NCBI GenBank assembly: GCA_022822665.1 | Contig: JAJEAR010000027.1 | Span: 1 to 64,000 of the forward strand | Direction: 5' to 3' | DNA length: 64,000 nucleotides | Origin: Alphaproteobacteria bacterium | GTDB taxonomy: Bacteria; Pseudomonadota; Alphaproteobacteria; Thalassobaculales; Thalassobaculaceae | Shown: in pieces, positions 1 to 64,000 of the stretch | How the letters are laid out: each line of letters opens with the position of its first letter | Position numbering within the stretch: the stretch's first letter is position 1 | The notes under the pieces: model-generated | Database searches by the model: none | The model's input: only the letters and a program-made list of their open reading frames with translations | What the model was told of the DNA's origin: nothing | Program-made: the position numbers and the translations under genes

Positions 1-43
1 TGTAATCCCGCTTGAAGGCCGCGGTCCGTCTAATCGTCCGCAT
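1..43 (-). CDS. YafQ-type mRNA-interferase toxin, N-terminal fragment cut by the window edge
   Basis: An ATG at 43 opens a frame reading MRTIRRTAAFKRDY before the window ends. This is the usual opening of YafQ-family toxins, with a basic N-terminus and an FKRD motif. The start lies inside the last codons of the upstream antitoxin gene, in another frame, which is the standard antitoxin-then-toxin arrangement with translational coupling. YafQ is a ribosome-dependent endoribonuclease neutralised by a DinJ-type antitoxin (family knowledge). Only 14 residues are visible, so the catalytic histidines cannot be checked. The assignment rests on this short match and on the identity of its partner. Confidence 0.6.
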   Translation of the reverse strand, partial: MRTIRRTAAFKRDY

Positions 44-287
44 TGAGGTCGGCCATCAGGCCGTCGACATCGCCGACCGTGACCAGGTCGCCCCGCCGCG
101 CGGCCTCCATGGCCGCAACGGTCTCCGCGTTCGGCACCAGGGGCTCGAAGGGCAGGCGTTTCTCGGTCGCGATCCGCACCATCATCAGGCGGAAGGCATC
201 GGACACGGTGAGGCCGATCGCGTCGAGCACGGCGGCGGCTTCCTGCTTGGTCTTTTCGTCGATGCGGGCCCGGACGACGGTGCGCAT
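30..287 (-). CDS. RelB/DinJ-family antitoxin
   Basis: An 85-residue protein with an N-terminal ribbon-helix-helix segment (MRTVVRARIDEKTKQEA, then VLDAIGLTVSDAFRLMM), typical of RelB/DinJ antitoxins. The acidic C-terminal tail would wrap the toxin. These proteins dimerise, bind their own promoter and neutralise a RelE/YafQ RNase (family knowledge). The start at 287 is preceded by AGGAGG eight bases upstream; an upstream in-frame extension lacks such a site. The YafQ-like toxin start overlaps its 3' end. The pair sits at the edge of an accessory region and may stabilise it (inference). Confidence 0.9.
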   Translation of the reverse strand: MRTVVRARIDEKTKQEAAAVLDAIGLTVSDAFRLMMVRIATEKRLPFEPLVPNAETVAAMEAARRGDLVTVGDVDGLMADLNADD

Positions 288-422
288 GTGTCGATCCTCC
301 TGATTGGGCCACAAGGTAGCCTGCGGTTGGCACGATGTCCACGTCGCGACATGCTCGGGGAGGAGCGGCGCTCGTGGGCGCGTGCCGGGAATCTTCGGAG
401 CGCCGGCCCCCGAAGCGCCGTA

Positions 423-683
423 TCATGGCCTACAGTCATGCGCGTGATGGCGCATGCCGAAGCCGGGTTCGTGCTGCGCCTCGACCTGTTCCGCCGCGGC
501 GTCGAGATGGTCGGCGGCCTTGCGAAGACCGCCTGCGGCATCGCGCAGGCAGCGGGCGCTGACCGGGGCATCGGGGTAGAGGTCGGGGTCGGCGGTCCAT
601 GCGATCCAGAAGGCGAGTTTCGCCAGGGTTTCGAGCGCCTGCCTGAGCGCCTCGGCCGGAGGGCCGTGGACGCCCCGGGTCAC
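423..683 (-). CDS. Small conserved-looking protein at the end of the MoxR/VWA operon (86 aa)
   Basis: A GTG at 683 overlaps the stop codon of the upstream VWA gene (GTGA), so translation is probably coupled. The 86-residue product is mostly helical (ALRQALETLAKLAFWIAW, then CLRDAAGGLRKAADHLDAAA), with no signal peptide or obvious catalytic motif. I do not recognise the family. Reasons to call it a gene are the stop-start overlap, the amphipathic helices with a plausible composition, and its position as last member of a tightly packed operon. It probably works with the VWA/MoxR proteins, but no function can be assigned. Confidence 0.55.
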   Translation of the reverse strand: MTRGVHGPPAEALRQALETLAKLAFWIAWTADPDLYPDAPVSARCLRDAAGGLRKAADHLDAAAEQVEAQHEPGFGMRHHAHDCRP

Positions 684-2095
684 GGCGCCGCGCTCCCGGC
701 AGGGGCGATGTCGATGCGCTCGCCCCAGGGCGCGGGGTGCCGCCACGGGCTGTCCTTGTCCCCGTAGTCGCACCACAGCACCGGGAACGGGGGCTCCGTT
801 TCGGGGTAGCGGGAGCATTCCATGTCGGTGAAGTACAGGCACACCCCCGGCCGGATGCCCTGCTCGTCGAGCCACTCGAAGCCCGGCCGGAAGTCCGTCC
901 CGTAGCGGCCCTTGACGTCGAGGTGCGGTGGCAGCTCGTGCGGATGGTAGTGCTGCTCGTCCTGCAGGAAGGCGTCGACCTGCAGCACGATCACACTGCG
1001 GGGCTCGATCTCGGCCGCGACCTGGCGGATCTCGGACCAGAAGGCGGCGAGCGTGTCCCGGTCGACGGAGCCCGAGCTGTCGATGATGACGGCGATCGTC
1101 TCCATCCCCTCCGAACGGATCGAGGGGAGGTAGAGCCCGGAGTCGATGAAGCGGCGGTTGGGCAGGCTCCAGGAATAGTCGCTCTTCGCCGCGTCGGTCA
1201 TGTAGCGGCGTAACAGGGTGCGCCAGTCGAGCCTGCTGGCGTGTGCGCCCTTCACCGTTTCCTCGACTCGGCCCGGCACCTTGCCTTCGGCACGGGCGAT
1301 GTTTAGCGCCTGGTGCATGGCCTCGTCCCAGGCCTGTTCCTCGGCGGCGATGTCCACGGGCGTCTCGGCGGATGAATCGCCGTCCTCGCCCGCCCGCGTA
1401 CCGGCGTCCATCACCTCGCCGGTTCCGGAGGGATCGTGGCTCGGCGGCGCATCGGACGCGGAATCTTCGTCCTGGCCGTCGCCGTCACTGCTCTGGTCGT
1501 CCGCGCCGCCACCTTCGGGGTCGCCATCCTGACCGCCGTTCTGGTCCTGGGAGTCCCCGTCGCCGGCGGAATCGGAGGAATCGCCGGCGTCTTCGTCACC
1601 GCCGTCCGGGGAGGATTGGTCGTTGCCCGACGCGCCGGCACCGCCAGTGTCGGAGGATGCGTTACCATCGTCCCCGGAATCGTCGTCCCCGGGCTCCGGC
1701 AGATGGTCATAGGCCTGCTCGACGCTCAGGTCGTCCCAGGCTTCCGCGTCGGGCGGCAGGGTGAACCCGGCGTCGCGGATGAGCGCGTGGGTGACGAGCT
1801 GGGAGGCGATCTGCCAGCGCTCCGGGTCGCGCTCGCCCCTCCGGGTGTGATGCTTCAAGGCGCAGGCCATCACCACCCGCGCCATCGCGGTCTCGATCAG
1901 GTGCGCCTGGGTCTCCGCCACCCAGCGGGGCGAGTAGCGGATTTCGTGCCCGTCCGTGGCCAGCGTCTCGCGTGTGGGATCGGGGCGGAGCGGCAGCCGC
2001 AGCACCAGGCTCCCGAAGAAGGGCTGCTTGCGCAGAAGCTCCGTCACGCAGTCGCTGACGCGGATCGCCGACTCGCCGAGCACGCGGGGGGCCAT
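680..2095 (-). CDS. VWA-like / DUF2201-type putative metallopeptidase-fold protein
   Basis: A 471-residue protein. The N-terminal ~140 residues look like the metallopeptidase-like domain of the DUF2201/COG3864 group. A highly acidic low-complexity linker (about residues 135-245, D/S/G/E-rich) follows, then a C-terminal von Willebrand A-like domain. The VWA metal-ion site is visible: VIIDSSGSVD near residue 337 (DxSxS) and YFTDMEC later. VWA proteins of this kind commonly partner a MoxR AAA+ ATPase encoded nearby, as here, in chaperone-like remodelling systems (family knowledge). The start ATG overlaps the DUF3150 gene stop by one base (TGATG). The substrate is unknown. The long acidic linker may bind a basic partner or cations (inference). 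Confidence 0.85.
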   Translation of the reverse strand: MAPRVLGESAIRVSDCVTELLRKQPFFGSLVLRLPLRPDPTRETLATDGHEIRYSPRWVAETQAHLIETAMARVVMACALKHHTRRGERDPERWQIASQLVTHALIRDAGFTLPPDAEAWDDLSVEQAYDHLPEPGDDDSGDDGNASSDTGGAGASGNDQSSPDGGDEDAGDSSDSAGDGDSQDQNGGQDGDPEGGGADDQSSDGDGQDEDSASDAPPSHDPSGTGEVMDAGTRAGEDGDSSAETPVDIAAEEQAWDEAMHQALNIARAEGKVPGRVEETVKGAHASRLDWRTLLRRYMTDAAKSDYSWSLPNRRFIDSGLYLPSIRSEGMETIAVIIDSSGSVDRDTLAAFWSEIRQVAAEIEPRSVIVLQVDAFLQDEQHYHPHELPPHLDVKGRYGTDFRPGFEWLDEQGIRPGVCLYFTDMECSRYPETEPPFPVLWCDYGDKDSPWRHPAPWGERIDIAPAGSAAP

Positions 2096-3009
2096 CAGGC
2101 GGCCTCCCGCACCGGCTCGGCGGCGGGCTCTTCGGTGCGGCCCCCGAAATACCCCGCGAACTTCTCCGCGAGCGCGTCCGCGTCGCGCTTCACCTGGGCG
2201 CGGGCCGCCGGGTCGAAGGTCTTGGATGGGCGCAGCGCATCCGGCTCGACGCTCGCGATCTTCTCCTTCACCTGCTCGCAGAGCCGGGCGAGCTCGTCGT
2301 CGCCGAAGATGTTGAGCCGCGGCACCACGTCCACCAGGTCGCGGATGTTCGAGATCATCGTGTCCCGGAACACCAGGGGCTTGCCCTCGTCGTCCTCGCG
2401 CAGCCGCTCGGAGACCCGCTCGACGGCCTCGCCGAACCGGCGGTAGAGGTCGCCCACCGCGCCGTGGAGCTGCTCCTCGACATGGCGCTCGATGTCGCGC
2501 TTCACCCGTTCGGTGTCGTCGGAGGCGAGCTGGGCGATGAAGTGCTCGGCGTCCGGCACCGGCGTGATGCGGTAGCGGATGGCGAACTTGCCCTGGAGCG
2601 CCTCCTTGGACGGATAGTCCTCGATGCGGAACAGCTTGCCGAGGTCGAGCCGGGCCTGGTCGATGTACTCGTCGTAGTCCTCGATGAAGCGGGCGCGCTG
2701 GCGCACCACCCGCTCGCGGAAGCCGTCCATCAGCTCGGTGTAGTGCTCGTAGTTGGCCACGGTGAGCAGCCGCGCGCCCTTGTCGTCCCAGGGCAGGCTA
2801 TTGGCATAGTGCTTGGTCCTCGCTTCGCTCATGGTGGCGGTGAGCGCGGCGAAGGCGGCCTTGGGCAGCAGGCGCTTGTTGTAGCGCCCGGCGCTGGTCG
2901 AGGCTTCGTGGGCGACGGCGACATGGTCGCTCGCCTGGCGGTCGTAGAGCCGGCCGGACCAGGCGGCGATGTGCAGCCCGACCAGCATGGCGTCGCGGTT
3001 GAGGTCCAT
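2095..3009 (-). CDS. DUF3150-type protein
   Basis: A 304-residue soluble, charged, largely helical protein. The N-terminus (MDLNRDAMLVGLHIAAWSG) and the later run KRLLPKAAFAALTATMSEAR match my memory of DUF3150 proteins, which occur beside MoxR-like ATPases in phages and genomic islands. The start at 3009 has AGGAGG upstream, whereas the longer in-frame extension to 3153 has no such site and overlaps the 44-aa gene. It ends in a one-base overlap with the VWA gene. No enzymatic motif is visible. It is probably the adaptor or structural member of the MoxR-VWA machine (inference). The family name is from memory and unverified. Confidence 0.8.
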   Translation of the reverse strand: MDLNRDAMLVGLHIAAWSGRLYDRQASDHVAVAHEASTSAGRYNKRLLPKAAFAALTATMSEARTKHYANSLPWDDKGARLLTVANYEHYTELMDGFRERVVRQRARFIEDYDEYIDQARLDLGKLFRIEDYPSKEALQGKFAIRYRITPVPDAEHFIAQLASDDTERVKRDIERHVEEQLHGAVGDLYRRFGEAVERVSERLREDDEGKPLVFRDTMISNIRDLVDVVPRLNIFGDDELARLCEQVKEKIASVEPDALRPSKTFDPAARAQVKRDADALAEKFAGYFGGRTEEPAAEPVREAA

Positions 3010-3026
3010 GAAATCCTCCTCTCGGG

Positions 3027-3161
3027 TTAGCGGAGCGTCCACACGGGGACGTCGAGGAAGGCGGCGAGCTTCCGCCTGGCCGCGTGGAGGCTCGGCGCCC
3101 GCACGGCGTATCTGCGCGACGGGGAATCCCCCGCCGGATAGTGGGTGACCCACCAGTGCAT
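3027..3161 (-). CDS. 44-aa small protein between the MoxR and DUF3150 genes
   Basis: ATG at 3161 with a good ribosome site (AAGGAGAACGCC) encodes a 44-residue basic protein (begins MHWWVTHYPAGD, ends DVPVWTLR). It fills the space between the MoxR-like gene (stop at 3173) and the DUF3150 gene (start 3009), so the operon has no real gaps. It resembles tiny single-domain proteins carried by phages and islands. The family is not recognised. Main support is the ribosome site and the exact operon fit. Confidence 0.6.
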   Translation of the reverse strand: MHWWVTHYPAGDSPSRRYAVRAPSLHAARRKLAAFLDVPVWTLR

Positions 3162-3172
3162 GGCGTTCTCCT

Positions 3173-4198
3173 TCACTGGGTCTTGGCCGCCGCCCAGCGG
3201 ATGAAGGCGGGCGAGCGCTGGAGCGCGGGCTCGCGGCGGACGCAGGCGCCGACGAGCGATTCGCCGACCTCGCGGCGGAGCCGGGTGGCGTAGGTGACGA
3301 TGGCGTCCAGGTTGACGTCGGAGGCCATGCGGTAGAGCGAGCCGCAGAGCGCCATCAGCGTGCTGGCGTTGTCCGGGATATCGGCGTTGCCGGGATCGTC
3401 GAGGACGGCCCTCGGGTGGGGCAGCTCCCGCCAGACCTTGAGGAACGCGGTGAACTCCGCCGCCGCGGCCTCGCCCACCGTGCCCCGGAACAGCGCCCGC
3501 TCGACCCCGGCATCGAGACCGTTGCGGTTCTTGACGATGTTGCTGGCAAACTGCCAGCTCCGGGGGCTCGGGAAAGCGTGCTCCTTCGACCGGGCATCGA
3601 ACTGGCTCAGCAGCTCCGGTTCGAGCTCGATGAAGAACAGCACCTCCGGGGCGATCCCGTTCGCCGCGCCCCAGGCAAGCCAGTCCCTCGCGTCGACCCG
3701 GATCTCCAGATGGACGAAGCGGTTGGCGAGCGGCGCCGGCATGCGGTGCACGATCGAGCGGTCCTGCTCGCGGTTGCCGCAGGCGATGATCGCGGCGCCG
3801 GGCGGCAGCTCGTATTCGCCGATCCTGCGCTCCAGGCAGAGCTGGAACAGGGCGACCTGCACCATGGGGACGGAAGACGGGAGCTCCTCGAGATTGATGA
3901 GGAACGGTTCGGTGCTGTCGGTGGGCGGCAGAAAGGCGGGCGGCGCCCATCGGGTGCGGCCGAACTCGTCGCGCCACGGGATGCCGCGCAGATCGACGGG
4001 ATCGAGGAGCGGGCCGCGGACGTCCATGTACTGGTAGCCCAGGGCGTCGGCGGTCTGGTTCGAGACCTGGCTCTTTCCGCATCCGGGCCCGCCCCAGACC
4101 ATGCACGGCTGGCGGGCCTCGACCAGAACGGTGAGGACTTCAGCAAGCTCGCTCGGGCGCAGCGTGTAGTCGGCGGAGATGGTCTCGGGCAAGGTCAT
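3173..4198 (-). CDS. MoxR-like AAA+ ATPase
   Basis: A 341-residue AAA+ protein of the MoxR/AAA_5 type. Walker A is GGPGCGKSQ near residues 36-44. The Walker B region reads LINLEEL, so the usual Asp-Glu appears as Glu-Glu. Sensor 1 is IIACGNREQD. The start at 4198 has GGAGG upstream; the frame is open for another ~120 residues upstream but those have no recognisable sequence. MoxR ATPases with VWA-protein partners act as metal-insertion or complex-remodelling chaperones (family knowledge). Here the partner VWA gene lies two genes downstream in the same operon. Confidence 0.9.
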   Translation of the reverse strand: MTLPETISADYTLRPSELAEVLTVLVEARQPCMVWGGPGCGKSQVSNQTADALGYQYMDVRGPLLDPVDLRGIPWRDEFGRTRWAPPAFLPPTDSTEPFLINLEELPSSVPMVQVALFQLCLERRIGEYELPPGAAIIACGNREQDRSIVHRMPAPLANRFVHLEIRVDARDWLAWGAANGIAPEVLFFIELEPELLSQFDARSKEHAFPSPRSWQFASNIVKNRNGLDAGVERALFRGTVGEAAAAEFTAFLKVWRELPHPRAVLDDPGNADIPDNASTLMALCGSLYRMASDVNLDAIVTYATRLRREVGESLVGACVRREPALQRSPAFIRWAAAKTQ

Positions 4199-4350
4199 GG
4201 GCAGCCTCCGGATTGGCGGAAATGCGGCGCGGGCACTCCCACCGGGCGCCCCGCCGTTCACCGGAACCTCCGCTGTCCTTTCCTCGTCGTGCCGGGGGGC
4301 TTTTGGCCGGCGCGCCACGCGGGAGGCCGGCGCCGGGAGGGCGTCTGCGG

Positions 4351-5166
4351 TCAGGCGCCGATCGGGTCCGCCGGGTCTTCGAAGCCGCCGCCGGCAGCCA
4401 GGGGAACGCCGGTCAGTTCCGGAAGCGGCCTGCGCGTCGGCGACAGCGTGTGGCCGATGCGGCGTTCGGTCCGCGCATAGCGCCGGTAGAGAGCGGGACG
4501 GAGTTCGGCCGCCGTCCGCAGGTCCCCGGGGGACGAGAAAATGCAGAACGAGCAGCTGCACCGCGACAGATGGCGATAGATCCAGTGCGGCGACTGTCCG
4601 GCGAGGCGAATGACGCGGAACACGTCCTCGGTGGAAAGGTCGAAGATCGGCAGCCAGTCGAAAACTTCGCGGCCGGCGACGCTCATGCGCTCGTTGCGCC
4701 GCCAGGGGACGCGCCCGGCGCGGGCGGCGCTCTCGTCGCGCCGGATGCCGAGGCAGTTCAGCAGGCGCCCGTCGAAGCGCGGATGGATCTTCAGATACCG
4801 TCGCAGCTCGCGCTCGATCGGTCCGCGCTTATGCTCCGCGGTACACCATCTTTGCCGGACCCCGGGGAACATGCCGCGTTCCTCGACGCGGTCGAGCAGC
4901 GACTTGCCGGATGCGACGGGCGCCAATACCAGCGGCACGCCGGCCGGCAGCGTCGCCTCGATATGCTCGACCGTCCCGGGCCATTCCACCTCGCCGAGCG
5001 GGGCGTGCACCGCCACGATCTGGTCACGGGGGACGATCCGGGACAGCAGGATCGTCATGGCCTGGCTGTCCTTGCCGCCGCTGGTATTGATGGCGACGAG
5101 AGCGCCGGCGCGGATTGTCTCCCGGCACGCGGGCGGCAGGTGGATGTCGGCAGGTTCGGCGGGCAT
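4351..5166 (-). CDS. PAPS-reductase-family PP-loop protein
   Basis: A 271-residue protein with the PP-loop ATP-pyrophosphatase motif INTSGGKDSQA near residues 24-34, followed by features of the phosphoadenosine phosphosulfate reductase superfamily (RQRWCTAEHKRGPI). A cysteine cluster, RCSCSFCIF, lies toward the C-terminus and could hold an Fe-S centre. This family includes true APS/PAPS reductases, but also DndC-type DNA phosphorothioation proteins and IbrA-like phage or island proteins. No cys-operon gene is nearby, so a nucleic-acid or sulfur-transfer role is as likely as assimilatory sulfate reduction (inference). The start at 5166 begins MPAEPADIH; the upstream in-frame extension is arginine-rich and unlike the family. 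Confidence 0.85.
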   Translation of the reverse strand: MPAEPADIHLPPACRETIRAGALVAINTSGGKDSQAMTILLSRIVPRDQIVAVHAPLGEVEWPGTVEHIEATLPAGVPLVLAPVASGKSLLDRVEERGMFPGVRQRWCTAEHKRGPIERELRRYLKIHPRFDGRLLNCLGIRRDESAARAGRVPWRRNERMSVAGREVFDWLPIFDLSTEDVFRVIRLAGQSPHWIYRHLSRCSCSFCIFSSPGDLRTAAELRPALYRRYARTERRIGHTLSPTRRPLPELTGVPLAAGGGFEDPADPIGA

Positions 5167-5475
5167 GGATCGGGCTCCCGGCTGGCGGCGCGGAAGACCG
5201 CTCCGGGGTCCCCCGCTTCGCCCGGAAGACGCTGGCCTCTGCCTCGCTCCGGCGCGCACCCGTCCGGCGGGCAACGCCGCGTGGACGGCGTTCCAGGAGG
5301 AGCCTCACCGCGCGCCGGTCGGGGAGCCGCGAGCCGTTGTCGCTCGATCTGACGCCGGTGGAACAGCGGCGACGGAATCGCCGGGCGCATGCATTTGTGG
5401 TAGTCGATGCGGAACCGGGCGATGCGCCATCAGGGGAAGGCGGAAGAGCGCAGCGTCAGTGCGGGAGGTGAGCAC
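5167..5475. promoter_or_regulatory. Divergent intergenic region between the PP-loop gene and the HU gene
   Basis: 309 bases separate two divergently transcribed genes, so promoters for both should lie here. Open frames exist in several phases but none has a family-like sequence or ribosome site. I cannot point to a confident -35/-10 pair. The only clear element is the GGGAGGTG ribosome site just before 5476. Confidence 0.4.
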
Positions 5476-5763
5476 ATGAACAAGATGGAGATGGCCGACC
5501 GTTTGGCTGCCCGCATGGGGCTGAGCAAAGGCGCTGCGAGGGATGCCGTGGACGGCGTATTCGCCATAATCGGCGAGGCGCTTGCCGATGGCGAGGATGT
5601 CCGGCTGCCGGGCTTTGGAACCTTCGCCACCAGGAGCCGGCCGGCCCGTACCGGACGCAACCCGAGGACCGGTGAGGCCGTTTCGATACCGGCGACCACG
5701 TCGCCAACGTTCAAGGCGGGGAGGACGCTCAAGGACGCCGTAAATGCGGGATCGGGGTCGTGA
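5476..5763 (+). CDS. HU/IHF-family DNA-binding protein
   Basis: A 95-residue histone-like protein. The N-terminal helical dimerisation part (MNKMEMADRLAARMGLS) is followed by the beta-arm signature GEDVRLPGFGTFATRSR, and then GRNPRTGE, the minor-groove-contacting arm with its conserved proline. HU/IHF proteins bend DNA and assist recombination, replication and integration (family knowledge). A GGAGG ribosome site sits eight bases before 5476, which decides the start over an upstream in-frame ATG. Its place among accessory genes suggests an island-borne copy that helps an integrase or transcription (inference). Confidence 0.93.
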   Translation: MNKMEMADRLAARMGLSKGAARDAVDGVFAIIGEALADGEDVRLPGFGTFATRSRPARTGRNPRTGEAVSIPATTSPTFKAGRTLKDAVNAGSGS

Positions 5764-6237
5764 CGGTGCGACGGGAAAGGAGCGCGGCCGGAGGCGACGC
5801 AAACGGCCTGGATATTGAATCGGGGCGATTTCTATACGGTGACGGTCTCTTTCCGAGCCTCGAGGCCGCCGTCGGAGAGACCCAAGGCTTCTGCCAGGTT
5901 GGGGGCTACGCCGCCGGCGCGGCGCATGGTGCTTCGCGTATGAGGCAAGCAGATCTTGCAAGAGGCTGACATGGTTGTTGGTAAAGAGGGAAACGCCGAT
6001 GACTTGGGTGCCATATCTGTGCCCTCATGGTCGGATAAGGGGAAGGCCCCTCACGCGATACGTTCGTCGCGCGAAGACAGAGCGGCGTCGACGCAGCGCA
6101 ACGCGAAGGGGAGGATGGAGGACTGAAAGGCCGGTTGGAGCAGGTTCCTGAAGACCGTGGAGGCGTTGCTGGATGGCCGCGCTCTGGAGATCGAATCCAT
6201 CATGGGGTATGTCTCGGAGAGGACGGACCGACAGCCT
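5764..6237. other. Intergenic stretch before the five-gene operon, no convincing gene
   Basis: About 470 bases without a gene I can defend. Short frames exist on both strands (for example minus 5832-6014 and plus 5760-5969) but match nothing known to me. Base composition is high-GC like the left flank until about 6240, then drops sharply, so the left boundary of the inserted AT-richer segment is probably near here. The operon promoter is expected in this stretch, unless transcription reads through from the HU gene. Confidence 0.4.
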
Positions 6238-8205
6238 ATGAAACAGGGAATGGCGTCGGCTGCCTTTGAATTGAAGGGACTAGAGGTGCCATTACGTTAC
6301 AAAAGTGAATTGTTGGCGCTCGATACGGCGTATAGCGCAGCGATGAGGATTGAAATTGACGAACTTATCAAGATCGTTCACAAGCAAAGCTTCGGCCCGC
6401 TAATTACCATAGGCTCAGGAGGTTCATTTTCCTCCGCTACATTCGGGGCCGCCATACATGAGCGGGTCACACAGGAACTAGCCCGCGCAGTAACACCCCT
6501 CGAGTTTTTGGATGCTTCTGACATTAACGCATCAGTGATGTGCTTTAGTGCCAGTGGGCGAAACAGGGATATTACCTACGCTCTCACATCTGCGGCAAGA
6601 AGAGAGTGTGGACCGGTGAGCGCATTCGTGATGGATCGTCGCACCCCGCTCCACGCTGTTGCCCGGAAGTACACCTATTGTCAAATAGCTGAGTGCTGCG
6701 ACGCTTCTTTTCGCGACGGGTTCTTGGCAGTCGCTACTCTTCTAGCGACTTCAATTGTGATGACACGCGCCTACGCCGCTATTTCTAACGAACATCATGG
6801 CCTTCCCACTAATTTGTCCGATCTGGAACGGGAAACACTTCGGGGCGAGCGGTACACGGACATTCCAGAGAAGGCCAAGACGGCTCTCTTGCATGAAACA
6901 GCGTCCCTCTTGGTTAGTCCACTGTTTAAGGCAACCGCGATTGATCTAGAATCACGGTTCGTTGAAGCAGCGTTGGGTAACATCCACGTGGCCGATTTGC
7001 GCAACTTCGGCCATGGAAGACATCACTGGATCGCCAAACGCGGAAACAATACCGGAATTGTAGTTCTTGCAAGCGATCGGAACCGGTCGCTAGCCAACAG
7101 AACTACACGATTGTTACCTCCGACTAGTGACGTTTGCAGAATTGATTTGCACGGAAACATTGCGGCTCAAGCAATATCTGCTTTGGTTGTAGGACTGTAC
7201 ATTAGTTGTGGAGCTGGCGAGATTCGAGGCATTGATCCTGGAAAACCCGGAGTGCCGCAATTCGGCCGCAAGCTATATCATCTGAGCCCGGGAAGGCGGC
7301 CGACATCAGAACTGGAACTAGACAAGCGAGCAGCGATTCGACGCAAGTGCTATCGCGACAGATCAATCGATCACCAATCAGCGTTACAGGCAGGATATGT
7401 TGAAGCTGTAGGAAGGCTGGCGACTACCAGTTTTGGCGCGATTGTCTTCGATTACGACGGAACGCTTTGTGGAGAAGAAGATAGGTTTAGGAGTATGCCG
7501 AAAAATGTTGCGGAAGGTTTAGAGAAGTTGAATGAAGCCGGAGTGGCTATAGGGATTGCCACAGGCCGTGGAAGCTCTGCCGGAAAGGCCATGAGAGAAT
7601 CGCTGCCATCCCAACTGTGGAGCAGGATCGTGATTGGGTATTACAATGGAGCGGTGATAACCAGCTTAGAAGATGATCGTGACGAGTTGGTCCAAGATGA
7701 TGCTCCGGAACGATTGATCCACGCCTTACAAAGAGACGAAATCCTCGGTGGCGCGGAGATACGTTCAAATGCATTGCAGGTATCCTTGCGTCTTGAGTAC
7801 AGCGATTCGCTAATGGATATGTATGAACGGACACATATAGTATTGAGCGACCAGCAAATAGAAGCAAAGGTCCATGCCTCAGGTCATTCAATTGATGTTT
7901 TGTTAGGCCGGGAATCAAAATGCTCGGTTGTGGATCATATAAAGATCCATAAAAGGGCTAATGGCATACTCAGAGTGGGCGATAAGGGACGCTGGCCGGG
8001 AAACGATGCAGACTTACTGAAGGATAAATTCGGGTTGAGCGTCGACGAGGTCAGCGAGGATCCGGATACGTGCTGGAACATGGCGCCAGCCGGAGTACGG
8101 GGGGTGCAGGCAACACTCCATTACCTGAACAGACTGGAGCGGCATGGTGACGGAGTGAAACTAGTATTACCCGCATATGAAGGATTGAGCTTCAATGAAG
8201 CGTGA
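6238..8205 (+). CDS. SIS-domain + HAD-phosphatase fusion protein (operon gene 1)
   Basis: About 655 residues with two enzyme-like modules. The N-terminal half is a SIS (sugar isomerase) fold: loop GSGGSF at residues 59-64 and a second phosphosugar loop in FSASGRNRD. The C-terminal ~270 residues are a HAD hydrolase of the Cof/sucrose-phosphatase type: nucleophile motif FDYDGT with D405 and D407, then IATGRG, and a late acidic motif RVGDKGRWPGNDAD. SIS domains bind or isomerise phosphosugars, and HAD enzymes dephosphorylate them (family knowledge). The start is uncertain: GTG 6157 and ATG 6202 are in frame, but ATG 6238 coincides with the onset of AT-rich sequence. The 3' end overlaps gene 2 by 11 nt. 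No membrane segments. It probably handles a sugar phosphate linked to the downstream PRTase and kinase (inference). Confidence 0.88.
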   Translation: MKQGMASAAFELKGLEVPLRYKSELLALDTAYSAAMRIEIDELIKIVHKQSFGPLITIGSGGSFSSATFGAAIHERVTQELARAVTPLEFLDASDINASVMCFSASGRNRDITYALTSAARRECGPVSAFVMDRRTPLHAVARKYTYCQIAECCDASFRDGFLAVATLLATSIVMTRAYAAISNEHHGLPTNLSDLERETLRGERYTDIPEKAKTALLHETASLLVSPLFKATAIDLESRFVEAALGNIHVADLRNFGHGRHHWIAKRGNNTGIVVLASDRNRSLANRTTRLLPPTSDVCRIDLHGNIAAQAISALVVGLYISCGAGEIRGIDPGKPGVPQFGRKLYHLSPGRRPTSELELDKRAAIRRKCYRDRSIDHQSALQAGYVEAVGRLATTSFGAIVFDYDGTLCGEEDRFRSMPKNVAEGLEKLNEAGVAIGIATGRGSSAGKAMRESLPSQLWSRIVIGYYNGAVITSLEDDRDELVQDDAPERLIHALQRDEILGGAEIRSNALQVSLRLEYSDSLMDMYERTHIVLSDQQIEAKVHASGHSIDVLLGRESKCSVVDHIKIHKRANGILRVGDKGRWPGNDADLLKDKFGLSVDEVSEDPDTCWNMAPAGVRGVQATLHYLNRLERHGDGVKLVLPAYEGLSFNEA

Positions 8206-9304
8206 TTTGGCGGAAAAGCTACTGAGCCACTACCTGAATTGGGGGCCGGCGAAGAAAGCGGAAGAACGACGATTGCTGGAGGCGTTGGCGGCGTACAAAT
8301 ATGACGAGTACCAACAGTTCAAGCCAGGCAGGAGGTTTGTTGAGAGCTTGGCTTTGTGGTTGAGGCAATTCAAGTCACTGACGGAAAGGGAAACCGCGTA
8401 CGACTTTGTGAAGGGTCGGCTGATATTTGTATCGGAGGCGGAAATGGTTCACTTGGTACAGTTGGCGTTCCCTACGATCATAAGGCCGCATTTGATGAAG
8501 TTAGTGGCCGAAGAGAATGGCATTGCGCCATATCGAGTCAAGGCCATCTGTGAGTCTCAAGAGTTCCGGCACTTGCTCAGACGAACGCTGTTTCTGGGCC
8601 TCAGCGATGGAGCGCGCACAGACCAGCTGCGGCGGGCAAATCCACGCACTTTGTCTAACGAGCAGATTTGGCACGCGTACGATGTATCGGAGGCTAAAGT
8701 ATCGGATCTTCGAAGCGAACTAAGGAAAGACCTAGGCTCTCAGATCAGCGAGGAAGAATGCTCTTTTAGCACTGTCGTGCTATTGGACGACTTCACAGCG
8801 AGCGGAACGAGTTATATCCGGAAGGACGACTGCACAAGTAAATGGAGTGGAAAGATCCCGAAGGTGCTGGAGAGATTGGAGGCAACCGAAAATTTGGGAA
8901 GTCTGGTAGCACGAAACAATTTGAAAGTCATCGTTTTGATCTACGTGGCATCCGCGCAGGCGGTGGGGCACATACAGGAAATGATTAGGGAGGTGCCGTT
9001 TTCTATGGGTGAGATAGACTTTTTCGTACTTTACGAAATTGGTGAGGACGTCCAACTACGTTCGCCAGGCGACGACGGGATATTGTCAGTAGCGAGTGAT
9101 TCGCACTATTATGATAGTGCAGTGGATGATAAGCACGCCGCTGTCGGAGGGACGACGTATCAGATGGGGTACGCGAACTGCCGGTTGCCGGTGGTTCTTA
9201 GTCACAATACGCCGAACAACTCTATATATTTGCTTTGGGCGGAGGAAGAATCAAGAATAAATGGTCTATTTCCTAGAGTTAGCCGACATAGGGAATATGA
9301 GTGA
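8195..9304 (+). CDS. Phosphoribosyltransferase-like protein (operon gene 2)
   Basis: A 369-residue protein with the PRPP-binding signature of type I phosphoribosyltransferases: VVLLDDFTASGTSYI, with the acidic pair D198-D199 and the TASGTS phosphate loop. The ~180-residue N-terminal part is helical and charged. It fits the group described as conflict-associated PRTases (PRTase-CE) and named phosphoribosyltransferase-like in automated annotation; that naming is from memory. Such enzymes use PRPP and a base or another acceptor. The start at 8195 lies 11 nt inside gene 1, and its stop is overlapped by gene 3 by one base, so translation is coupled. The acceptor cannot be read from sequence. Confidence 0.85.
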   Translation: MKRDLAEKLLSHYLNWGPAKKAEERRLLEALAAYKYDEYQQFKPGRRFVESLALWLRQFKSLTERETAYDFVKGRLIFVSEAEMVHLVQLAFPTIIRPHLMKLVAEENGIAPYRVKAICESQEFRHLLRRTLFLGLSDGARTDQLRRANPRTLSNEQIWHAYDVSEAKVSDLRSELRKDLGSQISEEECSFSTVVLLDDFTASGTSYIRKDDCTSKWSGKIPKVLERLEATENLGSLVARNNLKVIVLIYVASAQAVGHIQEMIREVPFSMGEIDFFVLYEIGEDVQLRSPGDDGILSVASDSHYYDSAVDDKHAAVGGTTYQMGYANCRLPVVLSHNTPNNSIYLLWAEEESRINGLFPRVSRHREYE

Positions 9305-11202
9305 TGCGCAATCCTTTCCGGCTTAGAGCAGCCCAACGGGCGGTGAGCGATGACGATTTCGTTCGGCTATTTGGATCCGGCGCTTTGGACCTCCTTGACG
9401 ACGTGGGCGATCCTTGGCGTGGAGTAGTATTTTTGCGGAGTGCGCCCGGAGGTGGGAAGACTTCGGTATTGCGGCTCCTGACCCCCAGGCCAATGAGAGT
9501 GGCTGCTGCACTGCGTGATGATGAGTGGTGTAGGCCGACATATGAGGCTCTTCGGAAGCATGGCGCCATGGGTGAAGACGGCCCCGGGGTGCTGGGGGTC
9601 TTTGTTGGGTTCACCAATGAATATCGTGATTTAGAGGAAGTGGACCGGGGCGGAAGTATGTTTCGAGCATTGTTGAACGCCCGCATTGTTATTGCCACTG
9701 TCAGGGCACTGTTGGACAGAAGCGACAGAGCGTACCCGAGCGACTTGGATACAGTGGATACGGCGTGGCTTCCAGATTCGGATAGCACCATTCCCAATAG
9801 TGCGTCTGGCAAAGAGCTGTTTGAGTGGGCGTCTGGTATTGAAAGAGGGTTCTACGAAGAGCTTGATTCGCTTCGAGACGTCGAGCATGAGCGTATAGGA
9901 CATACGCGTTTGGACGCCCTAAAATGGTTCGCTAATGCCACATTGCGTGACGCGCATGGGGCAGTAGAGTTGAAACGGGTTCTGCTTTTGGATGATTTGC
10001 AATTTCTATCCGACGGTCAGCGACGGACGTTGACCGACACGGTAGTACAAGCGCGGGAGAATTGTGGGGTTTGGATTGCTGAACGAATGGAGGCGTTGAG
10101 TCACCAAGAACTCCTGAGTGAAGGAGCGTTAGAGGCGCGAGATTACCAGGGCGTAATCCAGCTGGAGAATAAGTGGTCGCGAAGACTGCCAGCTTATACT
10201 CGGTTCGTTGGACAAATCGCTGATTTACGAGCTAGGAGGGCGGATGGATTCAGCGATCGGGAGCTGTTTCCTTTAATAGCGGAATCAGATGACGAGGCGA
10301 GGTGGCGGAGTAGATTTCAAGCAGAAGAAAAGAATATCAGGAATCGTATTGAAGACAGAGTGACGGGGAATGAGCGGTACAGGGATTGGCTAATAGGGAC
10401 AGAGCAAGGTAGGGGGTCAGCTTTCGAAAGGGCCAAGCGGTGGAGGGAGACGGAAATACTCGTGGAGCGCGACTTAGCAAATAGGCAGGGAGCGTTTGAT
10501 TTTGATGTTTTGGGCCAGGATGACTACGAGAACCGGACGAGCGGTTCAATTGAACAGGCGGCCGAACTGTTCTTGAGGCGCGAACTGGAAGCGCCGTATT
10601 ATTTTGGGAAGGAGACTCTAGCGGCGGTTTCTTCAACCAATGTTGATCAGTATGTAGATGTGGCTGGAGATTTGTTTGAGGAGATATCAGCATCTATTGC
10701 TGGACCTCGGAGCAGGCCGCCGTCACTGTCCGCGGAGAGGCAGGATGCACTTATTCGCGCTGCGGCAGATCGCAGATGGTCCGAGCTGCCAAGGAGGCTC
10801 CCTCACGGGTATGAGGCACGCAAGCTGCTGGATGCTGTATCTGCATTTTGCCAGACGGAGACCTACAGGCCAACGGCTCCCTACGCACCGGGGGTAACGG
10901 GTTTTGCGGTGACGATGCGGGAACGCGAGCGGCTGATCAGCGACGAGTTCGAAGGACAGCCCGAAATGTTAATGTTGCGCAATGTGTTATCAACGCTTTT
11001 GGCGCACAATCTCTTGACGCCAAGATTGGATCACAGGAACAAGGGAAGAAACTATTTAGTGTTTTACTTGAACCGCTTGGTTTGTGTGCGATTTCATCTG
11101 CCATTAAGGTACGGTGGTTGGAGAGCGAAGTCGTTGGATGAACTATGCAAATGGTTGACCGTATCTCCTAGGCCAAGTAGGGAGGTGCGTCGTGTCCATT
11201 GA
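9304..11202 (+). CDS. ORC/CDC6-like P-loop ATPase (operon gene 3)
   Basis: A 632-residue P-loop ATPase. The N-terminus begins with NPFRLRAAQRAVSDDDFV. Walker A is SAPGGGKTSVL with K52, and Walker B is VLLLDDLQFL with D230-D231 (Asp-Asp rather than Asp-Glu). A long C-terminal region follows that may end in a winged-helix-like unit near PRLDHRNKGRNYLVFYL. This pattern suits the ORC-CDC6 family AAA ATPases of prokaryotic conflict systems (assignment from memory). The family probably switches or senses in an ATP-dependent way. The start ATG at 9304 overlaps the gene 2 stop (TGATG); GTG 9301 is an alternative. The gene overlaps gene 4 by 11 nt. Confidence 0.82.
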   Translation: MRNPFRLRAAQRAVSDDDFVRLFGSGALDLLDDVGDPWRGVVFLRSAPGGGKTSVLRLLTPRPMRVAAALRDDEWCRPTYEALRKHGAMGEDGPGVLGVFVGFTNEYRDLEEVDRGGSMFRALLNARIVIATVRALLDRSDRAYPSDLDTVDTAWLPDSDSTIPNSASGKELFEWASGIERGFYEELDSLRDVEHERIGHTRLDALKWFANATLRDAHGAVELKRVLLLDDLQFLSDGQRRTLTDTVVQARENCGVWIAERMEALSHQELLSEGALEARDYQGVIQLENKWSRRLPAYTRFVGQIADLRARRADGFSDRELFPLIAESDDEARWRSRFQAEEKNIRNRIEDRVTGNERYRDWLIGTEQGRGSAFERAKRWRETEILVERDLANRQGAFDFDVLGQDDYENRTSGSIEQAAELFLRRELEAPYYFGKETLAAVSSTNVDQYVDVAGDLFEEISASIAGPRSRPPSLSAERQDALIRAAADRRWSELPRRLPHGYEARKLLDAVSAFCQTETYRPTAPYAPGVTGFAVTMRERERLISDEFEGQPEMLMLRNVLSTLLAHNLLTPRLDHRNKGRNYLVFYLNRLVCVRFHLPLRYGGWRAKSLDELCKWLTVSPRPSREVRRVH

Positions 11203-12331
11203 GCCTGGGGTAATGAGGTGGGATCCCTACGTACTTGCTCGTGGGACAGATTTCGATGGATTCTGGAGGGATCAACTTCAGCGTAGTAGGCGTGATGTAT
11301 TAATGGTCGTAGGTCGAGGTTTTGACGTTCGTGCTTTGGATGTTTCCGAGCGACTGCTTGGGATAGGAGGACATGGGCGAAGAGATGCGTGGCTAATGGA
11401 TTTCGATAACGGGCAGGTGGATAGTGAGCAAAGGATCGAAATGACAAGAGACAATTTAGAAGGCTATGAGAGACTGTTTGGCGACAGAGTAGTTAACACG
11501 CTGGAAATTGCTTTAGGAAATGCGCAACGCCCCACCGCAACGTCGAGAAACACTAAAAGGGCCTTTGCGAACGCAAATTCCTTCTTATGCTACGACGATA
11601 TTGTTTTGGACATTAGTGCTGTTCCGAGGATGGTGGCGCTGACGGCTTTGGCGGTGTTAATTGCGCGGCTGGACGATGTCTTGGAAAACAATGGCAAGAA
11701 CATTAATCTGCATGTGACAACTGCTGAGAGTGTGACATCCGATCGCAGTACGGTAAGCGGATCATTGAGCGACGTTGTGACCACAATTGTTGGATTTTCT
11801 GGTAGCAAGAATGCTCAAAGCGATGAGTTCATGCCGAGAGTGTGGTTTCCTGTGCTAGGGGAACACCAGGAAGCGAGACTATTGAAGATAAGGGACGACC
11901 TGATGCCGGACGAAATTTGTCCAGTCCTGCCATTCCCGTCTCGGGAACCTAGAAGAGGCGACGAAATAATCGCAAGTTATCAGCAGACACTATTCGACGA
12001 TTTTCAGATCGAGCCGCGCAATATTTTGCATGCATCTGAATTCAATCCATTCGAAGCTTACAAGCAGATTTTTTGGGCAATCGATCGGTATCGAGATGCG
12101 CTGGCCGACCTTGGGGGGTGCAAGGCCTATGTATCACCACTATCGTCTAAGCTTCTGTCGGTGGGAGCGTTGTTAGCGTGTTACGAACACAAGACGCGAG
12201 GGAGTGCCAATAGAAAGTTGGATGTGGGAATGCCTTATGTGGAGTCATTGTCCTATGGAGACGTTAGCCAGAGCAGAGACGACCCACGCGAACTGTATTC
12301 GATGTGGATAAGGGGAGGATGGGAGACATGA
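11192..12331 (+). CDS. Unrecognised protein of the five-gene operon (gene 4)
   Basis: A 379-residue soluble protein that I do not recognise. It starts with GTG at 11192, inside gene 3, behind a GGGAGGTG ribosome site. Visible features are an alternating hydrophobic strand-like run near residues 35-45 (DVLMVVGRGFDVRALD), an acidic DISAVPRM segment, FSG and PFPSREPRRGDE motifs in the middle, and a glycine/serine turn SPLSSKLLSVGALLA near the C-terminus. The repeated strand-loop-helix rhythm suggests a Rossmann-like fold and possible ligand binding (inference, weak). It ends in an ATGA overlap with gene 5. Candidate roles are sensor or effector, since genes 1, 2 and 5 look metabolic and gene 3 is the ATPase. 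Confidence 0.8.
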   Translation: MSIEPGVMRWDPYVLARGTDFDGFWRDQLQRSRRDVLMVVGRGFDVRALDVSERLLGIGGHGRRDAWLMDFDNGQVDSEQRIEMTRDNLEGYERLFGDRVVNTLEIALGNAQRPTATSRNTKRAFANANSFLCYDDIVLDISAVPRMVALTALAVLIARLDDVLENNGKNINLHVTTAESVTSDRSTVSGSLSDVVTTIVGFSGSKNAQSDEFMPRVWFPVLGEHQEARLLKIRDDLMPDEICPVLPFPSREPRRGDEIIASYQQTLFDDFQIEPRNILHASEFNPFEAYKQIFWAIDRYRDALADLGGCKAYVSPLSSKLLSVGALLACYEHKTRGSANRKLDVGMPYVESLSYGDVSQSRDDPRELYSMWIRGGWET

Positions 12332-13419
12332 AACGCATTGGCGTACAAGTTCGCCAAACAGAAGAGGGACCCGTGTGCATCGGCTGTGGGTTTGTTGCGC
12401 TGGACATTGTCGAGGGAGAAAGGGGGCATTTTGCGGCAGCGGGCGGTTCATGTGGGAACGTGATGGCAATTCTCAGCTGGCTGGGCTGGAATTCACAGCT
12501 TATCGCACGGTTAGGCAATGACGAGGCGGGGGACCTCGTTGCGGTTGAGCTCGAGGCGGAAGGTGTCGACGTAACTCGGCTAGTGCGGCAAAGTTCTGTG
12601 ACTACACCAATTGTTATTCAAAGGTTTGTCACGAGCAAAGAGGGGGGACGAGTCCATCGATTTTCGATTTCGTGCCCGGAGTGCGGCGCATGGCTGCCGA
12701 GATACAGGCCGATAACGCTTAAGCAAATTGAAACAGTGGTATTGACAGACGATGCGCCGAAGGCCTTTTACTTTGATCGCGTAACCCCGGCCGCACTGAG
12801 GGTGAGTAAGTGGGCAAGGGCAAAGGGGTCTCTGATCGTATTCGAGCCGTCATCTATCGGCGACGAAGGGATGTTTCGCAGGGCGGTGGAGGACTGCGAC
12901 GTATTGAAGTATTCTAAGGAGCGGCTTGGACATGTTCCGGATCTGGCGGCTAGCGGTAAGCCGAAGCTGATTGTGGAAACGGCGGGAGCGGAAGGTTTAG
13001 CACTACGCTGGAAAGGAAAGTGGAGTCACTTACCGGCATTTGAGGTAGAGAAGATACGGGATGCGGCTGGATCAGGCGATTGGTGTACGGCAGCGCTTAT
13101 TCACAAACTCGGGGGCGTTGGTTGCGTGGGCTTGTCTCGGTTGAAGAGGTCGGACGTAGAAGACGCACTGCGCCTTGGTCAAGGTCTGGCGGCATTAAAC
13201 TGCATGTTTGAAGGAGCCCGAGGCTTGATGAGCAATAAGGATATTGCTTCCACAAATGTGGGTTTGAAGGTGTTGCAGGAACGATCAAATGTTCCAGACG
13301 AGTGGACGGTACGCAAAGATGGGTATTCCACTGTCCCAGAGAGGGTGTGTGAGTTATGTAAGCCGAAAGAGAGCGGGTCGGGACAAGGTCAAGCAAGGAG
13401 GGTTAGGGGAACGGTATAG
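12328..13419 (+). CDS. PfkB-family carbohydrate/nucleoside kinase with three CxxC motifs (operon gene 5)
   Basis: A 363-residue ribokinase-fold protein. The PfkB N-terminal signature is visible as GGSCGNVMAILSWLG (residues 39-53) followed by RLGNDEAGD. The C-terminal signature is DAAGSGDW at 245-252, keeping the catalytic-base Asp251, with Ser where Ala is usual in GAGD. Unusual for the family are three CxxC pairs, C17/C20, C116/C119 and C341/C344, which could bind zinc. PfkB kinases phosphorylate ribose, nucleosides or sugar phosphates (family knowledge). The start at 12328 follows GGGGAGGATGGGAG and overlaps the gene 4 stop (ATGA). With the PRTase and SIS-HAD proteins it suggests a pathway around a ribosyl compound (inference). 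Confidence 0.87.
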   Translation: MKRIGVQVRQTEEGPVCIGCGFVALDIVEGERGHFAAAGGSCGNVMAILSWLGWNSQLIARLGNDEAGDLVAVELEAEGVDVTRLVRQSSVTTPIVIQRFVTSKEGGRVHRFSISCPECGAWLPRYRPITLKQIETVVLTDDAPKAFYFDRVTPAALRVSKWARAKGSLIVFEPSSIGDEGMFRRAVEDCDVLKYSKERLGHVPDLAASGKPKLIVETAGAEGLALRWKGKWSHLPAFEVEKIRDAAGSGDWCTAALIHKLGGVGCVGLSRLKRSDVEDALRLGQGLAALNCMFEGARGLMSNKDIASTNVGLKVLQERSNVPDEWTVRKDGYSTVPERVCELCKPKESGSGQGQARRVRGTV

Positions 13420-13516
13420 GGTCCGCGAATGGTTTTGTGGGTAGCTAGTAGGTTACGCGGACATCGTGGGTGTTTGGTGGCTTGAGTGAGATACTAAAGA
13501 AAAAAACAGCGTGCGC

Positions 13517-14698
13517 TCACGTAGTCGTCTTGTCAGCATGAGTAACGGGCGACAGGTTCCCGCCGATGCTCCCGGTGATCCGGGCCGCGGCGTTCTGGAT
13601 GGAATCCCGGGCCAAGTGAGCGTACCGCGCCGTGGTCTGCACCTGCGTGTGACCAAGCAGTTTTCCGATCATCGTGAGGCTTTCGCCCAGGGCCAGCGCC
13701 CTCGACGCATAGGAGTGCCTGAGGTCATGAATTCGCACGTCCTCCAGCCCGGCGCGCGTGCGGATGCGGCGCCAGGGGCGCTGGAGATCGGTGAGATGGG
13801 TGCCCGGCACCTTGCCGCGGATGACCCAGGGATTGTCCTCCTCGCGGGGCAGGGCCGCCAGCACGGCACGGGCCTCGGGCCCGAGCGGCACGGCCCGCCC
13901 GCCGGTCTTCGCGTCGGGGAGCTCGATGCAGTCATCCCTGACGTATTCCCAGCGCAGGAACTGGATCTCCGACAGCCGGCAGCCGGTCAGCAGCAACAGG
14001 CGGAAGGCGGCGACCGCGGACGGCATCTCGCTCTCGGCCTCTGCGAGGACCTCGCCCAGCCGCTCGGTCTCCTCGGCCGACAGGAACCGCTCGCGCTTGC
14101 TCTCCTTGTAGCGCTTGACGTGCCGGCAGGGGTTGGACCCGTCGGGCCGCAGGCCCCAGATTTCGGCGAGCGAGAACATCTTGGAGAGGACGCCCAGCGT
14201 CCGGTTCGCCTGGTAGGGCTTGTCGCGCAGGTCGAAGTGCAGCTTGGCGATGTCCTTGCGCTCCACGCCGGCGATCCGCATCCCGCCGATCGCAGGGTCG
14301 ATGAACAGCTCCACCGACCGCCGGTATTCCCCCTGGGTGCTGGGTTTGCAGTGGACGGGGACATACTCCTCGAGGAAGCGCCGGCCGAGATCGGCCATGA
14401 CCGGCTCGGCCTGCTGCTTGGCATCGGCATCGCGCGGATCGATGCCGTTCTTCGCCTGGGCCAGGATCTCCAGCGCTGCGGCCCTCGCCTCATCGGCGGT
14501 GATGCGCCCGTGCAGGCCGAGGGTGAACCAGCGCAGCTTGCCGCGGACGCGGGTCTGGAGGACGTAGTTCTTCCGGCCCGACTTCCGGATGCGGAGGGCG
14601 AAGCCGGTCAGCTCGCCGTCCCAGTAGATCGTATCGGCGCCGTTCGGCTTGATGGCCTCCACGGCGCGCCTGGTGAGCTTGGGAATGCGGTTTGGCAT
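13517..14698 (-). CDS. Tyrosine-recombinase integrase, P4/DUF4102 type (first copy)
   Basis: A 393-residue phage-type integrase. The DUF4102-like N-terminal arm-binding domain (IYWDGELTGFALRIRKSG) is followed by a core SAM-like domain and the catalytic domain: TGCRLSEI (Arg), HDLRHSYASRAL (His-x-x-Arg), LGHTQVQTTARYAHL (His and nucleophile Tyr). All catalytic residues are present, so it should be active. The start at 14698 (MPNRIPKL) is preferred over an upstream in-frame extension. It converges with the five-gene operon and lies next to a tRNA-3'-end-like sequence, as expected of an integrative element. It resembles the integrase at 21340-22530. Confidence 0.95.
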   Translation of the reverse strand: MPNRIPKLTRRAVEAIKPNGADTIYWDGELTGFALRIRKSGRKNYVLQTRVRGKLRWFTLGLHGRITADEARAAALEILAQAKNGIDPRDADAKQQAEPVMADLGRRFLEEYVPVHCKPSTQGEYRRSVELFIDPAIGGMRIAGVERKDIAKLHFDLRDKPYQANRTLGVLSKMFSLAEIWGLRPDGSNPCRHVKRYKESKRERFLSAEETERLGEVLAEAESEMPSAVAAFRLLLLTGCRLSEIQFLRWEYVRDDCIELPDAKTGGRAVPLGPEARAVLAALPREEDNPWVIRGKVPGTHLTDLQRPWRRIRTRAGLEDVRIHDLRHSYASRALALGESLTMIGKLLGHTQVQTTARYAHLARDSIQNAAARITGSIGGNLSPVTHADKTTT

Positions 14699-14729
14699 GG
14701 GACTGAATTCTTGACGTCGGAAGGGCAGT

Positions 14730-14762
14730 CTAGCAAGCTGGCCAACTATTGGCAAACACTTT
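14730..14762 (+). repeat. Imperfect direct repeat upstream of integrase 1, copy A
   Basis: Core AACTATTGGCAAACACTTT, 32 bases before the integrase start codon. A near-copy (about 28 of 33 positions, one gap) recurs at 14994-15025. Such repeats may be integrase arm-binding sites, or the remains of a second promoter region from a tandem insertion. Confidence 0.6.
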
Positions 14763-14904
14763 GGATGGTTTCGCAGCGCAGGGGAGGCGGCGCATGCGTC
14801 CGAAACAAATTAGAAGACTCCAATATATCAGCAGGTTATCAACACTCAGTCGTCGTCAGCGCATCTGAGACGCAGTTTGTGGTCACACTCTAAACCTGAA
14901 AGTC

Positions 14905-14932
14905 TCAGGTTCAGGTCCTGCCCCCGCAACCA
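14905..14932 (+). other. tRNA 3'-end-like sequence, putative integrase attachment site
   Basis: The segment folds as a T-arm (TCAGG, loop TTCAGGT, CCTGC, four pairs) followed by an acceptor-like CCCCGCA, A and CCA. I could not build a full cloverleaf upstream, so only the 3' part seems to be present. Integrases of this type usually insert at tRNA 3' ends, and the integrase gene lies just to the left. Which tRNA it derives from is not determined. Confidence 0.45.
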
Positions 14933-14935
14933 ACC

Positions 14936-14971
14936 AAAGCCCTTGAAAACAGCAACGTGTTCGAGGGCTTT
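14936..14971 (+). terminator. Hairpin after the tRNA-like end
   Basis: AAAGCCCTTGAA pairs with TTCGAGGGCTTT (11 of 12 positions, one mismatch) around a ten-base loop. It starts a few bases after the tRNA-like CCA, where a tRNA terminator would sit. No long T-run follows, so termination strength is uncertain. Confidence 0.5.
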
Positions 14972-14993
14972 GTGACGCGGCGAAACGGCCGAT

Positions 14994-15025
14994 CTGGCAA
15001 GCCGACAAACTATTGCAAACACTTT
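14994..15025 (+). repeat. Imperfect direct repeat, copy B
   Basis: Core AAACTATTGCAAACACTTT, matching copy A at 14730-14762 in the same orientation, on the other side of the attachment-like sequence. No integrase gene follows copy B; the next gene is the restriction-type gene on the minus strand. Confidence 0.6.
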
Positions 15026-15144
15026 GCCGTGGACCATGGGCGCGAAGCGGGCACACCTCTCGGGTGGCGGCCTTGAGCGCGGTTTTCTTTGGCCACTTGC
15101 GTTGTGGTGCCCTCGGGTGCCGGTTTCTCCTGGTTTGGCTAGGG

Positions 15145-16236
15145 TCAGGCGTCTCCTTGCGGCTCCCGAGCTTCAGCCGGCCAGCTCGATTGACGCGGCT
15201 CTTCGATGCTTACTCGCAGGGATACGATCCCGAATTGTCGGAAATTAGCTGCTCGATAGCGCGGACGGCTTCGAATATTGCCGATAACGTTCGAGGACCG
15301 TGACATATTGGCTGCCTTCCATGGCACCACCTTACGGCGTCCATTCGAATATAATTCGACAATCCAGGCACACTTCGTTCTGAGCAACTCTTCAAGGAAA
15401 GCGCTTGACGGCGACGGATCTAGTTCGATGGGCAATGGGTCTTGCCTGCATGGTGCCAACTCGCCGTCGTCAAGAGCGACCGAGCGTCTGTCGGAGTTTT
15501 GTCCCCGTGTTGCCGCTGCGTTTCGCGCTGTCCGCGTAGCGGACATTCCACCTGCCCCGGCCGCGTTTCCAGGCATTTTCTCAAGAAAACCTGCGATCGT
15601 TCCCGGATCGGGCCTGTGACCCGATATTTCCTCTACCTTGTCCACAAGTTCTTCACGCAAGAGACTGCTCGGGTCGCCGAGCACCTGTTGCCAGGCATCT
15701 TGCAGAGCGGCGCGCACGCGCCTGTCGCGTTCCTGGCTCTCAAATTCTCGCTTGGCTTCCTCCTGCGCTTTACCATCGACCACGTCACTGCGATTGAGGA
15801 AGCGATAAAGCGCCACCGCCGCATCTTCGGGAAGCTGCTCGCGAAAATTCACACTATAGAAACGACGCTGTTCCCAGCTAGTTCCGGCTGTCGGCAAATA
15901 GAGCCACCAGACGAGGCCGTCCGTGAGCGCGGCCAGCGCCACACCCTCATCGAAGGCGTAACGCAGCAATTGCTCCTGGTGCTCGGTAAGGTCCGCACCT
16001 GCCCGCTTCACTTCGATCAGGACGAGGTTGCGCGCCTGGCTGCGGAGACAATAGTCCACGCGCCCGCCCCGAACCGAGTATTCGCGGGCAACCTGGTCGT
16101 GGTCGAGCGTGTCCCAGTCCAACTTTCCGATGACGGTATTCACCGCGCGCTCGCGCGTGTCCTGCTCGCTGCTCTGGGAGAAGTCGATTTCGGCCAGCCG
16201 CCCAATCAAGGCTTCGAGTTTCGAAAGATCAGTCAT
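15145..16236 (-). CDS. Type I restriction HsdR-N-like / restriction-endonuclease-fold protein
   Basis: A 363-residue protein. Its N-terminal ~170 residues look like the HSDR_N nuclease domain: VNTVIGKLDWDT, EYSVRGGRVDYCL and LVLIEVKRAGADL, giving the D...ExK arrangement of a PD-(D/E)XK active site. The C-terminal ~90 residues form a separate domain (KCAWIVELYSNGRRKVVPWK then NVIGNIRSRP) that I have seen attached to such nucleases. There is no helicase, methylase or specificity gene beside it, so it is not a complete type I system. It may be an orphan defence nuclease brought in with the adjacent element (inference). The start ATG at 16236 is the first of the frame. Confidence 0.82.
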   Translation of the reverse strand: MTDLSKLEALIGRLAEIDFSQSSEQDTRERAVNTVIGKLDWDTLDHDQVAREYSVRGGRVDYCLRSQARNLVLIEVKRAGADLTEHQEQLLRYAFDEGVALAALTDGLVWWLYLPTAGTSWEQRRFYSVNFREQLPEDAAVALYRFLNRSDVVDGKAQEEAKREFESQERDRRVRAALQDAWQQVLGDPSSLLREELVDKVEEISGHRPDPGTIAGFLEKMPGNAAGAGGMSATRTARNAAATRGQNSDRRSVALDDGELAPCRQDPLPIELDPSPSSAFLEELLRTKCAWIVELYSNGRRKVVPWKAANMSRSSNVIGNIRSRPRYRAANFRQFGIVSLRVSIEEPRQSSWPAEAREPQGDA

Positions 16237-16246
16237 CGCCCGCAGC

Positions 16247-16490
16247 CTACACCGTTTTCACAAACGCCGGAACCAGGCCGTCACGCACTTCGCGGAAGAC
16301 GATTTCCACCGGCAGGTCGAGCCTGAGCGCAGCGGCCTCCGCACCCGGCATTGAGGCGCACACCTTCCTCCAGATCGACAGTCGCCATGACATAGGGGTT
16401 CTCGTCGTGGAGGGCCGGGACGAAGGGGTGGTGGATTTACGTCCAGCTATGGAGCCGGCCCTGCCGCGCGGCCTCGATCCATTGCACCTC
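16247..16490 (-). pseudogene. Broken DUF35 / Zn-ribbon OB-fold protein, 3' part
   Basis: Reading the minus strand gives, in pieces, EVQWIEAARQGRLHSWT, then a TAA stop, then IHHPFVPALHDENPYVMATV, then after a frameshift LRLDLPVEIVFREVRDGLV. Together these follow the OB-fold C-terminal half of DUF35 (acyl-CoA-associated) proteins, which work beside thiolases. Both a nonsense codon and a frameshift are present and the N-terminal zinc ribbon is absent, so it is a decayed remnant of chromosomal metabolism inside the mobile region. Confidence 0.65.
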
Positions 16491-16589
16491 CAGTGAATGG
16501 CAGGCGGCCCACATCGGGCGGGGATAGTGGTGGACCAAGCCGCAACCGCCGCATTACTGGAGCAGCATGCGGCGCTCCTTCAACCCGTT

Positions 16590-16742
16590 CCAATAAGGCT
16601 TCGGATCCATCTCGAAGATCGGCGCGGCTTGGTGTCGGCGATGATGGACAACCTGCGCGCCTTGCTGTTCGCGGAGCTGCCTGACTTCGGGCGATATCTC
16701 GGCGACCACGGCAAGGTGATCGCGAACCACTCGACGGGCCGG
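16590..16742 (+). pseudogene. Transposase fragment (DDE, IS1182/IS4-like)
   Basis: The frame through 16641 reads DNLRALLFAELPDFGRYLGD then GKVIANHSTGR, resembling the segment of DDE transposases around the first catalytic Asp (usual form DGKAI.SHSTGR), here with the Asp apparently lost (DHGK). No start codon region or remainder of the transposase is present. It runs directly into the DUF2493 fragment in another frame. Confidence 0.5.
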
Positions 16743-16750
16743 GTCCCGGC

Positions 16751-16945
16751 GTCGAGAACCTCGCAGCCCAGTGGGCCGAGAAGAACGGCGTCTACCAGAT
16801 CGTCTGCAAGCCGGACTGGTCCCGCCACGGACGCGCCGCACCGTTCCGGCGCAACGACGAACTGCTGAACCTCCTGCCGAAGGGCATCATCGACGACCTC
16901 GTCGAGAAGGCAATGACGCTCGGCATCCCCGTCGTCCGGTCGTAG
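16751..16945 (+). pseudogene. DUF2493 protein, C-terminal fragment
   Basis: 65 codons ending at TAG 16943-16945 read ...AAQWAEKNGVYQIVCKPDW, SRHGRAAPFRRNDELLNLLP, KGII, DDLVEKAMTLGIPV. This is the C-terminal end of DUF2493 (SLOG-like) proteins common on plasmids and islands. The stretch normally found between the LP-G-I motif and the last helix (an AFPGS-type loop) is missing, so there is an internal deletion as well as a lost N-terminus. Confidence 0.65.
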
Positions 16946-17926
16946 GCCGCGACGCGGCTCGTTCGTCATCTCTTCCGACATCGCCGGGTGCGGCGGCGCG
17001 GACAGCGTCGCATCGGCGACCGCGCATTGCCCGCCGCACATCTCCCGGCGCTCTCATCGGCGCTTCGCGCCTCGCCGGCGTCGGCTTCGCCGTTCGCCGC
17101 CATCGCCGGGGCCGCGTGCGATCACGACGGCGCTTCCGTCGCCGCGCCTTGCGGCCCGCTTCGCACGCCTGCCCGCGCGGCTGACGCCGCGGTAACGGGT
17201 CGCCGTCATCGGTTGAGCTCGCGGAACATGTGAGACCGCGAACCATCGCGTTACACACCGACGCGTTCGTCATGCCCGGCTGCGCTGCGGTAACGTGTGC
17301 GCGACGCTCGGCGGCTCGGTGTAGCATGTGCGGCGATGCCGGTGCGCCGAGGCAACGGACCATCCAGCGCACCGGCTCCGTGTGCCATGTGTGGAGATCG
17401 CCGTCGGCTGCTTGCGGAGCGTGCCCCGTTTTGTTACCTCTGCAACCGCACGACACTGCGGAACGCGCCCGATGATCACGGGCGAATCACGCAGCCGGAT
17501 CCAAACCTGCAAGCCTGCACGACGATCACCACGCTTCAAATCGAAACTGACCGGAGAAATCTGGAACAACCACAATAATCATGCACGGCATAATCCGGAA
17601 CAACAGCTACGAGACAGTTCGAGATCCAACAGCTCCCTGCGAACCGCATGGTCGCAGCACGCAGAGCGATTTGTTCACGGAGAACCCAAGCCTCAGCCTC
17701 TTCCCAAAGAGGTCTCGATCAATCCACACGACGCGGCAACGACGCCGCAAATTGCTCAGTAAAACACGTCCGCCGGTGTCTCAATGTCGTTGACAGATTC
17801 CGAGGTGCGCCGACTACCGCACGGTCCTCAGCTTTCCGTTGGCGGCCGACAGTCATCCAAATCCCTGCAATTCAGGCGGCTTACCCCGAGGTCAGGCCGG
17901 CATCAACGGGTGAGCAGATACACATC
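16946..17926. other. Very GC-rich then mixed intergenic stretch, no supportable gene
   Basis: About 980 bases. The first 300 are strongly GC-rich with many short CG-rich palindromic words, and every long frame there is arginine/alanine-rich, as expected by chance. Frames over 17240-17760 have no recognisable motif. The sequence becomes AT-richer from about 17500 toward the acyltransferase gene, whose promoter should lie near its end. Confidence 0.4.
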
Positions 17927-19999
17927 ATGAAGTATCGGGCCGATATAGACGGGCTGCGAGCTCTCGCCGTGTTGCTGGTGGTCGGGTATCATGGTGCGCC
18001 AGACATAGTTGCAAAAGGCTTTATTGGAGTCGATATATTTTTTGTCATAAGTGGCTATTTGATAACGCACATAATCCTTGAACGTGTCCTTAAAGGTGAA
18101 TTTTCTATTTGGTGGTTTTTCTCTCGTCGCATAAAGCGTTTATTTCCCGCACTCATACTCGTGATGCTATTCGTGTTGATCTTTGGGTGGTTCTCTCTTC
18201 TGGCGGAGGAATACGATCTTCTCGGCAAGCATGTTGTTGGTGGTGCATTCTTTGTAGCAAATTTTCTGTTTGCGGCAGAGGTGGGTTATTTTGATGTTTC
18301 GGCACTATACAAGCCGCTACTTCATCTATGGAGCCTTGCTGTTGAGGAACAGTTTTATCTGTTCTTCCCTGGATTTCTGCTCTTCCTTTACGCGTGTCGA
18401 GCCAATATCATGGCAATCTTGTTGGTTGCGTTCGTTTGTTCTCTATTGTTCGGCATTTACGAGGCTTCTGTGGCGCCGGGGCGTGCATTTTTTCTGCCAC
18501 TTGCGCGATTCTGGGAATTGCTGGCGGGCGGCATCTTGGCCTGTGGGACTCTTCGCTGGGGTGCGGACATTTCCACTGTCTGGCACCGGGCAGACAGGTA
18601 CCTGTCGGACCTCATCGAACGAGTTGGCCTTGGTGCAGTCCCGAGTGTCCGCGCTGCCACCCTCGTATCGGGAGCCGGGTTCCTGTTCATTGCCGGCGCA
18701 CTGTTTCTGATCCCTGACGGGGTCGCGTATCCAGGAGTGGCGGCAATGCTGCCGGTTGCTGGCGCATTCTTCATCATTATGGCGGGGCCTGAGGCCGGCT
18801 TCAATCGCATCCTGCTGACGAACCGCCCAGCAATCTGGTTCGGTCTTATCAGCTATCCACTCTACCTGTGGCATTGGCCGGTCCTCTCCTTCATGGCCAT
18901 CGTTGACGGAGATCTACCTCATCGGGACGCACGTCTGATTGCCATGTGCAGTTGCGTACTTTTGGCGTGGGCAACCTATCAATTTATTGAAAAGTATATC
19001 CGACATCATCACTCAAATACAGTGGTGCCAGCCCTTTTACTTGTAACCATAACACTAACAGGAGCGGGAGGAGGTATGGTTTATATTGTTGATGGGGTTA
19101 AAGAGCGAAAATGGTTACAAAACGAATTTTCTCACAATGGAGACATACAGTCTTTGCATCCGGAGTATAAAAGAGGAAGTACGTGGATTTGTCCGCGGGT
19201 GAATGCCAAAGGAGCAATCTGTACCAGCACGGGAGAGCGACCATCAGTTGTTGTTATTGGAGACAGTCACGCTTTAGCAACATATGCAGTGTTGCGTCAC
19301 ATTTACAGGGACAAAGAATTAGATATAGGGTTGGTTGGAATTGGCGGTTGTCCATCATTGCTAGGTGTCGTAAGCCATGATCCAGGCACATCGGACACAA
19401 GACAATGTCCGCAATACATGGACTTTACGCTAAATACAATACTTGAACAAAAGCATGTCAAACATATTGTTTTATCGAATCGCATTGCATTGTACGTTAA
19501 CGGAACGGGCTTTGGAAGGAAAGAAAGAGGTTTATCTGGATGGGTCTTTCACAAGAATGGGGAAAAAAACAAGCAAATGAGAGTTGATGTATTTTTTGAT
19601 GCGCTGCGTGATACCGTTCGTCGCGCACATGAAGCCGGCAAACGCATATCAATCGTACATGGTACGCCGGAACTGGGGTTCGACGTCAAGTCGTGTGCAC
19701 CGCTCCGGCCGTACGTCATGAAACCTGCCCGGAAAGTGTGTGCCATCAAGCGATCGGAATTTGAAAGTAGAACCCGATCCTATCGCGAACGGTTGGCCGG
19801 ATTCCTGAGAGAACACCCAGAAGTCGGAAGTGCCAATATTTCATCGGCCCTTTGTGATGCCGAGCTGTGTTATGGGGCAGGCAAGGGAATCCTGTACTAC
19901 ATGGATGATGATCATCTCAGTCGCTGGGGAGCGCTTCATGTCAGTGAGCATGTCGCGCGCGAGCTCGGCGAACTGACCGGTCGAATTCCAGACCGGTAG
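17927..19999 (+). CDS. OafA-like membrane acyltransferase with SGNH domain
   Basis: A 690-residue integral membrane protein. The acyltransferase-3 domain starts at once (MKYRADIDGLRALAVLLVVG, then GVDIFFVISGYLI) with about ten or eleven hydrophobic segments up to about residue 385. A periplasmic SGNH hydrolase-like domain follows: VVVIGDSHALA near residue 443 and DDDHLSRWGALHV near 660 supply the Ser and Asp-x-x-His. Such proteins O-acetylate LPS O-antigen, peptidoglycan or exopolysaccharide sugars (family knowledge). ATG 17927 begins exactly at the family N-terminus; the open frame upstream has no homology. The gene is AT-richer than the chromosome, and surface-modifying acyltransferases are common cargo of mobile regions and phages. 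Confidence 0.93.
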   Translation: MKYRADIDGLRALAVLLVVGYHGAPDIVAKGFIGVDIFFVISGYLITHIILERVLKGEFSIWWFFSRRIKRLFPALILVMLFVLIFGWFSLLAEEYDLLGKHVVGGAFFVANFLFAAEVGYFDVSALYKPLLHLWSLAVEEQFYLFFPGFLLFLYACRANIMAILLVAFVCSLLFGIYEASVAPGRAFFLPLARFWELLAGGILACGTLRWGADISTVWHRADRYLSDLIERVGLGAVPSVRAATLVSGAGFLFIAGALFLIPDGVAYPGVAAMLPVAGAFFIIMAGPEAGFNRILLTNRPAIWFGLISYPLYLWHWPVLSFMAIVDGDLPHRDARLIAMCSCVLLAWATYQFIEKYIRHHHSNTVVPALLLVTITLTGAGGGMVYIVDGVKERKWLQNEFSHNGDIQSLHPEYKRGSTWICPRVNAKGAICTSTGERPSVVVIGDSHALATYAVLRHIYRDKELDIGLVGIGGCPSLLGVVSHDPGTSDTRQCPQYMDFTLNTILEQKHVKHIVLSNRIALYVNGTGFGRKERGLSGWVFHKNGEKNKQMRVDVFFDALRDTVRRAHEAGKRISIVHGTPELGFDVKSCAPLRPYVMKPARKVCAIKRSEFESRTRSYRERLAGFLREHPEVGSANISSALCDAELCYGAGKGILYYMDDDHLSRWGALHVSEHVARELGELTGRIPDR

Positions 20000-20226
20000 C
20001 TCAACGTCGAGGTCGACCCATGTCTGGACCCGCACCGTAAGGGTGTCGGGTGATTATCGGCTTCGCGGTGCGCCAGGAGGCAAGGGAAATGTCGGCATCC
20101 GTCCAGGCCGGTCCGGGCTACCCATGCTTCGCGTCTAGTGGCCCAATTCTGAAGTGTTGATGATTTCCTCCTGCCGATCAGCGGTTTGGAGAGTCCGCAG
20201 GCAGAAGCGCTTGATGGTGGCCAGGA
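20000..20226. other. Intergenic stretch between the acyltransferase and the intron tail
   Basis: No gene seen. It carries scattered motifs like the edges of insertion sequences (for example around 20140-20170) but I could not define inverted ends. Confidence 0.3.
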
Positions 20227-20300
20227 GTCGAGTAGCCGAGGGGAGTTTCACCCCTCGGCCCTCCCAGAACCGGACGTGAGACTCTCGCCTCATCCGGCTC
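20227..20300 (-). ncRNA. Group II intron 3' remnant: domains V and VI
   Basis: On the minus strand, 20300-20267 reads as a 34-nt hairpin starting GAGCCGGATGAGGC, with a GAGA tetraloop and ending GTCCGGTTC. This is the hallmark catalytic domain V with its AGC triad and the two-base bulge. Immediately 3' (20259-20235) is a nine-pair stem, GCCGAGGGG with CCCCTCGGC, closed by a seven-base loop and followed by CTACTCGAC, which fits domain VI and the intron 3' end near 20227. The intron is truncated: a transposase fragment begins within about 90 bases upstream and no reverse transcriptase gene is present. Confidence 0.75.
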
Positions 20301-20385
20301 CTACTCTCCAGCCGCCGGTCGGATACCGAGCTGCCACAGGACAAAGAGATTGAGGTCCCGTCGCGCGATGCGTCCAAGTCAATGC

Positions 20386-20577
20386 AAAACCGCCGCGGGT
20401 TTCGACGCCACCGTCAAGACCGACGGCTGGCCCGGCTACGCCTGCGTTCTCTCCGATCAACACGAAGTGCATGTCGTTGGGGACACCGTCGCTCATCTCA
20501 TTTTCCCCTGGATCCAGCAGATCTGTTCCAACCCCGTAAGATGGGCGCGAGGCGTCTACCAAGGGTTGAGGCGCATT
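20386..20577 (+). pseudogene. ISXO2/IS1595-like transposase fragment
   Basis: The frame reads FDATVKTDGWPGYACVL, then HVVGDTVAHLIFPWIQQ, then NPVRWARGVYQGLRRIH. These follow the C-terminal half of ISXO2-like (IS1595) transposases, including the conserved TDGW.GY segment. The N-terminal zinc-finger part and the last residues are missing, and the sequence passes into a recombinase fragment in another frame. Confidence 0.65.
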
Positions 20578-20796
20578 CATTGTGTCATTCGTGCGCCATG
20601 GAACTCCTTCACAACGGTGTCGACCGTGCCGTCATCGTATTGTGGCTCGGTCATGAATCCGTCGAGACCACGTACATCTACCTGCACGCCGATCTGAAAC
20701 TGAAAGAGCAGGCTATGGCTCGTACCTCACACTTGCACATGCCGCCCGCACGATACCGGCCCGACGATGATGTGCTGACCTTCCTGAACAACCTAA
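20571..20796 (+). pseudogene. Tyrosine recombinase, C-terminal fragment
   Basis: About 75 codons read HSCAMELLHNGVDRAVIVLW, LGHESVETTYIYLHADLKLK and ...RYRPDDDVLTFLNNL. This is the C-terminal end of a XerC/D-like recombinase, holding the last catalytic His (LGHES) and the nucleophile Tyr, with everything N-terminal gone. It is a different subfamily from the two intact integrases in the window. The normal stop after FLNNL has been lost. Confidence 0.7.
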
Positions 20797-21339
20797 GATT
20801 ACCCCGGAATCGAGCACCCCTGAAGCCCGCTCCCCGCCATACTCCGGCGTCGATTCCGGAACAGCCTTGCCGCGATCCGGCTCGTTCAAGAGCCGGACCG
20901 GAATTGTCGGGCCGCCTGCAATTAGCTCAGGCATCGCAAATCAAGCCTTCAGTCCTTCGCCGCTGCGCGGATCTAACTGCACCGCGAACCTCCGATTCTT
21001 CGGGTTGTTGCACGTTCATTCCTCCTTCTCTTCTCCCACGGCTCGCCCGAAGGAAGCAAGGCAGCCGTCCGAAGACCGTCCGGGGCGTTTCCTGCGGCCG
21101 CTACTCGAACCTATGTTTGAGCAGAGTGCTCATGTTCGCATTGTGAAGAAAGGTGAGTCTGCAGCTGTTAGGCAGGAGAATAAGTGGTTCAGGGCAGCAG
21201 ATTATTGAGGCTGACCCGAAGGTGTGGAGAAGAGCCCCTCCTTCGGAAATGCAAACACGTTCGTGCGACAGTGATCTCGAATGGATCAGTGCATCTGTCG
21301 CACGTCCCCCTCCTGGCGCCTGCGATGCGCCGCGCCCGG
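20797..21339. other. Decayed stretch between recombinase fragment and integrase 2
   Basis: About 540 bases with frames open on the plus strand to 21146 and 21208, but neither shows family-like sequence or a ribosome site. Nothing supportable. Confidence 0.35.
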
Positions 21340-22530
21340 TCAAGCCGGCGCGGCCCCGTCGCGCTCGTCGTCATCGAGAATGTCCGCCCCGATACTGCCT
21401 GCCACTCTGGCCGAGGACGCCTTGATCGAGTCGCGCGCAAGGTGCGCGTAGCGCGCGGTCGTCTCGATCTTGTTGTGACCAAGTAGTTTGCCGATCATCG
21501 ACAGCGACTCGCCGAGCGCCAGGGCCCGGGAGGCAAAGGAGTGTCTCAAGTCATGGATGCGCACACCCTCAAGGTCCGCCTCTTCGCGCACCCGTTCCCA
21601 GTAGTGATTGAGGTCGGCAAGATGCTTGCCCGGGTTCCTGCCAGGGATGACCCAGGGACTACCCTCGATGCGCGGCAGTGCTGCCAGTACCCGCGCCGCC
21701 GCGGGTGAGAGCGGCACAAGCCGCGCGCCGGATTTGGAATCGGGCAACCGAATCTCACCCACCGCGAGGTCCACGTTCTTCCATTCAAGCGCCACGATCT
21801 CGTTGCGTCGGCAGCCGGTCAGCATCAGTAGCCGGAGCGCCGCCGCCGGATGGACAGGAAGCCGGCTTTCGGCCTCCATTTCGTTCAACACCTGGCCGAG
21901 GCGGCGGAACTCTTCGTCGGTCAGGAACCGCTCGCGCTTGGTCTCCCGGTACTTGCGTACGAACTTGCACGGATTGGAGCCCGTGCGCAGTTCCCATTCC
22001 TCGGCGAGGTTGAACATCTTGCCGGCAACCTCCAGCACACGGTTCGCCTGGTAGGGCCGGTCGCGCAGCGCATGGTGGAGTTTCGCGACGTGTTCGCGCT
22101 CGACCTTGCCCACTGGCACATGGCCGTAGGCCGGCAGGATGAAGCTATTCACGACGCGGCGGTACATCTTCTGCGTGGACGGCTTGCAGCGGATGTCGAC
22201 ATGCTCCTCGAAATAGCGCACAGCCAATTCCGCCACCGTCACCGCCGAGACGGGCTTCTCGCCCGGCTCCTGCCCGCTCTTCAGCAGCGCAATGGTTTCG
22301 GCTGCCTTCTTGCGCGCCTGGTCGGCGGTCATCACGCCGTAGCGACCGAGCGTGATGCGCTTCGACTTGCCCTGCGTCCGGGTCTGGACGACGAACACCT
22401 TCGAGCCCGACGGATAGACCCTGACCCCGAAGCCGGGGATCTTGTCATCCCAGAACACGGCGTCCTTGTCCTCGACGGACAGTGCCTCGACGGTGCGTTT
22501 GGAAATGGTGCGATACTGGAGTTTGGCCAT
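21340..22530 (-). CDS. Tyrosine-recombinase integrase, P4/DUF4102 type (second copy)
   Basis: A 396-residue integrase with the same architecture as the one at 13517-14698: N-terminal DUF4102-like region (VFWDDKIPGFGVRVYPSG), then catalytic motifs TGCRRNEI, HDLRHSFASRAL and LGHNKIETTARYAHL. Arg, His-x-x-Arg, His and Tyr are all present. Shared words with copy 1 (CKPSTQ, PYQANR, KRERFL) show they are paralogues of one subfamily but clearly diverged. The start at 22530 (MAKLQYRTISKRT) is chosen because the upstream in-frame 36 codons carry no homology. It borders the truncated hydantoinase gene, so it probably catalysed that insertion (inference). Confidence 0.95.
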   Translation of the reverse strand: MAKLQYRTISKRTVEALSVEDKDAVFWDDKIPGFGVRVYPSGSKVFVVQTRTQGKSKRITLGRYGVMTADQARKKAAETIALLKSGQEPGEKPVSAVTVAELAVRYFEEHVDIRCKPSTQKMYRRVVNSFILPAYGHVPVGKVEREHVAKLHHALRDRPYQANRVLEVAGKMFNLAEEWELRTGSNPCKFVRKYRETKRERFLTDEEFRRLGQVLNEMEAESRLPVHPAAALRLLMLTGCRRNEIVALEWKNVDLAVGEIRLPDSKSGARLVPLSPAAARVLAALPRIEGSPWVIPGRNPGKHLADLNHYWERVREEADLEGVRIHDLRHSFASRALALGESLSMIGKLLGHNKIETTARYAHLARDSIKASSARVAGSIGADILDDDERDGAAPA

Positions 22531-22737
22531 CGTCCCTCCGGTGTCGGAATTTCGGCTCCCGGCCGGATTTGCACTCCGTAAGCGTAAGCGTAGCGCAAGC
22601 GATCGAGCGATAATGGGAGAGAAGAGTAGGCGCGGCAAGCGTCCGGGTCAAGCCTTGTCGGCATGGGTCAGGTAACGGAAATCCCTTGATTTACAACGCT
22701 TCAGGCTCCGCGAGGCTCCGTCATGGTCCGTCAGTCA
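22531..22737. other. Junction between integrase 2 and the hydantoinase remnant
   Basis: About 200 bases with a short repetitive word (CGTAAGCGTAAGCGTAGCG at 22577-22595) and the end-of-element transition. No tRNA is visible, so the attachment site was probably inside or near the hydantoinase gene rather than a tRNA. Confidence 0.4.
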
Positions 22738-22806
22738 TCAGGTGGCGAAATTGGCGTTTATGTGGGTCCCGCCGACGTCGATTCCCAACCGGTAGCGGTA
22801 TGTCAT
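22738..22806 (-). pseudogene. Hydantoinase A (HyuA) N-terminal stub
   Basis: Downstream of hyuB on the same strand, ATG 22806 opens MTYRYRLGIDVGGTH and then diverges, stopping after 22 codons. The opening is the nucleotide-binding phosphate-1 loop found at the start of HyuA/5-oxoprolinase beta-type proteins, which are normally about 680-700 residues. The rest is replaced by the integrase-bearing element, so the gene was interrupted or its 3' part removed. Confidence 0.6.
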
Positions 22807-22864
22807 GTCGATGTCCGCCCCGGCTCGTGGATGGTCCGGAGGGTCCCGTCGGGGAGCCTGGCGC

Positions 22865-24574
22865 TCATGTCCGCCACCGCGCGGTTTCGGCTTCGTCGAC
22901 CGTCCAGGAGGCGGTATCCACGGCGACCTTGTAGACCTCGCGGGCCCGTTCGGCCGAGATCTTTCCCTCGCGGACGTCGCGCAGAACGAGAGCGGGGTCG
23001 CGTTCCTCCGGCGGACCGTATCCTCCTCCTCCGCAGGTCTGATAACTGATGACGTCGGCGGGCTTGAGGTCCACGGTGCTCTTCGAGCCCAGTTCGCGGG
23101 CCTCGCCATCAGGGTTGAGGATGTAGGAGGCCCTGCGCCCGTCCTGGCCTCCGAACAGCCCCCACGGACCCCAGCGGTCCCGGTCGGCGAGGATCGTGAA
23201 GGTCACGTCGTGGTCGTCGAACCGGTAGTCGCGGCGCACGCCGAGCCCGCCCCGGCTCCGGCCGGCGCCTTCGGAGTCCTCCACCAGCTCGTAGCGCAGG
23301 ATGCGCACCGGATAGTTGATCTCGGTCTCCTCGACCGGCGCGTTCTCGGTGTTCTGGCCGTGGGTCTGGACCGCGTCCGGGCCATCGCTGTGCGCCCGGC
23401 CGCCGTAGCCCCCGCCGAGCGTCTCCAGGTAGCAGTAGTAGGCTCCGGTGCGGGGGTCGACGCCACCGAAACCGGCGTGGCACTGCATCGCCTTGGTTCC
23501 CGCGATCATCTGCTCGGGAATGGCCTGTGACAGCGCCTTGAAGATGGTGTCGTTCAGCCGGACCTGGGTCTCCCAGCCGGCCACCACCGGGAACGGATGC
23601 TCGCAGTTCACGACCGAGCCTTCCGGGGCAACCATCCGCACATGCCGGTAGAAGCCCTCGTTCACCGGCAGGTCGGGATCCGCCACGCACTTCAGCGCGT
23701 AGGCTGCGGCGGAGAAGGTCTGGGCCCAGGTCGAGTTCACCGGCGCCCGGCGCTGGGAATCCGATCCGGTGAAGTCGAAGAGCACGCCGTCCGCATCGAC
23801 GACGACGGCGACCATCAGACGCACGGGCTGGTCGGTGAACCCGTCGTTGTCGACATAGCCTTCGGCGACGAACCTGCCTTCCGGCAGTCTGGCGAGCTCC
23901 GCCTTCGTGCGCCGGTCGGTATAGGCGATCAGCTCGTCCATGTAGAGGTTCACCGTCTCCGCGCCGTAGCGGTCGAACAGCGCGTTCAGGCGGCGCGCAC
24001 CGGTGTTGTTTGCCGCGAACTGGGCCCGGAAGTCGCCGGCTGTCTCGCGCTTGGAGCGGATCTGCGCAAGGGTCAGCCGAAACACGTCGTCCACGATCTC
24101 GCCTGCGCGCACCATCTTCACCGGCGGGATGATCACCCCTTCCTGGTAGATCTCGCGGAATGCGCCCACGCTCGCCGGGGCGCCGCCGCCCACGTCCACG
24201 TGGTGGGCGAGATTGCCGAAGTAACCCTGGATCACGCCCTGGTAGTGGAACGGCGCGATCACCACGATGTCGTTCAGATGGGCGCCGCTCGGGTAGGGGT
24301 AGTTGACGACCAGCTGATCGCCGGGTCCGAGGGTGCCGGGTCCGTACTCGAGGACAGCCTGGCGCACCGTTCCGACCATCGAGCCGAGGTGGTTGGGCTG
24401 GCTGAACGACTGGGCGATCGGGCGCAGGTCCCTGTCGAAGAGACAGCACGAGAAGTCGCAGCGCGTCTTGATGTTGGTGGAGTAGGCGCTGCGGCGCAAG
24501 GCGAGCGCCATCTCTTCGGTGGCCTCGAGAAAGCCGTTCCGGAGGACTTCGAACTTGATCGGATCGAGCTTCAT
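22865..24574 (-). CDS. Hydantoinase B / oxoprolinase-family protein
   Basis: A 569-residue protein matching the N-methylhydantoinase B / acetone-carboxylase-alpha-like family in length and sequence: MKLDPIKFEVLRNGFLEATE, then RCDFSCCLFDRDL and QPNHLGSMVGTVRQ, PYPSGAHLNDIVVI, and glycine-rich LGGGYGGRAHSDG near the C-terminus. HyuB works with HyuA in ATP-dependent opening of hydantoin, oxoproline or related lactam rings (family knowledge). Here only a stub of hyuA follows, so this copy probably lacks its partner unless a second hyuA exists elsewhere. The start at 24574 has AGGAGG eight bases upstream. Confidence 0.93.
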   Translation of the reverse strand: MKLDPIKFEVLRNGFLEATEEMALALRRSAYSTNIKTRCDFSCCLFDRDLRPIAQSFSQPNHLGSMVGTVRQAVLEYGPGTLGPGDQLVVNYPYPSGAHLNDIVVIAPFHYQGVIQGYFGNLAHHVDVGGGAPASVGAFREIYQEGVIIPPVKMVRAGEIVDDVFRLTLAQIRSKRETAGDFRAQFAANNTGARRLNALFDRYGAETVNLYMDELIAYTDRRTKAELARLPEGRFVAEGYVDNDGFTDQPVRLMVAVVVDADGVLFDFTGSDSQRRAPVNSTWAQTFSAAAYALKCVADPDLPVNEGFYRHVRMVAPEGSVVNCEHPFPVVAGWETQVRLNDTIFKALSQAIPEQMIAGTKAMQCHAGFGGVDPRTGAYYCYLETLGGGYGGRAHSDGPDAVQTHGQNTENAPVEETEINYPVRILRYELVEDSEGAGRSRGGLGVRRDYRFDDHDVTFTILADRDRWGPWGLFGGQDGRRASYILNPDGEARELGSKSTVDLKPADVISYQTCGGGGYGPPEERDPALVLRDVREGKISAERAREVYKVAVDTASWTVDEAETARWRT

Positions 24575-25153
24575 TGGCGTCCTCCTCGGTGTGCCGGACG
24601 AACCGGCGCGCACGGTATTCCGATCCCGGGACCACGGCGGCAGGGTGATCCTGTCCGATGCCGGCTGGCGCTCTTGCGGACACGACCCGCACGTGCTGCG
24701 TCGGTGTCCCGACGGAGCACAGGTATACCCCGGAAGCGCCGGCAATCCCATTTGCGGGTTGGTGAGGTCCGCTCGGCACGGCCCCGGCCCACGGGCGGTT
24801 CCATGCACGCACCGGGCTGGTCCACTGCCGCGTGGGAACGCTCCGCGGCTCGGCTGCCAGGGTTCACGACGGGGCCGGGGCTGCCGCGCGGGCCTTCGTG
24901 TCTCGTCCTGCGAGGGACTGCGCGGAATCGGACAGTTGAAGGGCGGTGCGGCCGAGGACGTCTGTCCGGGCAAGCGGGTCACCGGATGCCCGCGGCCGGT
25001 CCCGCCCGGATGGAGGCTGGCGTCCACAGTCCCTCAATGCGGGCCGCGACGTCAGCCACGGCCGGAATCCGCGCCCGCCCGGCCCGGCTTTGACCCGTCG
25101 CCCAAATGGTTCACTATGCGCCGACAAGGTAGCGAAGGGACGGAAGCAGGACC
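24575..25153. other. Divergent intergenic region between hyuB and the hydratase gene
   Basis: About 580 bases between genes pointing away from each other; promoters for both are expected. Long frames exist on both strands but their translations are arginine-rich shadows. No recognisable operator or riboswitch. Confidence 0.4.
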
Positions 25154-25957
25154 ATGACCGACGACAGGATTGCCGCCGCGGCGGCGGTGTTTGCGCGCGC
25201 GTGGCTCGATGGCACGACCATCGACGCGCTCCCGGACGACCTGGCGCCGCGCGACGAGGCCGAAGCGGTCGCAATGCAGGACGCGATGGCCGCGCGGATC
25301 GGCGAAGACACCGTGGGCTGGAAAGTCGCCGGCAGGCCAGGCGCGCCCTTCGGCAGGATCTTCGCGTCAACCAGCTTCGGCAACGGCGCCACCCTGCCGG
25401 CGCCCCGCTACGCGGCCAATCTCATCGAATGTGAGGCCGGCTTCAGGCTCACGCGCGATCTGCCCCCGCGCCGGCGGCCGTACGAGCGTGACGAGGTGGC
25501 CGCCGCTGCCGACCTCTCGATCAACATCGAACTCGTCGGCTTTCGCCGGGCCAACATCGTCGAGCAGGTGGCGGCGGCGCTGGCAGCCGGCAGGCCGTAT
25601 CCCGAAAGCGAGGTCGAACGGCTGATCAACATCGCCGACAACGGAGGGAATCTCGGTCTCGTGACCGGTCCCGTGATCGAGGACTGGGGCCACCGTTCGC
25701 TGCTCGACGTCACCGTCGACCTGCGCATCGACGGCGGGGAGAGCCGGCCGATGCTCCCGAAGGAGGCCCGGACGGAGCCGTTCGACGTGTTTCTCTGGAC
25801 GGCGAACGAACTGTCCCGGCGCGGGATCGGGTTGACGGCCGGACAGATTGTCACCCCCGGCAGCATCACCCTGCCCGAACCGCTGCCGGTGGGCCGGACC
25901 GCCAGCGCCGTCTTCGCGGACCTCGGCGAAATCACGGTCAGCCTCGCGGCGATCTGA
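25154..25957 (+). CDS. 2-keto-4-pentenoate hydratase / FAH-superfamily (MhpD-like) protein
   Basis: A 267-residue protein of the MhpD/2-oxopent-4-enoate hydratase type. The N-terminal helical part (AAAVFARAWLDGTTI) is followed by VGWKVAGRPGAPFGRI, and acidic metal-binding positions in NLIECEAGFRL, SINIELVGFR and NIADNGGNLGLVTG. The length fits (about 260). These enzymes hydrate 2-hydroxypentadienoate-type products of aromatic meta-cleavage, or decarboxylate related oxo-acids (family knowledge). No extradiol dioxygenase is adjacent, so the actual substrate is open. The gene stands alone, divergent from hyuB. Confidence 0.88.
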   Translation: MTDDRIAAAAAVFARAWLDGTTIDALPDDLAPRDEAEAVAMQDAMAARIGEDTVGWKVAGRPGAPFGRIFASTSFGNGATLPAPRYAANLIECEAGFRLTRDLPPRRRPYERDEVAAAADLSINIELVGFRRANIVEQVAAALAAGRPYPESEVERLINIADNGGNLGLVTGPVIEDWGHRSLLDVTVDLRIDGGESRPMLPKEARTEPFDVFLWTANELSRRGIGLTAGQIVTPGSITLPEPLPVGRTASAVFADLGEITVSLAAI

Positions 25958-26193
25958 AGACGGTCCGGCCGCGCGCCACTGCTCGATGGGCCAGGCAGGT
26001 CTTCCGCCCCTGGTTTCCTGCCGGGAACGCAGTCGCGCAGGAACGCGCGTTGCACCTTGACCTCCGCCTGACCGGCCTCGACGGCCGGCAGGCGCCACGA
26101 TCATGGCGAACCCGATGGAACCGGCACCGCGAACCTCCCGGAAGGACGGAAAAGGCGTTTGACGATCTCCCACAGGTGCGGAGAGACGAGTTC

Positions 26194-27402
26194 CTACACG
26201 GCGTTCGATCCGTCCCCGAGGCGGGCATGAGTGCCGATACCCGCGGGGTCCTCCTGTCGCAGCGGAGCATCGAGCGTAGCGAGAACGGCGCGGGCACAGT
26301 AGATGCGGTTGCGTCTCGACCGTCCGGTCAGAGAGACGATGCCGGCCTCTTCAAGACGATCCACGGCACGCCGGGCAGTGGTGTAGGCGACACCCAGGGT
26401 CTTTGCGATCTCGCTGACGCTCCGGAACGGACTCTCGACGAACAGGCCCAGGACCTCTTCCAGCCTCGGCGAAAGCGCGTCGGCGAGGTCGTCGCGACAG
26501 GAATCGAACACACTGTCGAGGCGTTCGATGCGCGCAAGCGCGTCGTCTGCCTGTAACCGGACACCGCGCAGGAAATAGACCAGCCAGTCTTCCCAGGCGC
26601 CCGCCTCGGTGATCGCGAACAGATGTGCGTAGTAGTCTTCCCGCGTCTCCTCGAAATACGCGCTCAGGTAAAGCAACGGCGAAGGCAGGACACCGCGTTC
26701 GGCCAGCAGCAGCGTGATCAGCAATCGACCGATCCGGCCGTTGCCGTCCAGAAACGGATGGATCACCTCGAACTGCGCGTGCGCGAGCGCTGCATGCACC
26801 AGCACCGGCAGGCTGTCTTCGTGAAGAAACCGCTCCAGCGCATCAAGGCACGGCATCAGTCTGTCCGGCGGCGGCGGCACGTAGCTCGCGTCGTTCAGCG
26901 TGCAGCCAGCCGGGCCGATCCAGTTCTGGCTGCGTCGGAACTCTCCCGGAGTGGCCGCGTCGCCCCGCACACCGCGCATGAGCTGTTCGTGAACCTCGCG
27001 GATCAATCTCAGCGACAGCGGCAGCGTGTCCAGACGGTCGAGCCCGTATTCGAGCGCGGCCACGCAGTTCGCCACCTCGCGCAGGTCGGCGTTGTCCGCC
27101 GTGCCCGACGCACCGGCTTCCGCGACGAGCAGTTTGGCGAGCGTCGTCCGGGTTCCCTCGATACGGCTCGACAACACCGCTTCCCGGCGAACGAAGGAGC
27201 GGATGAAGAGATGCGGGTTGGAAAACCGGCGTCCCTCTCCGGCGAGGCGCCCGACGGCGAGGTCCGCACGCGAGAGCGCGGCGGCAAGCGCACCGTCCCA
27301 TTCGATCGGCGGCGGAAGCGGAGCCGGGAGGAACGCCCGGTAGCCGCCGGCGCAGCGGATCGTGTGGCCATGGAGACGGCGTTTCCTTGCGGAACCGGCC
27401 AT
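26194..27402 (-). CDS. Fic-family protein (putative AMPylase) with inhibitory motif and C-terminal winged helix
   Basis: A 402-residue Fic protein. The catalytic motif HPFLDGNGRIGR is complete near residue 213. The inhibitory helix SSRIEGT near residue 79 precedes it (class II arrangement). An N-terminal Fic_N-like segment (PLPPPIEWDGALAAALSRAD) and a C-terminal winged helix-turn-helix (SVSEIAKTLGVAYTTARRAV) complete the usual layout. Fic domains transfer AMP from ATP to hydroxyl side chains of target proteins, and the SxxxEG helix keeps them self-inhibited (family knowledge). The DNA-binding tail suggests autoregulation or a nucleic-acid-linked target (inference). It lies against a truncated DUF3800 gene. 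Confidence 0.93.
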   Translation of the reverse strand: MAGSARKRRLHGHTIRCAGGYRAFLPAPLPPPIEWDGALAAALSRADLAVGRLAGEGRRFSNPHLFIRSFVRREAVLSSRIEGTRTTLAKLLVAEAGASGTADNADLREVANCVAALEYGLDRLDTLPLSLRLIREVHEQLMRGVRGDAATPGEFRRSQNWIGPAGCTLNDASYVPPPPDRLMPCLDALERFLHEDSLPVLVHAALAHAQFEVIHPFLDGNGRIGRLLITLLLAERGVLPSPLLYLSAYFEETREDYYAHLFAITEAGAWEDWLVYFLRGVRLQADDALARIERLDSVFDSCRDDLADALSPRLEEVLGLFVESPFRSVSEIAKTLGVAYTTARRAVDRLEEAGIVSLTGRSRRNRIYCARAVLATLDAPLRQEDPAGIGTHARLGDGSNAV

Positions 27403-27781
27403 GGTGCGGCGGATCGTGCCTCACCAGAGGTGCCGTCTGTCGTCTCCAGACATGGGGGACGAACTCGCCGAGCACCCCGATCCTGTTCAGCAGCCGGTTG
27501 GTGAACCGGCGCGGTTCAGGATGGTGGCTCGACTTGGTGACCGTGTGGAGACTGGCGTCTTTCTTCTCCGACAGGGCGGGACGCTTGCCTGAACGCGCGA
27601 ACTCGAAGGCGAGAAACTCGCACTTGCCCTGGTAGAACCATGTCCCGAACCTGCGCACCGCCTGCGCGATCAGGACGAATCCCGGGAGGCCAGACACCGG
27701 GCATTCCCGGTATTTCGGGTCGGTCCGGGCGACGCAGAGGCCGACATGACCGCACTCGTTGAGGAAGGCGCAATACGTCAT
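27400..27781 (-). pseudogene. DUF3800 protein, N-terminal fragment
   Basis: ATG 27781 opens MTYCAFLNECGHVGLC and continues with GFVLIAQAVRRFGTWFYQGK and RRFTNRLLNRIGVLGEFVPH, following the N-terminal half of DUF3800 proteins, which have a predicted RNase H-like fold and normally begin with a D-E-S-G motif. Here the first acid is Asn (FLNECG). The frame then runs into the start of the fic gene without homologous sequence, so the C-terminal half is missing. DUF3800 genes are common in islands and near defence loci. Confidence 0.6.
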
Positions 27782-27791
27782 CGAAGACGCT

Positions 27792-27826
27792 GCGAAAACA
27801 CGAAGGCCCGCACCGGAGCGCGGGCC
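27792..27826 (-). terminator. GC-rich hairpin upstream of the DUF3800 fragment
   Basis: GGCCCGC and GCGGGCC pair perfectly (seven pairs) around an eight-base loop, and on the minus strand the stem is followed by TTCGTGTTTTC. It resembles an intrinsic terminator for transcripts coming from the right, although it sits just before the DUF3800 start codon, where an attenuator is also possible. Confidence 0.4.
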
Positions 27827-28565
27827 TCGGAAAGAGGGCAGTACCGGACTGCGTCTCGACAGGGAGGATAGTCGCTCGCCCTGCCCGGCGCCAAGATCCC
27901 AACGCCCCCGGTTCCGGGGTTGGCGATCGCGGATCATGGAACTCCCCGGCGATCCGCTCCGCCGTCTCCTGGATCGGGTCGTGCTTCAGGCGAGCGCAAC
28001 GTGGTGTCGCGTGGATCCTTGCGCCGAAGCCCGCCTGCGGGTGCTTCGCCTGGGCATCGCTGTTCTCCCGACCACGAAACCAGTCATCAGACCGTGAATT
28101 CTGAAGGTCAAGTCAGCGTCGAATTCAGGATCAGCCATAGTGAAACTCACGGGATCGGATGCTGATGAAGGGTAGAAAGCGATATTCAAGACAGGCGCTT
28201 GCGTAACGAAAAGTGCACGCACCAACGGGAGTCAGAATTCCGATGATGCCGCCGTGCCAACATGGATGGTGTGCTGGGCGGGTAACATGTAGCTCGCGGA
28301 TGTCTGTTGGCCATTGCAGTAAAGCCCCTCCGACGCGATCGAGCCCGTTGCCGAACCGGTGCGCGGCCGCTGCGCGGCACTGCACATTTCCGACTTGGCT
28401 CCGGGCGAGCTGCCAGCCTTCGCGCGGCGCCAGGGAGAGACAATGGGACTGCTGGCGACGGCGATCGAGGCCCGTGTCCCTCGCGGCTTGCTCGTGCCCG
28501 GGAAGCACCACCCGTGCCGTTCGACCTGCGCGATGCCATTCGCATGCTGCTGAAATGGCCGGCGA
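27827..28565. other. Intergenic stretch without a convincing gene
   Basis: About 740 bases. Frames such as plus 27759-28097 and 28307-28618, and minus 28186-28911, are open but show no family sequence. The stretch around 28100-28280 is AT-richer. Nothing further can be said. Confidence 0.35.
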
Positions 28566-28865
28566 TTGATTGCATTCGTCGCCCGTTTGCCCAGTCTTCG
28601 TCGCCTATGCGACGATAGGTGCACGGCGGACGGGCCAACACCACGTGAGCTGTCCGAGCGTGCCGCTCGCCTGGAGGAGCGGATGAAGACCATGCAAGCC
28701 GAGTACAAGACCGATATTGCGCTCCTGGCGAGGACACTGGCCGAGAACAATGCCAGGCGTGACGCCGAGGCCGCGAAGCGCGAATCCCGGCTGATCTTGA
28801 CCCTGGTCGGACTGGTGATCGGTGCGGTCGCGATCCTCGGTGTGCTGATCCGCTGGCCGGCCTGA
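28566..28865 (+). CDS. Small coiled-coil protein with C-terminal membrane anchor
   Basis: The frame ends with a charged helical run, RELSERAARLEERMKTMQAE, and a single hydrophobic segment LILTLVGLVIGAVAILGVLI before a short tail, the layout of many small tail-anchored or phage-related proteins. The start is uncertain: TTG 28566 gives 99 residues, while ATG 28683, with GGAGGAG just upstream, gives 61. The internal ATG lies within the coiled coil, so an upstream start is plausible. No function recognised. Confidence 0.55.
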   Translation: MIAFVARLPSLRRLCDDRCTADGPTPRELSERAARLEERMKTMQAEYKTDIALLARTLAENNARRDAEAAKRESRLILTLVGLVIGAVAILGVLIRWPA

Positions 28866-29394
28866 CCGCTCTGGGCCGTCGCGCGATGCCGACAGGAACT
28901 CCGGGCGGCATTCACGTCGCAGGCGAGATGCAGCCCGCGCTATCGCCACGGCAGCGCGACCAAGCCCTCAGTTCGTGGATTTGAACAAAGTCGGTCCCAA
29001 TCTCTCTCATCAAGATTGATCAGTATCTGTCCGACCAATCACTGCTGGCAAATTTGCAAGAGGTTCAAGACAAAGGGCTATGAGAGTGCCAGTCGTTGCG
29101 CGTCAAAGCGCGTCGTCGCCGGTCGACGGCTCCTCGTCTCCCGGGAACAATTCCTGCGTCGACGGGACACGGCGCCAGCCATGCCGGAAGGGAGGTTGAT
29201 TCCGGTGGGTGAGGCGTGGTGCCGGACCTGGGAGGAACCGGCAGGCTGAGCGGTGTTCCGGCTGTTGTGCGGGAATACGGTCGGGGCAAACGGCTTTTCG
29301 CGTGCGCCGAGGTCGCTCCGGGGCGGACATCGCGGCGACCTGGCCCACCTGGTCATTCGCGGGCGCTGAAGACGCGTCGGGTCCCGGCTTGCGC
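28866..29394. other. Intergenic stretch
   Basis: About 530 bases; only short or arginine-rich frames. An AT-richer part lies at 28980-29080. No RNA gene or repeat recognised. Confidence 0.35.
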
Positions 29395-29739
29395 CTACTT
29401 CTCGAAGATGGCGAGGTTGAGCGGCCGGACCGCGCCCATCCAGATCGCGTAATCGCGGTGATCGGCGAGGTCGTCCCCGGTATTGGGATGGACGAAGACG
29501 ACAAGCGAGCCGCGGGCAAGGGCGAGTGCCGGAACGATCTCGGCGAACAGCGCCGGCTCGAACGCGATCTGGTAGCTCCAGTCCGGGTGCGGTCCCACCG
29601 GCCGGTCATGCCAGCGGCCAAAGGTCGCCTGCGGAAAACGGTCCTCGAATTCCGCTCGCAGGCGCTCGGCCTCGGGTTTCGAGCCGGCGTCGTAATAGAT
29701 GTGGGCGTGATAGTCGGAGATGTCGGCGGGGGCGGCCAT
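29395..29739 (-). CDS. DOPA 4,5-dioxygenase-family protein
   Basis: A 114-residue protein matching the single-domain DOPA 4,5-dioxygenase family in length and in its histidine pattern: DYHAHIYYD at the N-terminus, GRWHDRPVGPHPDWSYQ in the middle and VFVHPNTGDDLADH near the end. These are extradiol-type ring-cleaving or related metal enzymes, and the bacterial members are mostly uncharacterised (family knowledge). The start at 29739 begins MAAPADISDYHAH. It lies 18 bases downstream of the tRNA-Ser on the same strand; its promoter may overlap the tRNA region. Confidence 0.88.
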   Translation of the reverse strand: MAAPADISDYHAHIYYDAGSKPEAERLRAEFEDRFPQATFGRWHDRPVGPHPDWSYQIAFEPALFAEIVPALALARGSLVVFVHPNTGDDLADHRDYAIWMGAVRPLNLAIFEK

Positions 29740-29757
29740 CACGTGTCTCCCGGGGCC

Positions 29758-29845
29758 TGGCGGAGGGAGCGGGATTCGAACCCGCGACACCTTTCGGTGA
29801 ACACGCTTTCCAGGCGTGCGCCTTAAGCCGCTCGGCCATCCCTCC
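29758..29845 (-). tRNA. tRNA-Ser (anticodon GGA)
   Basis: The minus strand gives a complete class II tRNA of 88 nt including an encoded CCA. Acceptor GGAGGGA pairs with TCCCTCC, the discriminator is G, the anticodon loop is CTGGAAA, the long variable arm is TTCACCGAAAGGTG-like, and the T-arm is GCGGGTTCGAATCCCGC. The serine-type long variable arm and GGA anticodon agree. It shows no sign of an integrated element at its 3' end within the window. Confidence 0.97.
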
Positions 29846-29965
29846 GTGCGGGGCGACACTATCCAAGGTGACAGGACGGTGCAACGTGTCGGCCGCGTCT
29901 GCGCCTCTTTTGCGCCGTCATGGTATGCTGGCGAAGGACCGGTGCCGGACGGGATCCGGAGGAGC

Positions 29966-30739
29966 ATGGGGCAATTTCGAAAGGCGATCCGGCTTGCGGG
30001 CGTTCGCGCGGTGCTGCGGGCCCTGGCGCCGGGGTTCGTCCTGCTGGCGGCGGGCGGCGGCCAGGCCGAAACCGGGACCTGGCGGGGTCTCGTCGTGGCC
30101 CCTGAAGTCCGTTGTTCGCCGTATGAGCGTGCGCGCGACTACCGCTACAGCCAGTCCGTCGAACAGACGATCGTCGCCCGCATGGGAGCTGTGTACGGTC
30201 CCTATACCGGTCGCTACTTCGCTTCGACCCGGGAGACCGACATCGAACACATCGTTGCGACCAGCGAGGCGCACGACAGCGGACTGTGCGCGCGCGACCC
30301 CGCGGACAGGACACGATTCGCCAGCGACCTGCGTAACCTCACCCTGGCGTCGGTCCGGGTCAACCGGCACCAGAAGCAGGGCAAGGACGCGGCGGAATGG
30401 CTGCCGGAACGCAACAGGTGCTGGTTCGTCGGCCGCATCATCGAGGTCAGGCGGACCTGGAACCTCACGATCGACCGGCGCGAGGCCGAGGCGATCGACG
30501 CGGTGCTGGCCGGGTGTGACCGGATCCCGGACGAGCCGGTGATGGCCGAGCCGGCGGCCGCGCCCGCGCCCCGCGCATCACCCCGGTCCGGCGCGCCGCT
30601 GGACCTGTGGGATGACAACGGGAACGGTCGGATCTCCTGCCGCGAGGCTCGCCGCCATGGCATTGCGCCGGTCCGCAGCGACCACCCGGCCTACCGGTTC
30701 ATGCGTGACGGCGACGGTGACGGAACGGTCTGCGAATGA
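29966..30739 (+). CDS. Secreted HNH-type nuclease with Excalibur calcium-binding domain
   Basis: A 257-residue exported protein. A signal peptide (basic start, then LAPGFVLLAAGGGQA) is followed by a DUF1524/HNH-like core with DIEHIVATSEAHDSGLC (catalytic His region) and DLRNLTLASVRVNRHQKQGK. A proline/alanine linker precedes a C-terminal Excalibur domain with two DxDxDG-type loops (LWDDNGNGRISCREA and DGDGDGTVCE). The architecture is that of extracytoplasmic nucleases (family knowledge). ATG 29966 has GGAGGAGC just upstream. It is followed at once by the lipoprotein gene, so the two probably form an operon. Confidence 0.9.
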   Translation: MGQFRKAIRLAGVRAVLRALAPGFVLLAAGGGQAETGTWRGLVVAPEVRCSPYERARDYRYSQSVEQTIVARMGAVYGPYTGRYFASTRETDIEHIVATSEAHDSGLCARDPADRTRFASDLRNLTLASVRVNRHQKQGKDAAEWLPERNRCWFVGRIIEVRRTWNLTIDRREAEAIDAVLAGCDRIPDEPVMAEPAAAPAPRASPRSGAPLDLWDDNGNGRISCREARRHGIAPVRSDHPAYRFMRDGDGDGTVCE

Positions 30740-30750
30740 GGAATGTAACC

Positions 30751-31389
30751 ATGACGTATCCGACGCGCGGCGGGCTGGTCCGTGCGGCAGCCGCACTGCT
30801 TGTCGTCGCGCTGCTCGGCGCCTGCAGCACTCCGGTTCCGAACCGCCAGAAGGACCTCTGCGCCGTGTTCGGCCAGTTCCCCGAGTGGTACGACCACGCG
30901 CTCGCGTCCCGGAAGCGCTGGGGGACCCCGATCCCGGTCCTGATGTCGATCATCCACCATGAATCGGGATATCGCAGCCACGTACGTCCGCCGATGCAGT
31001 GGTTTCTGGGGATCATCCCGCTGGGCCGGCCATCAACGGCGAAGGGCTATGCACAGGCGCTCAGCCCGGCGTGGAAGGACTACACCTCCGAACGCGGGAC
31101 GTCCCGCAGCCGCACCGACATGGAGGACGCTCTCGATTTCGTCGGGTGGTACAACTACAAGAGCTGGAAGGGACTTGGCATCCCGAGAACCGACGCACAC
31201 CGCCTGTACCTGGCCTATCACGAGGGCCGGCGCGGATATGCCCGCGGATCGTGGAAGAAGAAGCCCGCGGTTCGCGCGGCGGCGGGCCGGGTTGCCGACA
31301 CGGCCCAGCGGTACGCGGCCCAGCTCAAGCGCTGCGAGTCGCGTTTTCGCTGTGACTCATGGTATCAGTTCTGGCCGTTTTGCAGCTAG
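30751..31389 (+). CDS. Lipoprotein with lytic-transglycosylase (SLT)-like domain
   Basis: A 212-residue protein. The lipobox LLGAC closes an N-terminal hydrophobic stretch (LVRAAAALLVVALLGAC), so lipidation is expected at that Cys. The body contains SIIHHESGYRSH, with Glu in the position of the SLT catalytic acid, then ALSPAWKDYTSERG and WYNYKSWKGLGI; the family is usually annotated as transglycosylase SLT-domain lipoproteins. It likely acts on periplasmic peptidoglycan. ATG 30751 follows GAGGA; an alternative ATG at 30736 overlaps the upstream stop codon (ATGA), implying coupling in either case. Confidence 0.88.
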   Translation: MTYPTRGGLVRAAAALLVVALLGACSTPVPNRQKDLCAVFGQFPEWYDHALASRKRWGTPIPVLMSIIHHESGYRSHVRPPMQWFLGIIPLGRPSTAKGYAQALSPAWKDYTSERGTSRSRTDMEDALDFVGWYNYKSWKGLGIPRTDAHRLYLAYHEGRRGYARGSWKKKPAVRAAAGRVADTAQRYAAQLKRCESRFRCDSWYQFWPFCS

Positions 31390-31486
31390 CAGGGTCGGAT
31401 GCAATGGCGGAAGATGACAGGATCCCGAAAGTCCGGGCAAACCGGGACAGGGCGGTCGAAGGCCGGTCCGCGGGGACACCGTAGCC

Positions 31487-31807
31487 GTGCGGCTGGTCGT
31501 GAGAAATACCGGACTGTTACTGCTGGTGCTCTGTGCCGGGATGCTGTGCTACGACCTCGTACGCACCGTCCTGTCGGGTGAACTCCAGATCACCGATGTT
31601 GGCTCGCTATGGGTTGCCGTGCATTCGACAAGCCTGCAGGAACTCGAAGCCGGGATTTCCCGGTACCTGTGGCCGTTCCTCTGGCATCCGGTCATGGTCA
31701 CCTTCCTGCTGCTGCCGGCATTTGCGGTCGTCGGCGTCGTCGGCGTCTTGCTGATGATCGCCGGTCGCAGGCGGACACGCAGCGGCCAGTTGTTCAGCCG
31801 CCCGTAG
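31487..31807 (+). CDS. Small membrane protein (two to three segments)
   Basis: A 106-residue protein starting with GTG 31487. Hydrophobic segments occupy residues ~6-24 (NTGLLLLVLCAGMLCYDLV) and ~68-92 (MVTFLLLPAFAVVGVVGVLL), separated by an amphipathic stretch, and the tail is basic (GRRRTRSGQ). Similar small proteins are widespread in alphaproteobacteria without known function. It lies just before the S49 peptidase gene on the same strand. Whether they are co-transcribed is not clear. Confidence 0.75.
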   Translation: MRLVVRNTGLLLLVLCAGMLCYDLVRTVLSGELQITDVGSLWVAVHSTSLQELEAGISRYLWPFLWHPVMVTFLLLPAFAVVGVVGVLLMIAGRRRTRSGQLFSRP

Positions 31808-31864
31808 CGCTCTGAAGCGCCGGGCCGCCTTGCGGGCAGGCCGCACCGACTCTATTTTCCGCAG

Positions 31865-32719
31865 ATGAGGATCATCTCGCGGATTCCGGGGTTTCGCCGG
31901 CGGCCGCCGACGGTTTCCGTGGTGCGGCTGTCGGGCATTATTGGCGGCGCGTCGGTGGTGCGGCGCGGCCTGGTTCACCAGTCCCTGGCACCGGTCCTGG
32001 AGAAGGCGTTTTCAGGGCGCCGCACGGTGGCCGTGGCGCTGGCCATCAACTCGCCGGGCGGGTCTCCGGTGCAGTCGGACCTGATCGCCGCCCACATCAT
32101 TGCGCTGAGCCGGGAACGCGATATTCCGGTCTTCGCCTTCTGCGAGGATGTCGCCGCCTCGGGCGGCTACTGGCTGGCGCTGTCTGCCAGCGAGATCTAC
32201 GCCAACCAGAGCACCATCGTCGGCTCGATCGGCGTGGTGACTGCGGGGTTCGGCCTGGACCGGTTAATCGAGCGGTTCGGCATCGAGCGCCGCGTGTATA
32301 CGACCGGACCGAAGAAGGGGATGCTCGATCCTTTCCGACCGGCCGACCCGGACCACGTCGAGCACCTGCGCGGCGTGCATGCCGTGATGTTCGAACGGTT
32401 CCGCGACTTCGTCGCCGAACGGCGCGGGCATCGTCTCGCGGCCCCGGAAGACGAACTGTACAGCGGTGCCTTCTGGAGCGGCAGCCAGGCGCTCGAATAC
32501 GGGTTGATCGACGGTTTCGGTTCACTCCGGTCGGTGATGCGGGAGCGGTTCGGCGCCAAAGTCCGTTTCAGGCAATTCGGGATGCGCAGAGGTGTGCTGG
32601 CCCGGTTCCAGCGCGCAACAGGTTGGTCGGAGCACGACGGTGCCGCGGACCGGACCTGGGCCGATGAACTGCTCGCCGCGGTCGAGACCCGAACCATGTG
32701 GGGACGCTTTGGGCTCTAG
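31865..32719 (+). CDS. S49-family (SppA-like) serine peptidase
   Basis: A 284-residue member of peptidase family S49. NSPGGSPVQSDLIA and EDVAASGGYWLALSA carry the oxyanion and nucleophile Ser region, SIGVVTAGFG follows, and YTTGPKKGMLDPF supplies the general-base Lys region. It is a short form with no clear signal peptide or membrane anchor (N-terminus MRIISRIPGFRRRPP is basic). S49 enzymes digest cleaved signal peptides or process phage and membrane proteins (family knowledge). ATG 31865 is the first start of the frame. Confidence 0.92.
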   Translation: MRIISRIPGFRRRPPTVSVVRLSGIIGGASVVRRGLVHQSLAPVLEKAFSGRRTVAVALAINSPGGSPVQSDLIAAHIIALSRERDIPVFAFCEDVAASGGYWLALSASEIYANQSTIVGSIGVVTAGFGLDRLIERFGIERRVYTTGPKKGMLDPFRPADPDHVEHLRGVHAVMFERFRDFVAERRGHRLAAPEDELYSGAFWSGSQALEYGLIDGFGSLRSVMRERFGAKVRFRQFGMRRGVLARFQRATGWSEHDGAADRTWADELLAAVETRTMWGRFGL

Positions 32720-32749
32720 TCGTCGTCCGGCGCCGTCGGGAGGGATCAG

Positions 32750-33967
32750 ATGTCGGAAAGGCTGATCGTGATCGGCGGCGGTCAGGCGGCGTCGACCGTG
32801 GTGACCTCGATGCGCGGTTTCGGTGACGCTCGACCGATCACCGTGATCAGCGAGGAAACCGATCCACCCTACCAGCGGCCGCCGCTGTCGAAGGGCTACC
32901 TGCAGGGCAAGGTCCCGAAGGATCGCCTGCTGATTCGCCCGGCGGCCTGGTATTGCGAGCACGATGTCGACCTTCGCCTCGAGCGGCGGGTGACCGACAT
33001 CAACCGCGACAACCGGCGGGTCACGCTGGACGACGGGGAACAGCTGGACTACGGCGCCCTGGTGCTTGCGACCGGAGCAACGCCGCGCCGGCTGCCCGCC
33101 GCCATCGGCGGGGAGCTCGAGGGCGTCTTCGTGCTGCGCTCGCGCACCGACTCCGACGCGATCCGCCAGCGGCTCGAGCAGGCGCAGAGCCTGCTGGTGA
33201 TCGGTGGAGGGTACATCGGGCTCGAGGTTGCCGCTTCGGTGGCGGGGTCCGGTTGCCGCGTGATGGTGGTCGAGATGGCCGACCGCATCCTGCAGCGGGT
33301 GGCCGCCCCGGAAACCTCCGGTTTCTTCCGGGACGTTCATCGTGCGCACGGTGTCGACATTCGCGAATCGACCGGCCTGGTCCGGCTCCTCGGCGAGAAT
33401 GGCCGGGTGCGCGGGGCGGAACTGGACGACGGGACGGTGTGCGACGCTGAGGCTGTGGTCGTGGGAATCGGCGTGCGTCCCAATGACGACCTTGCGCAAA
33501 AGGCCGGTCTCGATACCGACGACGGTATCCTGGTCGATGAACGCTGTCGTTCTTCCGACGCGGCGATCCTGGCGGCCGGCGATTGTGCGAGGTTCTGGTT
33601 CGAGGACCGCCGCATCCGGCTCGAATCGGTCCAGAACGCGAATGATCAGGCGCGTGTGGTGGCGCGTACCCTGTGCGGTCGCGAGGCCGCCTACCATCCG
33701 GTGCCGTGGTTCTGGTCCGACCAGTTCGACGTCAGGCTGAAGATCGCCGGTTTCAGCGCCGGGTATGACGAGGTCGTGACCCGACCCGGACGCGCAGCGG
33801 GCTCGCTCTCGGTCTGGTACTACAGGCAGGGCCGGCTGATCGCGGTCGACTCCCTGACCGATGCCGCATCCCATACCATCGCCCGGAAGCTGCTTGCCGC
33901 GGGCCAGAGCCCGCCGCCATCACGGGTCCGCGATCCGGACCTGGATCTGAAGACGCTGCTTGCGTGA
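32750..33967 (+). CDS. FAD-dependent ferredoxin/rubredoxin-reductase-like oxidoreductase
   Basis: A 405-residue flavoprotein. The FAD-binding start is RLIVIGGGQAASTVV, the NAD-binding motif LVIGGGYIGLEVAASVAGSG, and the second FAD motif ILAAGDCARFWFE. The C-terminal reductase domain (WFWSDQFDVRLKIAG) is typical of the electron-transfer reductases of cytochrome P450, dioxygenase or rubredoxin systems. No cognate ferredoxin is adjacent. GGGAGGG lies seven bases before the ATG at 32750. Confidence 0.93.
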   Translation: MSERLIVIGGGQAASTVVTSMRGFGDARPITVISEETDPPYQRPPLSKGYLQGKVPKDRLLIRPAAWYCEHDVDLRLERRVTDINRDNRRVTLDDGEQLDYGALVLATGATPRRLPAAIGGELEGVFVLRSRTDSDAIRQRLEQAQSLLVIGGGYIGLEVAASVAGSGCRVMVVEMADRILQRVAAPETSGFFRDVHRAHGVDIRESTGLVRLLGENGRVRGAELDDGTVCDAEAVVVGIGVRPNDDLAQKAGLDTDDGILVDERCRSSDAAILAAGDCARFWFEDRRIRLESVQNANDQARVVARTLCGREAAYHPVPWFWSDQFDVRLKIAGFSAGYDEVVTRPGRAAGSLSVWYYRQGRLIAVDSLTDAASHTIARKLLAAGQSPPPSRVRDPDLDLKTLLA

Positions 33968-33970
33968 CTG

Positions 33971-34636
33971 CTACCGGTCGCCCCGGGAAGCGTCGATGCG
34001 AAGGACCAGGTCGGCGAGGTCGGGATCGTCGAGCCCCTCGGCCATGAGCGAGCGCAGCGTCTGGCGGAAGTAGTCTGCACACCTGCCGAACGATCCCTCG
34101 GCTCCGCGGATCCATCCGGCCGCGGCATCATGCGCCATGATGCCGGCATACTGGGGGTGTTCACGGTTGCTCACGAAGGCGAGCACGTCTGCCGGTCCGG
34201 CTTCGGTCGAGGCCACCAGCCAGCGCGGCCGGTACAGCCCGGCATGCATCTCGCGCTGCCACAGCCGATCCAGCACCTCGTCCTCGCCGACGAGCGGAAG
34301 GGTGAAGACAACCCCGGCACAGGAACCAGATGGCTCCCTGTCCAGTCCCAGCGACAGGCCCGGGTTTTCCGGACTGCCGCGTGATTCCAGCGTCCAGATG
34401 CACGCACGACGCATGTAGCCGAAAATTCGGCCGCGCGTTCGCCCGGTCCACGCGATACCGGGCTTCCATATGAGCGAGCCATAGGCGAACATCCTGATGG
34501 CCTCCGTCTCCCCGGGCTGGCCCGCGGGGCGGTGCGCCAGCGTATCGGCGATGCTGCGCGCGCGTTCCGCCTTGCCGAGCGGCGGCGTGGCCTGCGCCGG
34601 CGGCGGCCTGGTCGGAACGGTCACGGCCAACGGCAT
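33971..34636 (-). CDS. chaC: ChaC-like glutathione-specific gamma-glutamylcyclotransferase
   Basis: A 221-residue protein. The ChaC hallmark MFAYGSLIWKPG lies near residue 49, followed by FGYMRRACIWTLESRGSPEN (substrate loop) and GAEGSFGRCADYFRQTL near the C-terminus. ChaC enzymes degrade glutathione to 5-oxoproline and Cys-Gly (family knowledge). The N-terminal ~45 residues are proline/alanine-rich and outside the domain; ATG 34636 is taken, but a start nearer the domain is possible. The gene converges on the ferredoxin-reductase-like gene with only three bases between stops. Confidence 0.9.
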   Translation of the reverse strand: MPLAVTVPTRPPPAQATPPLGKAERARSIADTLAHRPAGQPGETEAIRMFAYGSLIWKPGIAWTGRTRGRIFGYMRRACIWTLESRGSPENPGLSLGLDREPSGSCAGVVFTLPLVGEDEVLDRLWQREMHAGLYRPRWLVASTEAGPADVLAFVSNREHPQYAGIMAHDAAAGWIRGAEGSFGRCADYFRQTLRSLMAEGLDDPDLADLVLRIDASRGDR

Positions 34637-34671
34637 TCCCAACCGGTTCGAAATGTCATATCAAGGTGACC

Positions 34672-34884
34672 ATGCTGCTGAGCCTCAACAAGATTCTGGT
34701 GCTGATCGGTATCCTGCTGGTGGTCTGGTACGGCTTCAAGCTTGTCGGCCGGCTTGACCGGGCTCGCAGGGAAAAGGTCAGGACAGCCCGCCGCGCGCCG
34801 GACCCGGACGATGCCGAGACCATCGAACTGGTCCGCGACGAGGACGGAAGCGGTTTCGTCCCGCGCGGGACCCGCAGGCGCTGA
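34672..34884 (+). CDS. Small membrane-anchored protein (70 aa)
   Basis: A 70-residue protein with one N-terminal membrane segment (LNKILVLIGILLVVWYGFKL) and a charged cytoplasmic tail (RREKVRTARRAPDPDDAE). Such proteins occur beside chaC-like genes in alphaproteobacteria, from memory. ATG 34672 follows AAGGTG; a GTG at 34666 is also in frame. It is divergent from chaC with a very short shared upstream region. Function unknown. Confidence 0.75.
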   Translation: MLLSLNKILVLIGILLVVWYGFKLVGRLDRARREKVRTARRAPDPDDAETIELVRDEDGSGFVPRGTRRR

Positions 34885-35119
34885 ATCCGGCGGCTCGCGG
34901 CAGCCGTTTCCCCGAAACCCACGCCACTGTCCGCATCCCGACGAACGCGCCGCGAACGCCGGACCCGTGACACGGGGGAGCCCCCACCGGCTCGGGCTGT
35001 CTGCGCGACCCGGATCCCCGACACGCCATCGCGCGGTGCCGCGGGCAGGGGGACCGGCCCCCGGCGTATTCGGCATCCCGGCCTGCGAATGCCCCACCCG
35101 CAGCCGGCGGGGCCGGTGA

Positions 35120-36331
35120 TCATCCCACCCGGGGGACGCCTCCGTACACGCCTGCCAGGTACTTCTTGTAGTAGTTGTCGTCGCGGCGTACCGACTTCAC
35201 GCCGTTGAGGCAGAAGATCGTTGATTCCCCGAAGAGATTCCGGTCGCACAACACGATCTCGTCCTTGGACAGGGTTTCGAGCAAGGTCGCGTTGTGACAT
35301 GTCATCCACAGCTGCACCAGGCGGGGATTGCGCCGTGGATCGCGGAACCAGTCCACGATATAGGCCAGCATCTTCGGATGCATGCTGAAGTCGAGACCGT
35401 CGATGAACGCGACGTTGCCGTTGCGCAGGGTATCGTGGATCAGCGGGAACAGCCGTGCCAGCCGGAGCGCGCCGCGGCCCTCGAACGCACTCGAGACGGG
35501 CTGGCGCAATCCCTCGTGGCGGAACACCAGTTGCGGTCCCGCGTCGGTATCCTGCAACTCGACGGACCTCACGCCAACACCGACAGCGGCAATGACCCGG
35601 TTCAGTGCCCCGATCAGTTCCGGATGCTCGACATAGGCCCGGGTGACGTCGGCAGGGCCGAATTCGGCTCCGTCCAGCGAGACGGTGGTGTTCACCGCGC
35701 GGGCGGCGTCACGAATCATCAGGGCAAGGGGATGCCTGAGTTCGGCAAGGGTGGAAATGATGCTCGCGTTGTTGCGCAGGATCTTCTCGAGCGGGCTCAT
35801 GTACCCGGCGATTCCGAAGGCCCGGCCTGCCTTGGTCGTTCCGTTGCCGTCACGCTCCACGAGCCGTGTCTTTCTGCCGGTCGCCCTGGGCCAGTAGACG
35901 ATCGTTTCCCTGAGGACCTGCGCATCCTCCCAGTTGCCGAGCACCACCTCGTAACGGTACGGGCACTCGGCCTGGGTCTGCTCTCCGCCCGTTTCGGAAA
36001 GATCCGGGCCAGAAAACTGGATCGCGATCCGGGTCGGAGCCGCGGCCGAGACGCGGGAGTTGAACGGCTGATGCGGCAACCGAACCCCCTGCGGCAGGGC
36101 GAAACTGCCGTGAATGAACCAGCAGACGAACGAAAGTGCCCGCAGTAGCGTGGACTTGCCGGAGCCATTGGGCCCGAACACGACAACGACCTTCGGCGCG
36201 CGTTCGTCTGACCCCAGGCCACAGGGAACCAGCCGGTTTGTCCCCTTCGGCACGCTCGCGGGGACCCTCAGGTCAAGCACCTGCCGGTGGCGGATGGAGA
36301 AGAAATTCTCGATTTCGACCCTGTAGAACAT
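35120..36331 (-). CDS. AAA_15/AAA_21-type ABC-like ATPase with altered Walker B
   Basis: A 403-residue RecF/SMC-like ATPase. The N-terminus MFYRVEIENFFSIRHRQVLDL and Walker A VVFGPNGSGKSTLLRALS are typical of COG1106-type proteins. A signature-like region lies in the middle. The Walker B stretch reads NVAFIDGLDFSMHPKM, where the family normally has D-E before the LHP; here the expected catalytic Glu is Gly. The final third (QLWMTCHNATLLETL) holds the H-loop-like His. Such ATPases occur alone or with RloB/Septu-type nucleases in defence, but none is adjacent. Hydrolysis may be weak or the protein may act as a switch (inference). The start at 36331 is where homology begins. Confidence 0.88.
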   Translation of the reverse strand: MFYRVEIENFFSIRHRQVLDLRVPASVPKGTNRLVPCGLGSDERAPKVVVVFGPNGSGKSTLLRALSFVCWFIHGSFALPQGVRLPHQPFNSRVSAAAPTRIAIQFSGPDLSETGGEQTQAECPYRYEVVLGNWEDAQVLRETIVYWPRATGRKTRLVERDGNGTTKAGRAFGIAGYMSPLEKILRNNASIISTLAELRHPLALMIRDAARAVNTTVSLDGAEFGPADVTRAYVEHPELIGALNRVIAAVGVGVRSVELQDTDAGPQLVFRHEGLRQPVSSAFEGRGALRLARLFPLIHDTLRNGNVAFIDGLDFSMHPKMLAYIVDWFRDPRRNPRLVQLWMTCHNATLLETLSKDEIVLCDRNLFGESTIFCLNGVKSVRRDDNYYKKYLAGVYGGVPRVG

Positions 36332-36801
36332 CCCGGGCCTTCCCTCCGGCCGATTGGAATGCGGTCTCCCGGCAACGGAAGTCACCGGGTCCCGGTGTCA
36401 TCCGCCCGACACGCCGCCCGGGCCATGGAATGGGGTCCTCGCCAGGCGGCGCCCGTCCCTTCCCCGTGCCGGGCGAGGAGGGACCGCACCCGGAACGGAA
36501 CCGTCCGGGATCATCACCCCGAACGTCACCCCGGGCAAGCATCAATACGTGCAGGGTATCATTTTCTGCCCGGAATTGACGAATTCTTGACAAGTCCGGG
36601 ACCGGAAGCAAGCGCAGGAACGCCCATCTTGGCGGTTCTGCACGACTTGTGTTCCAGGCCCACGGGGCCGGCCATGATCATGAACCGGTCGACCCCGGCC
36701 TGGAACCGGGCCCAGGAACGGGTTCAGACGCCCATATCCACAGGATTACGACGGAAACGCTCCGCAACCGACACTTTGATGCATATCGGCGCTGTTGCCT
36801 G
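36332..36801. other. Intergenic stretch between the ATPase and the glycosyltransferase operon
   Basis: About 470 bases between the start of the ATPase gene and the stop of the GT9 gene. Its frames are proline/arginine-rich shadows. The promoter of the minus-strand ATPase gene should lie just right of 36331. A TTGACA word occurs at 36588 but on the plus strand, where no gene follows. Confidence 0.35.
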
Positions 36802-37746
36802 TCAGGACGGAGCGCGTGGCCGATCCAGCGCGTCGAACAGCGCGGTGGCAACCGTCTCGACGGCGAGGTCGGCGAGCGGCTCGGCGCTCAGAACCGTGGT
36901 CTGCGGTGTGGGCGGGGCCGCCTTTTCGGCCGATCCGTCGGCGCGAAACAGTGCGATGGTCGGGCACCCGGCGAGGGCCGCGAAGTGAAGCGGGCCGGTA
37001 TCGTTGCCGACACAGGCGCGAGCGGTTCGCGCGAGCGGGGCGATGTCGAGAATGCCGGTGCGCCCGGCAAGGTTGACCGCATGCGGACAGGCGTCGAGGA
37101 TCCGGTCGAGCGCGTCGCGATCTTCCCCGGTGCCGACGAGCGCCGGGACCAGGCCCCTCTCCGCCAGCAGGCCGGCCAGCGCGCCGTAGTGCGGCCAGCG
37201 CTTGTGCGACCCGCGCGGTGAACTTCCCGGCATCAGCAGCACGTGGTCGGGCGGCAGGGCGAAACGGTCCGTGTCGGACTGCATGAATGACAGGTCCGGC
37301 AGGTCGACCCGGTCGATGCCGGCGACGGCAAGCTGTGCCGCAAGCCTGGTGACCTGGTGCATCCGGTGCGGGCGCGCATACAGGTGCCGATGGCTGCATC
37401 CGCGCACGATCCCCGACCACTCCGGACGCCGGGCGGGGCCCATCAGCCGGAAGTAGAGACCGGAACGATCCGATGTCTGCAGGTCGTAGATGCGCCCGAA
37501 CCGGCCGTCGAGTAGCCGGCGGCGCAGGGCGAGCAATCCCGGCAGGTCCCAGGCCCGCGGCTCGGTGTCGATCCACACCTCCTCGAACAGCCCCGAGCCG
37601 CGCGCGAGCTGGGCACAGGAGGCACGGGTCAGCAGCACGAGCGATGCGTCCCGGTGATGGCGGCGGATCGCCTGCATGGCGCCGAGCGCATAGCAGAAGT
37701 CGCCGAGTGCCCCGAGCTTGATGACCAGCACCCGGCCCGGCATCAT
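36802..37746 (-). CDS. Glycosyltransferase family 9 (heptosyltransferase-like)
   Basis: A 314-residue GT9 protein. N-terminal VLVIKLGALGDFCYALGAM is the usual opening, followed by LLMPGSSPRGSHKRWPHYGA and the sugar-nucleotide segment CVGNDTGPLHFAALAGCPTI. GT9 enzymes add heptose to LPS core (family knowledge). The ATGATG start overlaps the stop of the GT4 gene (TGA inside), so the two are translationally coupled and probably build one oligosaccharide. Confidence 0.93.
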   Translation of the reverse strand: MMPGRVLVIKLGALGDFCYALGAMQAIRRHHRDASLVLLTRASCAQLARGSGLFEEVWIDTEPRAWDLPGLLALRRRLLDGRFGRIYDLQTSDRSGLYFRLMGPARRPEWSGIVRGCSHRHLYARPHRMHQVTRLAAQLAVAGIDRVDLPDLSFMQSDTDRFALPPDHVLLMPGSSPRGSHKRWPHYGALAGLLAERGLVPALVGTGEDRDALDRILDACPHAVNLAGRTGILDIAPLARTARACVGNDTGPLHFAALAGCPTIALFRADGSAEKAAPPTPQTTVLSAEPLADLAVETVATALFDALDRPRAPS

Positions 37747-38879
37747 CGCGTGCTCCGTGTCGCCAGCAGGTTGTCGTAGAGTTCCAGCGTCCGGGAACAC
37801 ATGGTCGCCATGGAATAGGTCTCGAGTATGCGCCCGGGCGCGGGAACCACCGTTCCGGAGGTCCCGACCGCCGTCAGGGCGGCGGCGATGCCGTCGGCAA
37901 GGGCCGCCGCGTTCCCCGGTTCAACCAGCACGCCACCGGTATCGCCCGCAAGGATTTCGCGGGCGCCGCCGTGATCGCCGGCGACCACGCGGCGTCCGGC
38001 AACACGGGCCTCGACGATCACGCGGCCGAACGGCTCGGGATCGAGCGACGCCGAGACCACCACGTCGGCGAGCAGGCAGGCGGCGGGCATGTCGTCGCAT
38101 TGGCCGGTCATGGTGATGCGCGGGGCAAGTCCGAGCTCCGAGATCCGCGACCGCAGGCGGGCGTGAAACCCGCGCCTTTCGTCCCAGGGACCGACCATGA
38201 GGCAGTGCCACGTCAGCGTCCTGATCCGGGCAAGCGCCTCGACCAGCAGTTCGTGTCCCTTCCAGCGCGTGACCCGGGCCGGCAGCATGATCACCGGCGC
38301 ATCCCGTGGCACCGACCACTGCCCGGCAAGCGCGGTGACGCGGTCCGGCGCGACTCGGCCGGCGCCGTGCGCCCCGAGGTCGATGCCCCGGTGGATGGTG
38401 CACAGGCGAGGGGGTGAAACTCCGTAGCGCCGCTGGATCTCGGCTGCGACATGGTCGGAGATCGCGATAACGCGGTCACCCCTGCTCATGATCGAATTAT
38501 ATCGCTTTTTCAGGGAATTGGCGTCGCCATAACGCCCGTGGAAGGTGGTGACGAACAGGCACCCTGTCAGGTGCGCCGCCCTCAGGGCGATCCAGGCCGG
38601 CATGCGCGAGCGGGCGTGGATGATGTCGACCTGGTGCCGGCGGACCGTCTCGACGAGCCGCGAGACGTTGCGCCGCCACGCAAGCGGGTTCTTGCTTCCC
38701 ACGGGAAAGGCGACATGCCGGGCACCGGCGGCCTCGAGTTCCGGCACCAGGCGCCCGCCCGCCGAGACCACCACCGCGTTCCGGCCCGCCCCGGCCAGCG
38801 CCCGGGCGATGTCGACGGTCCCGCGCTCGACACCCCCGCTCTCGAGTGCCGGGAGAACCTGGAGGACGGTGGGCGGCAT
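37743..38879 (-). CDS. Glycosyltransferase family 4 (GT-B)
   Basis: A 378-residue GT-B enzyme. VLQVLPALESGGVERGTVDI is the acceptor-side start, DIIHARSRMPAWIAL the middle, and MLPARVTRWKGHELLVEAL and DPEPFGRVIVEARVAGRRVV (E-x7-E) the donor site. GT4 members of this type add sugars to LPS core or O-antigen intermediates (family knowledge). It is the first gene of a two-gene operon with the GT9 protein and divergent from the esterase at 38944, with a 64-base intergenic promoter region. Confidence 0.93.
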   Translation of the reverse strand: MPPTVLQVLPALESGGVERGTVDIARALAGAGRNAVVVSAGGRLVPELEAAGARHVAFPVGSKNPLAWRRNVSRLVETVRRHQVDIIHARSRMPAWIALRAAHLTGCLFVTTFHGRYGDANSLKKRYNSIMSRGDRVIAISDHVAAEIQRRYGVSPPRLCTIHRGIDLGAHGAGRVAPDRVTALAGQWSVPRDAPVIMLPARVTRWKGHELLVEALARIRTLTWHCLMVGPWDERRGFHARLRSRISELGLAPRITMTGQCDDMPAACLLADVVVSASLDPEPFGRVIVEARVAGRRVVAGDHGGAREILAGDTGGVLVEPGNAAALADGIAAALTAVGTSGTVVPAPGRILETYSMATMCSRTLELYDNLLATRSTR

Positions 38880-38943
38880 CGTGCGTTCCAGCGACGGGAT
38901 GCTAAGGTCTGGTGTTGCTTGCAGCTCTGGACACGGATACGCG

Positions 38944-39732
38944 ATGACAGATCTTTCCGAAACGTCCTGCCCGGACGCGCCTTCCTACCACATCGGGCCG
39001 GACGGCGCGCGGATTGCCTTCGTGCAAACACCGGGGCGCTCGCCCGGGCTGGTGTTCCTCGGCGGCTACGCATCCGACATGACCGGGACCAAGGCGCTGG
39101 CGCTCGAAGCCCATGCCCGGTCGCGGGGGCTCGCCTGTCTCAGGCTGGACTATCAGGGACATGGGCGGTCATCGGGCGACTTTGCCGACGGCACCATCGG
39201 GCTGTGGCTGTCGGACGCGCTGGCGGTCATCGATGCCAAGACCACGGGCCCCCAGGTCCTGGTCGGATCCTCCATGGGCGGCTGGATCATGCTGCTCGCG
39301 GCACTGCGCCGCCCCGACCGGGTGGCCGGGCTTGTCGGTATCGCGCCGGCGCCCGACTTCACCGAGGAACTGATGTGGCCCGATCTCGGGCCCGAACAGC
39401 AGCGCGTGCTTGAACGCGAGCGCATCCTGCGCGTGCCGTCGGAGTACAGCGACGAGCCGACCATCATCACCATGGGGCTGATCGAGGAGGGCCGCGATCA
39501 CCTGCTGCTCAACGCGAGCGTGCCGATCGCGGTTCCGGTCAGGCTGCTGCACGGCATGCGCGACCCCGACGTGCCGTGGCAGCACTCGGTCAGGCTCGCC
39601 GGCCAGCTCGCAGCGACGGACGTGCGCATCACCCTGGTCAAGGACGGGGATCACCGTCTCTCGACACCGGAAGACCTCAAGCTGCTTGCCGCGACCCTCG
39701 ACGAACTGGTGGCGACGGTCCGGGCCCCGTAG
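38944..39732 (+). CDS. Alpha/beta hydrolase (ABHD10/BEM46-like esterase)
   Basis: A 262-residue alpha/beta hydrolase. The nucleophile elbow is VLVGSSMGGWIML, the acid is in LLHGMRDPDVPW and the His in VKDGDHRLST, giving a complete Ser-Asp-His triad. LVFLGGYASDMTGTKA forms the oxyanion region. The family acts as carboxylesterases or thioesterases, substrate unknown. ATG 38944 begins the homologous region; the open frame upstream is a shadow of the glycosyltransferase. Confidence 0.92.
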   Translation: MTDLSETSCPDAPSYHIGPDGARIAFVQTPGRSPGLVFLGGYASDMTGTKALALEAHARSRGLACLRLDYQGHGRSSGDFADGTIGLWLSDALAVIDAKTTGPQVLVGSSMGGWIMLLAALRRPDRVAGLVGIAPAPDFTEELMWPDLGPEQQRVLERERILRVPSEYSDEPTIITMGLIEEGRDHLLLNASVPIAVPVRLLHGMRDPDVPWQHSVRLAGQLAATDVRITLVKDGDHRLSTPEDLKLLAATLDELVATVRAP

Positions 39733-39736
39733 CCGG

Positions 39737-40699
39737 TCAGTCCTGTTTCTCGAGCTTCTGCAGGGTCCTGATCCACTGGGGGCGCTCCTCGCCGGGGCGC
39801 ATGTTGCCCCAGTTGGTGTAGGAAACCTCGCCGACGTAGATGTCGCCGCGGGAGTCCTCGGTCAGTCCGTGCGGCGCCCAGAAGCGCCCGGGTTCCGGCC
39901 CGGCTCCGTCCTCTCCGCCGAGCCGAGCGAGCAGTTCGCCCGAACTGGTCATGATGCTGAGCCGCGGCCCGAGGTTCGGGTATTCCTGGTTGACCGGCAT
40001 GCCGGGGCCGAGTTCACCGACGACACAGTGCGGACACTCGCCGCGCGGCATGTACAGGCCGCACGGCCGGTGCAGGTTGTTCCACTGGGTCTCGTAGCGG
40101 CCCGCGGTGTCGAAGACCTGTACCCGGTGATTCTCGCGGTCGGCGACGTAGATCCAGCCATCGTCGTCGGCCACGATGTTGTGAACCAGGTTGAACTGCC
40201 CCGGACCGCTGCCCGACTCGCCCCAGCTGTGCAGTAGCCGTCCGGCCGGGTCGTACTTGTGTACCCTGGCATTGCCGTAGCCGTCCGAGACGAAGATGTT
40301 GCCGTCGGGACAGAGCGCGGTGTGGGTGCAGCGATGGAACGGGGTGCCGCTCATGAACGGCGCCGCTTCTCCCGGAACGCCGATTTCCAGCAGCATCTTG
40401 CCCTCGGGCGTCATCTTGCGCACCGTGTGGTCGCCGTCGTCGGTGCAATAGAGCAGCCCGTCCGGTCCGATGTGCAGCCCGTGGGCCCGGTGGAACAGGT
40501 CTTCGCCCCAGGAGCGCAGGAAGTTGCCGTCGCGGTCGAACACGATCATCGGGTGCTCGCCGCGGTTGAACACATAGACCTGGTCCTCGCTGTCGACCCC
40601 GACCGCTGCGACGTCCATCAGCGTCCAGCCGTCGGGCAACTGGCCCCAGCCCTCCACCACGCGGTAGCGCCACGCGCCGCTTCCCAGGATTGTCGACAT
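39737..40699 (-). CDS. NHL-repeat six-bladed beta-propeller protein
   Basis: A 320-residue protein of repeated blades such as DSEDQVYVFNRGEHPMIVFD, GLHIGPDGLLYCTDD, GNIFVSDGYGNARVHKYD and DGWIYVADRENHRVQVFD, the pattern of NHL/SMP-30-like propellers related to peptidyl-hydroxyglycine lyases. No signal peptide, so cytoplasmic. Its ATG overlaps the stop of the GMC oxidoreductase gene (TGATG), so the two are coupled; it may act on the oxidised product (inference). Function unknown. Confidence 0.88.
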   Translation of the reverse strand: MSTILGSGAWRYRVVEGWGQLPDGWTLMDVAAVGVDSEDQVYVFNRGEHPMIVFDRDGNFLRSWGEDLFHRAHGLHIGPDGLLYCTDDGDHTVRKMTPEGKMLLEIGVPGEAAPFMSGTPFHRCTHTALCPDGNIFVSDGYGNARVHKYDPAGRLLHSWGESGSGPGQFNLVHNIVADDDGWIYVADRENHRVQVFDTAGRYETQWNNLHRPCGLYMPRGECPHCVVGELGPGMPVNQEYPNLGPRLSIMTSSGELLARLGGEDGAGPEPGRFWAPHGLTEDSRGDIYVGEVSYTNWGNMRPGEERPQWIRTLQKLEKQD

Positions 40700-42354
40700 C
40701 ACGCGTCTCCCCCTTCTCTTGCACGGATGTGGCCCGTGGACTGTTGCGCATCCTCGAGGATCATCGCCGCCGCCTTCTCGCCGATCATGATCGACGGCGC
40801 GTTGGTGTTTCCGGCCACGATCGACGGCATGATCGAGGCATCCGCGACCCGCAGGCCGTCGACACCGTGAACCCGTAGCCGGGCGTCGGTCACCGAATCC
40901 GACGCGTCGCCCATCCGGCAGGTTCCGGCCGGGTGGTGGTTGCCAATCCCGCGCTGGCGCACGTCGGCGAGCAGCTCCTCGTCGCTGTCGCACGCCGGGC
41001 CGGGTTCGATCTCGCCAAGGTTCCAGTCCGCGAGCGCCGGCTGGCCGGCAATCCGTCGGCTCAGGCGCATGCCGAACAGGATGGCGCTCCGGTCGTATTC
41101 CGAACGCAGGAACTCGACGCTGATCGCGGGCGGGGCCAGCGGATCCGGGCTTGCCATGCGCACCGTCCCGGTACAGTCGGGCGCCAGGTGGACCGGGCTG
41201 AAGGTGAAGCACGGATACGGGTGCGCAACCACGCGGTCCGGGCTCCGCTCCTTGGCGCTCCACAGGAACATGTTGATCTGGATGTCCGGACCCTCGAGCC
41301 TCGGGTCGGAGCGCGTGAACAGACCCGCGCTGATCCCGGTGTTGGTGAGAGGACCCTTGCCTAACAGGTACCGGGCTCCGGAGAAGAGGCGACGCGGCAG
41401 GCTGTTCGCCAGGTCGTTCATGGTTACGTGCCGCGAGCACCGGTAGACAATATAGGTGTTGAAGTGATCGCGCAGATGGGAGCCGACACCCGGCAGGTCG
41501 ACCTCGACCTCCACACCCATGCGCCGGAGTTCGTCACCCGGCCCGATGCCGGACAGCTGGAGCAGGTGCGGAGAGCCGTAGGCGCCGCCGCTGACCACGA
41601 TCTCCCGTCGCGCCCGGGCGCGGCGGATGCCGTCGGGCGACTGGTACTCGATCCCGGTCGCGCGGCGCCCGGACAGGATCAGCCTGCGCGCCTGCGCGCC
41701 TGTGACGACCGTCAGGCCGGCACGCCGGACCGCGGGCTTGAGATAGGCCCGGGCGGCACTCCAGCGCCGGGTCCGGGACGCCGTGAACTGGTAGAACCCG
41801 ACGCCCTCCTGGACCGGTCCGTTGAAGTCCGGGTTATAGGGAATGCCAGCCTGCATTGCCGCCTTGATCATGGCGCTCGGCAGTGGCCAGCGCTCGGGCA
41901 CGTCGGAGACCCTGAGCGGACCGCCGGTGCCGTGCAGCTCGTCGGCGCCGCGCTCGTTGTCCTCCGCCTTGCGGAAGTACGGCAGCACCGACGCCCAGTC
42001 CCACCCCTCGAGTCCGCGCTGTCGCCAGCCGTCGTAGTCGCGGGGCTGGCCGCGCATGTAGATCGTCCCGTTGATCGAACTGGTCCCGCCCAGCACCCTG
42101 CCGCGCGGCAGGTAGAGGCGGCGCCCGTCCAGCGCCTCGACCGGCTCGGACTGGAACTTCCAGTTCACCCGTGAATCGGTATAGATCTTGGCGTAGCCGA
42201 GCGGGATGTGGATCCAGGGATTGGTGTCACGGGGGCCCGCCTCGAGCAACAGCACCGAGTAGCGGCCGCTCTCGCTCAGGCGTGCCGCGACAGCGCATCC
42301 TGCCGAACCCGCTCCGGACACGATGAAGTCGAATTCGGCATTGTCCTCAACCAT
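40699..42354 (-). CDS. GMC-family oxidoreductase (choline-dehydrogenase-like)
   Basis: A 551-residue flavoprotein of the GMC family. FAD motif FIVSGAGSAGCAVAARL, GMC signature 1 around RGRVLGGTSSINGTIYMRG, signature 2 in VSGGAYGSPHLLQLSGIG, and C-terminal GNHHPAGTCRMG with the catalytic His, then GNTNAPSIMIGEKAA. GMC enzymes oxidise alcohols to aldehydes (choline, long-chain or polyethylene-glycol type alcohols) and pass electrons to the membrane (family knowledge). The specific alcohol is not deducible. Confidence 0.94.
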   Translation of the reverse strand: MVEDNAEFDFIVSGAGSAGCAVAARLSESGRYSVLLLEAGPRDTNPWIHIPLGYAKIYTDSRVNWKFQSEPVEALDGRRLYLPRGRVLGGTSSINGTIYMRGQPRDYDGWRQRGLEGWDWASVLPYFRKAEDNERGADELHGTGGPLRVSDVPERWPLPSAMIKAAMQAGIPYNPDFNGPVQEGVGFYQFTASRTRRWSAARAYLKPAVRRAGLTVVTGAQARRLILSGRRATGIEYQSPDGIRRARARREIVVSGGAYGSPHLLQLSGIGPGDELRRMGVEVEVDLPGVGSHLRDHFNTYIVYRCSRHVTMNDLANSLPRRLFSGARYLLGKGPLTNTGISAGLFTRSDPRLEGPDIQINMFLWSAKERSPDRVVAHPYPCFTFSPVHLAPDCTGTVRMASPDPLAPPAISVEFLRSEYDRSAILFGMRLSRRIAGQPALADWNLGEIEPGPACDSDEELLADVRQRGIGNHHPAGTCRMGDASDSVTDARLRVHGVDGLRVADASIMPSIVAGNTNAPSIMIGEKAAAMILEDAQQSTGHIRAREGGDA

Positions 42355-42435
42355 GGGCCCGGCTCTCCGACACGGCGACGAACAACGCTGCGCCCGGTCG
42401 CGCGCACTGTCAATCGGTCAGGCAGGACTGCGGCT

Positions 42436-43596
42436 TCAGTAGGATCGCGGCAGTCCGAGTTCACGTTCGGCGATGTAGCACAGGGCGAGGTGGGGCGTGA
42501 TCGGGGCGAGCCGGTGGATCAGTGACTCGCGCAGGTACCGCTCGACGTGGAACTCGCGCGCATACCCCATGCCGCCATGGGTCATCACCGCGGTGTTGCA
42601 GGCCTTGAACGCCGCCTCGCCGGCGAGGTACTTCGCCGCGTTCGCCATCACCCCGCACGGCTCGCCACGGTCGTAGAGCTGGGCTGCCCGGAACGCCATC
42701 AGGTTTGCGGCCTCCAGTTCGGCCCAGCATTCCGCGAGCGGGTGCTGGATCGACTGGTTCATGCCGATCGGGCGTCCGAACACCCTGCGCTCGCGCGCGT
42801 AGTCGCTCGCCCGGGCGAGGGCGGCGCGCCCGAGACCGATCAGGCCCGCGGCAATCAGGATGCGTTCCGGGTTGATGCCGTGCAGCAGGTAGCGGAACCC
42901 GGAACCCTCCTCGCCGATCCGGTCCTCGAACGGGATCTCGAGTCCGTCGATGAACAGCATGTTCGAATCAACGCATGCCCGGCCCATCTTGGGGATTTCG
43001 CGGACCTCGATCCTGGAACGGTCAAGGTCGGTGTAGAACAGGCTGAGGCCATCGATCGGCCTGGCGGTGTCGGGATCGGTGCGGGCGATCAGCAGGATCT
43101 TGTTGGCGACCTGGGCCGTGGTGGTCCAGGCCTTGCTCCCGTGCACCACGTACCCGTTCGCGGTGCGCTCGGCCCGGGTCCTGAGCCGGGTGGTGTCGAG
43201 CCCGGTCTCCGCCTCCGTGACCGCAAAACAGGCGATGTCGGACCGCCTGATGATCGGCGGCAAGGCACGGGCCTTCTGCTCCGCGCTGCCGTGGCGGACT
43301 ACCGGGTTCAGCCCGAAGATGCCGATGCTGACCGAGGAGACACCCCCGTTTCCGGCTCCCGAACGCGAGATCTCCTGCATCAGGATGGCCGCCTCGGTAA
43401 TTCCGAGTCCCGCCCCGCCATATTCCGTCGGCATGGCGATACCCATGTAGCCGGCCCCGGCAATCGCCTGGCAGAAATCCTCCGGGAACCGGCCGTCCCG
43501 ATCGCGTTCGAGCCAGTAGTCGTCCCCGAATCCGGCGCACAGCCGACCCACGCTGTCGCGTATCTGCAGCTGTTCGCCCGTGAAATCGATACTCAT
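42436..43596 (-). CDS. Acyl-CoA dehydrogenase
   Basis: A 386-residue acyl-CoA dehydrogenase with the N-terminal helical domain (FTGEQLQIRDSVGRLCAGF), the FAD-contact segment CFAVTEAETGLDTTRLRT, WTTTAQVANKILLIA, and the C-terminal MTHGGMGYAREFHVERYLRE. The base position is not certain from sequence. FAD-dependent alpha,beta-dehydrogenation of an acyl-CoA in the cytoplasm is expected. It is in the same-strand series with the GMC and TauD genes, so it probably acts in the same catabolic route (inference). Confidence 0.93.
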   Translation of the reverse strand: MSIDFTGEQLQIRDSVGRLCAGFGDDYWLERDRDGRFPEDFCQAIAGAGYMGIAMPTEYGGAGLGITEAAILMQEISRSGAGNGGVSSVSIGIFGLNPVVRHGSAEQKARALPPIIRRSDIACFAVTEAETGLDTTRLRTRAERTANGYVVHGSKAWTTTAQVANKILLIARTDPDTARPIDGLSLFYTDLDRSRIEVREIPKMGRACVDSNMLFIDGLEIPFEDRIGEEGSGFRYLLHGINPERILIAAGLIGLGRAALARASDYARERRVFGRPIGMNQSIQHPLAECWAELEAANLMAFRAAQLYDRGEPCGVMANAAKYLAGEAAFKACNTAVMTHGGMGYAREFHVERYLRESLIHRLAPITPHLALCYIAERELGLPRSY

Positions 43597-43726
43597 GCCT
43601 GGTGTCCTTGCAGTCGGGCGAATCGGGTTGGGGGGAACCCGGTCCGCGGTGTTCCGGCGTCGCCGGGCGTGGCCGGGAAACCGGTCTTGCGCAACCGACG
43701 CGCGTGTGCCCTTTCCGGACCTGGCC

Positions 43727-44557
43727 TCAGACCGGGTTGTCGCCGGCGATGGTCACCCGGTAGCCGTGGCGGGTGGCCGGCCAGTAGTCCCATACCGTGC
43801 GGTGCTGGGTGCACCGGTTGTCCCAGAAGGCGACGGCCTTGCGTGTCCAGGTAAACCGGCAGTGGAATTCCGGCGTGGCGATGTGCTCGAACAGCATGGC
43901 GAGCAGGGCCTTGCTCTCGTTTTTCGCGAGTCCCTCGATCCGGGTCGTGAAGTTCTCGTTGACGAACAGTAACTTGCGTCCGGTTTCCGGATGGGTGCAC
44001 ACCACCGGGTGCCGGGCCTCGGGGAAGGCATTGGCGCCGTCGCGCAGCTCGCCGCCAAAGCCGAACCGGTCGCGGTGTACCTGGGCCGACTCGTGCACGG
44101 CAGTCAGGCCCTCGAGGAAGCGCTGCATCGGAAGCGAGAGCGCCTCGAACGCCGAGTACATGTTCGCGAACATGGTGTCCCCGCCGACCGGGGGCACCTG
44201 GTGCAGGTGCAGGATGCTGCCCATCGGCGGCTGGGCGTCGCAGGTCACGTCGGCATGCCACTTCATGCCGGCGACGACGCGCGAGTTGCGATCGGCGTGG
44301 ATGCGGATCACCTCCGGGTGGTCGTCGACCTTCGGCGCCGCGGGATGGATGTGCAGGTCGCCGAAGCCGCGGCCCAGCTCCTTGTGCTGCTCCAGCGTGA
44401 GGTCCTGGTCACGGAAGAACAGCACCAGGTGACGGTTGAGCAGCGCGCGGATCTCGGCATGCCGCTCCGCCGTCAGGGGTTCGGAAAGGTCGATTCCCTC
44501 GACCTCCGCACCGAGCGCCGGACTGACCGGACGGGTGGTGATCCCGAATTCTGTCAT
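43727..44557 (-). CDS. TauD/TfdA-family dioxygenase (first copy)
   Basis: A 276-residue Fe(II)/2-oxoglutarate-dependent dioxygenase. Metal ligands are in MKWHADVTCDAQPP (HxD) and the distal QHRTVWDYWP; the 2-oxoglutarate-binding Arg is in ATRHGYRVTI. Family members hydroxylate taurine, 2,4-D, carnitine precursors and similar substrates (family knowledge). A GGAGGAG site lies before ATG 44557. It is followed on the same strand by the acyl-CoA dehydrogenase and preceded by an amino-acid oxidase, suggesting dealkylation or hydroxylation of an N-substituted acid (inference). Confidence 0.94.
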   Translation of the reverse strand: MTEFGITTRPVSPALGAEVEGIDLSEPLTAERHAEIRALLNRHLVLFFRDQDLTLEQHKELGRGFGDLHIHPAAPKVDDHPEVIRIHADRNSRVVAGMKWHADVTCDAQPPMGSILHLHQVPPVGGDTMFANMYSAFEALSLPMQRFLEGLTAVHESAQVHRDRFGFGGELRDGANAFPEARHPVVCTHPETGRKLLFVNENFTTRIEGLAKNESKALLAMLFEHIATPEFHCRFTWTRKAVAFWDNRCTQHRTVWDYWPATRHGYRVTIAGDNPV

Positions 44558-44578
44558 GGTGGGTCTCCTCCGGAGTGG

Positions 44579-45817
44579 TCAGGCGAACCGGTCGAGCCTG
44601 TAGGGCGTCATGTCGATGTTGAGGCGCTCGCCGACCGCCAGTGCCGCGATCATGCGTCCGGTCATCGGCGCTCCGGTCAGGCCGAGATGGCCGTGGCCGA
44701 AGCCGCAGAACAGGCCCGGATAACCCGGCACCTCGCCGATGCAGGGAAGCGAGTCGGGGGTTGCGGGCCGGCGCCCCATCCACTCGGTGGTTTCTTCGGT
44801 CTGCAGCCGCGGAAACAGCGAGCGGGAGTGGCGCGCGAAGATGCGGGCACGGCGGTAGTCCGGCGGTGCGTCGATCCCGGCGAACTCGGCGGTTCCGGCC
44901 GCCCTGACGCCCGCCTCCATCGAACTCGCGACAAACATGTTGTCCGCGTCCATCACCGAGTTCTCGAGCGTGATCCCCGGGTTGGTGAACACCAGGTGAT
45001 AGCCGCGTTCGGCCTCGAGCGGCACCCGGATGCCGAGGGGCGCGAGCAGGCGTTCCGACCACACCCCGGCGGTCACCACCGCGACCGGAGCCTGGCGTTC
45101 CCCGTCCCCGGTCTCGAGCAGGTAGCCACCGCCGGGCTGCGGCCTGATGGCATGGACGGCGGTCCGTTCGATCCGAACACCGGCCGCCGCCGCCTTGCGG
45201 GCCAGGACCTCGCCCAGACGGCCCGGGTTCACGGTCCGGCCCTGGTCGCTGATCAGCCTGGCGGACAGGATCTCGGGCGACAGTTCGGGCTCGATGTCCC
45301 GTGCCTCGTCCCCGGAGAGTTCGCGGAACGGCACGCCGCGCTCCTCGCGCAGGCGCCACGCCAGCCCGCCGGATGCCGGCGGCAGTCGCGAGACGTGCAG
45401 GTAGTTGCTGTCGCGCACGAGTCCGTGCTCGCCGGTGCCGTCAAGCAGTTGCCGGTACAGTTCGAGACTGGGTCTGTTGACGGTGAGCATCGCATCGGCG
45501 ATCGACGCCACCCGTTCCGGCCGGCCGGCCCTGAGGAACCGGACCAGCCACGGCACAAGCGTTGGCAGGTAGCGGGCCCGGATATGCAGCGGGCCATTGG
45601 GGTCGAGCAGCCAGCGCGGTACCCGTGCCAGCATGCCCGGCATGCTCTGGGGAACGCAGGCCCAGGGCGAAATCACGCCGGCATTGCCGAAGCTGGTGGC
45701 GGCCGACGGCTCGTCGCGATCGACCAGTGTCACCGCGCGGCCGCGTTCGCACAGCATCAGCGCCGTGCAGGTGCCGACGATGCCGGCACCGATCACAAGG
45801 ACGTCACTGTCTCTCAT
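44579..45817 (-). CDS. DadA-like D-amino-acid dehydrogenase / FAD-dependent amine oxidase
   Basis: A 412-residue DAO-fold flavoprotein. The dinucleotide motif VLVIGAGIVGTCTALML opens it, ATSFGNAGVISPWACVP is the loop seen in DadA proteins, and VAVVTAGVWSERLLAPLGIR and FGHGHLGLTGAPMTGRM complete the fold. DadA-type enzymes oxidatively deaminate D-amino acids or secondary amines at the membrane (family knowledge). It lies 21 bases before the TauD gene on the same strand, in the same operon by spacing. Confidence 0.92.
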   Translation of the reverse strand: MRDSDVLVIGAGIVGTCTALMLCERGRAVTLVDRDEPSAATSFGNAGVISPWACVPQSMPGMLARVPRWLLDPNGPLHIRARYLPTLVPWLVRFLRAGRPERVASIADAMLTVNRPSLELYRQLLDGTGEHGLVRDSNYLHVSRLPPASGGLAWRLREERGVPFRELSGDEARDIEPELSPEILSARLISDQGRTVNPGRLGEVLARKAAAAGVRIERTAVHAIRPQPGGGYLLETGDGERQAPVAVVTAGVWSERLLAPLGIRVPLEAERGYHLVFTNPGITLENSVMDADNMFVASSMEAGVRAAGTAEFAGIDAPPDYRRARIFARHSRSLFPRLQTEETTEWMGRRPATPDSLPCIGEVPGYPGLFCGFGHGHLGLTGAPMTGRMIAALAVGERLNIDMTPYRLDRFA

Positions 45818-45824
45818 GCCCGCC

Positions 45825-46625
45825 TCATCCGATCCGCGCTGTCATGCCGCCGTCCACGGGCAGTGTCACCCCGGTGATGAACCGGGCCTCGTCCGATGCC
45901 AGGAACAGCGATGCGAAGGCGGTATCCCACCCGGTTCCCATCTTCCTGCGAAGCGGTACCGCGGCATCGCGTGCCGCACGCACTTCGTCGGGCGAGACAT
46001 TTCCGCTTCTCGAGCGGTAGCCGATCGCGATCGGGGTGTCCATCAACCCCGGCATGATGACATTGACCCGGATACCGTAGTCCCAGTTGCTGGTTGCAAG
46101 CATGTGGCAGAAGGCGTTCATGCCGGCTTTCGACGCCTTGTATATGACCCGGTCGGCCGCGCAGACGGCGATGATCGACGAGATCGCCGTGATCACTCCC
46201 GCTTCCTGGCGGCGCATGATCGGCACCACCAGTCGCGACGTCCGGTACAGTCCTTTCAGGTTGACGTCCATGACCCGGTCCCACACCTCCTCGGGCAGGG
46301 TCATCGGGTCGGTATCCAGACCGTCGCCGGTGATGCCGACATTGTAGTGGAGGATGTCGATCCGCCCGTGCTCCTCCATGCACGCCTCGACAAACCCGGC
46401 GCAGTCCTCGTTGCTGGTGACATCGCCGGAGACCGGCAGGCAACTGCCGCCCTCGGCGCGGATCATCTCCTCCGTCTCCTCGGCCGAGGCAAGGTCGCGA
46501 TCGACCGCCACCACGCGCGCACCCTCGCGCGCAAACAGCAGAGCGGTCGCCCGTCCGTTGCCGATGGTATCGCCGGTCATCTGACCGGCGCCGACGATGA
46601 GAGCAACCCTGTCTTTCAGACGCAT
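45825..46625 (-). CDS. Short-chain dehydrogenase/reductase (first copy)
   Basis: A 266-residue SDR. The catalytic tetrad is visible: Ser in ITAISSIIAVCAAD and Tyr-Lys in YKASKAG. The cofactor loop VGAGQMTGDTIGNGRATAL is longer than the classical TGxxxGxG, with a few extra residues before the helix. The C-terminus FITGVTLPVDGGMTARIG is standard. The start at 46625 (MRLKDRVALIVGA) is where homology begins. It probably oxidises the alcohol product of the neighbouring hydroxylation pathway (inference). Confidence 0.92.
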   Translation of the reverse strand: MRLKDRVALIVGAGQMTGDTIGNGRATALLFAREGARVVAVDRDLASAEETEEMIRAEGGSCLPVSGDVTSNEDCAGFVEACMEEHGRIDILHYNVGITGDGLDTDPMTLPEEVWDRVMDVNLKGLYRTSRLVVPIMRRQEAGVITAISSIIAVCAADRVIYKASKAGMNAFCHMLATSNWDYGIRVNVIMPGLMDTPIAIGYRSRSGNVSPDEVRAARDAAVPLRRKMGTGWDTAFASLFLASDEARFITGVTLPVDGGMTARIG

Positions 46626-46773
46626 GGTCCGGCCTTCCTGCTGCGGTGCTGTTCCGTTCCCGCGCAACACCGTAACGGGTCGCGGCGGCGTGATCCACCG
46701 CGGCACGCCTTGAACCGGACCGGCGGGTGTCCTACCTGTAGGCCAAGGATGACGCATGACGGAGGCAGGAGTG

Positions 46774-47244
46774 ATGCGCAACATTCCGATGATGCTGATT
46801 GCCGCCGTGACCGTCGCGACCCTCGTGCTCGTGTCCGGACCGGGACCCGCACTTGCCGGCAAGGATCCGGTGTTCACCTCGACCTTCTCCGACGTTGCGA
46901 TCCGGGGAACCGACCCGGTGGCGTATTTCCGCGAGGGCAAGCCGGTGAAGGGCAGTGCGGAGTTCAGCCACAGCCACGATGGCGCGACCTGGCACTTCTC
47001 GAGCGCGGCCAACCGGGACGCCTTCATCGCCGAGCCGGAGCGCTACGCGCCGCAGTATGGAGGCTACTGCGCCTGGGCGGTGTCCCAGGGCTATACCGCC
47101 TCGACCGTTCCCGAGGCCTGGAACATTCACGACGGCCGGCTGTACCTGAACTACAGCCTGTCGGTCCGCGACACCTGGTCCCGGGACATCCCTGGCAACA
47201 TCAAGCGCGGCGACGCCAACTGGCCCGGCGTGCTCGATCGCTGA
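46774..47244 (+). CDS. Exported YHS-domain protein
   Basis: A 156-residue protein. A signal peptide (MRNIPMMLIAAVTVATLVLV then PGPALAG) is followed by a YHS domain: DVAIRGTDPVAYFREGKPVK and FSSAANRDAFIAEPERYAPQ, with the conserved QYGGYCAW. YHS domains bind metals or are fused to metal transporters and oxidoreductases (family knowledge); this exported stand-alone form is common in proteobacteria. ATG 46774 follows GGAGGCAGGAGTG. It is the only plus-strand gene between two minus-strand blocks. Confidence 0.9.
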   Translation: MRNIPMMLIAAVTVATLVLVSGPGPALAGKDPVFTSTFSDVAIRGTDPVAYFREGKPVKGSAEFSHSHDGATWHFSSAANRDAFIAEPERYAPQYGGYCAWAVSQGYTASTVPEAWNIHDGRLYLNYSLSVRDTWSRDIPGNIKRGDANWPGVLDR

Positions 47245-47247
47245 GGC

Positions 47248-48660
47248 CTAGGACGACCCGGCCGGCCGCAGGTAGGCACCCTGTCGCAGCAGCGCCGTCT
47301 GCAACTCCCGGATGTCGACCTCGGCCGCGGTGGTTCCGGCGTTCGCCGCCAGCGCCGCCGCCGCGCCGGCGGCCTGGCCGGTCACCCAGCACTGGGGGAT
47401 CTCGCGCATGAAGGTGTGGGTCTGGGCGTCGGTCGAGAGGTGCCGCCCGGCCGCGAGCAGGTTCGCCGTCCCGCGCGCGACCAGGGAACGGTAGGGGATC
47501 GAGACCGGGTCGTACTTCGGCGCCAGGCTGGGGCTGACGCCGATCTCGTCGGAATGGCGCCGCCCGGTCTTCCAGTCGCGACCGGTCATGGTCGCGAGAC
47601 CGCGCATGCGCCGGCTGTGCCTGACCCCGATCTGCGGCCCTGTAAGCATGATCCAGGCCTCCTCGAACCCCGGTGCGTGCTCGCGGTAGAAGCCCAGCAG
47701 GTCCTGCATCCGCTGTCGCGACAGGTGCTCGACCTGGTTGAGGTCCTCGAGGTCGAGAGCGCTGAAGCCGCTCATCCTCGGGCCCATGAACACCACGACG
47801 TCGTCCCGCCACGCCGGCATCGGCAGCGAGAACTGGTTGAACCTCTCGCGGGCGCGGCCGGTGAATTCGGAAAACGCCTCCCTGTTCGTCATCTTGAACT
47901 CGAGCCACCGCGGCACGTCGAGCCCGCCGAAAAGCCATGCCGTGTTCATGGTGTGGTGAATGCTGCCGTCCTGGATGTCGCCGTCCGCCCGTTCTCCCGA
48001 TCCGACGAAGATGTCACCGTCTCCGGTGGTGTCCACGACCATCGTGCCCAGCACCGCGTGCCGGCCCTGTTTCGACTGCAGGATCACGCCCCGGACACGT
48101 CCGTCCTCGACGATCGGACCGGTTGCCCAGGCGTGCAGCACGATGTCGACGCCGGCCTCGCGCGCCAGGTCGTCGGCGGCGATCTTCAGCCGCTCCGGGT
48201 CGATCATCGGCGCCCAGGTGACGATCCGGTGATGGGCCGAGAACCGGTTGGCCCAGTACTCGACGTGACGTTCGTCCCGTGAACCCCACAGATCGCGGTC
48301 CGGGCCGAGTATGGCGTCGGGCGGCAGCCGGTCGAGCACCTCCTCGCAGTAGCCGCGCAGCACCAGGTTCCCGTCCCAGTCGGTCATCCGGTCGATCCAG
48401 ATCACCAGGCCGCCGGTGGCGAGCCCGCCCAGGTGGTTGTAGCGCTCCACCAGCAAGGTTCGCGCCCCGATCCGGGCGGCCGCGGTTGCCGCCGCGGTGC
48501 CGGCCGGTCCGCCCCCGACCACCAGTACGTCGACCCGGTCGAGCACGGGGATCTCGCGCGCCGGTTCCGTGACCACGCCGCCGCCGTCGCGCCGGCGCCG
48601 CGGCTCGCGGTGAACGTCGAAGATCGCCTGGGTGTAGATCTGCCGGTCTTCGCCGCTCAT
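47248..48660 (-). CDS. FAD-dependent oxidoreductase (FAD_oxidored/PF12831 type)
   Basis: A 470-residue flavoprotein. VLVVGGGPAGTAAATAAARI and LLVERYNHLGGLATGG are the FAD site, and VVDTTGDGDIFVGSGE the second nucleotide motif. TAWLFGGLDVPRWLEF and MLTGPQIGVRHSRRMRGL follow. The family is named from putative FAD-dependent dehydrogenases, poorly characterised. Its ATG overlaps the stop of the CoA-transferase gene (ATGA), so they are coupled. The C-terminus lies four bases from the stop of the YHS gene. Confidence 0.88.
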   Translation of the reverse strand: MSGEDRQIYTQAIFDVHREPRRRRDGGGVVTEPAREIPVLDRVDVLVVGGGPAGTAAATAAARIGARTLLVERYNHLGGLATGGLVIWIDRMTDWDGNLVLRGYCEEVLDRLPPDAILGPDRDLWGSRDERHVEYWANRFSAHHRIVTWAPMIDPERLKIAADDLAREAGVDIVLHAWATGPIVEDGRVRGVILQSKQGRHAVLGTMVVDTTGDGDIFVGSGERADGDIQDGSIHHTMNTAWLFGGLDVPRWLEFKMTNREAFSEFTGRARERFNQFSLPMPAWRDDVVVFMGPRMSGFSALDLEDLNQVEHLSRQRMQDLLGFYREHAPGFEEAWIMLTGPQIGVRHSRRMRGLATMTGRDWKTGRRHSDEIGVSPSLAPKYDPVSIPYRSLVARGTANLLAAGRHLSTDAQTHTFMREIPQCWVTGQAAGAAAALAANAGTTAAEVDIRELQTALLRQGAYLRPAGSS

Positions 48661-49823
48661 TTCACGCTCCGGGTCCTGTTGATCAGGCGGTCGGTATCGG
48701 CGCCGAGCCGCGGCGGCGGAACCGATGGCCCGATTGCCTCGCCGTCGGCCTTGAAGCCGAGCGTCGGCAGATGCACCGGCGCGGCCGCGCCCGGGATCTC
48801 CACCGGCCGGGTGAGTTCGCGCGCTGCCACCTGTGCCCCGGCGAGGACCTCGTCGAGGCCGCGGACCCGAGCGGCCGGGACCCCGGCGCCGTCGAGCACC
48901 TGTTCCCAGTGTTCCGCGGTCCCGGTCGCGAACCGGTCGGAGAAGTGGCGGCGGAGTACGTCGGCGTTTTCCCGGCGACGGGCCGGGTCGGCCAGGCGCG
49001 GGTCGACGAGGATACCGGCCAGGCCGAGTGCTGCGCACAGGCTGCGGAACTGCGGCTCGGTATTGGCCGCGATCAGCAGCAGACCGTCGCGGGTCTCGAA
49101 TGCGCCCGACGACGGAGACCCGCTCCACGCCTCGTTTCCGGATGCGGTCGGCTGCCAGCCGGTATTGAGATGATTGACCACCAGCGAGTTCATCAGCATC
49201 AGCGCGGTATCGAGCATCGCGACGTCGACATGCACGGCGCTGCCGGTGCGGCGCACCTCGTGCAGTGCCGAGACCATGGCGAACGCACCGTTCAGGCCGG
49301 TTGCGTAGTCGACGTAGGGGGCGCCCACCTTGTTCGGCTCGGTCTGTGGCGTGCCGGTCGTCCGCATGATGCCGCACATGGCCTGGACGACGTGGTCGTA
49401 CGCCCTTCGGTGCCCGATCGGTCCGTCCTGGCCGAAGGCCGAGATCGAGCAGTAGACGATGTCGGGCTTCAGCGTCACCACCGTCCCGAAGTCAAGGCCC
49501 AGTCGTGTTGCGACCCCGGGCGCGAAGTTCTCCACCAGGATGTCAGCCGTGCGGATGAGGTCGCGGGCCGCCGCAAGGCCGTCGGCACTCTTCAGGTCGA
49601 GCGCCACCGATTGCTTGCCGGCATTCTGGGTCAGGAATGCTGTTGCCATGCCCTGGTCTTCCAGGCCGGCAGGCGCGGGGCCCGACCGGGTCCAGTCACC
49701 GGTATCGGGGTGCTCGATCTTGATCACCTCGGCGCCGAGAAGAGCCAGCTGGTAGGTCGCGTAGGGGCCGGCCAGCACGCGGGAAAGATCGATGACGCGC
49801 ACACCGGTAAGTGGTTCGAACAT
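48657..49823 (-). CDS. Family III CoA-transferase (CaiB/BaiF)
   Basis: A 388-residue class III CoA-transferase. VIDLSRVLAGPYATYQLALL and LGAEVIKIEHPDTGD are the hallmark start; KSADGLAAARDLIRTADIL, NFAPGVATRLGLDF and LVVNHLNTGWQPTASGNEAW follow. Such enzymes move CoA from succinyl-CoA, acetyl-CoA or a metabolite-CoA to a carboxylic acid such as carnitine, oxalate or a bile acid (family knowledge). It lies just downstream of the acyl-CoA synthetase gene. Confidence 0.92.
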   Translation of the reverse strand: MFEPLTGVRVIDLSRVLAGPYATYQLALLGAEVIKIEHPDTGDWTRSGPAPAGLEDQGMATAFLTQNAGKQSVALDLKSADGLAAARDLIRTADILVENFAPGVATRLGLDFGTVVTLKPDIVYCSISAFGQDGPIGHRRAYDHVVQAMCGIMRTTGTPQTEPNKVGAPYVDYATGLNGAFAMVSALHEVRRTGSAVHVDVAMLDTALMLMNSLVVNHLNTGWQPTASGNEAWSGSPSSGAFETRDGLLLIAANTEPQFRSLCAALGLAGILVDPRLADPARRRENADVLRRHFSDRFATGTAEHWEQVLDGAGVPAARVRGLDEVLAGAQVAARELTRPVEIPGAAAPVHLPTLGFKADGEAIGPSVPPPRLGADTDRLINRTRSVK

Positions 49824-49856
49824 GGGGGTGTTCCTTGCTGCGGCCTGCCGGTCAGG

Positions 49857-51509
49857 TCACGGGGATCGGGACGGAGCCTTGCCGGCGGCCTCGGCGCGCA
49901 GTTCGACGCGGCGGATCTTGCCGGAGATCGTCTTCGGCAGGGTTTCGCGGAACTCGATTTCGCGCGGATACTTGTAGGGTGCGGTCACGGACTTGACGAA
50001 GTCCTGGATCTCGCCGACGAGGTCGTCGGATGCCGTGTGCCCGCCCGCCAGGACCACGTAGGCCTTCACGATCTCGCCCCGCAGCTCGTCGGGCTTGGCA
50101 ACCACGGCGGACTCGAGAACCGCGGGGTGCTCGATGAGCGCGCTCTCGACCTCGAACGGGCTGATCCTGTAGCCGGCCGAGGTAATGATGTCGTCCGAGC
50201 GCCCGACGAACCAGATGTAGCCGTCTGCGTCGCGGGTCGCGGTATCTCCGGTGTAGTACCAGCCATTGCGGAACGCGGTTGCGGTTTCCGCCGGGTCGCC
50301 GAAGTAGCCGTGAAACAGGCCGGGCGGCCACGGGTCGGCAAGCCGCACCCCGATGTGTCCGACGGTATCGTCCGCGACCACGGTCCCGTCGTCATCGATG
50401 ATGTCGACGTCGATGCCGGGAACCGGGCGGCCCATCGAGCCCGGGCGGATGTCCATGCCAGGGAAATTCGCGACCAGGTTCACGGTCTCGGTCTGGCCGT
50501 AGCCGTCGTGCACGTCACAGCCCGTCGCCGCCTTCCAGGCCTGCATTGCCTGCGGGTTGAGCGGTTCGCCGGCACCCATGCAATGGCGCAGCGACGACAG
50601 GTCGTAGCCGGAGATGTCCATCTGGGCGAACACCCGGTAGATCGTGGGCGGTGCGCAGAATGTGGTGACCCGGTGTGTCTGGATGATGCGGAGGTGTTCG
50701 TCGGGATCGAACCCTTCTCCGTCGAACAGCAGGATGGTGGCCCCGGCAAGCAGCGGCGGGAACACCAGGCCCCACGCCGCCTTGGCCCAGCCGGTGTCGG
50801 TGAGCGTCCAGTGAACGTCGTCCTCGGCAAGCGTCATCCAGTACTTCATGGTGATGGTGTGCGCGAGACCGTAGGCGTGGTCGCGCTCGACCATCTTCGG
50901 CTGCGACGTGGTGCCGGACGTGAAATAGATGAGAATCGGGTCGGTTGCCCGGCCCGGGGCCAGCCGGGTGCGATCAAGCGTCGGCGAGACCCCGGCGCAC
51001 GCCCGGTCCATCGATATCCAGCCGTCGCGCTCGGCATCGACCACGATCAGGTGCCGCACGCCCGGACAGGCGTCCCGGACCGCCTCGACCTTCCCGGCAT
51101 GGGCCGCGGTGACGATGACGACCGATGCGCCCGAGCGGTTGATCCGGTATTCGATGTCGCGTGCCGTCAGCAGGTTGGTACCAGGCATGGCCACCGCGCC
51201 CGTCTTCATGCAGGCAAGCAGCACCTGGTGCCAGGCGGGAATACGCGGGATCATGATGAAGGCCTTCTCGCCCCGAGCTACCCCGAGGTCGAGCAGCACG
51301 TTGGCGAGCCGGTCGGATGCCCGGTCGAGATCGGAGTAGCTGTGCCGCGAGACCGACCCGTCCGATGCCACCGCGAGCAGCGCGGTGCGATCGGCGTTCC
51401 GGGCCCGTTCGGAGACCACGTCAAAGGCAAAGTTGAAGTCTTCCGGAACGGTCAGCCGGAAGTTCTCTCGCAGTGCCCGGTAATCGAAGGGCGATGCGTC
51501 TGCACCCAT
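49857..51509 (-). CDS. AMP-dependent acyl-CoA synthetase
   Basis: A 550-residue adenylating enzyme. AMP-binding motif ILIYFTSGTTSQPKMVERDH, then HDGYGQTETVNLV, TGDTATRDADGYIWFVGRSD and the C-terminal catalytic Lys in LPKTISGKIRRVEL. The length and motif pattern suit medium-chain or aryl acyl-CoA synthetases. It activates a carboxylic acid with ATP and CoA. The start at 51509 has a GGAGGAG site; a frame extension to 51539 lacks support. It heads the minus-strand operon with the CoA-transferase and the FAD oxidoreductase. Confidence 0.93.
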   Translation of the reverse strand: MGADASPFDYRALRENFRLTVPEDFNFAFDVVSERARNADRTALLAVASDGSVSRHSYSDLDRASDRLANVLLDLGVARGEKAFIMIPRIPAWHQVLLACMKTGAVAMPGTNLLTARDIEYRINRSGASVVIVTAAHAGKVEAVRDACPGVRHLIVVDAERDGWISMDRACAGVSPTLDRTRLAPGRATDPILIYFTSGTTSQPKMVERDHAYGLAHTITMKYWMTLAEDDVHWTLTDTGWAKAAWGLVFPPLLAGATILLFDGEGFDPDEHLRIIQTHRVTTFCAPPTIYRVFAQMDISGYDLSSLRHCMGAGEPLNPQAMQAWKAATGCDVHDGYGQTETVNLVANFPGMDIRPGSMGRPVPGIDVDIIDDDGTVVADDTVGHIGVRLADPWPPGLFHGYFGDPAETATAFRNGWYYTGDTATRDADGYIWFVGRSDDIITSAGYRISPFEVESALIEHPAVLESAVVAKPDELRGEIVKAYVVLAGGHTASDDLVGEIQDFVKSVTAPYKYPREIEFRETLPKTISGKIRRVELRAEAAGKAPSRSP

Positions 51510-51754
51510 GTCGGTCTCCTCCGTCGTGGTCCACGCCAATGGGACTCCAGATTGAACCCGGGTTCAAGTCCGCGCGCCGATGCCGTATCGCGGCTTGCAT
51601 TCTCCGGCAACCGACAAATACAGTGCCGGCCCCTTCCTGGCCCGGACTCCTCCCTTTTCCCTGGCCGCCCGCGCCCCGCTGTCCGGAGACATGCCATAAG
51701 CAGGCCCTGCACACACACCGGCACCGGACCGGTAGGGCCGCCGAGGGCTGTCCG

Positions 51755-52636
51755 ATGACGACGGCCGATCACCGCGCCGCCCGCAACAACATGGCCGGCG
51801 TGCTGTGGATGTGCGCCACCGTCTGCTGCTTCACGGCGATGGCGGTGGCCGGTCGCGAGCTCTCCGATACCATGTCGACGGCGCAGATCATGGTGCTGCG
51901 CAGCCTGGTCGGCCTGGTGATCGTCCTGCCTCTGGCGCTGTCTGCCGGGCGGATCGCCACCCGCCGGCCGTTGCTGCATGTGGCGCGCAACGGGGTGCAT
52001 TTCGTCGGCCAGTATGCGTGGTTCTACGGTATCGCGGTCCTCAGCCTCGTCGACATGAGCGCGCTGATGGCCACCACGCCGATCTGGTCGACGCTGTTCG
52101 CGGTCGCGTTCCTGCGTGAACGGGCCGGACTGCGGCGCTGGCTCATCATCGCGCTCGGCTTCGCCGGCGTCCTCGTCATCCTGCGCCCGCATACCGTGCC
52201 GGTGTCGTGGGCGGCACTGGTCTGCATCTTCGGTGCCGCCGGCTATGCCGGTGCCAACGTGTTGTCGAAGGAACTCATGCGCACCGACACGCCGCTGCAG
52301 ATCGTCTTCTGGATGCTGCTGATCCAGCTGCCGATCGCGACGCTGGTGAACTGGGACGCCTGGTCGCCGGTCGCCTGGGGAGATGCGGGCTGGATCCTGA
52401 TCGTCGGGGCGACGGGCGTTCTCGCCCATCTCACCATGAACCAGTCGATCCGGCTCGGTGACATCTCTATCGTGGTTCCGGTCACCTACCTGCAGCTGCC
52501 GTTGATCGGACTGGCGGGTTTTGTCCTGTTCCAGGAAGTGCCGGAAGTCATGGTGCTCGCCGGTGCCACCATGATCATTGGCGGTACGTGGTGGAACCTT
52601 GTTGCCGAACGACGGATTGCCCGTGGCGGGCGCTGA
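51755..52636 (+). CDS. EamA-family (DMT) transporter
   Basis: A 293-residue integral membrane protein with about ten segments and two EamA repeats. The first repeat starts with GVLWMCATVCCFTAMAVAG and MVLRSLVGLVIVLPLALSA, the second with VSWAALVCIFGAAGYAGANV and LLIQLPIATLV. It is a drug/metabolite exporter type. It sits between the acyl-CoA synthetase (divergent) and the second SDR (convergent), so it may move a substrate or product of the catabolic block (inference). Confidence 0.93.
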   Translation: MTTADHRAARNNMAGVLWMCATVCCFTAMAVAGRELSDTMSTAQIMVLRSLVGLVIVLPLALSAGRIATRRPLLHVARNGVHFVGQYAWFYGIAVLSLVDMSALMATTPIWSTLFAVAFLRERAGLRRWLIIALGFAGVLVILRPHTVPVSWAALVCIFGAAGYAGANVLSKELMRTDTPLQIVFWMLLIQLPIATLVNWDAWSPVAWGDAGWILIVGATGVLAHLTMNQSIRLGDISIVVPVTYLQLPLIGLAGFVLFQEVPEVMVLAGATMIIGGTWWNLVAERRIARGGR

Positions 52637-52640
52637 CCGG

Positions 52641-53399
52641 TCAGATGCTGGTCGCGCCGCCGTCGACGACCACCTCGCTGCCGGTCATGTATGACGACTC
52701 GTCGGACGCCAGAAACAGGACTGCGGCCACCACCTCGTCGATGGTTCCGAGCCGGCCCATCGCCACCCGCGTGAGCCGTTCCTCGAGCACCGCGGGATCG
52801 GTCATCGCGGCCCGGACCATGTCGGTGTCGATGGGGCCGGGGAACACCGCGTTGCACCTGATGCCGTCACGGGCGTGCTGGGCCGCGGTCACCTTGCTCA
52901 GAATCCTGACCGCACCCTTGCTGGCGGCGTAGGCCGGCTCCTGGTGCGTGGACTGGCCGATGCCCGCTACCGAGACGATGTTGATGATCGAGCCGCCGCC
53001 GGCAGCCCGCATCGCCGGAATCGCGTGCTTGATCCCGAGAAACACGCCCCTGGCGTTCACCGCCTGGACCCGGTCCCACTCCTCGACCGTGCGCTCCTCG
53101 ATCGGAACCCGGTTGATCACGATAGCGGCATTGTTGACCAGGATGTCGAGACGGCCGAACCGGTCGGTGGCGTGGCCGACGGCCCTCCTCCAGTCGTCCT
53201 CGCGGGTGACATCGAGATGGACGTAGTCCGCCTCGGCACCCTGCGCCCTGACCGAGGCTTCCACCTCCCGGCCGGCGTCGTCGCGGACGTCGCCAAACAC
53301 CACCCGTGCACCGTGGGCGGCGAAGGTCTGTGCCTCAGCGGCCCCCTGGCCCCTGGCTCCGCCACTGATCAACGCGACCTTTCCGTCGAGCCTGCCCAT
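52641..53399 (-). CDS. Short-chain dehydrogenase/reductase (second copy)
   Basis: A 252-residue classical SDR. SGGARGQGAAEAQTFAAHGA is the cofactor loop, NNAAIV the NNAG motif, IINIVSVAGIGQSTHQEPA holds the Ser and YAASKGAV the Tyr-Lys pair; the C-terminus YMTGSEVVVDGGATS is standard. ATG 53399 follows GGAGGGAAAGAAG. It is convergent with the EamA gene (four bases apart) and upstream of the second TauD gene region. Confidence 0.93.
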   Translation of the reverse strand: MGRLDGKVALISGGARGQGAAEAQTFAAHGARVVFGDVRDDAGREVEASVRAQGAEADYVHLDVTREDDWRRAVGHATDRFGRLDILVNNAAIVINRVPIEERTVEEWDRVQAVNARGVFLGIKHAIPAMRAAGGGSIINIVSVAGIGQSTHQEPAYAASKGAVRILSKVTAAQHARDGIRCNAVFPGPIDTDMVRAAMTDPAVLEERLTRVAMGRLGTIDEVVAAVLFLASDESSYMTGSEVVVDGGATSI

Positions 53400-53481
53400 T
53401 TCTTCTTTCCCTCCTTGTTCGGTGCCGGGAGCCTGCGCAATGCCGTGGCCGTCGCCAACCGGACCAGGCTGTCCGCACGGT

Positions 53482-54324
53482 TCAGAACGGGCGGTCGCCG
53501 CGAACGAGCGCCCGGTAGAGCATCCTGTGCTGCGAATGGTCGTAGTCGAAGCCCGCCCGGTGCATCGCCGAACGGTTGTCCACCAGCAGCATGTCTCCGA
53601 GCCGGTAGGTATGGGTGTAGGTGAACTCGGGCCTGATTGCGACCTCGAGCAGTTCGCCAAGGAACTTCTGGGTCTCCACGGGGTTCATGCCGGTCACGCG
53701 CTCGGTCTTGTTCTGGTGGAACCAGATGGCGCGCGTGCCGCGTTCCGGGTGGGTGCGGACCAGGGGATGGACCATCGGCTCGCCGCCCGCGGCGGACTGA
53801 TCCGCCACCACGTCCGGATTGCCGGTTGCGGCCCGCGCGCTGCTGATCAGCGTATTCTCGGTCCGCATGTCGGCGATGCGCGCCTGCCAGTCCCGTGGAA
53901 GTGCGTCCCAGGCCGCGCGCATGTTGCAGACTGAGGTGCCGCCGCCACGGTCGGGCAGCGCCACCGGGTAGAGGCAGGTCACCTTCGGAGGACAGGCCTG
54001 GTTGGTGTGGTCGGTATGCCAGGTTGCGTTTGCCGCAAGCTTTGCCGGCTTTCCCCGGCTGTCGGTGTGCCGGTTCGACAGGACGCTGACGAGCGGGACG
54101 TCCTCGACGACGTAGCGGCGGTTCTGGTCTTCCATCGGTTCGCCGAACAGCGACGCGGCCGCCAGGAACTCGGCGGGACCGAAGCGCTGGTCGCGGATCA
54201 CCAGTGCGACGTGGTCAACGAGCGCGTCGTTCAGCCGCTCGCGGGTTTCGGGACTGACCGGGCGGGTGAGGTCGACCCCGCGCACCTCGGCACCGACGTG
54301 CGGTCGGATCGGTGTGATTTCCAT
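53482..54324 (-). CDS. TauD/TfdA-family dioxygenase (second copy)
   Basis: A 280-residue Fe(II)/2-oxoglutarate dioxygenase. HxD ligands in ATWHTDHTNQACPP, distal His in AMHRAGFDYD, and Arg in SQHRMLYRALVRG. The N-terminus ITPIRPHVGAEVRGVDLTRP matches the family. It differs enough from the copy at 43727 to be a separate enzyme rather than a recent duplicate. It is adjacent to the alcohol dehydrogenase gene (18 bases) on the same strand. Confidence 0.93.
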   Translation of the reverse strand: MEITPIRPHVGAEVRGVDLTRPVSPETRERLNDALVDHVALVIRDQRFGPAEFLAAASLFGEPMEDQNRRYVVEDVPLVSVLSNRHTDSRGKPAKLAANATWHTDHTNQACPPKVTCLYPVALPDRGGGTSVCNMRAAWDALPRDWQARIADMRTENTLISSARAATGNPDVVADQSAAGGEPMVHPLVRTHPERGTRAIWFHQNKTERVTGMNPVETQKFLGELLEVAIRPEFTYTHTYRLGDMLLVDNRSAMHRAGFDYDHSQHRMLYRALVRGDRPF

Positions 54325-54342
54325 GTCGGTCGTGCGGCCTCC

Positions 54343-55437
54343 TCAGGCGGCCACGCCGAAGTCGATCACTGTGCGCACCACCCGGCCTTCCTTCATCGCC
54401 CTGAAGCCGTCGTTGATCTCCTCGATGCTGATCCGGTCGGAGACCCACTCGTCGAGATGCAGGCGGCCCTGCATGTACAGTTCGATGAGCCGCGGCATGT
54501 CGACCCGGAACCGGTTCGAGCCCATGCTCGATCCCTGGATCTTGCGTTCGCGCAGGAAGTCCCAGCCGTGAAGCTCGATCTTCTCGCCGAACGGCACCAT
54601 GCCGACGATGGTCGCGGTCCCTCCCATCGCCAGCATCTGGAAGCACTGCTCGGCGGTGATCTTGAGCCCGAGGCACTCGATCGCGTGGTGAACCCCGCCG
54701 CGGGTCATCTCCATGATGCGCTCGACCGGGTCCCCGTCATTCGGGTTGACGAGGTCGGTGGCGCCGAGCTTGGCGGCGAGCTGCAGTTTCGACGGGTTGG
54801 TGTCGACGGCGATGATCCGCCCGGCCCCGGCCACGTAGGCACCCTCGATCGCCGCCATGCCGACCCCGCCGCAGCCGACCACGGCAACGGTTTCGCCCAT
54901 GCGCACACCCGCGGTGTTGACCGCGGCACCGAAACCGGTGACCACGCCGCAGCCGATCAGGGCCGCCCTGTCGAGCGGCATGTCCTTGCGGATCTTCACC
55001 AGCGCGTTCTCGTGCACCAGCATCTGCTCGGCAAAGGAAGACAGGTTGAACCCGGTGTGCAGGCGCTGGGGCTTGTCCCACTCGAGCCTGCGTGCCTCGC
55101 CCGGCGGCAACTTGACGTCGGTATTGCTGCAGATCATCGGCCGGCCGGTGGTGCAGTTCTCGCAGGTGCCGCAGAACACCGAGAGACAGGTGATCACGTG
55201 ATCACCCGGCTTCACGTAGGTGACGCCGTCGCCGACCTGTTCCACGATCCCGGCCGATTCATGCCCCAGCACCACCGGCAGCGGGTGCGGGTACAGCCCT
55301 TCGATGAAGTGCAGGTCGGAATGACACAGCCCGGCAATCGCCGTGCGCAGCAGCACCTCGCGCGACTGCGGCTTGCGCAGGCTGACATCCTCGATCACCA
55401 GGGGGGTATTGGGTTCATACAGGACCGCGGCTTTCAT
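54343..55437 (-). CDS. Zinc-dependent alcohol dehydrogenase, class III / NDMA-type-like
   Basis: A 364-residue medium-chain dehydrogenase. Catalytic zinc: Cys in GLCHSDLHFIEG and His-Glu in VVLGHESAGIVEQV. Structural zinc: four Cys in CGTCENCTTGRPMIC. Cofactor motif VAVVGCGGVGMAAIEGAYVA. The sequence suits the Zn alcohol dehydrogenase group related to class III and NDMA-type enzymes. The start at 55437 (MKAAVLYEPNTP) is standard for the family. It probably oxidises an alcohol or hemiacetal produced by the neighbouring dioxygenase (inference). Confidence 0.93.
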   Translation of the reverse strand: MKAAVLYEPNTPLVIEDVSLRKPQSREVLLRTAIAGLCHSDLHFIEGLYPHPLPVVLGHESAGIVEQVGDGVTYVKPGDHVITCLSVFCGTCENCTTGRPMICSNTDVKLPPGEARRLEWDKPQRLHTGFNLSSFAEQMLVHENALVKIRKDMPLDRAALIGCGVVTGFGAAVNTAGVRMGETVAVVGCGGVGMAAIEGAYVAGAGRIIAVDTNPSKLQLAAKLGATDLVNPNDGDPVERIMEMTRGGVHHAIECLGLKITAEQCFQMLAMGGTATIVGMVPFGEKIELHGWDFLRERKIQGSSMGSNRFRVDMPRLIELYMQGRLHLDEWVSDRISIEEINDGFRAMKEGRVVRTVIDFGVAA

Positions 55438-55883
55438 CGCCCATTCCTCCGTGCCGGCACCACATCCGGTGGACTGTTCCAGACCACCGGGACAAATGCA
55501 AATGCGCATGTCCGCGACACCGCACAGTCGGAGAGCGCATGGTCCCGGGCATGCTCCGGTGCCGGAGGACATGGAACCGGCGGCCGTGGCGGAAAAGCGG
55601 GTTCAGGAAACGAGCGGCGAGCCTCGGCGCGCGACCGTGCCGGATCCGCCGCCGGATTCGCTTCTGCGCCACGTGGTGTGAGAGCTTCTACTGCTCGTCA
55701 GACCTGAGGAGCAGCACACGGCCGACATGGGGCTGAAGGAGCGCTGGAAGGCGCTGGGCGATGCCGTCGGCGCCCGGCTCGGCTGGCTGACCGGCCCGGT
55801 AGTAACTGAATTTTTCCTGCTGATACGTCCGTATCTGACGTGCCCCTGCATTAGGTTCTCTCGACAATCGGATGGAGAGAGTC
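55438..55883. other. Boundary between chromosome and the right-hand accessory operon
   Basis: About 445 bases. A plus-strand frame starting at 55727 begins MGLKERWKALGDAVGARLGW and then loses its character after about 24 codons, as if a small host gene had been cut. AT-richer sequence with a TAGTAACTGAA word follows from 55800. The promoter of the AAA/WYL operon is expected here. No tRNA or clear inverted end found. Confidence 0.4.
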
Positions 55884-57962
55884 ATGCTGACCGCCTACGA
55901 ACGCCATCTCATCGCTTTCTACCTCGCCAACGCCGCCGATCGGTTTCACCACCGGGACCGGGAAGCGACCGACCTTGCCAGTTGGATCGCCGGCAGCGAC
56001 CGCCGTCATGCGTTCTACGGAAGGCGGGGCCCGATCTCATGCCTGATCCGCGACCTCGACGAGGCCGGGGAGTCCATGTCCGCGCGCCACCTCCGCCACC
56101 TCCGCCACGCCCTGCGCGAGGAGTGTGCGGCGACGAGGACTGCGAGGCCTGACCGGACGGCGCGACGCCTCCGGCAGCTTGGCCAGGCGACAGGCCTCAA
56201 ACCGATCGACGTCGACATCCTGGAAGTGCTGCTGCGCTACCAGACCCAGCCGGTGATCGAGTCCATGGTCGACGACATCTTCGGTCGCGCCAGCAGGCGC
56301 GTGGTGCCCTTCAACGTGAGGGGCACGGCGATTCCCTTTCTCCTGGGAGTATCACCGGGCGCCGTTTACCGGCGTTTCGCGCCCGGTGCCCCGCTGGTGA
56401 GTTCGGGACTTGTCGTCATCGACAGTGATGGCGACATGACGCCCGTCGACCGCCTGCGGCGGCTGGCAACGCTTCCCGGCCGGGCGGGGCTCGACGTGAA
56501 CCGTCTGCTGCTTGACGCCGCGCCCGGAAGCGAGCTCGGGTGGGCGGACTTCGATCACATTGCCGAGGGACGCGATCATATCGAACGCCTGATCCGTGGA
56601 GCGATGGAAAGCGGGGCGGCGGGGGTGAACGTGCTCCTGCACGGCCCGCCCGGGACAGGCAAGACGGAGTTCTGCAAGGTGCTGGCGGCGCGGCTCGGCG
56701 CGACCCTCTACAGCGTCGGGGAGGCCGACGACGACGGCGACGAGCCCAGCCGCCGCGAGCGCCTGCAGGACCTCCGCCTCGCCCAGCGGCTTCTCAGGCG
56801 GAACGACAACTCGCTGCTCCTGTTCGACGAAATGGAGGACCTGCTGTGGGATTCCGCCGGCGGCGGGATGTCCCTGTTCGGGCAGCCGCTCTTCGCAAGC
56901 CCCCGTGGCGGGAGTTCCAAAGTGTACATGCACCGGCTGCTGGAACGCGCGCCGGCGCCGACGCTCTGGACGATGAACGACGCCGGTCCGGTCAGCCGCG
57001 CGCTGCTTCGGCGCATGATGTTCGCGCTTGAACTGCGCCGGCCGACGGCAGCGGTCAGGGCACGCATCTGGACCCGGCAGCTCGAGCAGCACGGGATCGA
57101 GGCCGGACCGGGCGAGGCCGACGCCCTCGCGCGGGAATTTGCCGCGACCCCTGGTGTTGCGGCCGGCGCCACCGCGGCCGCCCGGATCGGGGGCGGAGGG
57201 ATCGACACCGTGCGGCGCGGGGTGCGCGGCCTCTCCCGGGTGCTCGGCTGCGAAGCCCCGCCGCAGGGAACGCCGCCGCGCTTCGAGCCCGCGTTGATCC
57301 ACGCCGATGTCAACCCTGTCACGCTCGCCGATCGCCTCGTTGCCGGCGGGGACCTGCGCTTCTCCCTCTGCCTCCAGGGACCGCCAGGTACCGGCAAGAG
57401 CGCCTTCGTGCGCTACCTCGCCGAGCGCATGGGGCTGGAAATCATGCAGAAGCGTGCCTCCGACCTGATGTCGATGTGGGTTGGGAGCACGGAGAAGGCG
57501 ATCGCCTCCGCCTTCGCCGAGGCCCGCGACACCGGCGGCTTCCTGGTCTTCGACGAGGCGGATTCGCTGCTCGCCGACCGCCGGTCCGCCCGGCAGGGCT
57601 GGGAAGTCAGCCAGGTGAACGAAATGCTGACCTGGATGGAGAGCCACCCGCTTCCTTTCGCCTGCACCACCAACTTCGCCGAACACCTGGACGCAGCGAC
57701 CCTGAGGCGCTTCGTCTTCAAGATCGCGCTCGACTACCTCTCACCGGAGCAGGTGGAGACGGCGTTCCGGGTGTATTTCGGGATGGCGCCGCCGGCGCAG
57801 GCTGCGGCGCTGACCGCCCTGACGCCGGGCGATTTCGCGGTGGTGCGCAGGAAGGCCGAATTCCTTGGCAGGCTGGAGGAACCGGACGCGCTGGCGGCCA
57901 TGCTGAGCGCTGAGTGCGCCCTCAAGCCGGACCGGCCCCAGCCCGTCGGCTTCAGGCCTTGA
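55884..57962 (+). CDS. Double AAA+ ATPase (AAA family, two modules)
   Basis: A 692-residue protein. An N-terminal helical domain (MLTAYERHLIAFYLANAADR) leads to two AAA+ modules. Module 1: Walker A GPPGTGKTE near residue 253 and Walker B LLLFDEMEDLL near 312. Module 2: Walker A GPPGTGKSA near 499 and Walker B FLVFDEADSLLADR near 554. Both keep Lys and Asp-Glu. Module 2 is of the VPS4/SpoVK type. ATG 55884 has GGAGAG upstream. It leads the operon with the WYL regulator, suggesting a mechano-enzyme acting on nucleoprotein or protein targets (inference). Gene families of this kind are common on integrative islands. Confidence 0.9.
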   Translation: MLTAYERHLIAFYLANAADRFHHRDREATDLASWIAGSDRRHAFYGRRGPISCLIRDLDEAGESMSARHLRHLRHALREECAATRTARPDRTARRLRQLGQATGLKPIDVDILEVLLRYQTQPVIESMVDDIFGRASRRVVPFNVRGTAIPFLLGVSPGAVYRRFAPGAPLVSSGLVVIDSDGDMTPVDRLRRLATLPGRAGLDVNRLLLDAAPGSELGWADFDHIAEGRDHIERLIRGAMESGAAGVNVLLHGPPGTGKTEFCKVLAARLGATLYSVGEADDDGDEPSRRERLQDLRLAQRLLRRNDNSLLLFDEMEDLLWDSAGGGMSLFGQPLFASPRGGSSKVYMHRLLERAPAPTLWTMNDAGPVSRALLRRMMFALELRRPTAAVRARIWTRQLEQHGIEAGPGEADALAREFAATPGVAAGATAAARIGGGGIDTVRRGVRGLSRVLGCEAPPQGTPPRFEPALIHADVNPVTLADRLVAGGDLRFSLCLQGPPGTGKSAFVRYLAERMGLEIMQKRASDLMSMWVGSTEKAIASAFAEARDTGGFLVFDEADSLLADRRSARQGWEVSQVNEMLTWMESHPLPFACTTNFAEHLDAATLRRFVFKIALDYLSPEQVETAFRVYFGMAPPAQAAALTALTPGDFAVVRRKAEFLGRLEEPDALAAMLSAECALKPDRPQPVGFRP

Positions 57963-58052
57963 AATAGCGGTGTAACCCGCCCGTCTACCGCGTCTTTCTG
58001 CCGCCCGACAGGTTGGAAGGCGCGGAATCAGGGGGCCGGAAGGAGAAATCTG

Positions 58053-59042
58053 TTGCGCTACGAACGTGTGAAGGACGTCCTCACGCTGGCGATCCGCATG
58101 CAGGGCCTGCGCTCCGGCGTGACCCTCGATGACATCCGTGAGGAATTCGATGTCAGCCGGAGCACCGCCGAGCGCATGCGTGACGCGGTCGATTGGGCCT
58201 TCGGTCCGCTGGAGACCGTGGAGAGCGGCGACAACAGGCGCCACTGGCGGCTCGGCTCCGACGCACTGCGCCGCCTTGTCAGGATATCGGCCACCGAGCT
58301 GGCGGACCTCGCGGCCGCGGCAGACACCCTGGACGCCACCGGGTTCGGCGAGCGCGCATCCGCGCTGCGGGAACTGGACACCCGGCTGCGGGCCACGCTG
58401 CACACCGCCTCGCTGGCGCACATCGAGGCCGACATCGAGATGCTGGCCCAGGCCGAGGGGCTCGCCATGCGTCCCGGTCCCAGGCAGCAACTCAACAGGG
58501 GTCTGCTCGACAGTCTCCGCGAGGCCATCGCGACCCGCCGCATCGTCGAGTTGTGCTACCTGTCCCAGTCCACGGGCCGGTACAGCCGCCGGCGGATCGA
58601 GCCCTACGGCCTCCTTTACGGCAACCGCGCCTTCCTGATCGGCCGGACGGAGCGGGCCGGCGACATGCGGCTGTGGCGTCTCGCGAACATGAGCGAGACG
58701 CGCCTGACCGGCGAGGCCTTCACGCGCGACCCGGAATTCGATCTGGAGTCCTATGCACGGCGTTCCTTCGGCACCTTCCAGGAGGAGCCGGTGGACGTGG
58801 TGCTGCGCTTCGCCGCCGGAGCGAAACGGGACGCATCCGGGTTCCTCTTCCACCCCGGTCAATCCATCGAGGAGAACGCGGACGGCACGCTCACGGTCCG
58901 CTTCACCGCCGGCGGCATCGACGAGATGTGCTGGCATCTCGTCACCTGGGGCGAGGCCGTCACGGTGGAAGAGCCCGACCGGCTTCGCCATCGCCTCGCC
59001 GAAATGTGCGCCGCGCTGGCCGCGCATCACGGACCCCGATAG
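58053..59042 (+). CDS. WYL-domain transcriptional regulator
   Basis: A 329-residue regulator. A DeoR-type helix-turn-helix lies at residues ~1-70 (GVTLDDIREEFDVSRSTAER) and a WYL domain near 155-225 (ELCYLSQSTGRYSRRRIEPY, then GLLYGNRAFLIG), with a C-terminal extension RFTAGGIDEMCWHLVTWG. WYL proteins bind ligands, often nucleic-acid-derived, and control phage-defence and DNA-damage loci (family knowledge). TTG 58053 is used, preceded by GAAGGAG. It sits between the ATPase and the nuclease genes and likely controls this operon. Confidence 0.92.
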   Translation: MRYERVKDVLTLAIRMQGLRSGVTLDDIREEFDVSRSTAERMRDAVDWAFGPLETVESGDNRRHWRLGSDALRRLVRISATELADLAAAADTLDATGFGERASALRELDTRLRATLHTASLAHIEADIEMLAQAEGLAMRPGPRQQLNRGLLDSLREAIATRRIVELCYLSQSTGRYSRRRIEPYGLLYGNRAFLIGRTERAGDMRLWRLANMSETRLTGEAFTRDPEFDLESYARRSFGTFQEEPVDVVLRFAAGAKRDASGFLFHPGQSIEENADGTLTVRFTAGGIDEMCWHLVTWGEAVTVEEPDRLRHRLAEMCAALAAHHGPR

Positions 59043-59056
59043 AAGGAGGACTCACC

Positions 59057-59599
59057 ATGGCCTGGCAAGGATCCCTGGACGGCCTTTGCGGCCCCTACGC
59101 GATCGTCAACGCCTATGATCTCTGTGGTATCGAGGAGGACTGGCTGGGCCAGGACATCTTCAATATCGCGTGTCTGGCGATCGACGACTGGCCGGAGGCG
59201 CTGTGGGACGGAACCACCTTCGGGCAGATGAGAACGATGCTCAAGGCCTGTCAGAAGGCGATGAACAAGGCGTACAGGAAAGCCGACTGCGCGTACCCGA
59301 TCGAAATCGACTATCCCTTCCGCGGGAACCCGCCGGGCACCGGCAAGCAATTCCGGAAGCGGCTTCACGAGGTATTTTCCCGCGACGACGTGATCTGCGG
59401 AATCGTCGGGATGGAGAAGCCCTCCGCCCACTGGTTCTCCTTCGTCAAGCACAGGGAGGCACTGATCGTCATCGACTCGGCTCCCCCCGGGGCGGGCGGT
59501 ACGAGCCGCATCGGGCTGGACGACCTCCATGTCCGGCGAGGCAGGAAGAGGGAATTCGTGCTCAACCCCGAAGAGCTGATCGTATTCCGGGAGACGTGA
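59057..59599 (+). CDS. Papain-like-fold (C39-like) protein
   Basis: A 180-residue protein with the motif SLDGLCGPYAIVNAYDL, carrying Cys11 in the position of a cysteine-peptidase nucleophile, then His near 124 (EKPSAHWFSFVKH) and Asp near 140 (LIVIDSAPP), which together would form a Cys-His-Asp triad. AAGGAGG lies nine bases before ATG 59057. It resembles papain-like or C39-type proteins encoded in such AAA/WYL cassettes (from memory). Activity is not certain; it may cleave or bind a partner of the operon. Confidence 0.75.
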   Translation: MAWQGSLDGLCGPYAIVNAYDLCGIEEDWLGQDIFNIACLAIDDWPEALWDGTTFGQMRTMLKACQKAMNKAYRKADCAYPIEIDYPFRGNPPGTGKQFRKRLHEVFSRDDVICGIVGMEKPSAHWFSFVKHREALIVIDSAPPGAGGTSRIGLDDLHVRRGRKREFVLNPEELIVFRET

Positions 59600-59687
59600 C
59601 CATGCCGCCGCAGGCTTGTGCAGCGATCGATCGTCTGGCAACAGGAGGCGCCGCCGCCGTGACGCTGCCGCCACCGGGACATGTGAC

Positions 59688-62357
59688 GTGAATATCGGGG
59701 ATTCGCCGCGCCGGACGATCGTTGCCCACAGCCGGCTCGGGATGCGGGAGTTGCGGCTGGAGGCAGCCCGGAACAGGCGGCACGGGCTCCAGGTCATGAC
59801 CTTCGAGCAGCTCGCGGCGCGGCTGGCGGGCGGACTGACACGGCCCGTCGACGACGACGCTCTCAGGCAGGCCATCGTGGCCGTCCTGCCGGAGACCGAT
59901 CTCGGCGAGCTGGACGGGATCAAGACGCTGCCGGGCATGATGGGCGCCGCTGCCGACACCCTGCGCAAGGCGTGGCGGGCCGGCCTCGACCTTCAGGCCC
60001 GGGCCGGCGAGCATCCGCGCCTGCGGTCCATCGCCGGCCTGGAGAATGCGGTCGTGGCGGCGTTGCCTCTGTCCAGGGTGAGGCCCGCCGATCTCGTCAC
60101 CGCCAGCCTCGAGCGGCTGGATCACGCGGCGGCGCTGTTCGGGCCCATCGAGATCGTCGGCATCACCGAGCTCTCGCCGGTCTGGAGACCCCTTTTGCAC
60201 GCCATCGCCCTCCACGTGCCGGTGCGCTGGAACGCGGGTCCCCGCCCGGTGCCCGACTGGCTCGATGGCAAGGCCGTCGAGATCGTGCGCGACGAGGCGA
60301 AATCACCGGGCATCTCCGCCGTGAGCGCGGCCACTGCCTACCACGAGGCGGTCGAGGCCATGCGCTGGGCGCGCGAGCTGCTCGCGTCCGGCAGGGCGGA
60401 GCCCGCCGACATCGCCATCGCCTCGGCCATGCCAGCCGAGTATGACGACCACCTGCTCGCGCTTCGTGCCGACGCCAATCTGGACCTGCACTTCGTGCAC
60501 GGCGTCACGGTCACGGCCAGCCGGGAGGGGCAGGCGGCGGGGGCGCTCGCGGACATCCTGCTGCGCGGCCTCTCCCAGACGCGAATGCGACGGCTGAACA
60601 CGCTGCTAAGCGCGCATGCCGGCCCGTTCGCGGACCTGCCGGAGGGCTGGACGCGCATCCTGCCGGCCGGAGCGCCGCTCTCGTCTCCCGAGGCCTGGAT
60701 GCGCCTGATCGGCGGATTGAGCGCCACCGACTGGCCGGACGGAAGCGACCGCGGCCCGGTGCTCGCCGGCATCGTCGACCTGCTGTCCCGGGGCATCGAG
60801 GCTGCGGACATCGCAGGGAAGACACTGCTGAGCGGGCGTGCGCGCGATATCTGGCGCAGGGTGCTCGCGGAGGGTCCCGCCGCTTCGCTTGACCTTACCC
60901 TGGAAACGCTCAGGCAGGACGACGGCATCGATCCCTGCGTTTCGGCGTGCTGGATGCCGGCCAACGCGCTCGCCGCATCACCCCGCCCCTTCGTCCGGCT
61001 GCTCGGCCTCAACTCCGCGCGCTGGCCGCGCGCCATGGTCGAGGACCGGCTCCTCTCCGACCACATCGTGCCTGCAGCCGAGCTCGATCCGCTGCCCGTT
61101 GCCGCCGCCGACCGCCGGGATTTCGCAACCATTCTGGCGACGACGGAGAGCGAGGTCGTGCTGTCCCGCGCCCGGCGCGGCGAGGACGGCCGGCTGCTCG
61201 GCCGCAGTACCCTTCTTCTTCGGGTCGAGGCCCCCGAGACCTATGTGCCGCGCAACCGCGTGCCCGCGCACGCCTTCAGCGAGACCGACCGGCTGACGGC
61301 GCGGCCCGACGAGTTCCGTCGCCTGCCGCAGGCGGAGGCCGCGTCGGGGTGCTGGTTCGACTGGCTGCGTGAGGAGATCACGCCGCACGACGGGGTCGTG
61401 CGACCCGACCACCCGGTGATCCAGGCCATTCTCGAACGCATCCAGTCGGCGAGCTCGCTGCGCATGCTCCTGCGCAACCCACTCGGGTTCGTCTGGCGCT
61501 ACGGGCTGCGCTGGCGCGCGCCCGAGAGCGGAGAGGATCCGCTGGTCCTCGATGCCCTCGCCATGGGCGATCTCGTTCACCAGATCCTGGACCGGGCGCT
61601 TCGCACGCTGGAGGAGGACGGCGGTCTCGCCGGCGCATCGGAACAGCGGATCGACAGCGCCATGGATGGCGCCGCCATCGAGATCGCGGCATCCTGGGAA
61701 GCCGCGCAGGCGGTGCCCCCGCACGTCATCTGGCGCCGCGCGCTCGACGGGGTGCGCGCGCTGGGCGGCCCGGCACTCGGCATCCGCGACGCGGATCCCG
61801 CCGACGTGCGCGCCTATGGCGAGGTCCCGTTCGGCGGGTTGGAACCCAGGTCCGACGGTGCGGTCCCGTGGGATGCCGGGGCCGCGGTCGAGATTGCCGG
61901 TACCGGGTTCGGCATCGCGGGATACATCGACCGCCTGGACATCTCCGCCGACGGTGGACGCGCGCTGGTGCGCGACTACAAGACCGGGCGCATTCCCAGG
62001 AACGACATCGTCCTCGACGGCGGCAGGGAACTGCAGCGCTGCCTCTACGCCTACGCGGTGAAGGCGCTGCTGGGCGAGGACGTGTCCATCTCGGCGTCGC
62101 TCCTCTATCCGCACGAGGATCGGGACCTGCGGCTCGACGACCCGGACGCGGTGCTCGAAACGCTCGCCGGCCACCTGCGGGCGGCCCGCGCCAGTCTCGC
62201 CTCCGGTGGCGCGGTGATGGGCGCGGACACCGGCAACACCCATGACGACCTCGCCTTCGCCCTCCCGGCCAACGTCGGCGCCGTCTACCGCGTCCGGAAG
62301 GAGGCGGCCGCGAACGCACGCCTCGGCGATGCGACCCGTGTGTGGGATGCCCCGTGA
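59688..62357 (+). CDS. RecB-type PD-(D/E)XK nuclease (AddB-like)
   Basis: An 889-residue protein. The N-terminal part resembles the inactivated helicase domain of AddB (IVAHSRLGMRELRLEAARN and LQVMTFEQLAARLAGG). The C-terminal nuclease domain has the RecB-family motifs ALAMGDLVHQILDRAL near 625 and LVRDYKTGRIP near 760 (Asp...DYK of the PD-(D/E)XK site). AddB and AddA together form a DNA-end-processing complex. GTG 59688 is chosen as the first sensible start; ATG codons nearer residue 18 are alternatives. It overlaps the helicase gene by one base (TGATG). It may be a cassette copy rather than the chromosomal addB (inference). Confidence 0.88.
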   Translation: MNIGDSPRRTIVAHSRLGMRELRLEAARNRRHGLQVMTFEQLAARLAGGLTRPVDDDALRQAIVAVLPETDLGELDGIKTLPGMMGAAADTLRKAWRAGLDLQARAGEHPRLRSIAGLENAVVAALPLSRVRPADLVTASLERLDHAAALFGPIEIVGITELSPVWRPLLHAIALHVPVRWNAGPRPVPDWLDGKAVEIVRDEAKSPGISAVSAATAYHEAVEAMRWARELLASGRAEPADIAIASAMPAEYDDHLLALRADANLDLHFVHGVTVTASREGQAAGALADILLRGLSQTRMRRLNTLLSAHAGPFADLPEGWTRILPAGAPLSSPEAWMRLIGGLSATDWPDGSDRGPVLAGIVDLLSRGIEAADIAGKTLLSGRARDIWRRVLAEGPAASLDLTLETLRQDDGIDPCVSACWMPANALAASPRPFVRLLGLNSARWPRAMVEDRLLSDHIVPAAELDPLPVAAADRRDFATILATTESEVVLSRARRGEDGRLLGRSTLLLRVEAPETYVPRNRVPAHAFSETDRLTARPDEFRRLPQAEAASGCWFDWLREEITPHDGVVRPDHPVIQAILERIQSASSLRMLLRNPLGFVWRYGLRWRAPESGEDPLVLDALAMGDLVHQILDRALRTLEEDGGLAGASEQRIDSAMDGAAIEIAASWEAAQAVPPHVIWRRALDGVRALGGPALGIRDADPADVRAYGEVPFGGLEPRSDGAVPWDAGAAVEIAGTGFGIAGYIDRLDISADGGRALVRDYKTGRIPRNDIVLDGGRELQRCLYAYAVKALLGEDVSISASLLYPHEDRDLRLDDPDAVLETLAGHLRAARASLASGGAVMGADTGNTHDDLAFALPANVGAVYRVRKEAAANARLGDATRVWDAP

Positions 62358-64000
62358 TGGCGGCCCGACCTCCGGTTCTTTCCGACGATGCCGCGCGGCG
62401 CGAGGCCGTCGCGGTTCGCGACCGCTCCTTCCTGGTGGAGGCCGGCGCGGGATCGGGCAAGACAGCGGTTCTGGCGGGCCGGATCGCGATGCTGCTGGCG
62501 GCTGGCGCGGCCCCCATGTCCATTGCCGCGGTGACGTTCACCGAGTTCGCCGCGAGCGAGTTGCTCATTCGGGTACGGGCCTTCGTGACCGCGCTTGCGG
62601 CCGGCACCATTCCTGTCGAGCTTCGCTCCGCCCTGCCGAGCGGCCTGTCGCAAGAGCAGCGCGGCAACCTCGACCGGGCCGATGCGGCGCTCGACGAGAT
62701 GACCTGCTCGACCATCCACGGCTTCTGCCAGCGGCTGATCACACCCTATCCGGTCGAAGCCGATATCGACCCCGGGGCCTCCGTGATGGACCGCGACCAG
62801 GCGGAGTTCGCCTTCGGCGAGATCGTCGACAATTGGCTGCGGAACGAACTCGCCGGCGAGGAAGGCGGCCTGCTTGCCGAGCTGGTTCTGCACGATCCCG
62901 ACGCAACCATCACGCTGATCCGCACCGTCCTCGGGCATCTCCGCCGGCATCGGGAGTTCACTCCCTACGAACTGCAGGACCTCGATCAGCTCGCTGCCGG
63001 GTTCCGGAAAGCGGTGGAGGGTTTGACCACGTTCCTGGACCAGGCCGAGGCCAGGGAACCTGAAACCGTCGCCATCGCCGGCCACTTCGAAGCGCTGGCC
63101 GGGAACATCGGGCCCGCATTGCCGGCAGATACACCCGCCCGGCTCGTTGCGTTGTTGCTCGTGACGCCCCACGACGACCTTCTGAAGTCCACCGGCGGCG
63201 GGTTCTACGCGTACCGCAAGAAGGGGAAGTGGGCAGCGGCCGGGAAGCGCGCGGGCCTGGCCAAGGCCGATGTGGAGCGGCTGAACGCGTCGGCCAGTGC
63301 TCACTATGATCACTGTGGCCGGACCTGGACCGGGTTTCACCAGGCGGTTGCCACCCATGTCCTCGCCGGTCTCGTGCCGCTGGTCGAGCCCGTCATGGAC
63401 CTGTTCCGCGAGTACAAGCGCGCCGCCGCACTTCTCGACTTCGACGACCTGATATTCTCGGCGCGTGATCTCCTGCGCGACCACGATGAGATACGCCGCG
63501 CACTCTCTGCGCGGTTCCGCCACGTCCTCGTCGACGAGTTCCAGGACACCGATCCGCTGCAGACCGAGATATTCTGGCGCCTCTGCGGCGAGCCGCCCGG
63601 GGACGGCGATGGCACCGACTGGCCGTCATTCGCGATTCGGCCGGGCGCGCTGTTCCTGGTCGGCGATCCCAAGCAGGCGATCTACCGTTTCCGCGGCGCC
63701 GATATCGCGGCCTATGTCCAGGCGCGCGACGCGTTCCGCGCCGGGGCCGGGGACGCCGTGCTCTCGATCGCCACGAACTTCCGCTCCCGCGCGCCGATCA
63801 TGGAATACGTGAACGCGCGCTTCGAGACAGCACTTTCCGAGGAGAACGGCCAGCCCGGTTTCCAGGCCCTCGACCCCTTCCGGTCACCACGGGACGGGCG
63901 ACCCTCGGTCGCCGCACTGGATGTCGAAGTTGCCGACGAGGACGGCAGGGCCAATGCCCGGCAACAGCGCGACGGGGAGGCCGAGGCCGTCGCCGAACTG
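62357..64000 (+). CDS. UvrD/AddA-like helicase, cut by the window end
   Basis: 548 codons are visible. Walker A is LVEAGAGSGKTAVLAGR near residue 30, motif Ia is VTFTEFAASELLIRVRAF, and later SARDLLR, VLVDEFQDTDPLQTEIF (Walker B, near 390), LFLVGDPKQAIYRFRGADI and LSIATNFRSRAPI match superfamily 1 helicases of the UvrD/AddA group. The usual C-terminal helicase motifs and the AddA nuclease domain lie outside the window. The start overlaps the upstream nuclease stop (TGATG), so the pair is translationally coupled, as AddB-AddA pairs are. The frame is open to the last base. Confidence 0.92.
   Translation, partial: MAARPPVLSDDAARREAVAVRDRSFLVEAGAGSGKTAVLAGRIAMLLAAGAAPMSIAAVTFTEFAASELLIRVRAFVTALAAGTIPVELRSALPSGLSQEQRGNLDRADAALDEMTCSTIHGFCQRLITPYPVEADIDPGASVMDRDQAEFAFGEIVDNWLRNELAGEEGGLLAELVLHDPDATITLIRTVLGHLRRHREFTPYELQDLDQLAAGFRKAVEGLTTFLDQAEAREPETVAIAGHFEALAGNIGPALPADTPARLVALLLVTPHDDLLKSTGGGFYAYRKKGKWAAAGKRAGLAKADVERLNASASAHYDHCGRTWTGFHQAVATHVLAGLVPLVEPVMDLFREYKRAAALLDFDDLIFSARDLLRDHDEIRRALSARFRHVLVDEFQDTDPLQTEIFWRLCGEPPGDGDGTDWPSFAIRPGALFLVGDPKQAIYRFRGADIAAYVQARDAFRAGAGDAVLSIATNFRSRAPIMEYVNARFETALSEENGQPGFQALDPFRSPRDGRPSVAALDVEVADEDGRANARQQRDGEAEAVAEL

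Follow-up and report, generated by a model that had tools for sequence, protein, structure and literature searches.

The best-known role of CARF proteins is to sense Cas10-made cyclic nucleotides, and phosphosugar enzymes of the FrlB, GlmS and NagB-II type occur with PfkB kinases in fructoselysine-type pathways. The locus described here joins proteins of both kinds to a phosphoribosyltransferase (PRTase) and an ORC-CDC6-like ATPase. In 2023 Nicastro reportedly described predicted immune systems that target nucleotides through PRTase-CE, HD-CE and Calcineurin-CE effectors, and PRTase-CE is said to have been predicted there to cleave or consume nucleotides. Two other systems are close to parts of this locus: type III-A retrons carry a PRTase effector together with RT-DNA (PMC12548924), and Clover, built from an HD dNTPase and a nucleotidyltransferase, has an effector on nucleotides that is held by the inhibitory signal of a partner enzyme (PMC12265719). 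The PRTase found here belongs to the retron PRTase family by PADLOC models, but it is accompanied by ORC and CARF proteins, and a scan of the five products and four neighbors found no reverse transcriptase, so the locus was not assigned to type III-A retrons. Clover was set aside as well, its HD dNTPase and nucleotidyltransferase both being missing among the five products; the two systems share no genes, and the inhibitory signal that would make them alike is, on our side, a proposal. Tentatively, and with somewhat less than even confidence, we read the locus as a mobile, abortive-type immune system of two modules in which a sugar-phosphate ligand would serve as the licence that restrains the PRTase.

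The window, a 64,000-nucleotide stretch of alphaproteobacterial DNA, holds a compact operon of ~7.2 kb with all five genes on the forward strand. Gene 1 (S; 6238..8205, with alternative starts at 6157 GTG and 6250 ATG) encodes a double-SIS half of the GlmS fold (~6250-7344) and a HAD-IIB phosphatase half (~7417-8169); gene 2 (P; 8195..9304) a PRTase-CE, the predicted nucleotide-targeting effector; gene 3 (O; 9304..11202, alternative start 9301) an ORC-CDC6-like AAA+ ATPase; gene 4 (C; 11192..12331) a triple-CARF protein of the CARF6 clade, the predicted ligand sensor; and gene 5 (K; 12328..13419, alternative start 12304) a sugar kinase of the PfkB/ribokinase fold. The junction overlaps of 11, 1, 11 and 4 nt given in the original prediction hold with starts at 8195, 9304, 11192 and 12328, and the cassette is, as also claimed there, AT-richer than both flanks (GC 0.519 versus 0.697 on the left, at 1-6 kb, and 0.61-0.64 on the right, at 13-18 kb). 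GC is 0.67 at 23-33 kb of the window, and GC3 reaches 0.88 in the integrase, against 0.50-0.59 in the cassette genes. A second AT-rich stretch of the window lies at 18-20 kb (GC 0.49).

Both border genes named earlier were matched by profiles, and both lie 3' of the cassette on the reverse strand. The tyrosine integrase (13517..14755; PF00589, E 7.3e-19; Arm-DNA-bind_3, E 1e-13) is probably the mobility gene of an island and stands outside the system; the HSDR_N-type protein (15145..16236; PF04313, E 6.7e-6, 26.5 bits versus a cut-off of 25.1) borders the island and is likewise outside the system. There is no transporter within the window cassette and no Rfam match at the gathering threshold in 5300-15200, and a search for attachment-site repeats turned up only those shared by two homologous integrases, plus two short pairs that look like chance.

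The core of the operon belongs to known families. Gene 2 matches PF24390 (E 1.6e-19, 71.2 bits versus a curated cut-off of 27) and the PADLOC model PRTase_III-A (E 2.6e-15); its one PDB match by sequence, to an orotate PRTase, is weak (E 0.045). In its PRPP-type loop with an acidic pair, D198, D199 and G204 are invariant in 34 of 34 sequences. A narrower loop pattern is present in 59 of 79 loci; of the 20 misses, the six displayed read DDFxGTGT. Gene 3 matches PF24389 (E 5.1e-20, 72.1 bits versus a curated cut-off of 27) and, by a strict pattern, keeps Walker A in 76 of 79 loci. The earlier view of the ORC-like ATPase as a likely switch is supported; its PDB matches by sequence are short P-loop segments only. 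The PF24389 search misses divergent members, since a genome that holds all five genes (G190, locus L013) is absent among its matches. This core has probably been described computationally already, reportedly in the 2023 account by Nicastro: both Pfam families are present here, and sister loci carry HD-CE and calcineurin-like effectors. The SIS-HAD and PfkB module is an addition to it. A literature search that did not extend to the main family papers returned nothing on the five-gene set, on PRTase-CE, or on CARF with CDC6 and a methyltransferase.

The motif calls of the original prediction stand for genes 1, 2, 3 and 5, but gene 4, which it had listed as unknown while suggesting a sensor, is a full-length triple-CARF protein. 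It matches the PADLOC family CARF6 (PDLC01910, E 7.9e-110) over residues 8-378 and profile positions 1-347 of 348; the clade name in PADLOC is said to follow Makarova's work of 2020. The AlphaFold model (pLDDT 90.1) has a CARF fold, in line with a predicted ligand sensor. Its best VIA-align match is 6sce, a type III CRISPR nuclease that we take to be Can1 (Z 15.7, rmsd 3.1, 233 residues aligned), with Csm6, Can2, Cdn1, Card1 and Cam1 next at Z 10-12, and the 14 rows after 6sce are all CARF proteins or ring nucleases. These rows were used in place of the top Foldseek rows, which are cation-chloride transporters at a TM of ~0.25 and an rmsd of ~18 and thus meaningless. Three CARF-type motif patterns that we drew up ourselves are found in 78, 70 and 52 of the 79 loci, and a PDB sequence search with gene 4 returned no match. 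In this locus the CARF6 member is coupled to ORC and PRTase proteins and to sugar enzymes.

A search for Cas10 gave no match in the genome of the window. Across hosts, matches at E < 1e-10 occur in 4 of 53 genomes; the family cut-off is passed in 13 of 53, mostly weakly and perhaps by GGDEF cross-matches, as an E. coli control also matches. We therefore rejected both a type III CRISPR accessory system, Cas10 having no match in the same genome, and the idea that the ligand is generally a cyclic oligoadenylate from Cas10. The same scarcity makes a local source of ligand plausible, and some structural matches of gene 4 are CARF relatives solved in complex with cA4 or cA6. The ligand might be an activating second messenger, made by SIS-HAD and PfkB as messengers are made by cyclases in CBASS and by TIRs in Thoeris, that binds the CARF protein and unleashes the PRTase; the two-module evolution described below would fit such a shared diffusible molecule. 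A set of kinase, isomerase and phosphatase with no nucleotidyltransferase or cyclase is, however, unlike the known messenger synthases. In the sister loci, moreover, no SIS-HAD or PfkB of this family was matched, so their product cannot be a general requirement of the CARF6 clade. We consider an activating messenger unlikely, if still deserving of attention.

Gene 1 (Pfam Hydrolase_3, E 2.7e-8; AlphaFold pLDDT 89.7) aligns in VIA-align with the isomerase domains of GFAT/GlmS (Z 29.4), with NagB-II (27.8) and with FrlB (23.7). The motifs GSGG, HGRH, D[YFL]DGT and GND are present in 79 of 79 loci, and E239, H255 and G256 (numbered from 6250) are invariant in 37 of 37. An hhalign alignment with a probability of 16% places the glutamate of the GlmS KLKE motif on E239, and the HG correspondence to GlmS-type enzymes was matched by eye; E239 and H255 are presumably the GlmS-type catalytic Glu and His. 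Judged by its modelled double-SIS fold and these predicted catalytic residues, gene 1 qualifies as a GlmS-type enzyme. It shares the fold of FrlB, GlmS and NagB-II (Z 24-29) and their PfkB partner, but its SIS half is fused to a HAD phosphatase and tied to a defense-type core. Gene 5 matches PF00294 (E 1.2e-16) and keeps the G[SAC]GD motif throughout the 79 loci; its PDB profile matches are fructokinases and ketohexokinases, and its best NCBIfam model, ribose-1-phosphate kinase, falls far under the cut-off. The ribosyl substrate first proposed for SIS, HAD and PfkB is therefore not upheld, the nearest solved SIS and HAD relatives being of hexose-phosphate type.

A genome search with gene 1 found 328 loci, and our counts rest on the best 80. 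Five genes lie on one strand in 69 of these, ten are cut by contig ends, and one (L054) is without P and O, so that 69 of the 70 uncut loci hold all five; L168 duplicates L029 and is not counted in the 80. Because 69 of the best 80 loci share the same five genes, the arrangement is far beyond chance. The conserved five-gene sets that were looked for in other hosts are thus observed, and the uncut loci do not follow the pattern named as speaking against the idea, genes occurring singly or with sugar-utilization genes. The returned loci span about ten phyla, and occurrence is patchy: of 398 genomes in the phylum, 6 have matches. Among 72,556 plasmid records S, P and C each match 18, with 17 in common, and the operon occurs on conjugative plasmids; one plasmid copy, L022, is from Sulfitobacter. 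Neither gene 1 nor gene 2 has a match in 50,697 phage records, four scans of viral contigs matched 2, 4, 1 and 2 loci on four distinct contigs, and we did not retain a phage origin. At the DNA level gene 1 has no match in E. coli genomes.

SIS, HAD and PfkB proteins are common in sugar utilization, and an orphan plasmid SIS-HAD (L146) lies beside a sugar ABC transporter, as might be expected of an ordinary sugar-phosphate metabolic or regulatory operon unrelated to defense. This orphan, however, is without profile positions 217-346, the site of the HGRH motif. The operon stands on its own: in only 1 of 69 loci does another same-strand ORF of at least 100 aa lie within 60 bp (overlapping ORFs uncounted). 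Besides being patchily distributed, it is flanked by defense and mobility genes: the flanks give 102 PADLOC families in 86 proteins versus 4 in 86 controls. An ordinary metabolic role is very improbable, and the earlier description of an integrase-bordered conflict system is supported; the flanks are rich in known defense genes.

The five genes evolve as two modules, SIS-HAD with PfkB and PRTase with ORC and CARF. In pairwise protein distances across 79 loci, S and K correlate at 0.86 and P, O and C at 0.78-0.89, whereas correlations between modules are only 0.39-0.45; pairs are non-independent, and L038, L049 and L092, which count among the 69, are left out for split or overlapping gene calls. 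In L026 and L028 a P-O-C set close to that of the window (53-58% identity) accompanies a distant S-K (26-31%); L026 and L027 each hold two P-O-C sets and a single S-K, although the second set of L026 runs off the fetched stretch and the second PRTase of L027 is called in two pieces. Coupling by a diffusible molecule fits these patterns better than protein contact. The same distances bear on whether PRTase, SIS, HAD and PfkB are consecutive enzymes making an antiviral phosphoribosyl or nucleoside compound, regulated by ORC and CARF. In His and Trp synthesis a PRTase is followed by an Amadori isomerase, all four enzyme domains here keep catalytic-type motifs, and a gene for NADAR, an ADP-ribosyl hydrolase family, adjoins 10 loci. 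PRTase distances nevertheless follow those of ORC and CARF (0.78-0.82), not those of SIS-HAD and PfkB (0.43-0.44), and PRTase-CE also occurs in operons of ORC, CARF6 and a methyltransferase without sugar enzymes, making such a pathway quite unlikely.

Departures from the five-gene set bear on how the ligand might act. In L123 and L173, S, P, O and C are accompanied by a NADAR gene while PfkB has no match, so PfkB is not strictly needed; the L123 genome has no PfkB match of the gene 5 family. L054 retains S and K despite the loss of P and O, and its CARF gene is shortened as well. On plasmids, the orphan CARF is a 21% match, and the orphan P, the only P-bearing record without a SIS-HAD match, ends early (profile 1-327 of 370). 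From the S and K retained in L054 and from the shortened orphan PRTase we suggest, tentatively and on weak evidence, that the ligand may restrain rather than trigger. Retention of S and K in L054 is equally what would be expected if SIS-HAD and PfkB, with NADAR where present, were an antidote that clears or repairs sugar phosphates or base adducts leaked from the PRTase, with no CARF signaling. SIS-HAD and this PRTase co-occur (17 of 18 plasmid records each way), and NADARs act as antitoxins elsewhere, as stated in one source (PMC11125620). PRTase-CE systems without this module (L120, L165) speak against such sanitation, which we regard as quite unlikely as well; they also indicate that SIS-HAD and PfkB are not needed by PRTase-CE as such.

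L120 and L165 belong to 12 sister loci in which the ORC-like ATPase occurs with other effectors (L121 and L126, of the same genus and with the same coordinates, both count; L125 in genome G331, matching only PF24389 positions 6-55, is excluded). Effectors seen on ORC and CARF6 are HD-CE, calcineurin-like, other PRTase-CE and a kinase fusion, and no SIS-HAD or PfkB of this family was matched in the sister loci. A DNA methyltransferase, backed by Pfam or PADLOC, contacts the operon in 6 of the 12; none was seen in contact in the other six, whose neighbors were only partly profile-scanned, so the slot is not universal. By motif, none of the 82 five-gene loci has a same-strand methyltransferase-like ORF in contact (as background, the pattern also fits 2 of 114 control ORFs), and an NPPF-bearing ORF lies ~480 bp away in 2 of the 82. 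We accordingly rejected a restriction-modification or BREX-like system. SIS-HAD and PfkB occupy the slot that a DNA methyltransferase fills in half of the sister loci. If, as a speculative and rather improbable idea has it, the slot means marking self, the mark would be a diffusible metabolite read by CARF, in a manner like restriction-modification, and not a DNA methyl group; an infection that drains or alters the metabolite would free the nucleotide-destroying PRTase.

Returning to the licensed immune system that we favor, PRTase-CE, the ORC-CDC6-like ATPase and the triple-CARF protein would probably assemble into one complex: CARF would sense the ligand, the ATPase would act as the switch, and the PRTase, as effector, would attack nucleotides or PRPP-type compounds. 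SIS-HAD and PfkB would set the level of a small, diffusible ligand of sugar-phosphate type. In healthy cells CARF would read this licence and the effector would be held off; infection would disturb the ligand, release the PRTase and stop growth. Points against this reading are the loci without a PfkB match, the six sister loci with no methyltransferase seen in contact, the PRTase-CE systems that lack SIS-HAD and PfkB, and the third CARF-type pattern, present in only 52 of 79 loci. Complex formation, the enzyme roles, the identity of the ligand and its inhibitory action are inferred.

The sister loci offer a clean comparison: they combine the same ORC and CARF6 core with different effectors, some alongside a DNA methyltransferase and some not. 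Being compact, spread over about ten phyla and carried on conjugative plasmids, the system can be moved to other hosts. Its near-constant sugar-phosphate partners, together with the few hosts that have strong Cas10 matches (4 of 53), suggest that CARF reads a ligand of a different chemistry, or else that an effector attacking nucleotides is licensed metabolically.

The cassette comprises five plus-strand genes encoding a SIS–HAD fusion (6238–8205), a PRTase-CE protein (8195–9304), an ORC-CDC6-like protein (9304–11202), a CARF6 protein (11192–12331) and a PfkB kinase (12328–13419). The open reading frames, overlaps and composition shift described in the original prediction were all recovered on recomputation, with a GC content of 52% for the cassette, ∼70% for the left flank, 61–64% over several kilobases directly to the right and 67% at 23–33 kb. 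The predicted border of a tyrosine integrase (13517–14755) and a restriction-type gene (HSDR_N, 15145–16236) is also present, with both genes downstream of the cassette on the opposite strand. A second tyrosine integrase (21340–22638, minus strand) is homologous to the first (repeats D1 and D2), and this sequence arrangement suggests two islands in tandem. An AT-rich plus-strand ORF at 17648–19999 reads by eye like a membrane acyltransferase and may serve surface modification in the second island. Adjoining the island is a PAPS-reductase-type protein (4351–5274, minus strand) with PADLOC similarity to SspD (E 1.8e-12) and BrxP (E 5.8e-12).

Within the phylum, SIS–HAD matches occur in 6 of 398 genomes and CARF6 (PDLC01910) matches in 6 of 299, one of them weak and located in a sister locus (L014), that is, an ORC-CDC6-like locus without sugar enzymes. 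A gene 1 search of genome contigs from 84,980 species yielded 328 loci. Judged by record title, hosts of the best 80 of these 328 are Alpha-, Gamma- and Deltaproteobacteria, Myxobacteria, Chloroflexi, Cyanobacteria, Acidobacteria, Nitrospirae, Armatimonadetes, Planctomycetes, Bacteroidetes, Poribacteria and Actinobacteria; many are metagenome bins, and some taxa were placed by hand from the genus. The complete five-gene set is present in 69 of the 80, three of which (L038, L049 and L092) have a gene call that is split or overlapping. A contig end truncates a further 10, and one, L054, has lost the PRTase and ORC genes. The latter (L054:9989–16437) is a natural decayed copy that keeps SIS–HAD, part of the CARF gene and PfkB.

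The original prediction had proposed examining the five-gene order in other hosts, and here the set does recur. Across 79 clean-call loci, the window among them and the rest from genomes, genome contigs, viral contigs and plasmids, all five genes share a strand and span a median of 7,207 bp, and 68 have the window's order, SIS–PRTase–ORC–CARF–PfkB. The minority orders are SIS–PfkB–PRTase–ORC–CARF (seven), PRTase–ORC–CARF–SIS–PfkB (three) and PfkB first (one). When 72,556 plasmids were searched with genes 1, 2 and 4, each search gave 18 records, 17 of them common, with matches a few kilobases apart (one of these, CP104991, has fragmented matches to genes 1 and 2); all five genes were found in each of the seven common records inspected. 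The exceptions were a SIS–HAD protein without the HGRH segment that adjoins a sugar transporter (gene 1), a PRTase that ends early (gene 2) and a CARF match at 21% (gene 4). Nine of the 18 gene 1 records were typed as conjugative.

The flanks contain integrases, conjugation genes, transposases and restriction genes, as judged from plasmid annotation or by eye. Counting families rather than proteins, 86 flanking proteins sampled at random from 428 matched 102 PADLOC families at E ≤1e-10, compared with 4 for 86 controls from 17 host-genome stretches; the matches listed include AbiE, Gabija, ShosA, PD-T7-1 and RtcR-type CARF models. Individual neighbours include an NTase-conflict protein (L023:5107–6327; PF20697, E 9e-59) and a nucleoside deoxyribosyltransferase-like and Mrr-like pair (L028:7017–8425).

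The five genes fall into two modules. Pairwise protein distances across the 79 loci, which are non-independent, give Spearman correlations of 0.86 for SIS–HAD with PfkB and 0.78–0.89 within PRTase, ORC and CARF, but only 0.39–0.45 between the modules. In two loci, L026 and L028, the PRTase, ORC and CARF proteins are 53–58% identical to those of the window, whereas SIS–HAD and PfkB are only 26–31% identical. L027 has two PRTase–ORC–CARF sets (the second PRTase called in two pieces) and one SIS–HAD/PfkB pair, and a second PRTase and the beginning of a second ORC gene lie at the end of the L026 stretch. Because the modules recombine and are shared, these comparisons suggest coupling through a small molecule.

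For gene 1, only the HAD part exceeds the Pfam cut-off (Hydrolase_3, E 2.7e-8); it is similar to phosphatases acting on sugar phosphates, such as BT4131 (E 4e-4) and sucrose-phosphatase (E 0.026). The AlphaFold model (pLDDT 89.7) includes a double-SIS half that VIA-align superimposes on GlmS/GFAT isomerase domains (Z 29.4, 314 residues), glucosamine-6-phosphate deaminases (28.7–28.8), NagB-II (27.5–27.8) and FrlB deglycase (23.7). The motifs GSGG, HGRH, D[YFL]DGT and GND are present in 79/79 loci. Invariant E239 aligned with the KLKE glutamate of the host's own GlmS at a low hhalign probability (16%), in a register also supported by an invariant HG pair matched by eye. Gene 5 is a PfkB protein by Pfam, with fructokinases and ketohexokinases as its closest solved relatives by sequence; its top NCBIfam model, ATP-dependent ribose-1-phosphate kinase, scores far under cut-off (65 of 330 bits). 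These kinases frequently have an inserted CPxCG and a CPxC at the C-terminus in their consensus, which may form a zinc site atypical of PfkB proteins; the aligned L011 and L012 proteins lack the insert.

Pfam identifies gene 2 as PRTase-CE (PF24390) and gene 3 as ORC-CDC6-like (PF24389), families that, with HD-CE and Calcineurin-CE, reportedly originate with Nicastro et al. in 2023. Gene 4 gave no Pfam match and is a CARF6 triple-CARF protein in PADLOC (E 7.9e-110). The best VIA-align match of its model (pLDDT 90.1) is 6sce (Can1; Z 15.7), followed by Csm6, Can2, Cdn1, Card1 and Cam1 (Z 10–12). Three CARF-type motif patterns of our own occur in 78, 70 and 52 of the 79 loci. Type III CRISPR cyclic oligoadenylate was ruled out as the general ligand: Cas10 had no match in the window's genome, and among 53 hosts 21 matched at E 1e-3, 13 over the family cut-off and four strongly (E <1e-10). 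An E. coli control also matches the profile, which suggests that weaker matches may be cross-matches to GGDEF domains.

ORC-CDC6-like matches were found in 19 genomes, six with five-gene systems (G384 is without PfkB, and G525 is genome locus L029 again) and 13 others; excluding L125, a short-stretch match only, leaves 12 sister loci. The effector is HD-CE in L014 and L122, a calcineurin-like phosphoesterase in L121, L166, L167 and, by identical layout to L121, L126, and another PRTase-CE in L120 and L165. In the remaining four it is a kinase fusion with the ATPase (L169 and L171 above cut-off, L124 under the kinase cut-off, L170 judged by its size). CARF6 was confirmed in 9/9 separate proteins (L014, L120, L121, L122, L165, L166, L167, L169, L171), and neither SIS–HAD nor PfkB of the cassette's families was found in the 12 loci. 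A DNA methyltransferase overlaps or lies ≤10 bp from the operon in six (L014, L120, L165, L166, L170, L171); in the other six none was found in contact, by a motif pattern for most neighbours. Among 82 five-gene loci, in contrast, no same-strand ORF with a methyltransferase motif is in contact, and two have one ∼480 bp away; any same-strand ORF lies within 60 bp, overlapping ORFs excluded, in one of the 69 complete loci from the best 80 of 328. This difference in contact pattern indicates that the sugar enzymes occupy the place where a methyltransferase often stands.

We favor a licence model, in which a ligand of sugar-phosphate type, maintained by SIS–HAD and PfkB, would be read by the CARF protein to keep the PRTase restrained. 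The main rival is a trigger model, in which the ligand would activate the effector. Licence is favored by the near-obligate linkage of the sugar enzymes to the PRTase core, the shortened orphan PRTase, the locus that kept its sugar enzymes after losing effector and switch, and the occupied methyltransferase slot. A precedent is Clover (PMC12265719), in which an inhibitory nucleotide is the product of a partner enzyme. Counted against licence is that PfkB can be missing from loci of the five-gene type. L123:6338–13081 and L173:6403–13179 read NADAR–SIS–PRTase–ORC–CARF with no PfkB match (NADAR overlaps SIS–HAD by 4 nt in L173), and PfkB of this family was not found genome-wide in the L123 host. 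A NADAR gene adjoins 10 loci, at a distance of up to ∼100 bp in nine of them; in L175 the gap to PfkB is 386 bp. The family occurs in 14 of 53 host genomes, and most hosts are without it.

PRTase effectors have been published for type III retrons (PMC12548924), and a PRTase appears in a legend to validated systems in the DefensePredictor paper (PMC13092281); the relevant passages of these two papers do not name the five-gene set. The L124 kinase fusion resembles the kinase–AAA+–CARF fusions described in the 2014 CARF paper (PMC4012209). The six sister operons that join a methyltransferase to an HD-CE, PRTase-CE, calcineurin-like or kinase effector and an ORC-CDC6-like protein, with CARF6 confirmed in five, are a modular immune family in their own right.

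Follow-up and report, generated by a model that had tools for sequence, protein, structure and literature searches.

Introduction

AddAB-type DNA repair enzymes are routinely inhibited by phages. In the canonical form (the alphaproteobacterial TIGR02784 type) the AddB gene precedes the AddA gene, AddA is an SF1 helicase with a C-terminal PD-(D/E)XK nuclease and AddB has a nuclease of its own; its role is Chi-regulated recombinational repair. Among described defence systems, ietAS couples an AAA ATPase with a protease (the subtilisin-like IetS), whereas Gabija, Hachiman and UvrD-Cas4 are of the nuclease-helicase immunity type. WYL/BrxR-type regulators stand beside defence genes and have an inverted repeat upstream of the genes that they regulate; BrxR binds inverted repeats (PMC9122601).

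Here we analyse a stretch of 64,000 nucleotides (the window) from an alphaproteobacterium that is probably sponge-associated. A preliminary description had interpreted five genes at the end of the window as a DNA-end-processing or anti-phage operon, distinct from housekeeping AddAB. The non-housekeeping character of the AddAB-like pair and its linkage to defence are borne out, and a single conserved operon is not: the genes resolve into two mobile modules, one formed by an AAA+ ATPase, a WYL regulator and an effector slot, the other by a portable AddBA pair. The reading that we favour, with a probability of about 0.6, is a composite cassette of two exchangeable modules with a putative anti-phage function. 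Overall, the evidence points to a modular, largely unnamed immune locus.

Organization and conservation of the locus

Five co-oriented genes occupy positions 55884-65749 on the plus strand, the last of them running beyond the end of the window:

55824-55841 (+): inverted-repeat element TACGTCCGTATCTGACGT with arms ACGTC/GACGT, upstream of the AAA gene; candidate WYL operator
55872-57962 (+): ATPase with two AAA+ modules and a helical N-terminal domain, similar to p97/Cdc48/Rix7 (Pfam PF00004, 8.6e-32); start probably 55884
58053-59042 (+): WYL-WCX transcriptional regulator, TTG start (PF13280, 1.4e-12; PF25583, 3.6e-15)
59057-59599 (+): third, variable slot: cysteine protease-like protein with a papain (clan CA-like) fold (Q4/C11/H125/D140 invariant; AlphaFold model)
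59688-62357 (+): AddB1, AddB-like, with a PD-(D/E)XK nuclease domain; GTG start (PDDEXK_1, 1.1e-17)
62342-64000, on to contig position 65749 (+): AddA1, AddA/RecB-like UvrD helicase-nuclease (UvrD-helicase, 5e-53)

In gene order, the intergenic gaps are 90, 14 and 88 bp, followed by a 16-bp overlap between AddB1 and AddA1. The operon ends with AddA1, downstream of which lie DUF3047-like, dapA-like, tauD and guaA genes. A scan of the locus for promoters and terminators, using a simple sigma-70 model that may not suit a GC-rich genome, found none. In the sister species (G385) the whole block is colinear at the same genomic place with 89.4% nucleotide identity, and four of the five genes have Ka/Ks values of 0.25-0.40; the block is thus no chance pile-up of open reading frames. 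Flanking genes have values of 0.08-0.16, and we count the faster evolution of the locus genes as defence-like support. For the papain-like gene, selection is not demonstrated by its Ka/Ks of 0.74 (0.44-1.34), although its four key residues are nonetheless invariant. The five plus-strand genes of the preliminary description are therefore present as described, on the evidence of domain matches, invariant residues and colinearity with G385.

The AAA-WYL module and its third slot

The ATPase is matched twice by Pfam AAA, and the Walker A and B motifs of both modules, the sensor Asn and the Arg fingers are invariant across 25 homologues, the features of a double-ring AAA unfoldase of the p97/Cdc48/Rix7 type; Foldseek returns Rix7, p97 and NVL at E values of about 1e-15. 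Its best PADLOC matches are the IetA models (2e-25), with only the AAA core shared. Between the alternative starts at 55872 and 55884, the latter, chosen in the preliminary description, is probably correct since homologues start at the second Met.

The regulator carries both domains of WYL defence regulators, WYL and WCX, and directly follows the AAA gene in 46 of the 91 sampled loci whose flanks were long enough. The 18-bp element that precedes the AAA gene is identical in the window, in the sister species and in a related locus (L040). With at least 13 of 18 positions matching, it is found upstream of 45 of 89 AAA genes as against 15 of 1642 control pieces (about 1%), and its presence is associated with a nearby WYL gene (p 5e-5); the sole perfect match to its consensus in the 4.67-Mb genome is the site upstream of the AAA gene. 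This inverted repeat is a probable WYL operator, to which the regulator is predicted to bind. Before AddB genes no match to the element rises clearly above chance, except at locus L068, where the region upstream of AddB is the shared divergent region; co-regulation of AddBA would thus rest on read-through only.

The papain-like protein has no match in Pfam, PADLOC, NCBIfam or PHROG. Gln4, Cys11, His125 and Asp140 are invariant among eight homologues, and in the AF2 model (pLDDT 84.5) C11 sits in the first part of helix 8-22, H125 opens strand 125-132 and D140 comes just after strand 135-139, which is the clan CA layout of an oxyanion Gln, a Cys on a helix and His and Asp on a sheet. Foldseek matches of the model in the PDB are weak, with TM at most 0.5: the top match is 22oc (P210 CD lyase, 9.4e-4), and the papain-fold proteases are mostly of the Josephin/deubiquitinase type, among them Josephin BpJOS (4.7e-3). 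Relatives occur in 4 of 385 genomes of the class, its own included, and none was found on plasmids or viral contigs. One relative sits between hsdR and hsdM of a type I restriction-modification operon; two others (L120 and L121, 25-29% identical) lie among housekeeping genes and for this reason were left out of functional inference. Among AAA loci, the papain-like gene is associated with AddBA1 at p 0.004; leaving the window out raises the value to 0.07. At L040 the papain-like gene is replaced by a gene matching Pfam DUF6642. The notion of a caspase-like protease here, suggested by the stretches YLGYHG and HFASCS only, was rejected; given the Pfam match and no match in the PDB, we keep the protein as DUF6642.

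The AddB1-AddA1 pair

The full AddA1 reading frame (62342-65749; L008:8343-11750) encodes 1135 residues comprising a UvrD helicase and a C-terminal nuclease motif V.DWKSD, and AddB1 contains the motif G.IDR.D...V.DYK.G; the helicase and both PD-(D/E)XK nuclease motifs are intact and invariant in 11 AddA1 and 11 AddB1 sequences. A canonical addAB, accompanied as usual by nucleotidyltransferase and kinase-like genes, is encoded on another contig (C22) of the same genome, and the other genomes in which AddB1 was matched likewise have a canonical AddA. AddA1, AddA2 (of a second subfamily, AddBA2) and canonical AddA form separate clades, each with 100/100 support, and AddA1 falls outside the clade of chromosomal alphaproteobacterial AddA (100/100; 17 versus 12 sequences). 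The part of AddA1 within the window scores 135 bits against a cut-off of 861 for TIGR02784 and 143 against 708 for TIGR02785. For the preliminary description, a genome with no second addAB and a clear placement with chromosomal copies would have counted against its reading; we find a second addAB and separate clades, and reject a housekeeping identity.

AddBA1 is rare, being found in 8 of 384 other genomes. AddB1 also occurs on 63 plasmid records, 51 of them conjugative or mobilizable (39 typed conjugative), and was not found in phage genomes or viral contigs. In the window, the sister species and several MAGs the pair looks chromosomal, with no adjoining transfer genes. Fifteen of the 26 AddBA loci examined adjoin a recognised defence system—Azaca, Shango, Hma, BREX, type III restriction-modification or CBASS-like E1—and three more adjoin AAA-WYL. 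The genes adjoining AddBA1 include SngABC, ZacAB, HmaA, E1-E2, BREX-1 and a methylase with a helicase, and in the window's own genome a decayed AddA1 copy adjoins McrBC. In these 26 loci, adjacency of AddBA to known anti-phage systems is far more frequent than would be expected of a repair gene.

Recombination of the two modules

The exact five-gene order is found only in the window and the sister species. At L040 the order is kept, with AAA, WYL, AddB and AddA colinear at 72-78% identity to the window, and slot 3 alone is replaced. At L068 the same five genes are present with AddBA divergent; here identity to the window is 84-89% for AddBA, as against 58% for AAA, 59% for WYL and 49% for the papain-like protein, a contrast that indicates parts with different histories. 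At L039, where the AAA protein is 80% identical, there is no AddBA within 2.3 kb downstream. Most sampled AAA genes are without a nearby AddBA and AddBA1 is mostly without AAA-WYL, so that neither module need function with the other. They lie side by side in three AddBA1 loci, and AddBA2 adjoins AAA in six further loci. A five-gene operon conserved across bacteria is not supported by these loci.

Proposed function and alternatives

An anti-phage function is strongly suggested. We infer WYL repression, AAA-protease cooperation, DNA-end degradation in vivo, escape from inhibitors and an anti-phage effect, in the following manner. The WYL regulator would bind the 18-bp inverted repeat ahead of the AAA gene and so keep the cassette repressed. 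The p97-like ATPase would be an unfoldase that remodels a protein of the phage or of the host, and may work with any effector in the third slot, here the papain-like protease. AddB1-AddA1 would be a version of AddAB dedicated to immunity, loading on free double-stranded DNA ends, then unwinding and degrading them with its two nuclease domains to destroy linear phage DNA or fragments that a partner system has left. Since it is an additional and diverged copy, phage inhibitors of the housekeeping AddAB may fail to act on it.

How tightly the modules work together can be read in two further ways. They may be independent defence systems lying side by side in a defence island, each working alone and separated by short gaps that are accidental. 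The mostly separate occurrence of the modules, the discordant identities at L068 and the decayed AddA1 beside McrBC speak for this reading; we nevertheless consider it somewhat unlikely, as AAA, WYL, AddB and AddA are colinear with similar divergence in the window, G385 and L040, where only slot 3 has changed, and as the modules meet repeatedly, with AddBA1 as well as AddBA2. At the other extreme, all five genes could belong to a single, integrated machine of immunity whose protease slot is exchangeable; its AAA/protease part would sense a phage factor, e.g., an inhibitor of the host AddAB bound to DNA ends, and release or load the spare AddAB to destroy phage DNA, AddB1-AddA1 being a shared back end for many unrelated defence systems. 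This is a doubtful proposal that we offer speculatively.

Other explanations dispense with immunity. The pair might serve its mobile carriers, processing DNA ends in aid of their own transfer or killing competing plasmids, and the many AddB1 plasmids typed conjugative would fit; the chromosomal-looking copies without transfer genes, and the defence rather than tra neighbours of most loci, make this improbable. Least probable of all, to the point of being remote, is an accessory DNA-damage or recombination-repair operon under WYL control. AddAB-type enzymes do function in repair, and a mycobacterial WYL regulator responds to genotoxic stress (PMC10693628), but the AddBA1 genomes tested already have a canonical addAB, the pair is rare, plasmid-borne and placed beside restriction, BREX, Shango, Azaca and Hma genes, and a survey of Cas4/pfam12705 interpreted comparable neighbourhoods of nuclease-helicase proteins as defence (PMC5704561).

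If the two-module cassette is the right reading, bacteria maintain an additional AddAB specifically for immunity, and many unrelated plasmid-borne defence systems borrow it. This would provide a testable link between phage-inhibited repair enzymes and the systems that punish such phages. Defence-island annotation would gain two searchable modules and a candidate WYL operator motif marking the AAA-WYL module.

Comparison with known systems

Searches of PADLOC-DB 2.0.0 with the five genes gave no system-specific component: the papain-like protein and AddB1 have no match, and the others match generic AAA, WYL and helicase cores. In a limited literature search (mobile AddAB-like pairs, Shango/Azaca with AddB, multiubiquitin/DUF6361 contexts) we found no paper describing either module. 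In other genomes AddB1-AddA1 often has Azaca, Shango, Hma, BREX or CBASS-type E1-E2 directly next to it, but the window locus contains no gene of these systems and AddB1-AddA1 is not among their PADLOC components. The locus shares with Gabija, Hachiman and UvrD-Cas4 the nuclease-helicase type, and PADLOC GajB models match the helicase core of AddA1; this match is to a generic SF1 core, however, and the locus has no GajA, OLD/TOPRIM or HamA gene. With ietAS it shares an AAA ATPase coupled with a protease, but differs in having two AAA modules, a papain-like Cys-His-Asp protein in place of IetS and a WYL gene in between, and the ATPase scores 88.4 bits against the IetA NCBIfam cut-off of 510, in a match confined to the AAA core. 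As in WYL/BrxR-type regulation, a WYL gene lies beside defence genes and an inverted repeat upstream, although the candidate 18-bp element, with its 5-bp arms, precedes the AAA gene rather than the regulator. AddB1 matches TIGR03623 ("probable DNA repair protein", AddB-like) weakly, at 33.9 bits against a cut-off of 299.6, and is no member of that family. AddB1-AddA1 has the gene order and the domain plan of canonical AddAB, and among PDB entries the AddA structure 3u44 gives the best match by sequence, yet AddA1 is about 29% identical to its canonical counterpart, forms its own clade and scores far below the curated cut-offs, and the AddBA1 pair is mobile, has defence neighbours and coexists with canonical addAB.

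A five-gene locus shared with a sister species

The five open reading frames set out in the preliminary description are all present as described on the plus strand (55884-65749), encoding in order a double-AAA+ ATPase (AAA), a WYL regulator, a papain-like protein, AddB1 and AddA1; the last, of 1135 aa, extends past the window end as far as contig position 65749. Successive genes are separated by gaps of 90, 14 and 88 bp and then overlap by 16 bp, and a clear Shine-Dalgarno sequence serves the papain-like gene, 14 bp past the WYL stop. On the 5′ side the neighbor is a Zn-dependent alcohol dehydrogenase gene in divergent orientation; metabolic genes follow downstream. The block occupies the same place in a sister species of the genus (10,056 aligned bases, 89.4% identity), with both flanks kept. 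Between the two species Ka/Ks is 0.30 for AAA, 0.40 for WYL, 0.25 for AddB and 0.28 for AddA, compared with 0.08–0.16 for four flanking genes; these four proteins are therefore clearly under selection, yet evolve faster than their neighbors. The papain-like gene is the fastest-evolving of the five (0.74, with a wide interval of 0.44–1.34), a pattern compatible with an arms race or, alternatively, with relaxed selection.

The AAA protein is predicted to be a p97/Rix7-type double-ring ATPase with a helical N-terminal domain in front, and its Walker, sensor and arginine-finger residues are all invariant, as are the oxyanion Gln and Cys-His-Asp triad of the papain-like protein. A relative of the latter (~35% identity, catalytic residues retained) is encoded between hsdR and hsdM, within an operon for type I restriction-modification (gene order hsdR, papain-like, hsdM, hsdS; L119:1408-7659, minus strand), which provides independent support for a defense role.

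Elsewhere in the window, GC content falls from 0.65–0.70 to ~0.49–0.57 at 6001-13500 and 18001-20000, with strong GC skew at 8000-14000. Long plus-strand open reading frames follow one another at 6157-13419, and this region looks like foreign DNA.

AddB1-AddA1 and housekeeping AddAB

The proposal that this pair is not housekeeping AddAB was borne out. A canonical addB-addA pair resides on another contig of the same genome (C22), adjoining nucleotidyltransferase and kinase-like genes, and canonical AddA is present in every other genome with an AddB1 match and in the comparison genomes tested alongside. A 36-sequence tree separates canonical AddA (12), AddA1 (17) and a second non-canonical subfamily, AddA2 (6), into clades with 100/100 support each, whose branching order is not resolved. 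The catalytic motifs of the helicase and both nucleases are all invariant across 11 AddA1 and 11 AddB1 proteins. Across the class, 8 of the 384 other genomes carry AddB1; it was also found on 63 plasmid records, of which 39 are conjugative and 12 mobilizable.

The same genome carries a decayed remnant of a second AddA1 gene (L010:10333-10884; G000:C15:108368-108883, minus strand; 57% identity over 172 aa, with a stop inside) adjoining an McrBC-like pair, a trace of AddB1-AddA1 turnover in another defense island.

Two modules with loose affinity

The preliminary description also treated the five genes as one operon. Linkage of AAA-WYL to AddB1-AddA1 stands in the window, the sister species, L040 and L068, but the modules are mostly found apart: AddBA is absent from most AAA-WYL cassettes, and AAA-WYL from most AddBA loci. 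L040 (~79% DNA identity to the sister locus) is colinear with the window on either side of the third gene position, and the four shared proteins are 72–78% identical; only that position differs, holding a DUF6642 gene in place of the papain-like one (L040:4029-4640; 43% GC in a 66% GC locus). Its stretches YLGYHG and HFASCS are reminiscent of caspase-like His/Cys dyads. All five genes recur in L068, where the AddB1-AddA1 pair is divergent and 84–89% identical to that of the window, compared with 58% for AAA, 59% for WYL and 49% for the papain-like protein; the two parts were therefore joined separately. An AAA-WYL-papain set in L039 has no AddBA in the next 2.3 kb. In six further loci, the pair next to AAA (with WYL) belongs to the second AddBA subfamily. 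We conclude that the AAA-WYL cassette and AddB1-AddA1 form two modules whose affinity is real, if loose.

The six loci (L018, L019, L020, L023, L106, L110) carry this deeply separate AddB/AddA-like subfamily (AddA2, 100/100 clade), and an ADP-ribosylglycohydrolase is present in two of them.

The AAA-WYL cassette

At least 490 AAA relatives emerged from a profile search across 84,980 genomes; the best 80 of them, hence the closest rather than a random sample, are 39–89% identical. They come mostly from metagenome-assembled genomes (MAGs) of Alpha-, Gamma- and Deltaproteobacteria, Acidobacteria, Nitrospirae, Gemmatimonadetes, Latescibacteria, Binatia and others, many of which we take, from isolate names, to be sponge symbionts. 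Identities above 55% across phyla point to transfer or, in part, binning errors. WYL lies directly 3′ of AAA in 46 of 91 loci with enough flank and within 5 kb in 67 of 94. Behind WYL are found the papain-like protein (window, L039, L050, L058, L068), DUF2779, REase-ARP or RNase_H_2-helicase nucleases, or, in some loci, housekeeping genes (e.g., nuoG, thiC, hydantoinase); on plasmids this position is taken by an ADP-ribosylglycohydrolase alongside a HEPN-annotated gene, by RtcB, by Sir2 and by PD-(D/E)XK proteins. In loci where WYL was not detected immediately after AAA, its place may be taken by PDDEXK_4, Mrr or dnaX.

Two AAA homologues, each ~57% identical to the window AAA, occur in one Latescibacteria MAG locus (L061:1328-3409 and 10010-12091), a hint of tandem cassettes. 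Nineteen viral-collection contigs (L190-L208) encode double-AAA relatives (best 41–43% identity), which suggests that prophages may carry the cassette as well; the closest phage family is PHROG 10401.

A putative WYL operator

Aligning the pre-AAA regions of the window, sister species, L040 and L068 revealed an 18-bp inverted repeat, TACGTCCGTATCTGACGT, with arms ACGTC-N7-GACGT. At 13 or more of 18 matching positions, it is found upstream of 45 of 89 AAA genes, usually 20–75 bp ahead of the called start (consensus T-A/G-CG-T/A-CCG-N-A/T-TCTGACG-C/T), versus 15 of 1642 pieces drawn at random from those loci. Of the 45 loci with the element, 41 have a WYL gene no more than 5 kb away, versus 23 of the 44 without it (Fisher p = 5e-5). 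Kinship of the loci inflates both tests. Genome-wide, the only perfect match to the degenerate pattern is the site before AAA; sites with two mismatches are as frequent as in the controls, and no further copy of the element precedes AddB. Since BrxR-type WYL proteins bind inverted repeats (PMC9122601), the simplest reading is that the element is a putative WYL operator through which the cassette may be autoregulated by its own WYL protein.

Proposed role and neighbors of AddB1-AddA1

AddB1-AddA1 would be expected to unwind and cut DNA from ends. Phages commonly have end-binding proteins or inhibitors against RecBCD/AddAB (PMC12407980), and we conjecture that a diverged second copy might evade such inhibitors. 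A recognized defense system adjoins the pair in 15 of 26 loci, which were picked for diversity rather than at random and include several closely related rhizobial ones (PADLOC-DB 2023; gene calls heuristic in unannotated loci).

Neighbors of AddB1-AddA1 in the 26 loci
Azaca, by model match: L030 (ZacA/ZacB), L140 (ZacA)
Azaca, by DUF6361-PLD-helicase order or identical ZacA start: L033 (PLD gene split/altered), L141, L175, L176, L177
Shango: L032 (SngA/B/C models), L142 (SngC model), L035 (same gene order)
Hma: L138, L140
BREX-1: L031
CBASS-like E1-E2: L036
Type III RM-like methylase and helicase: L034, L178
AAA-WYL (3/26): window, L040, L068
Weak or annotation-only hints (3/26): L137 (TmtA-like), L139 (Dsr1-like), L181 (TOPRIM and helicase)
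No nameable defense neighbor: 5/26

In four rhizobial plasmid loci (L033, L175, L176, L177) AddB1-AddA1 is flanked by a multiubiquitin-ThiF(E1)-DUF6527 set on one side and an Azaca-like DUF6361-PLD-helicase set on the other, the order being conserved. Overall, these neighborhoods speak for AddB1-AddA1 as a portable accessory, not for its membership in any particular one of these systems.
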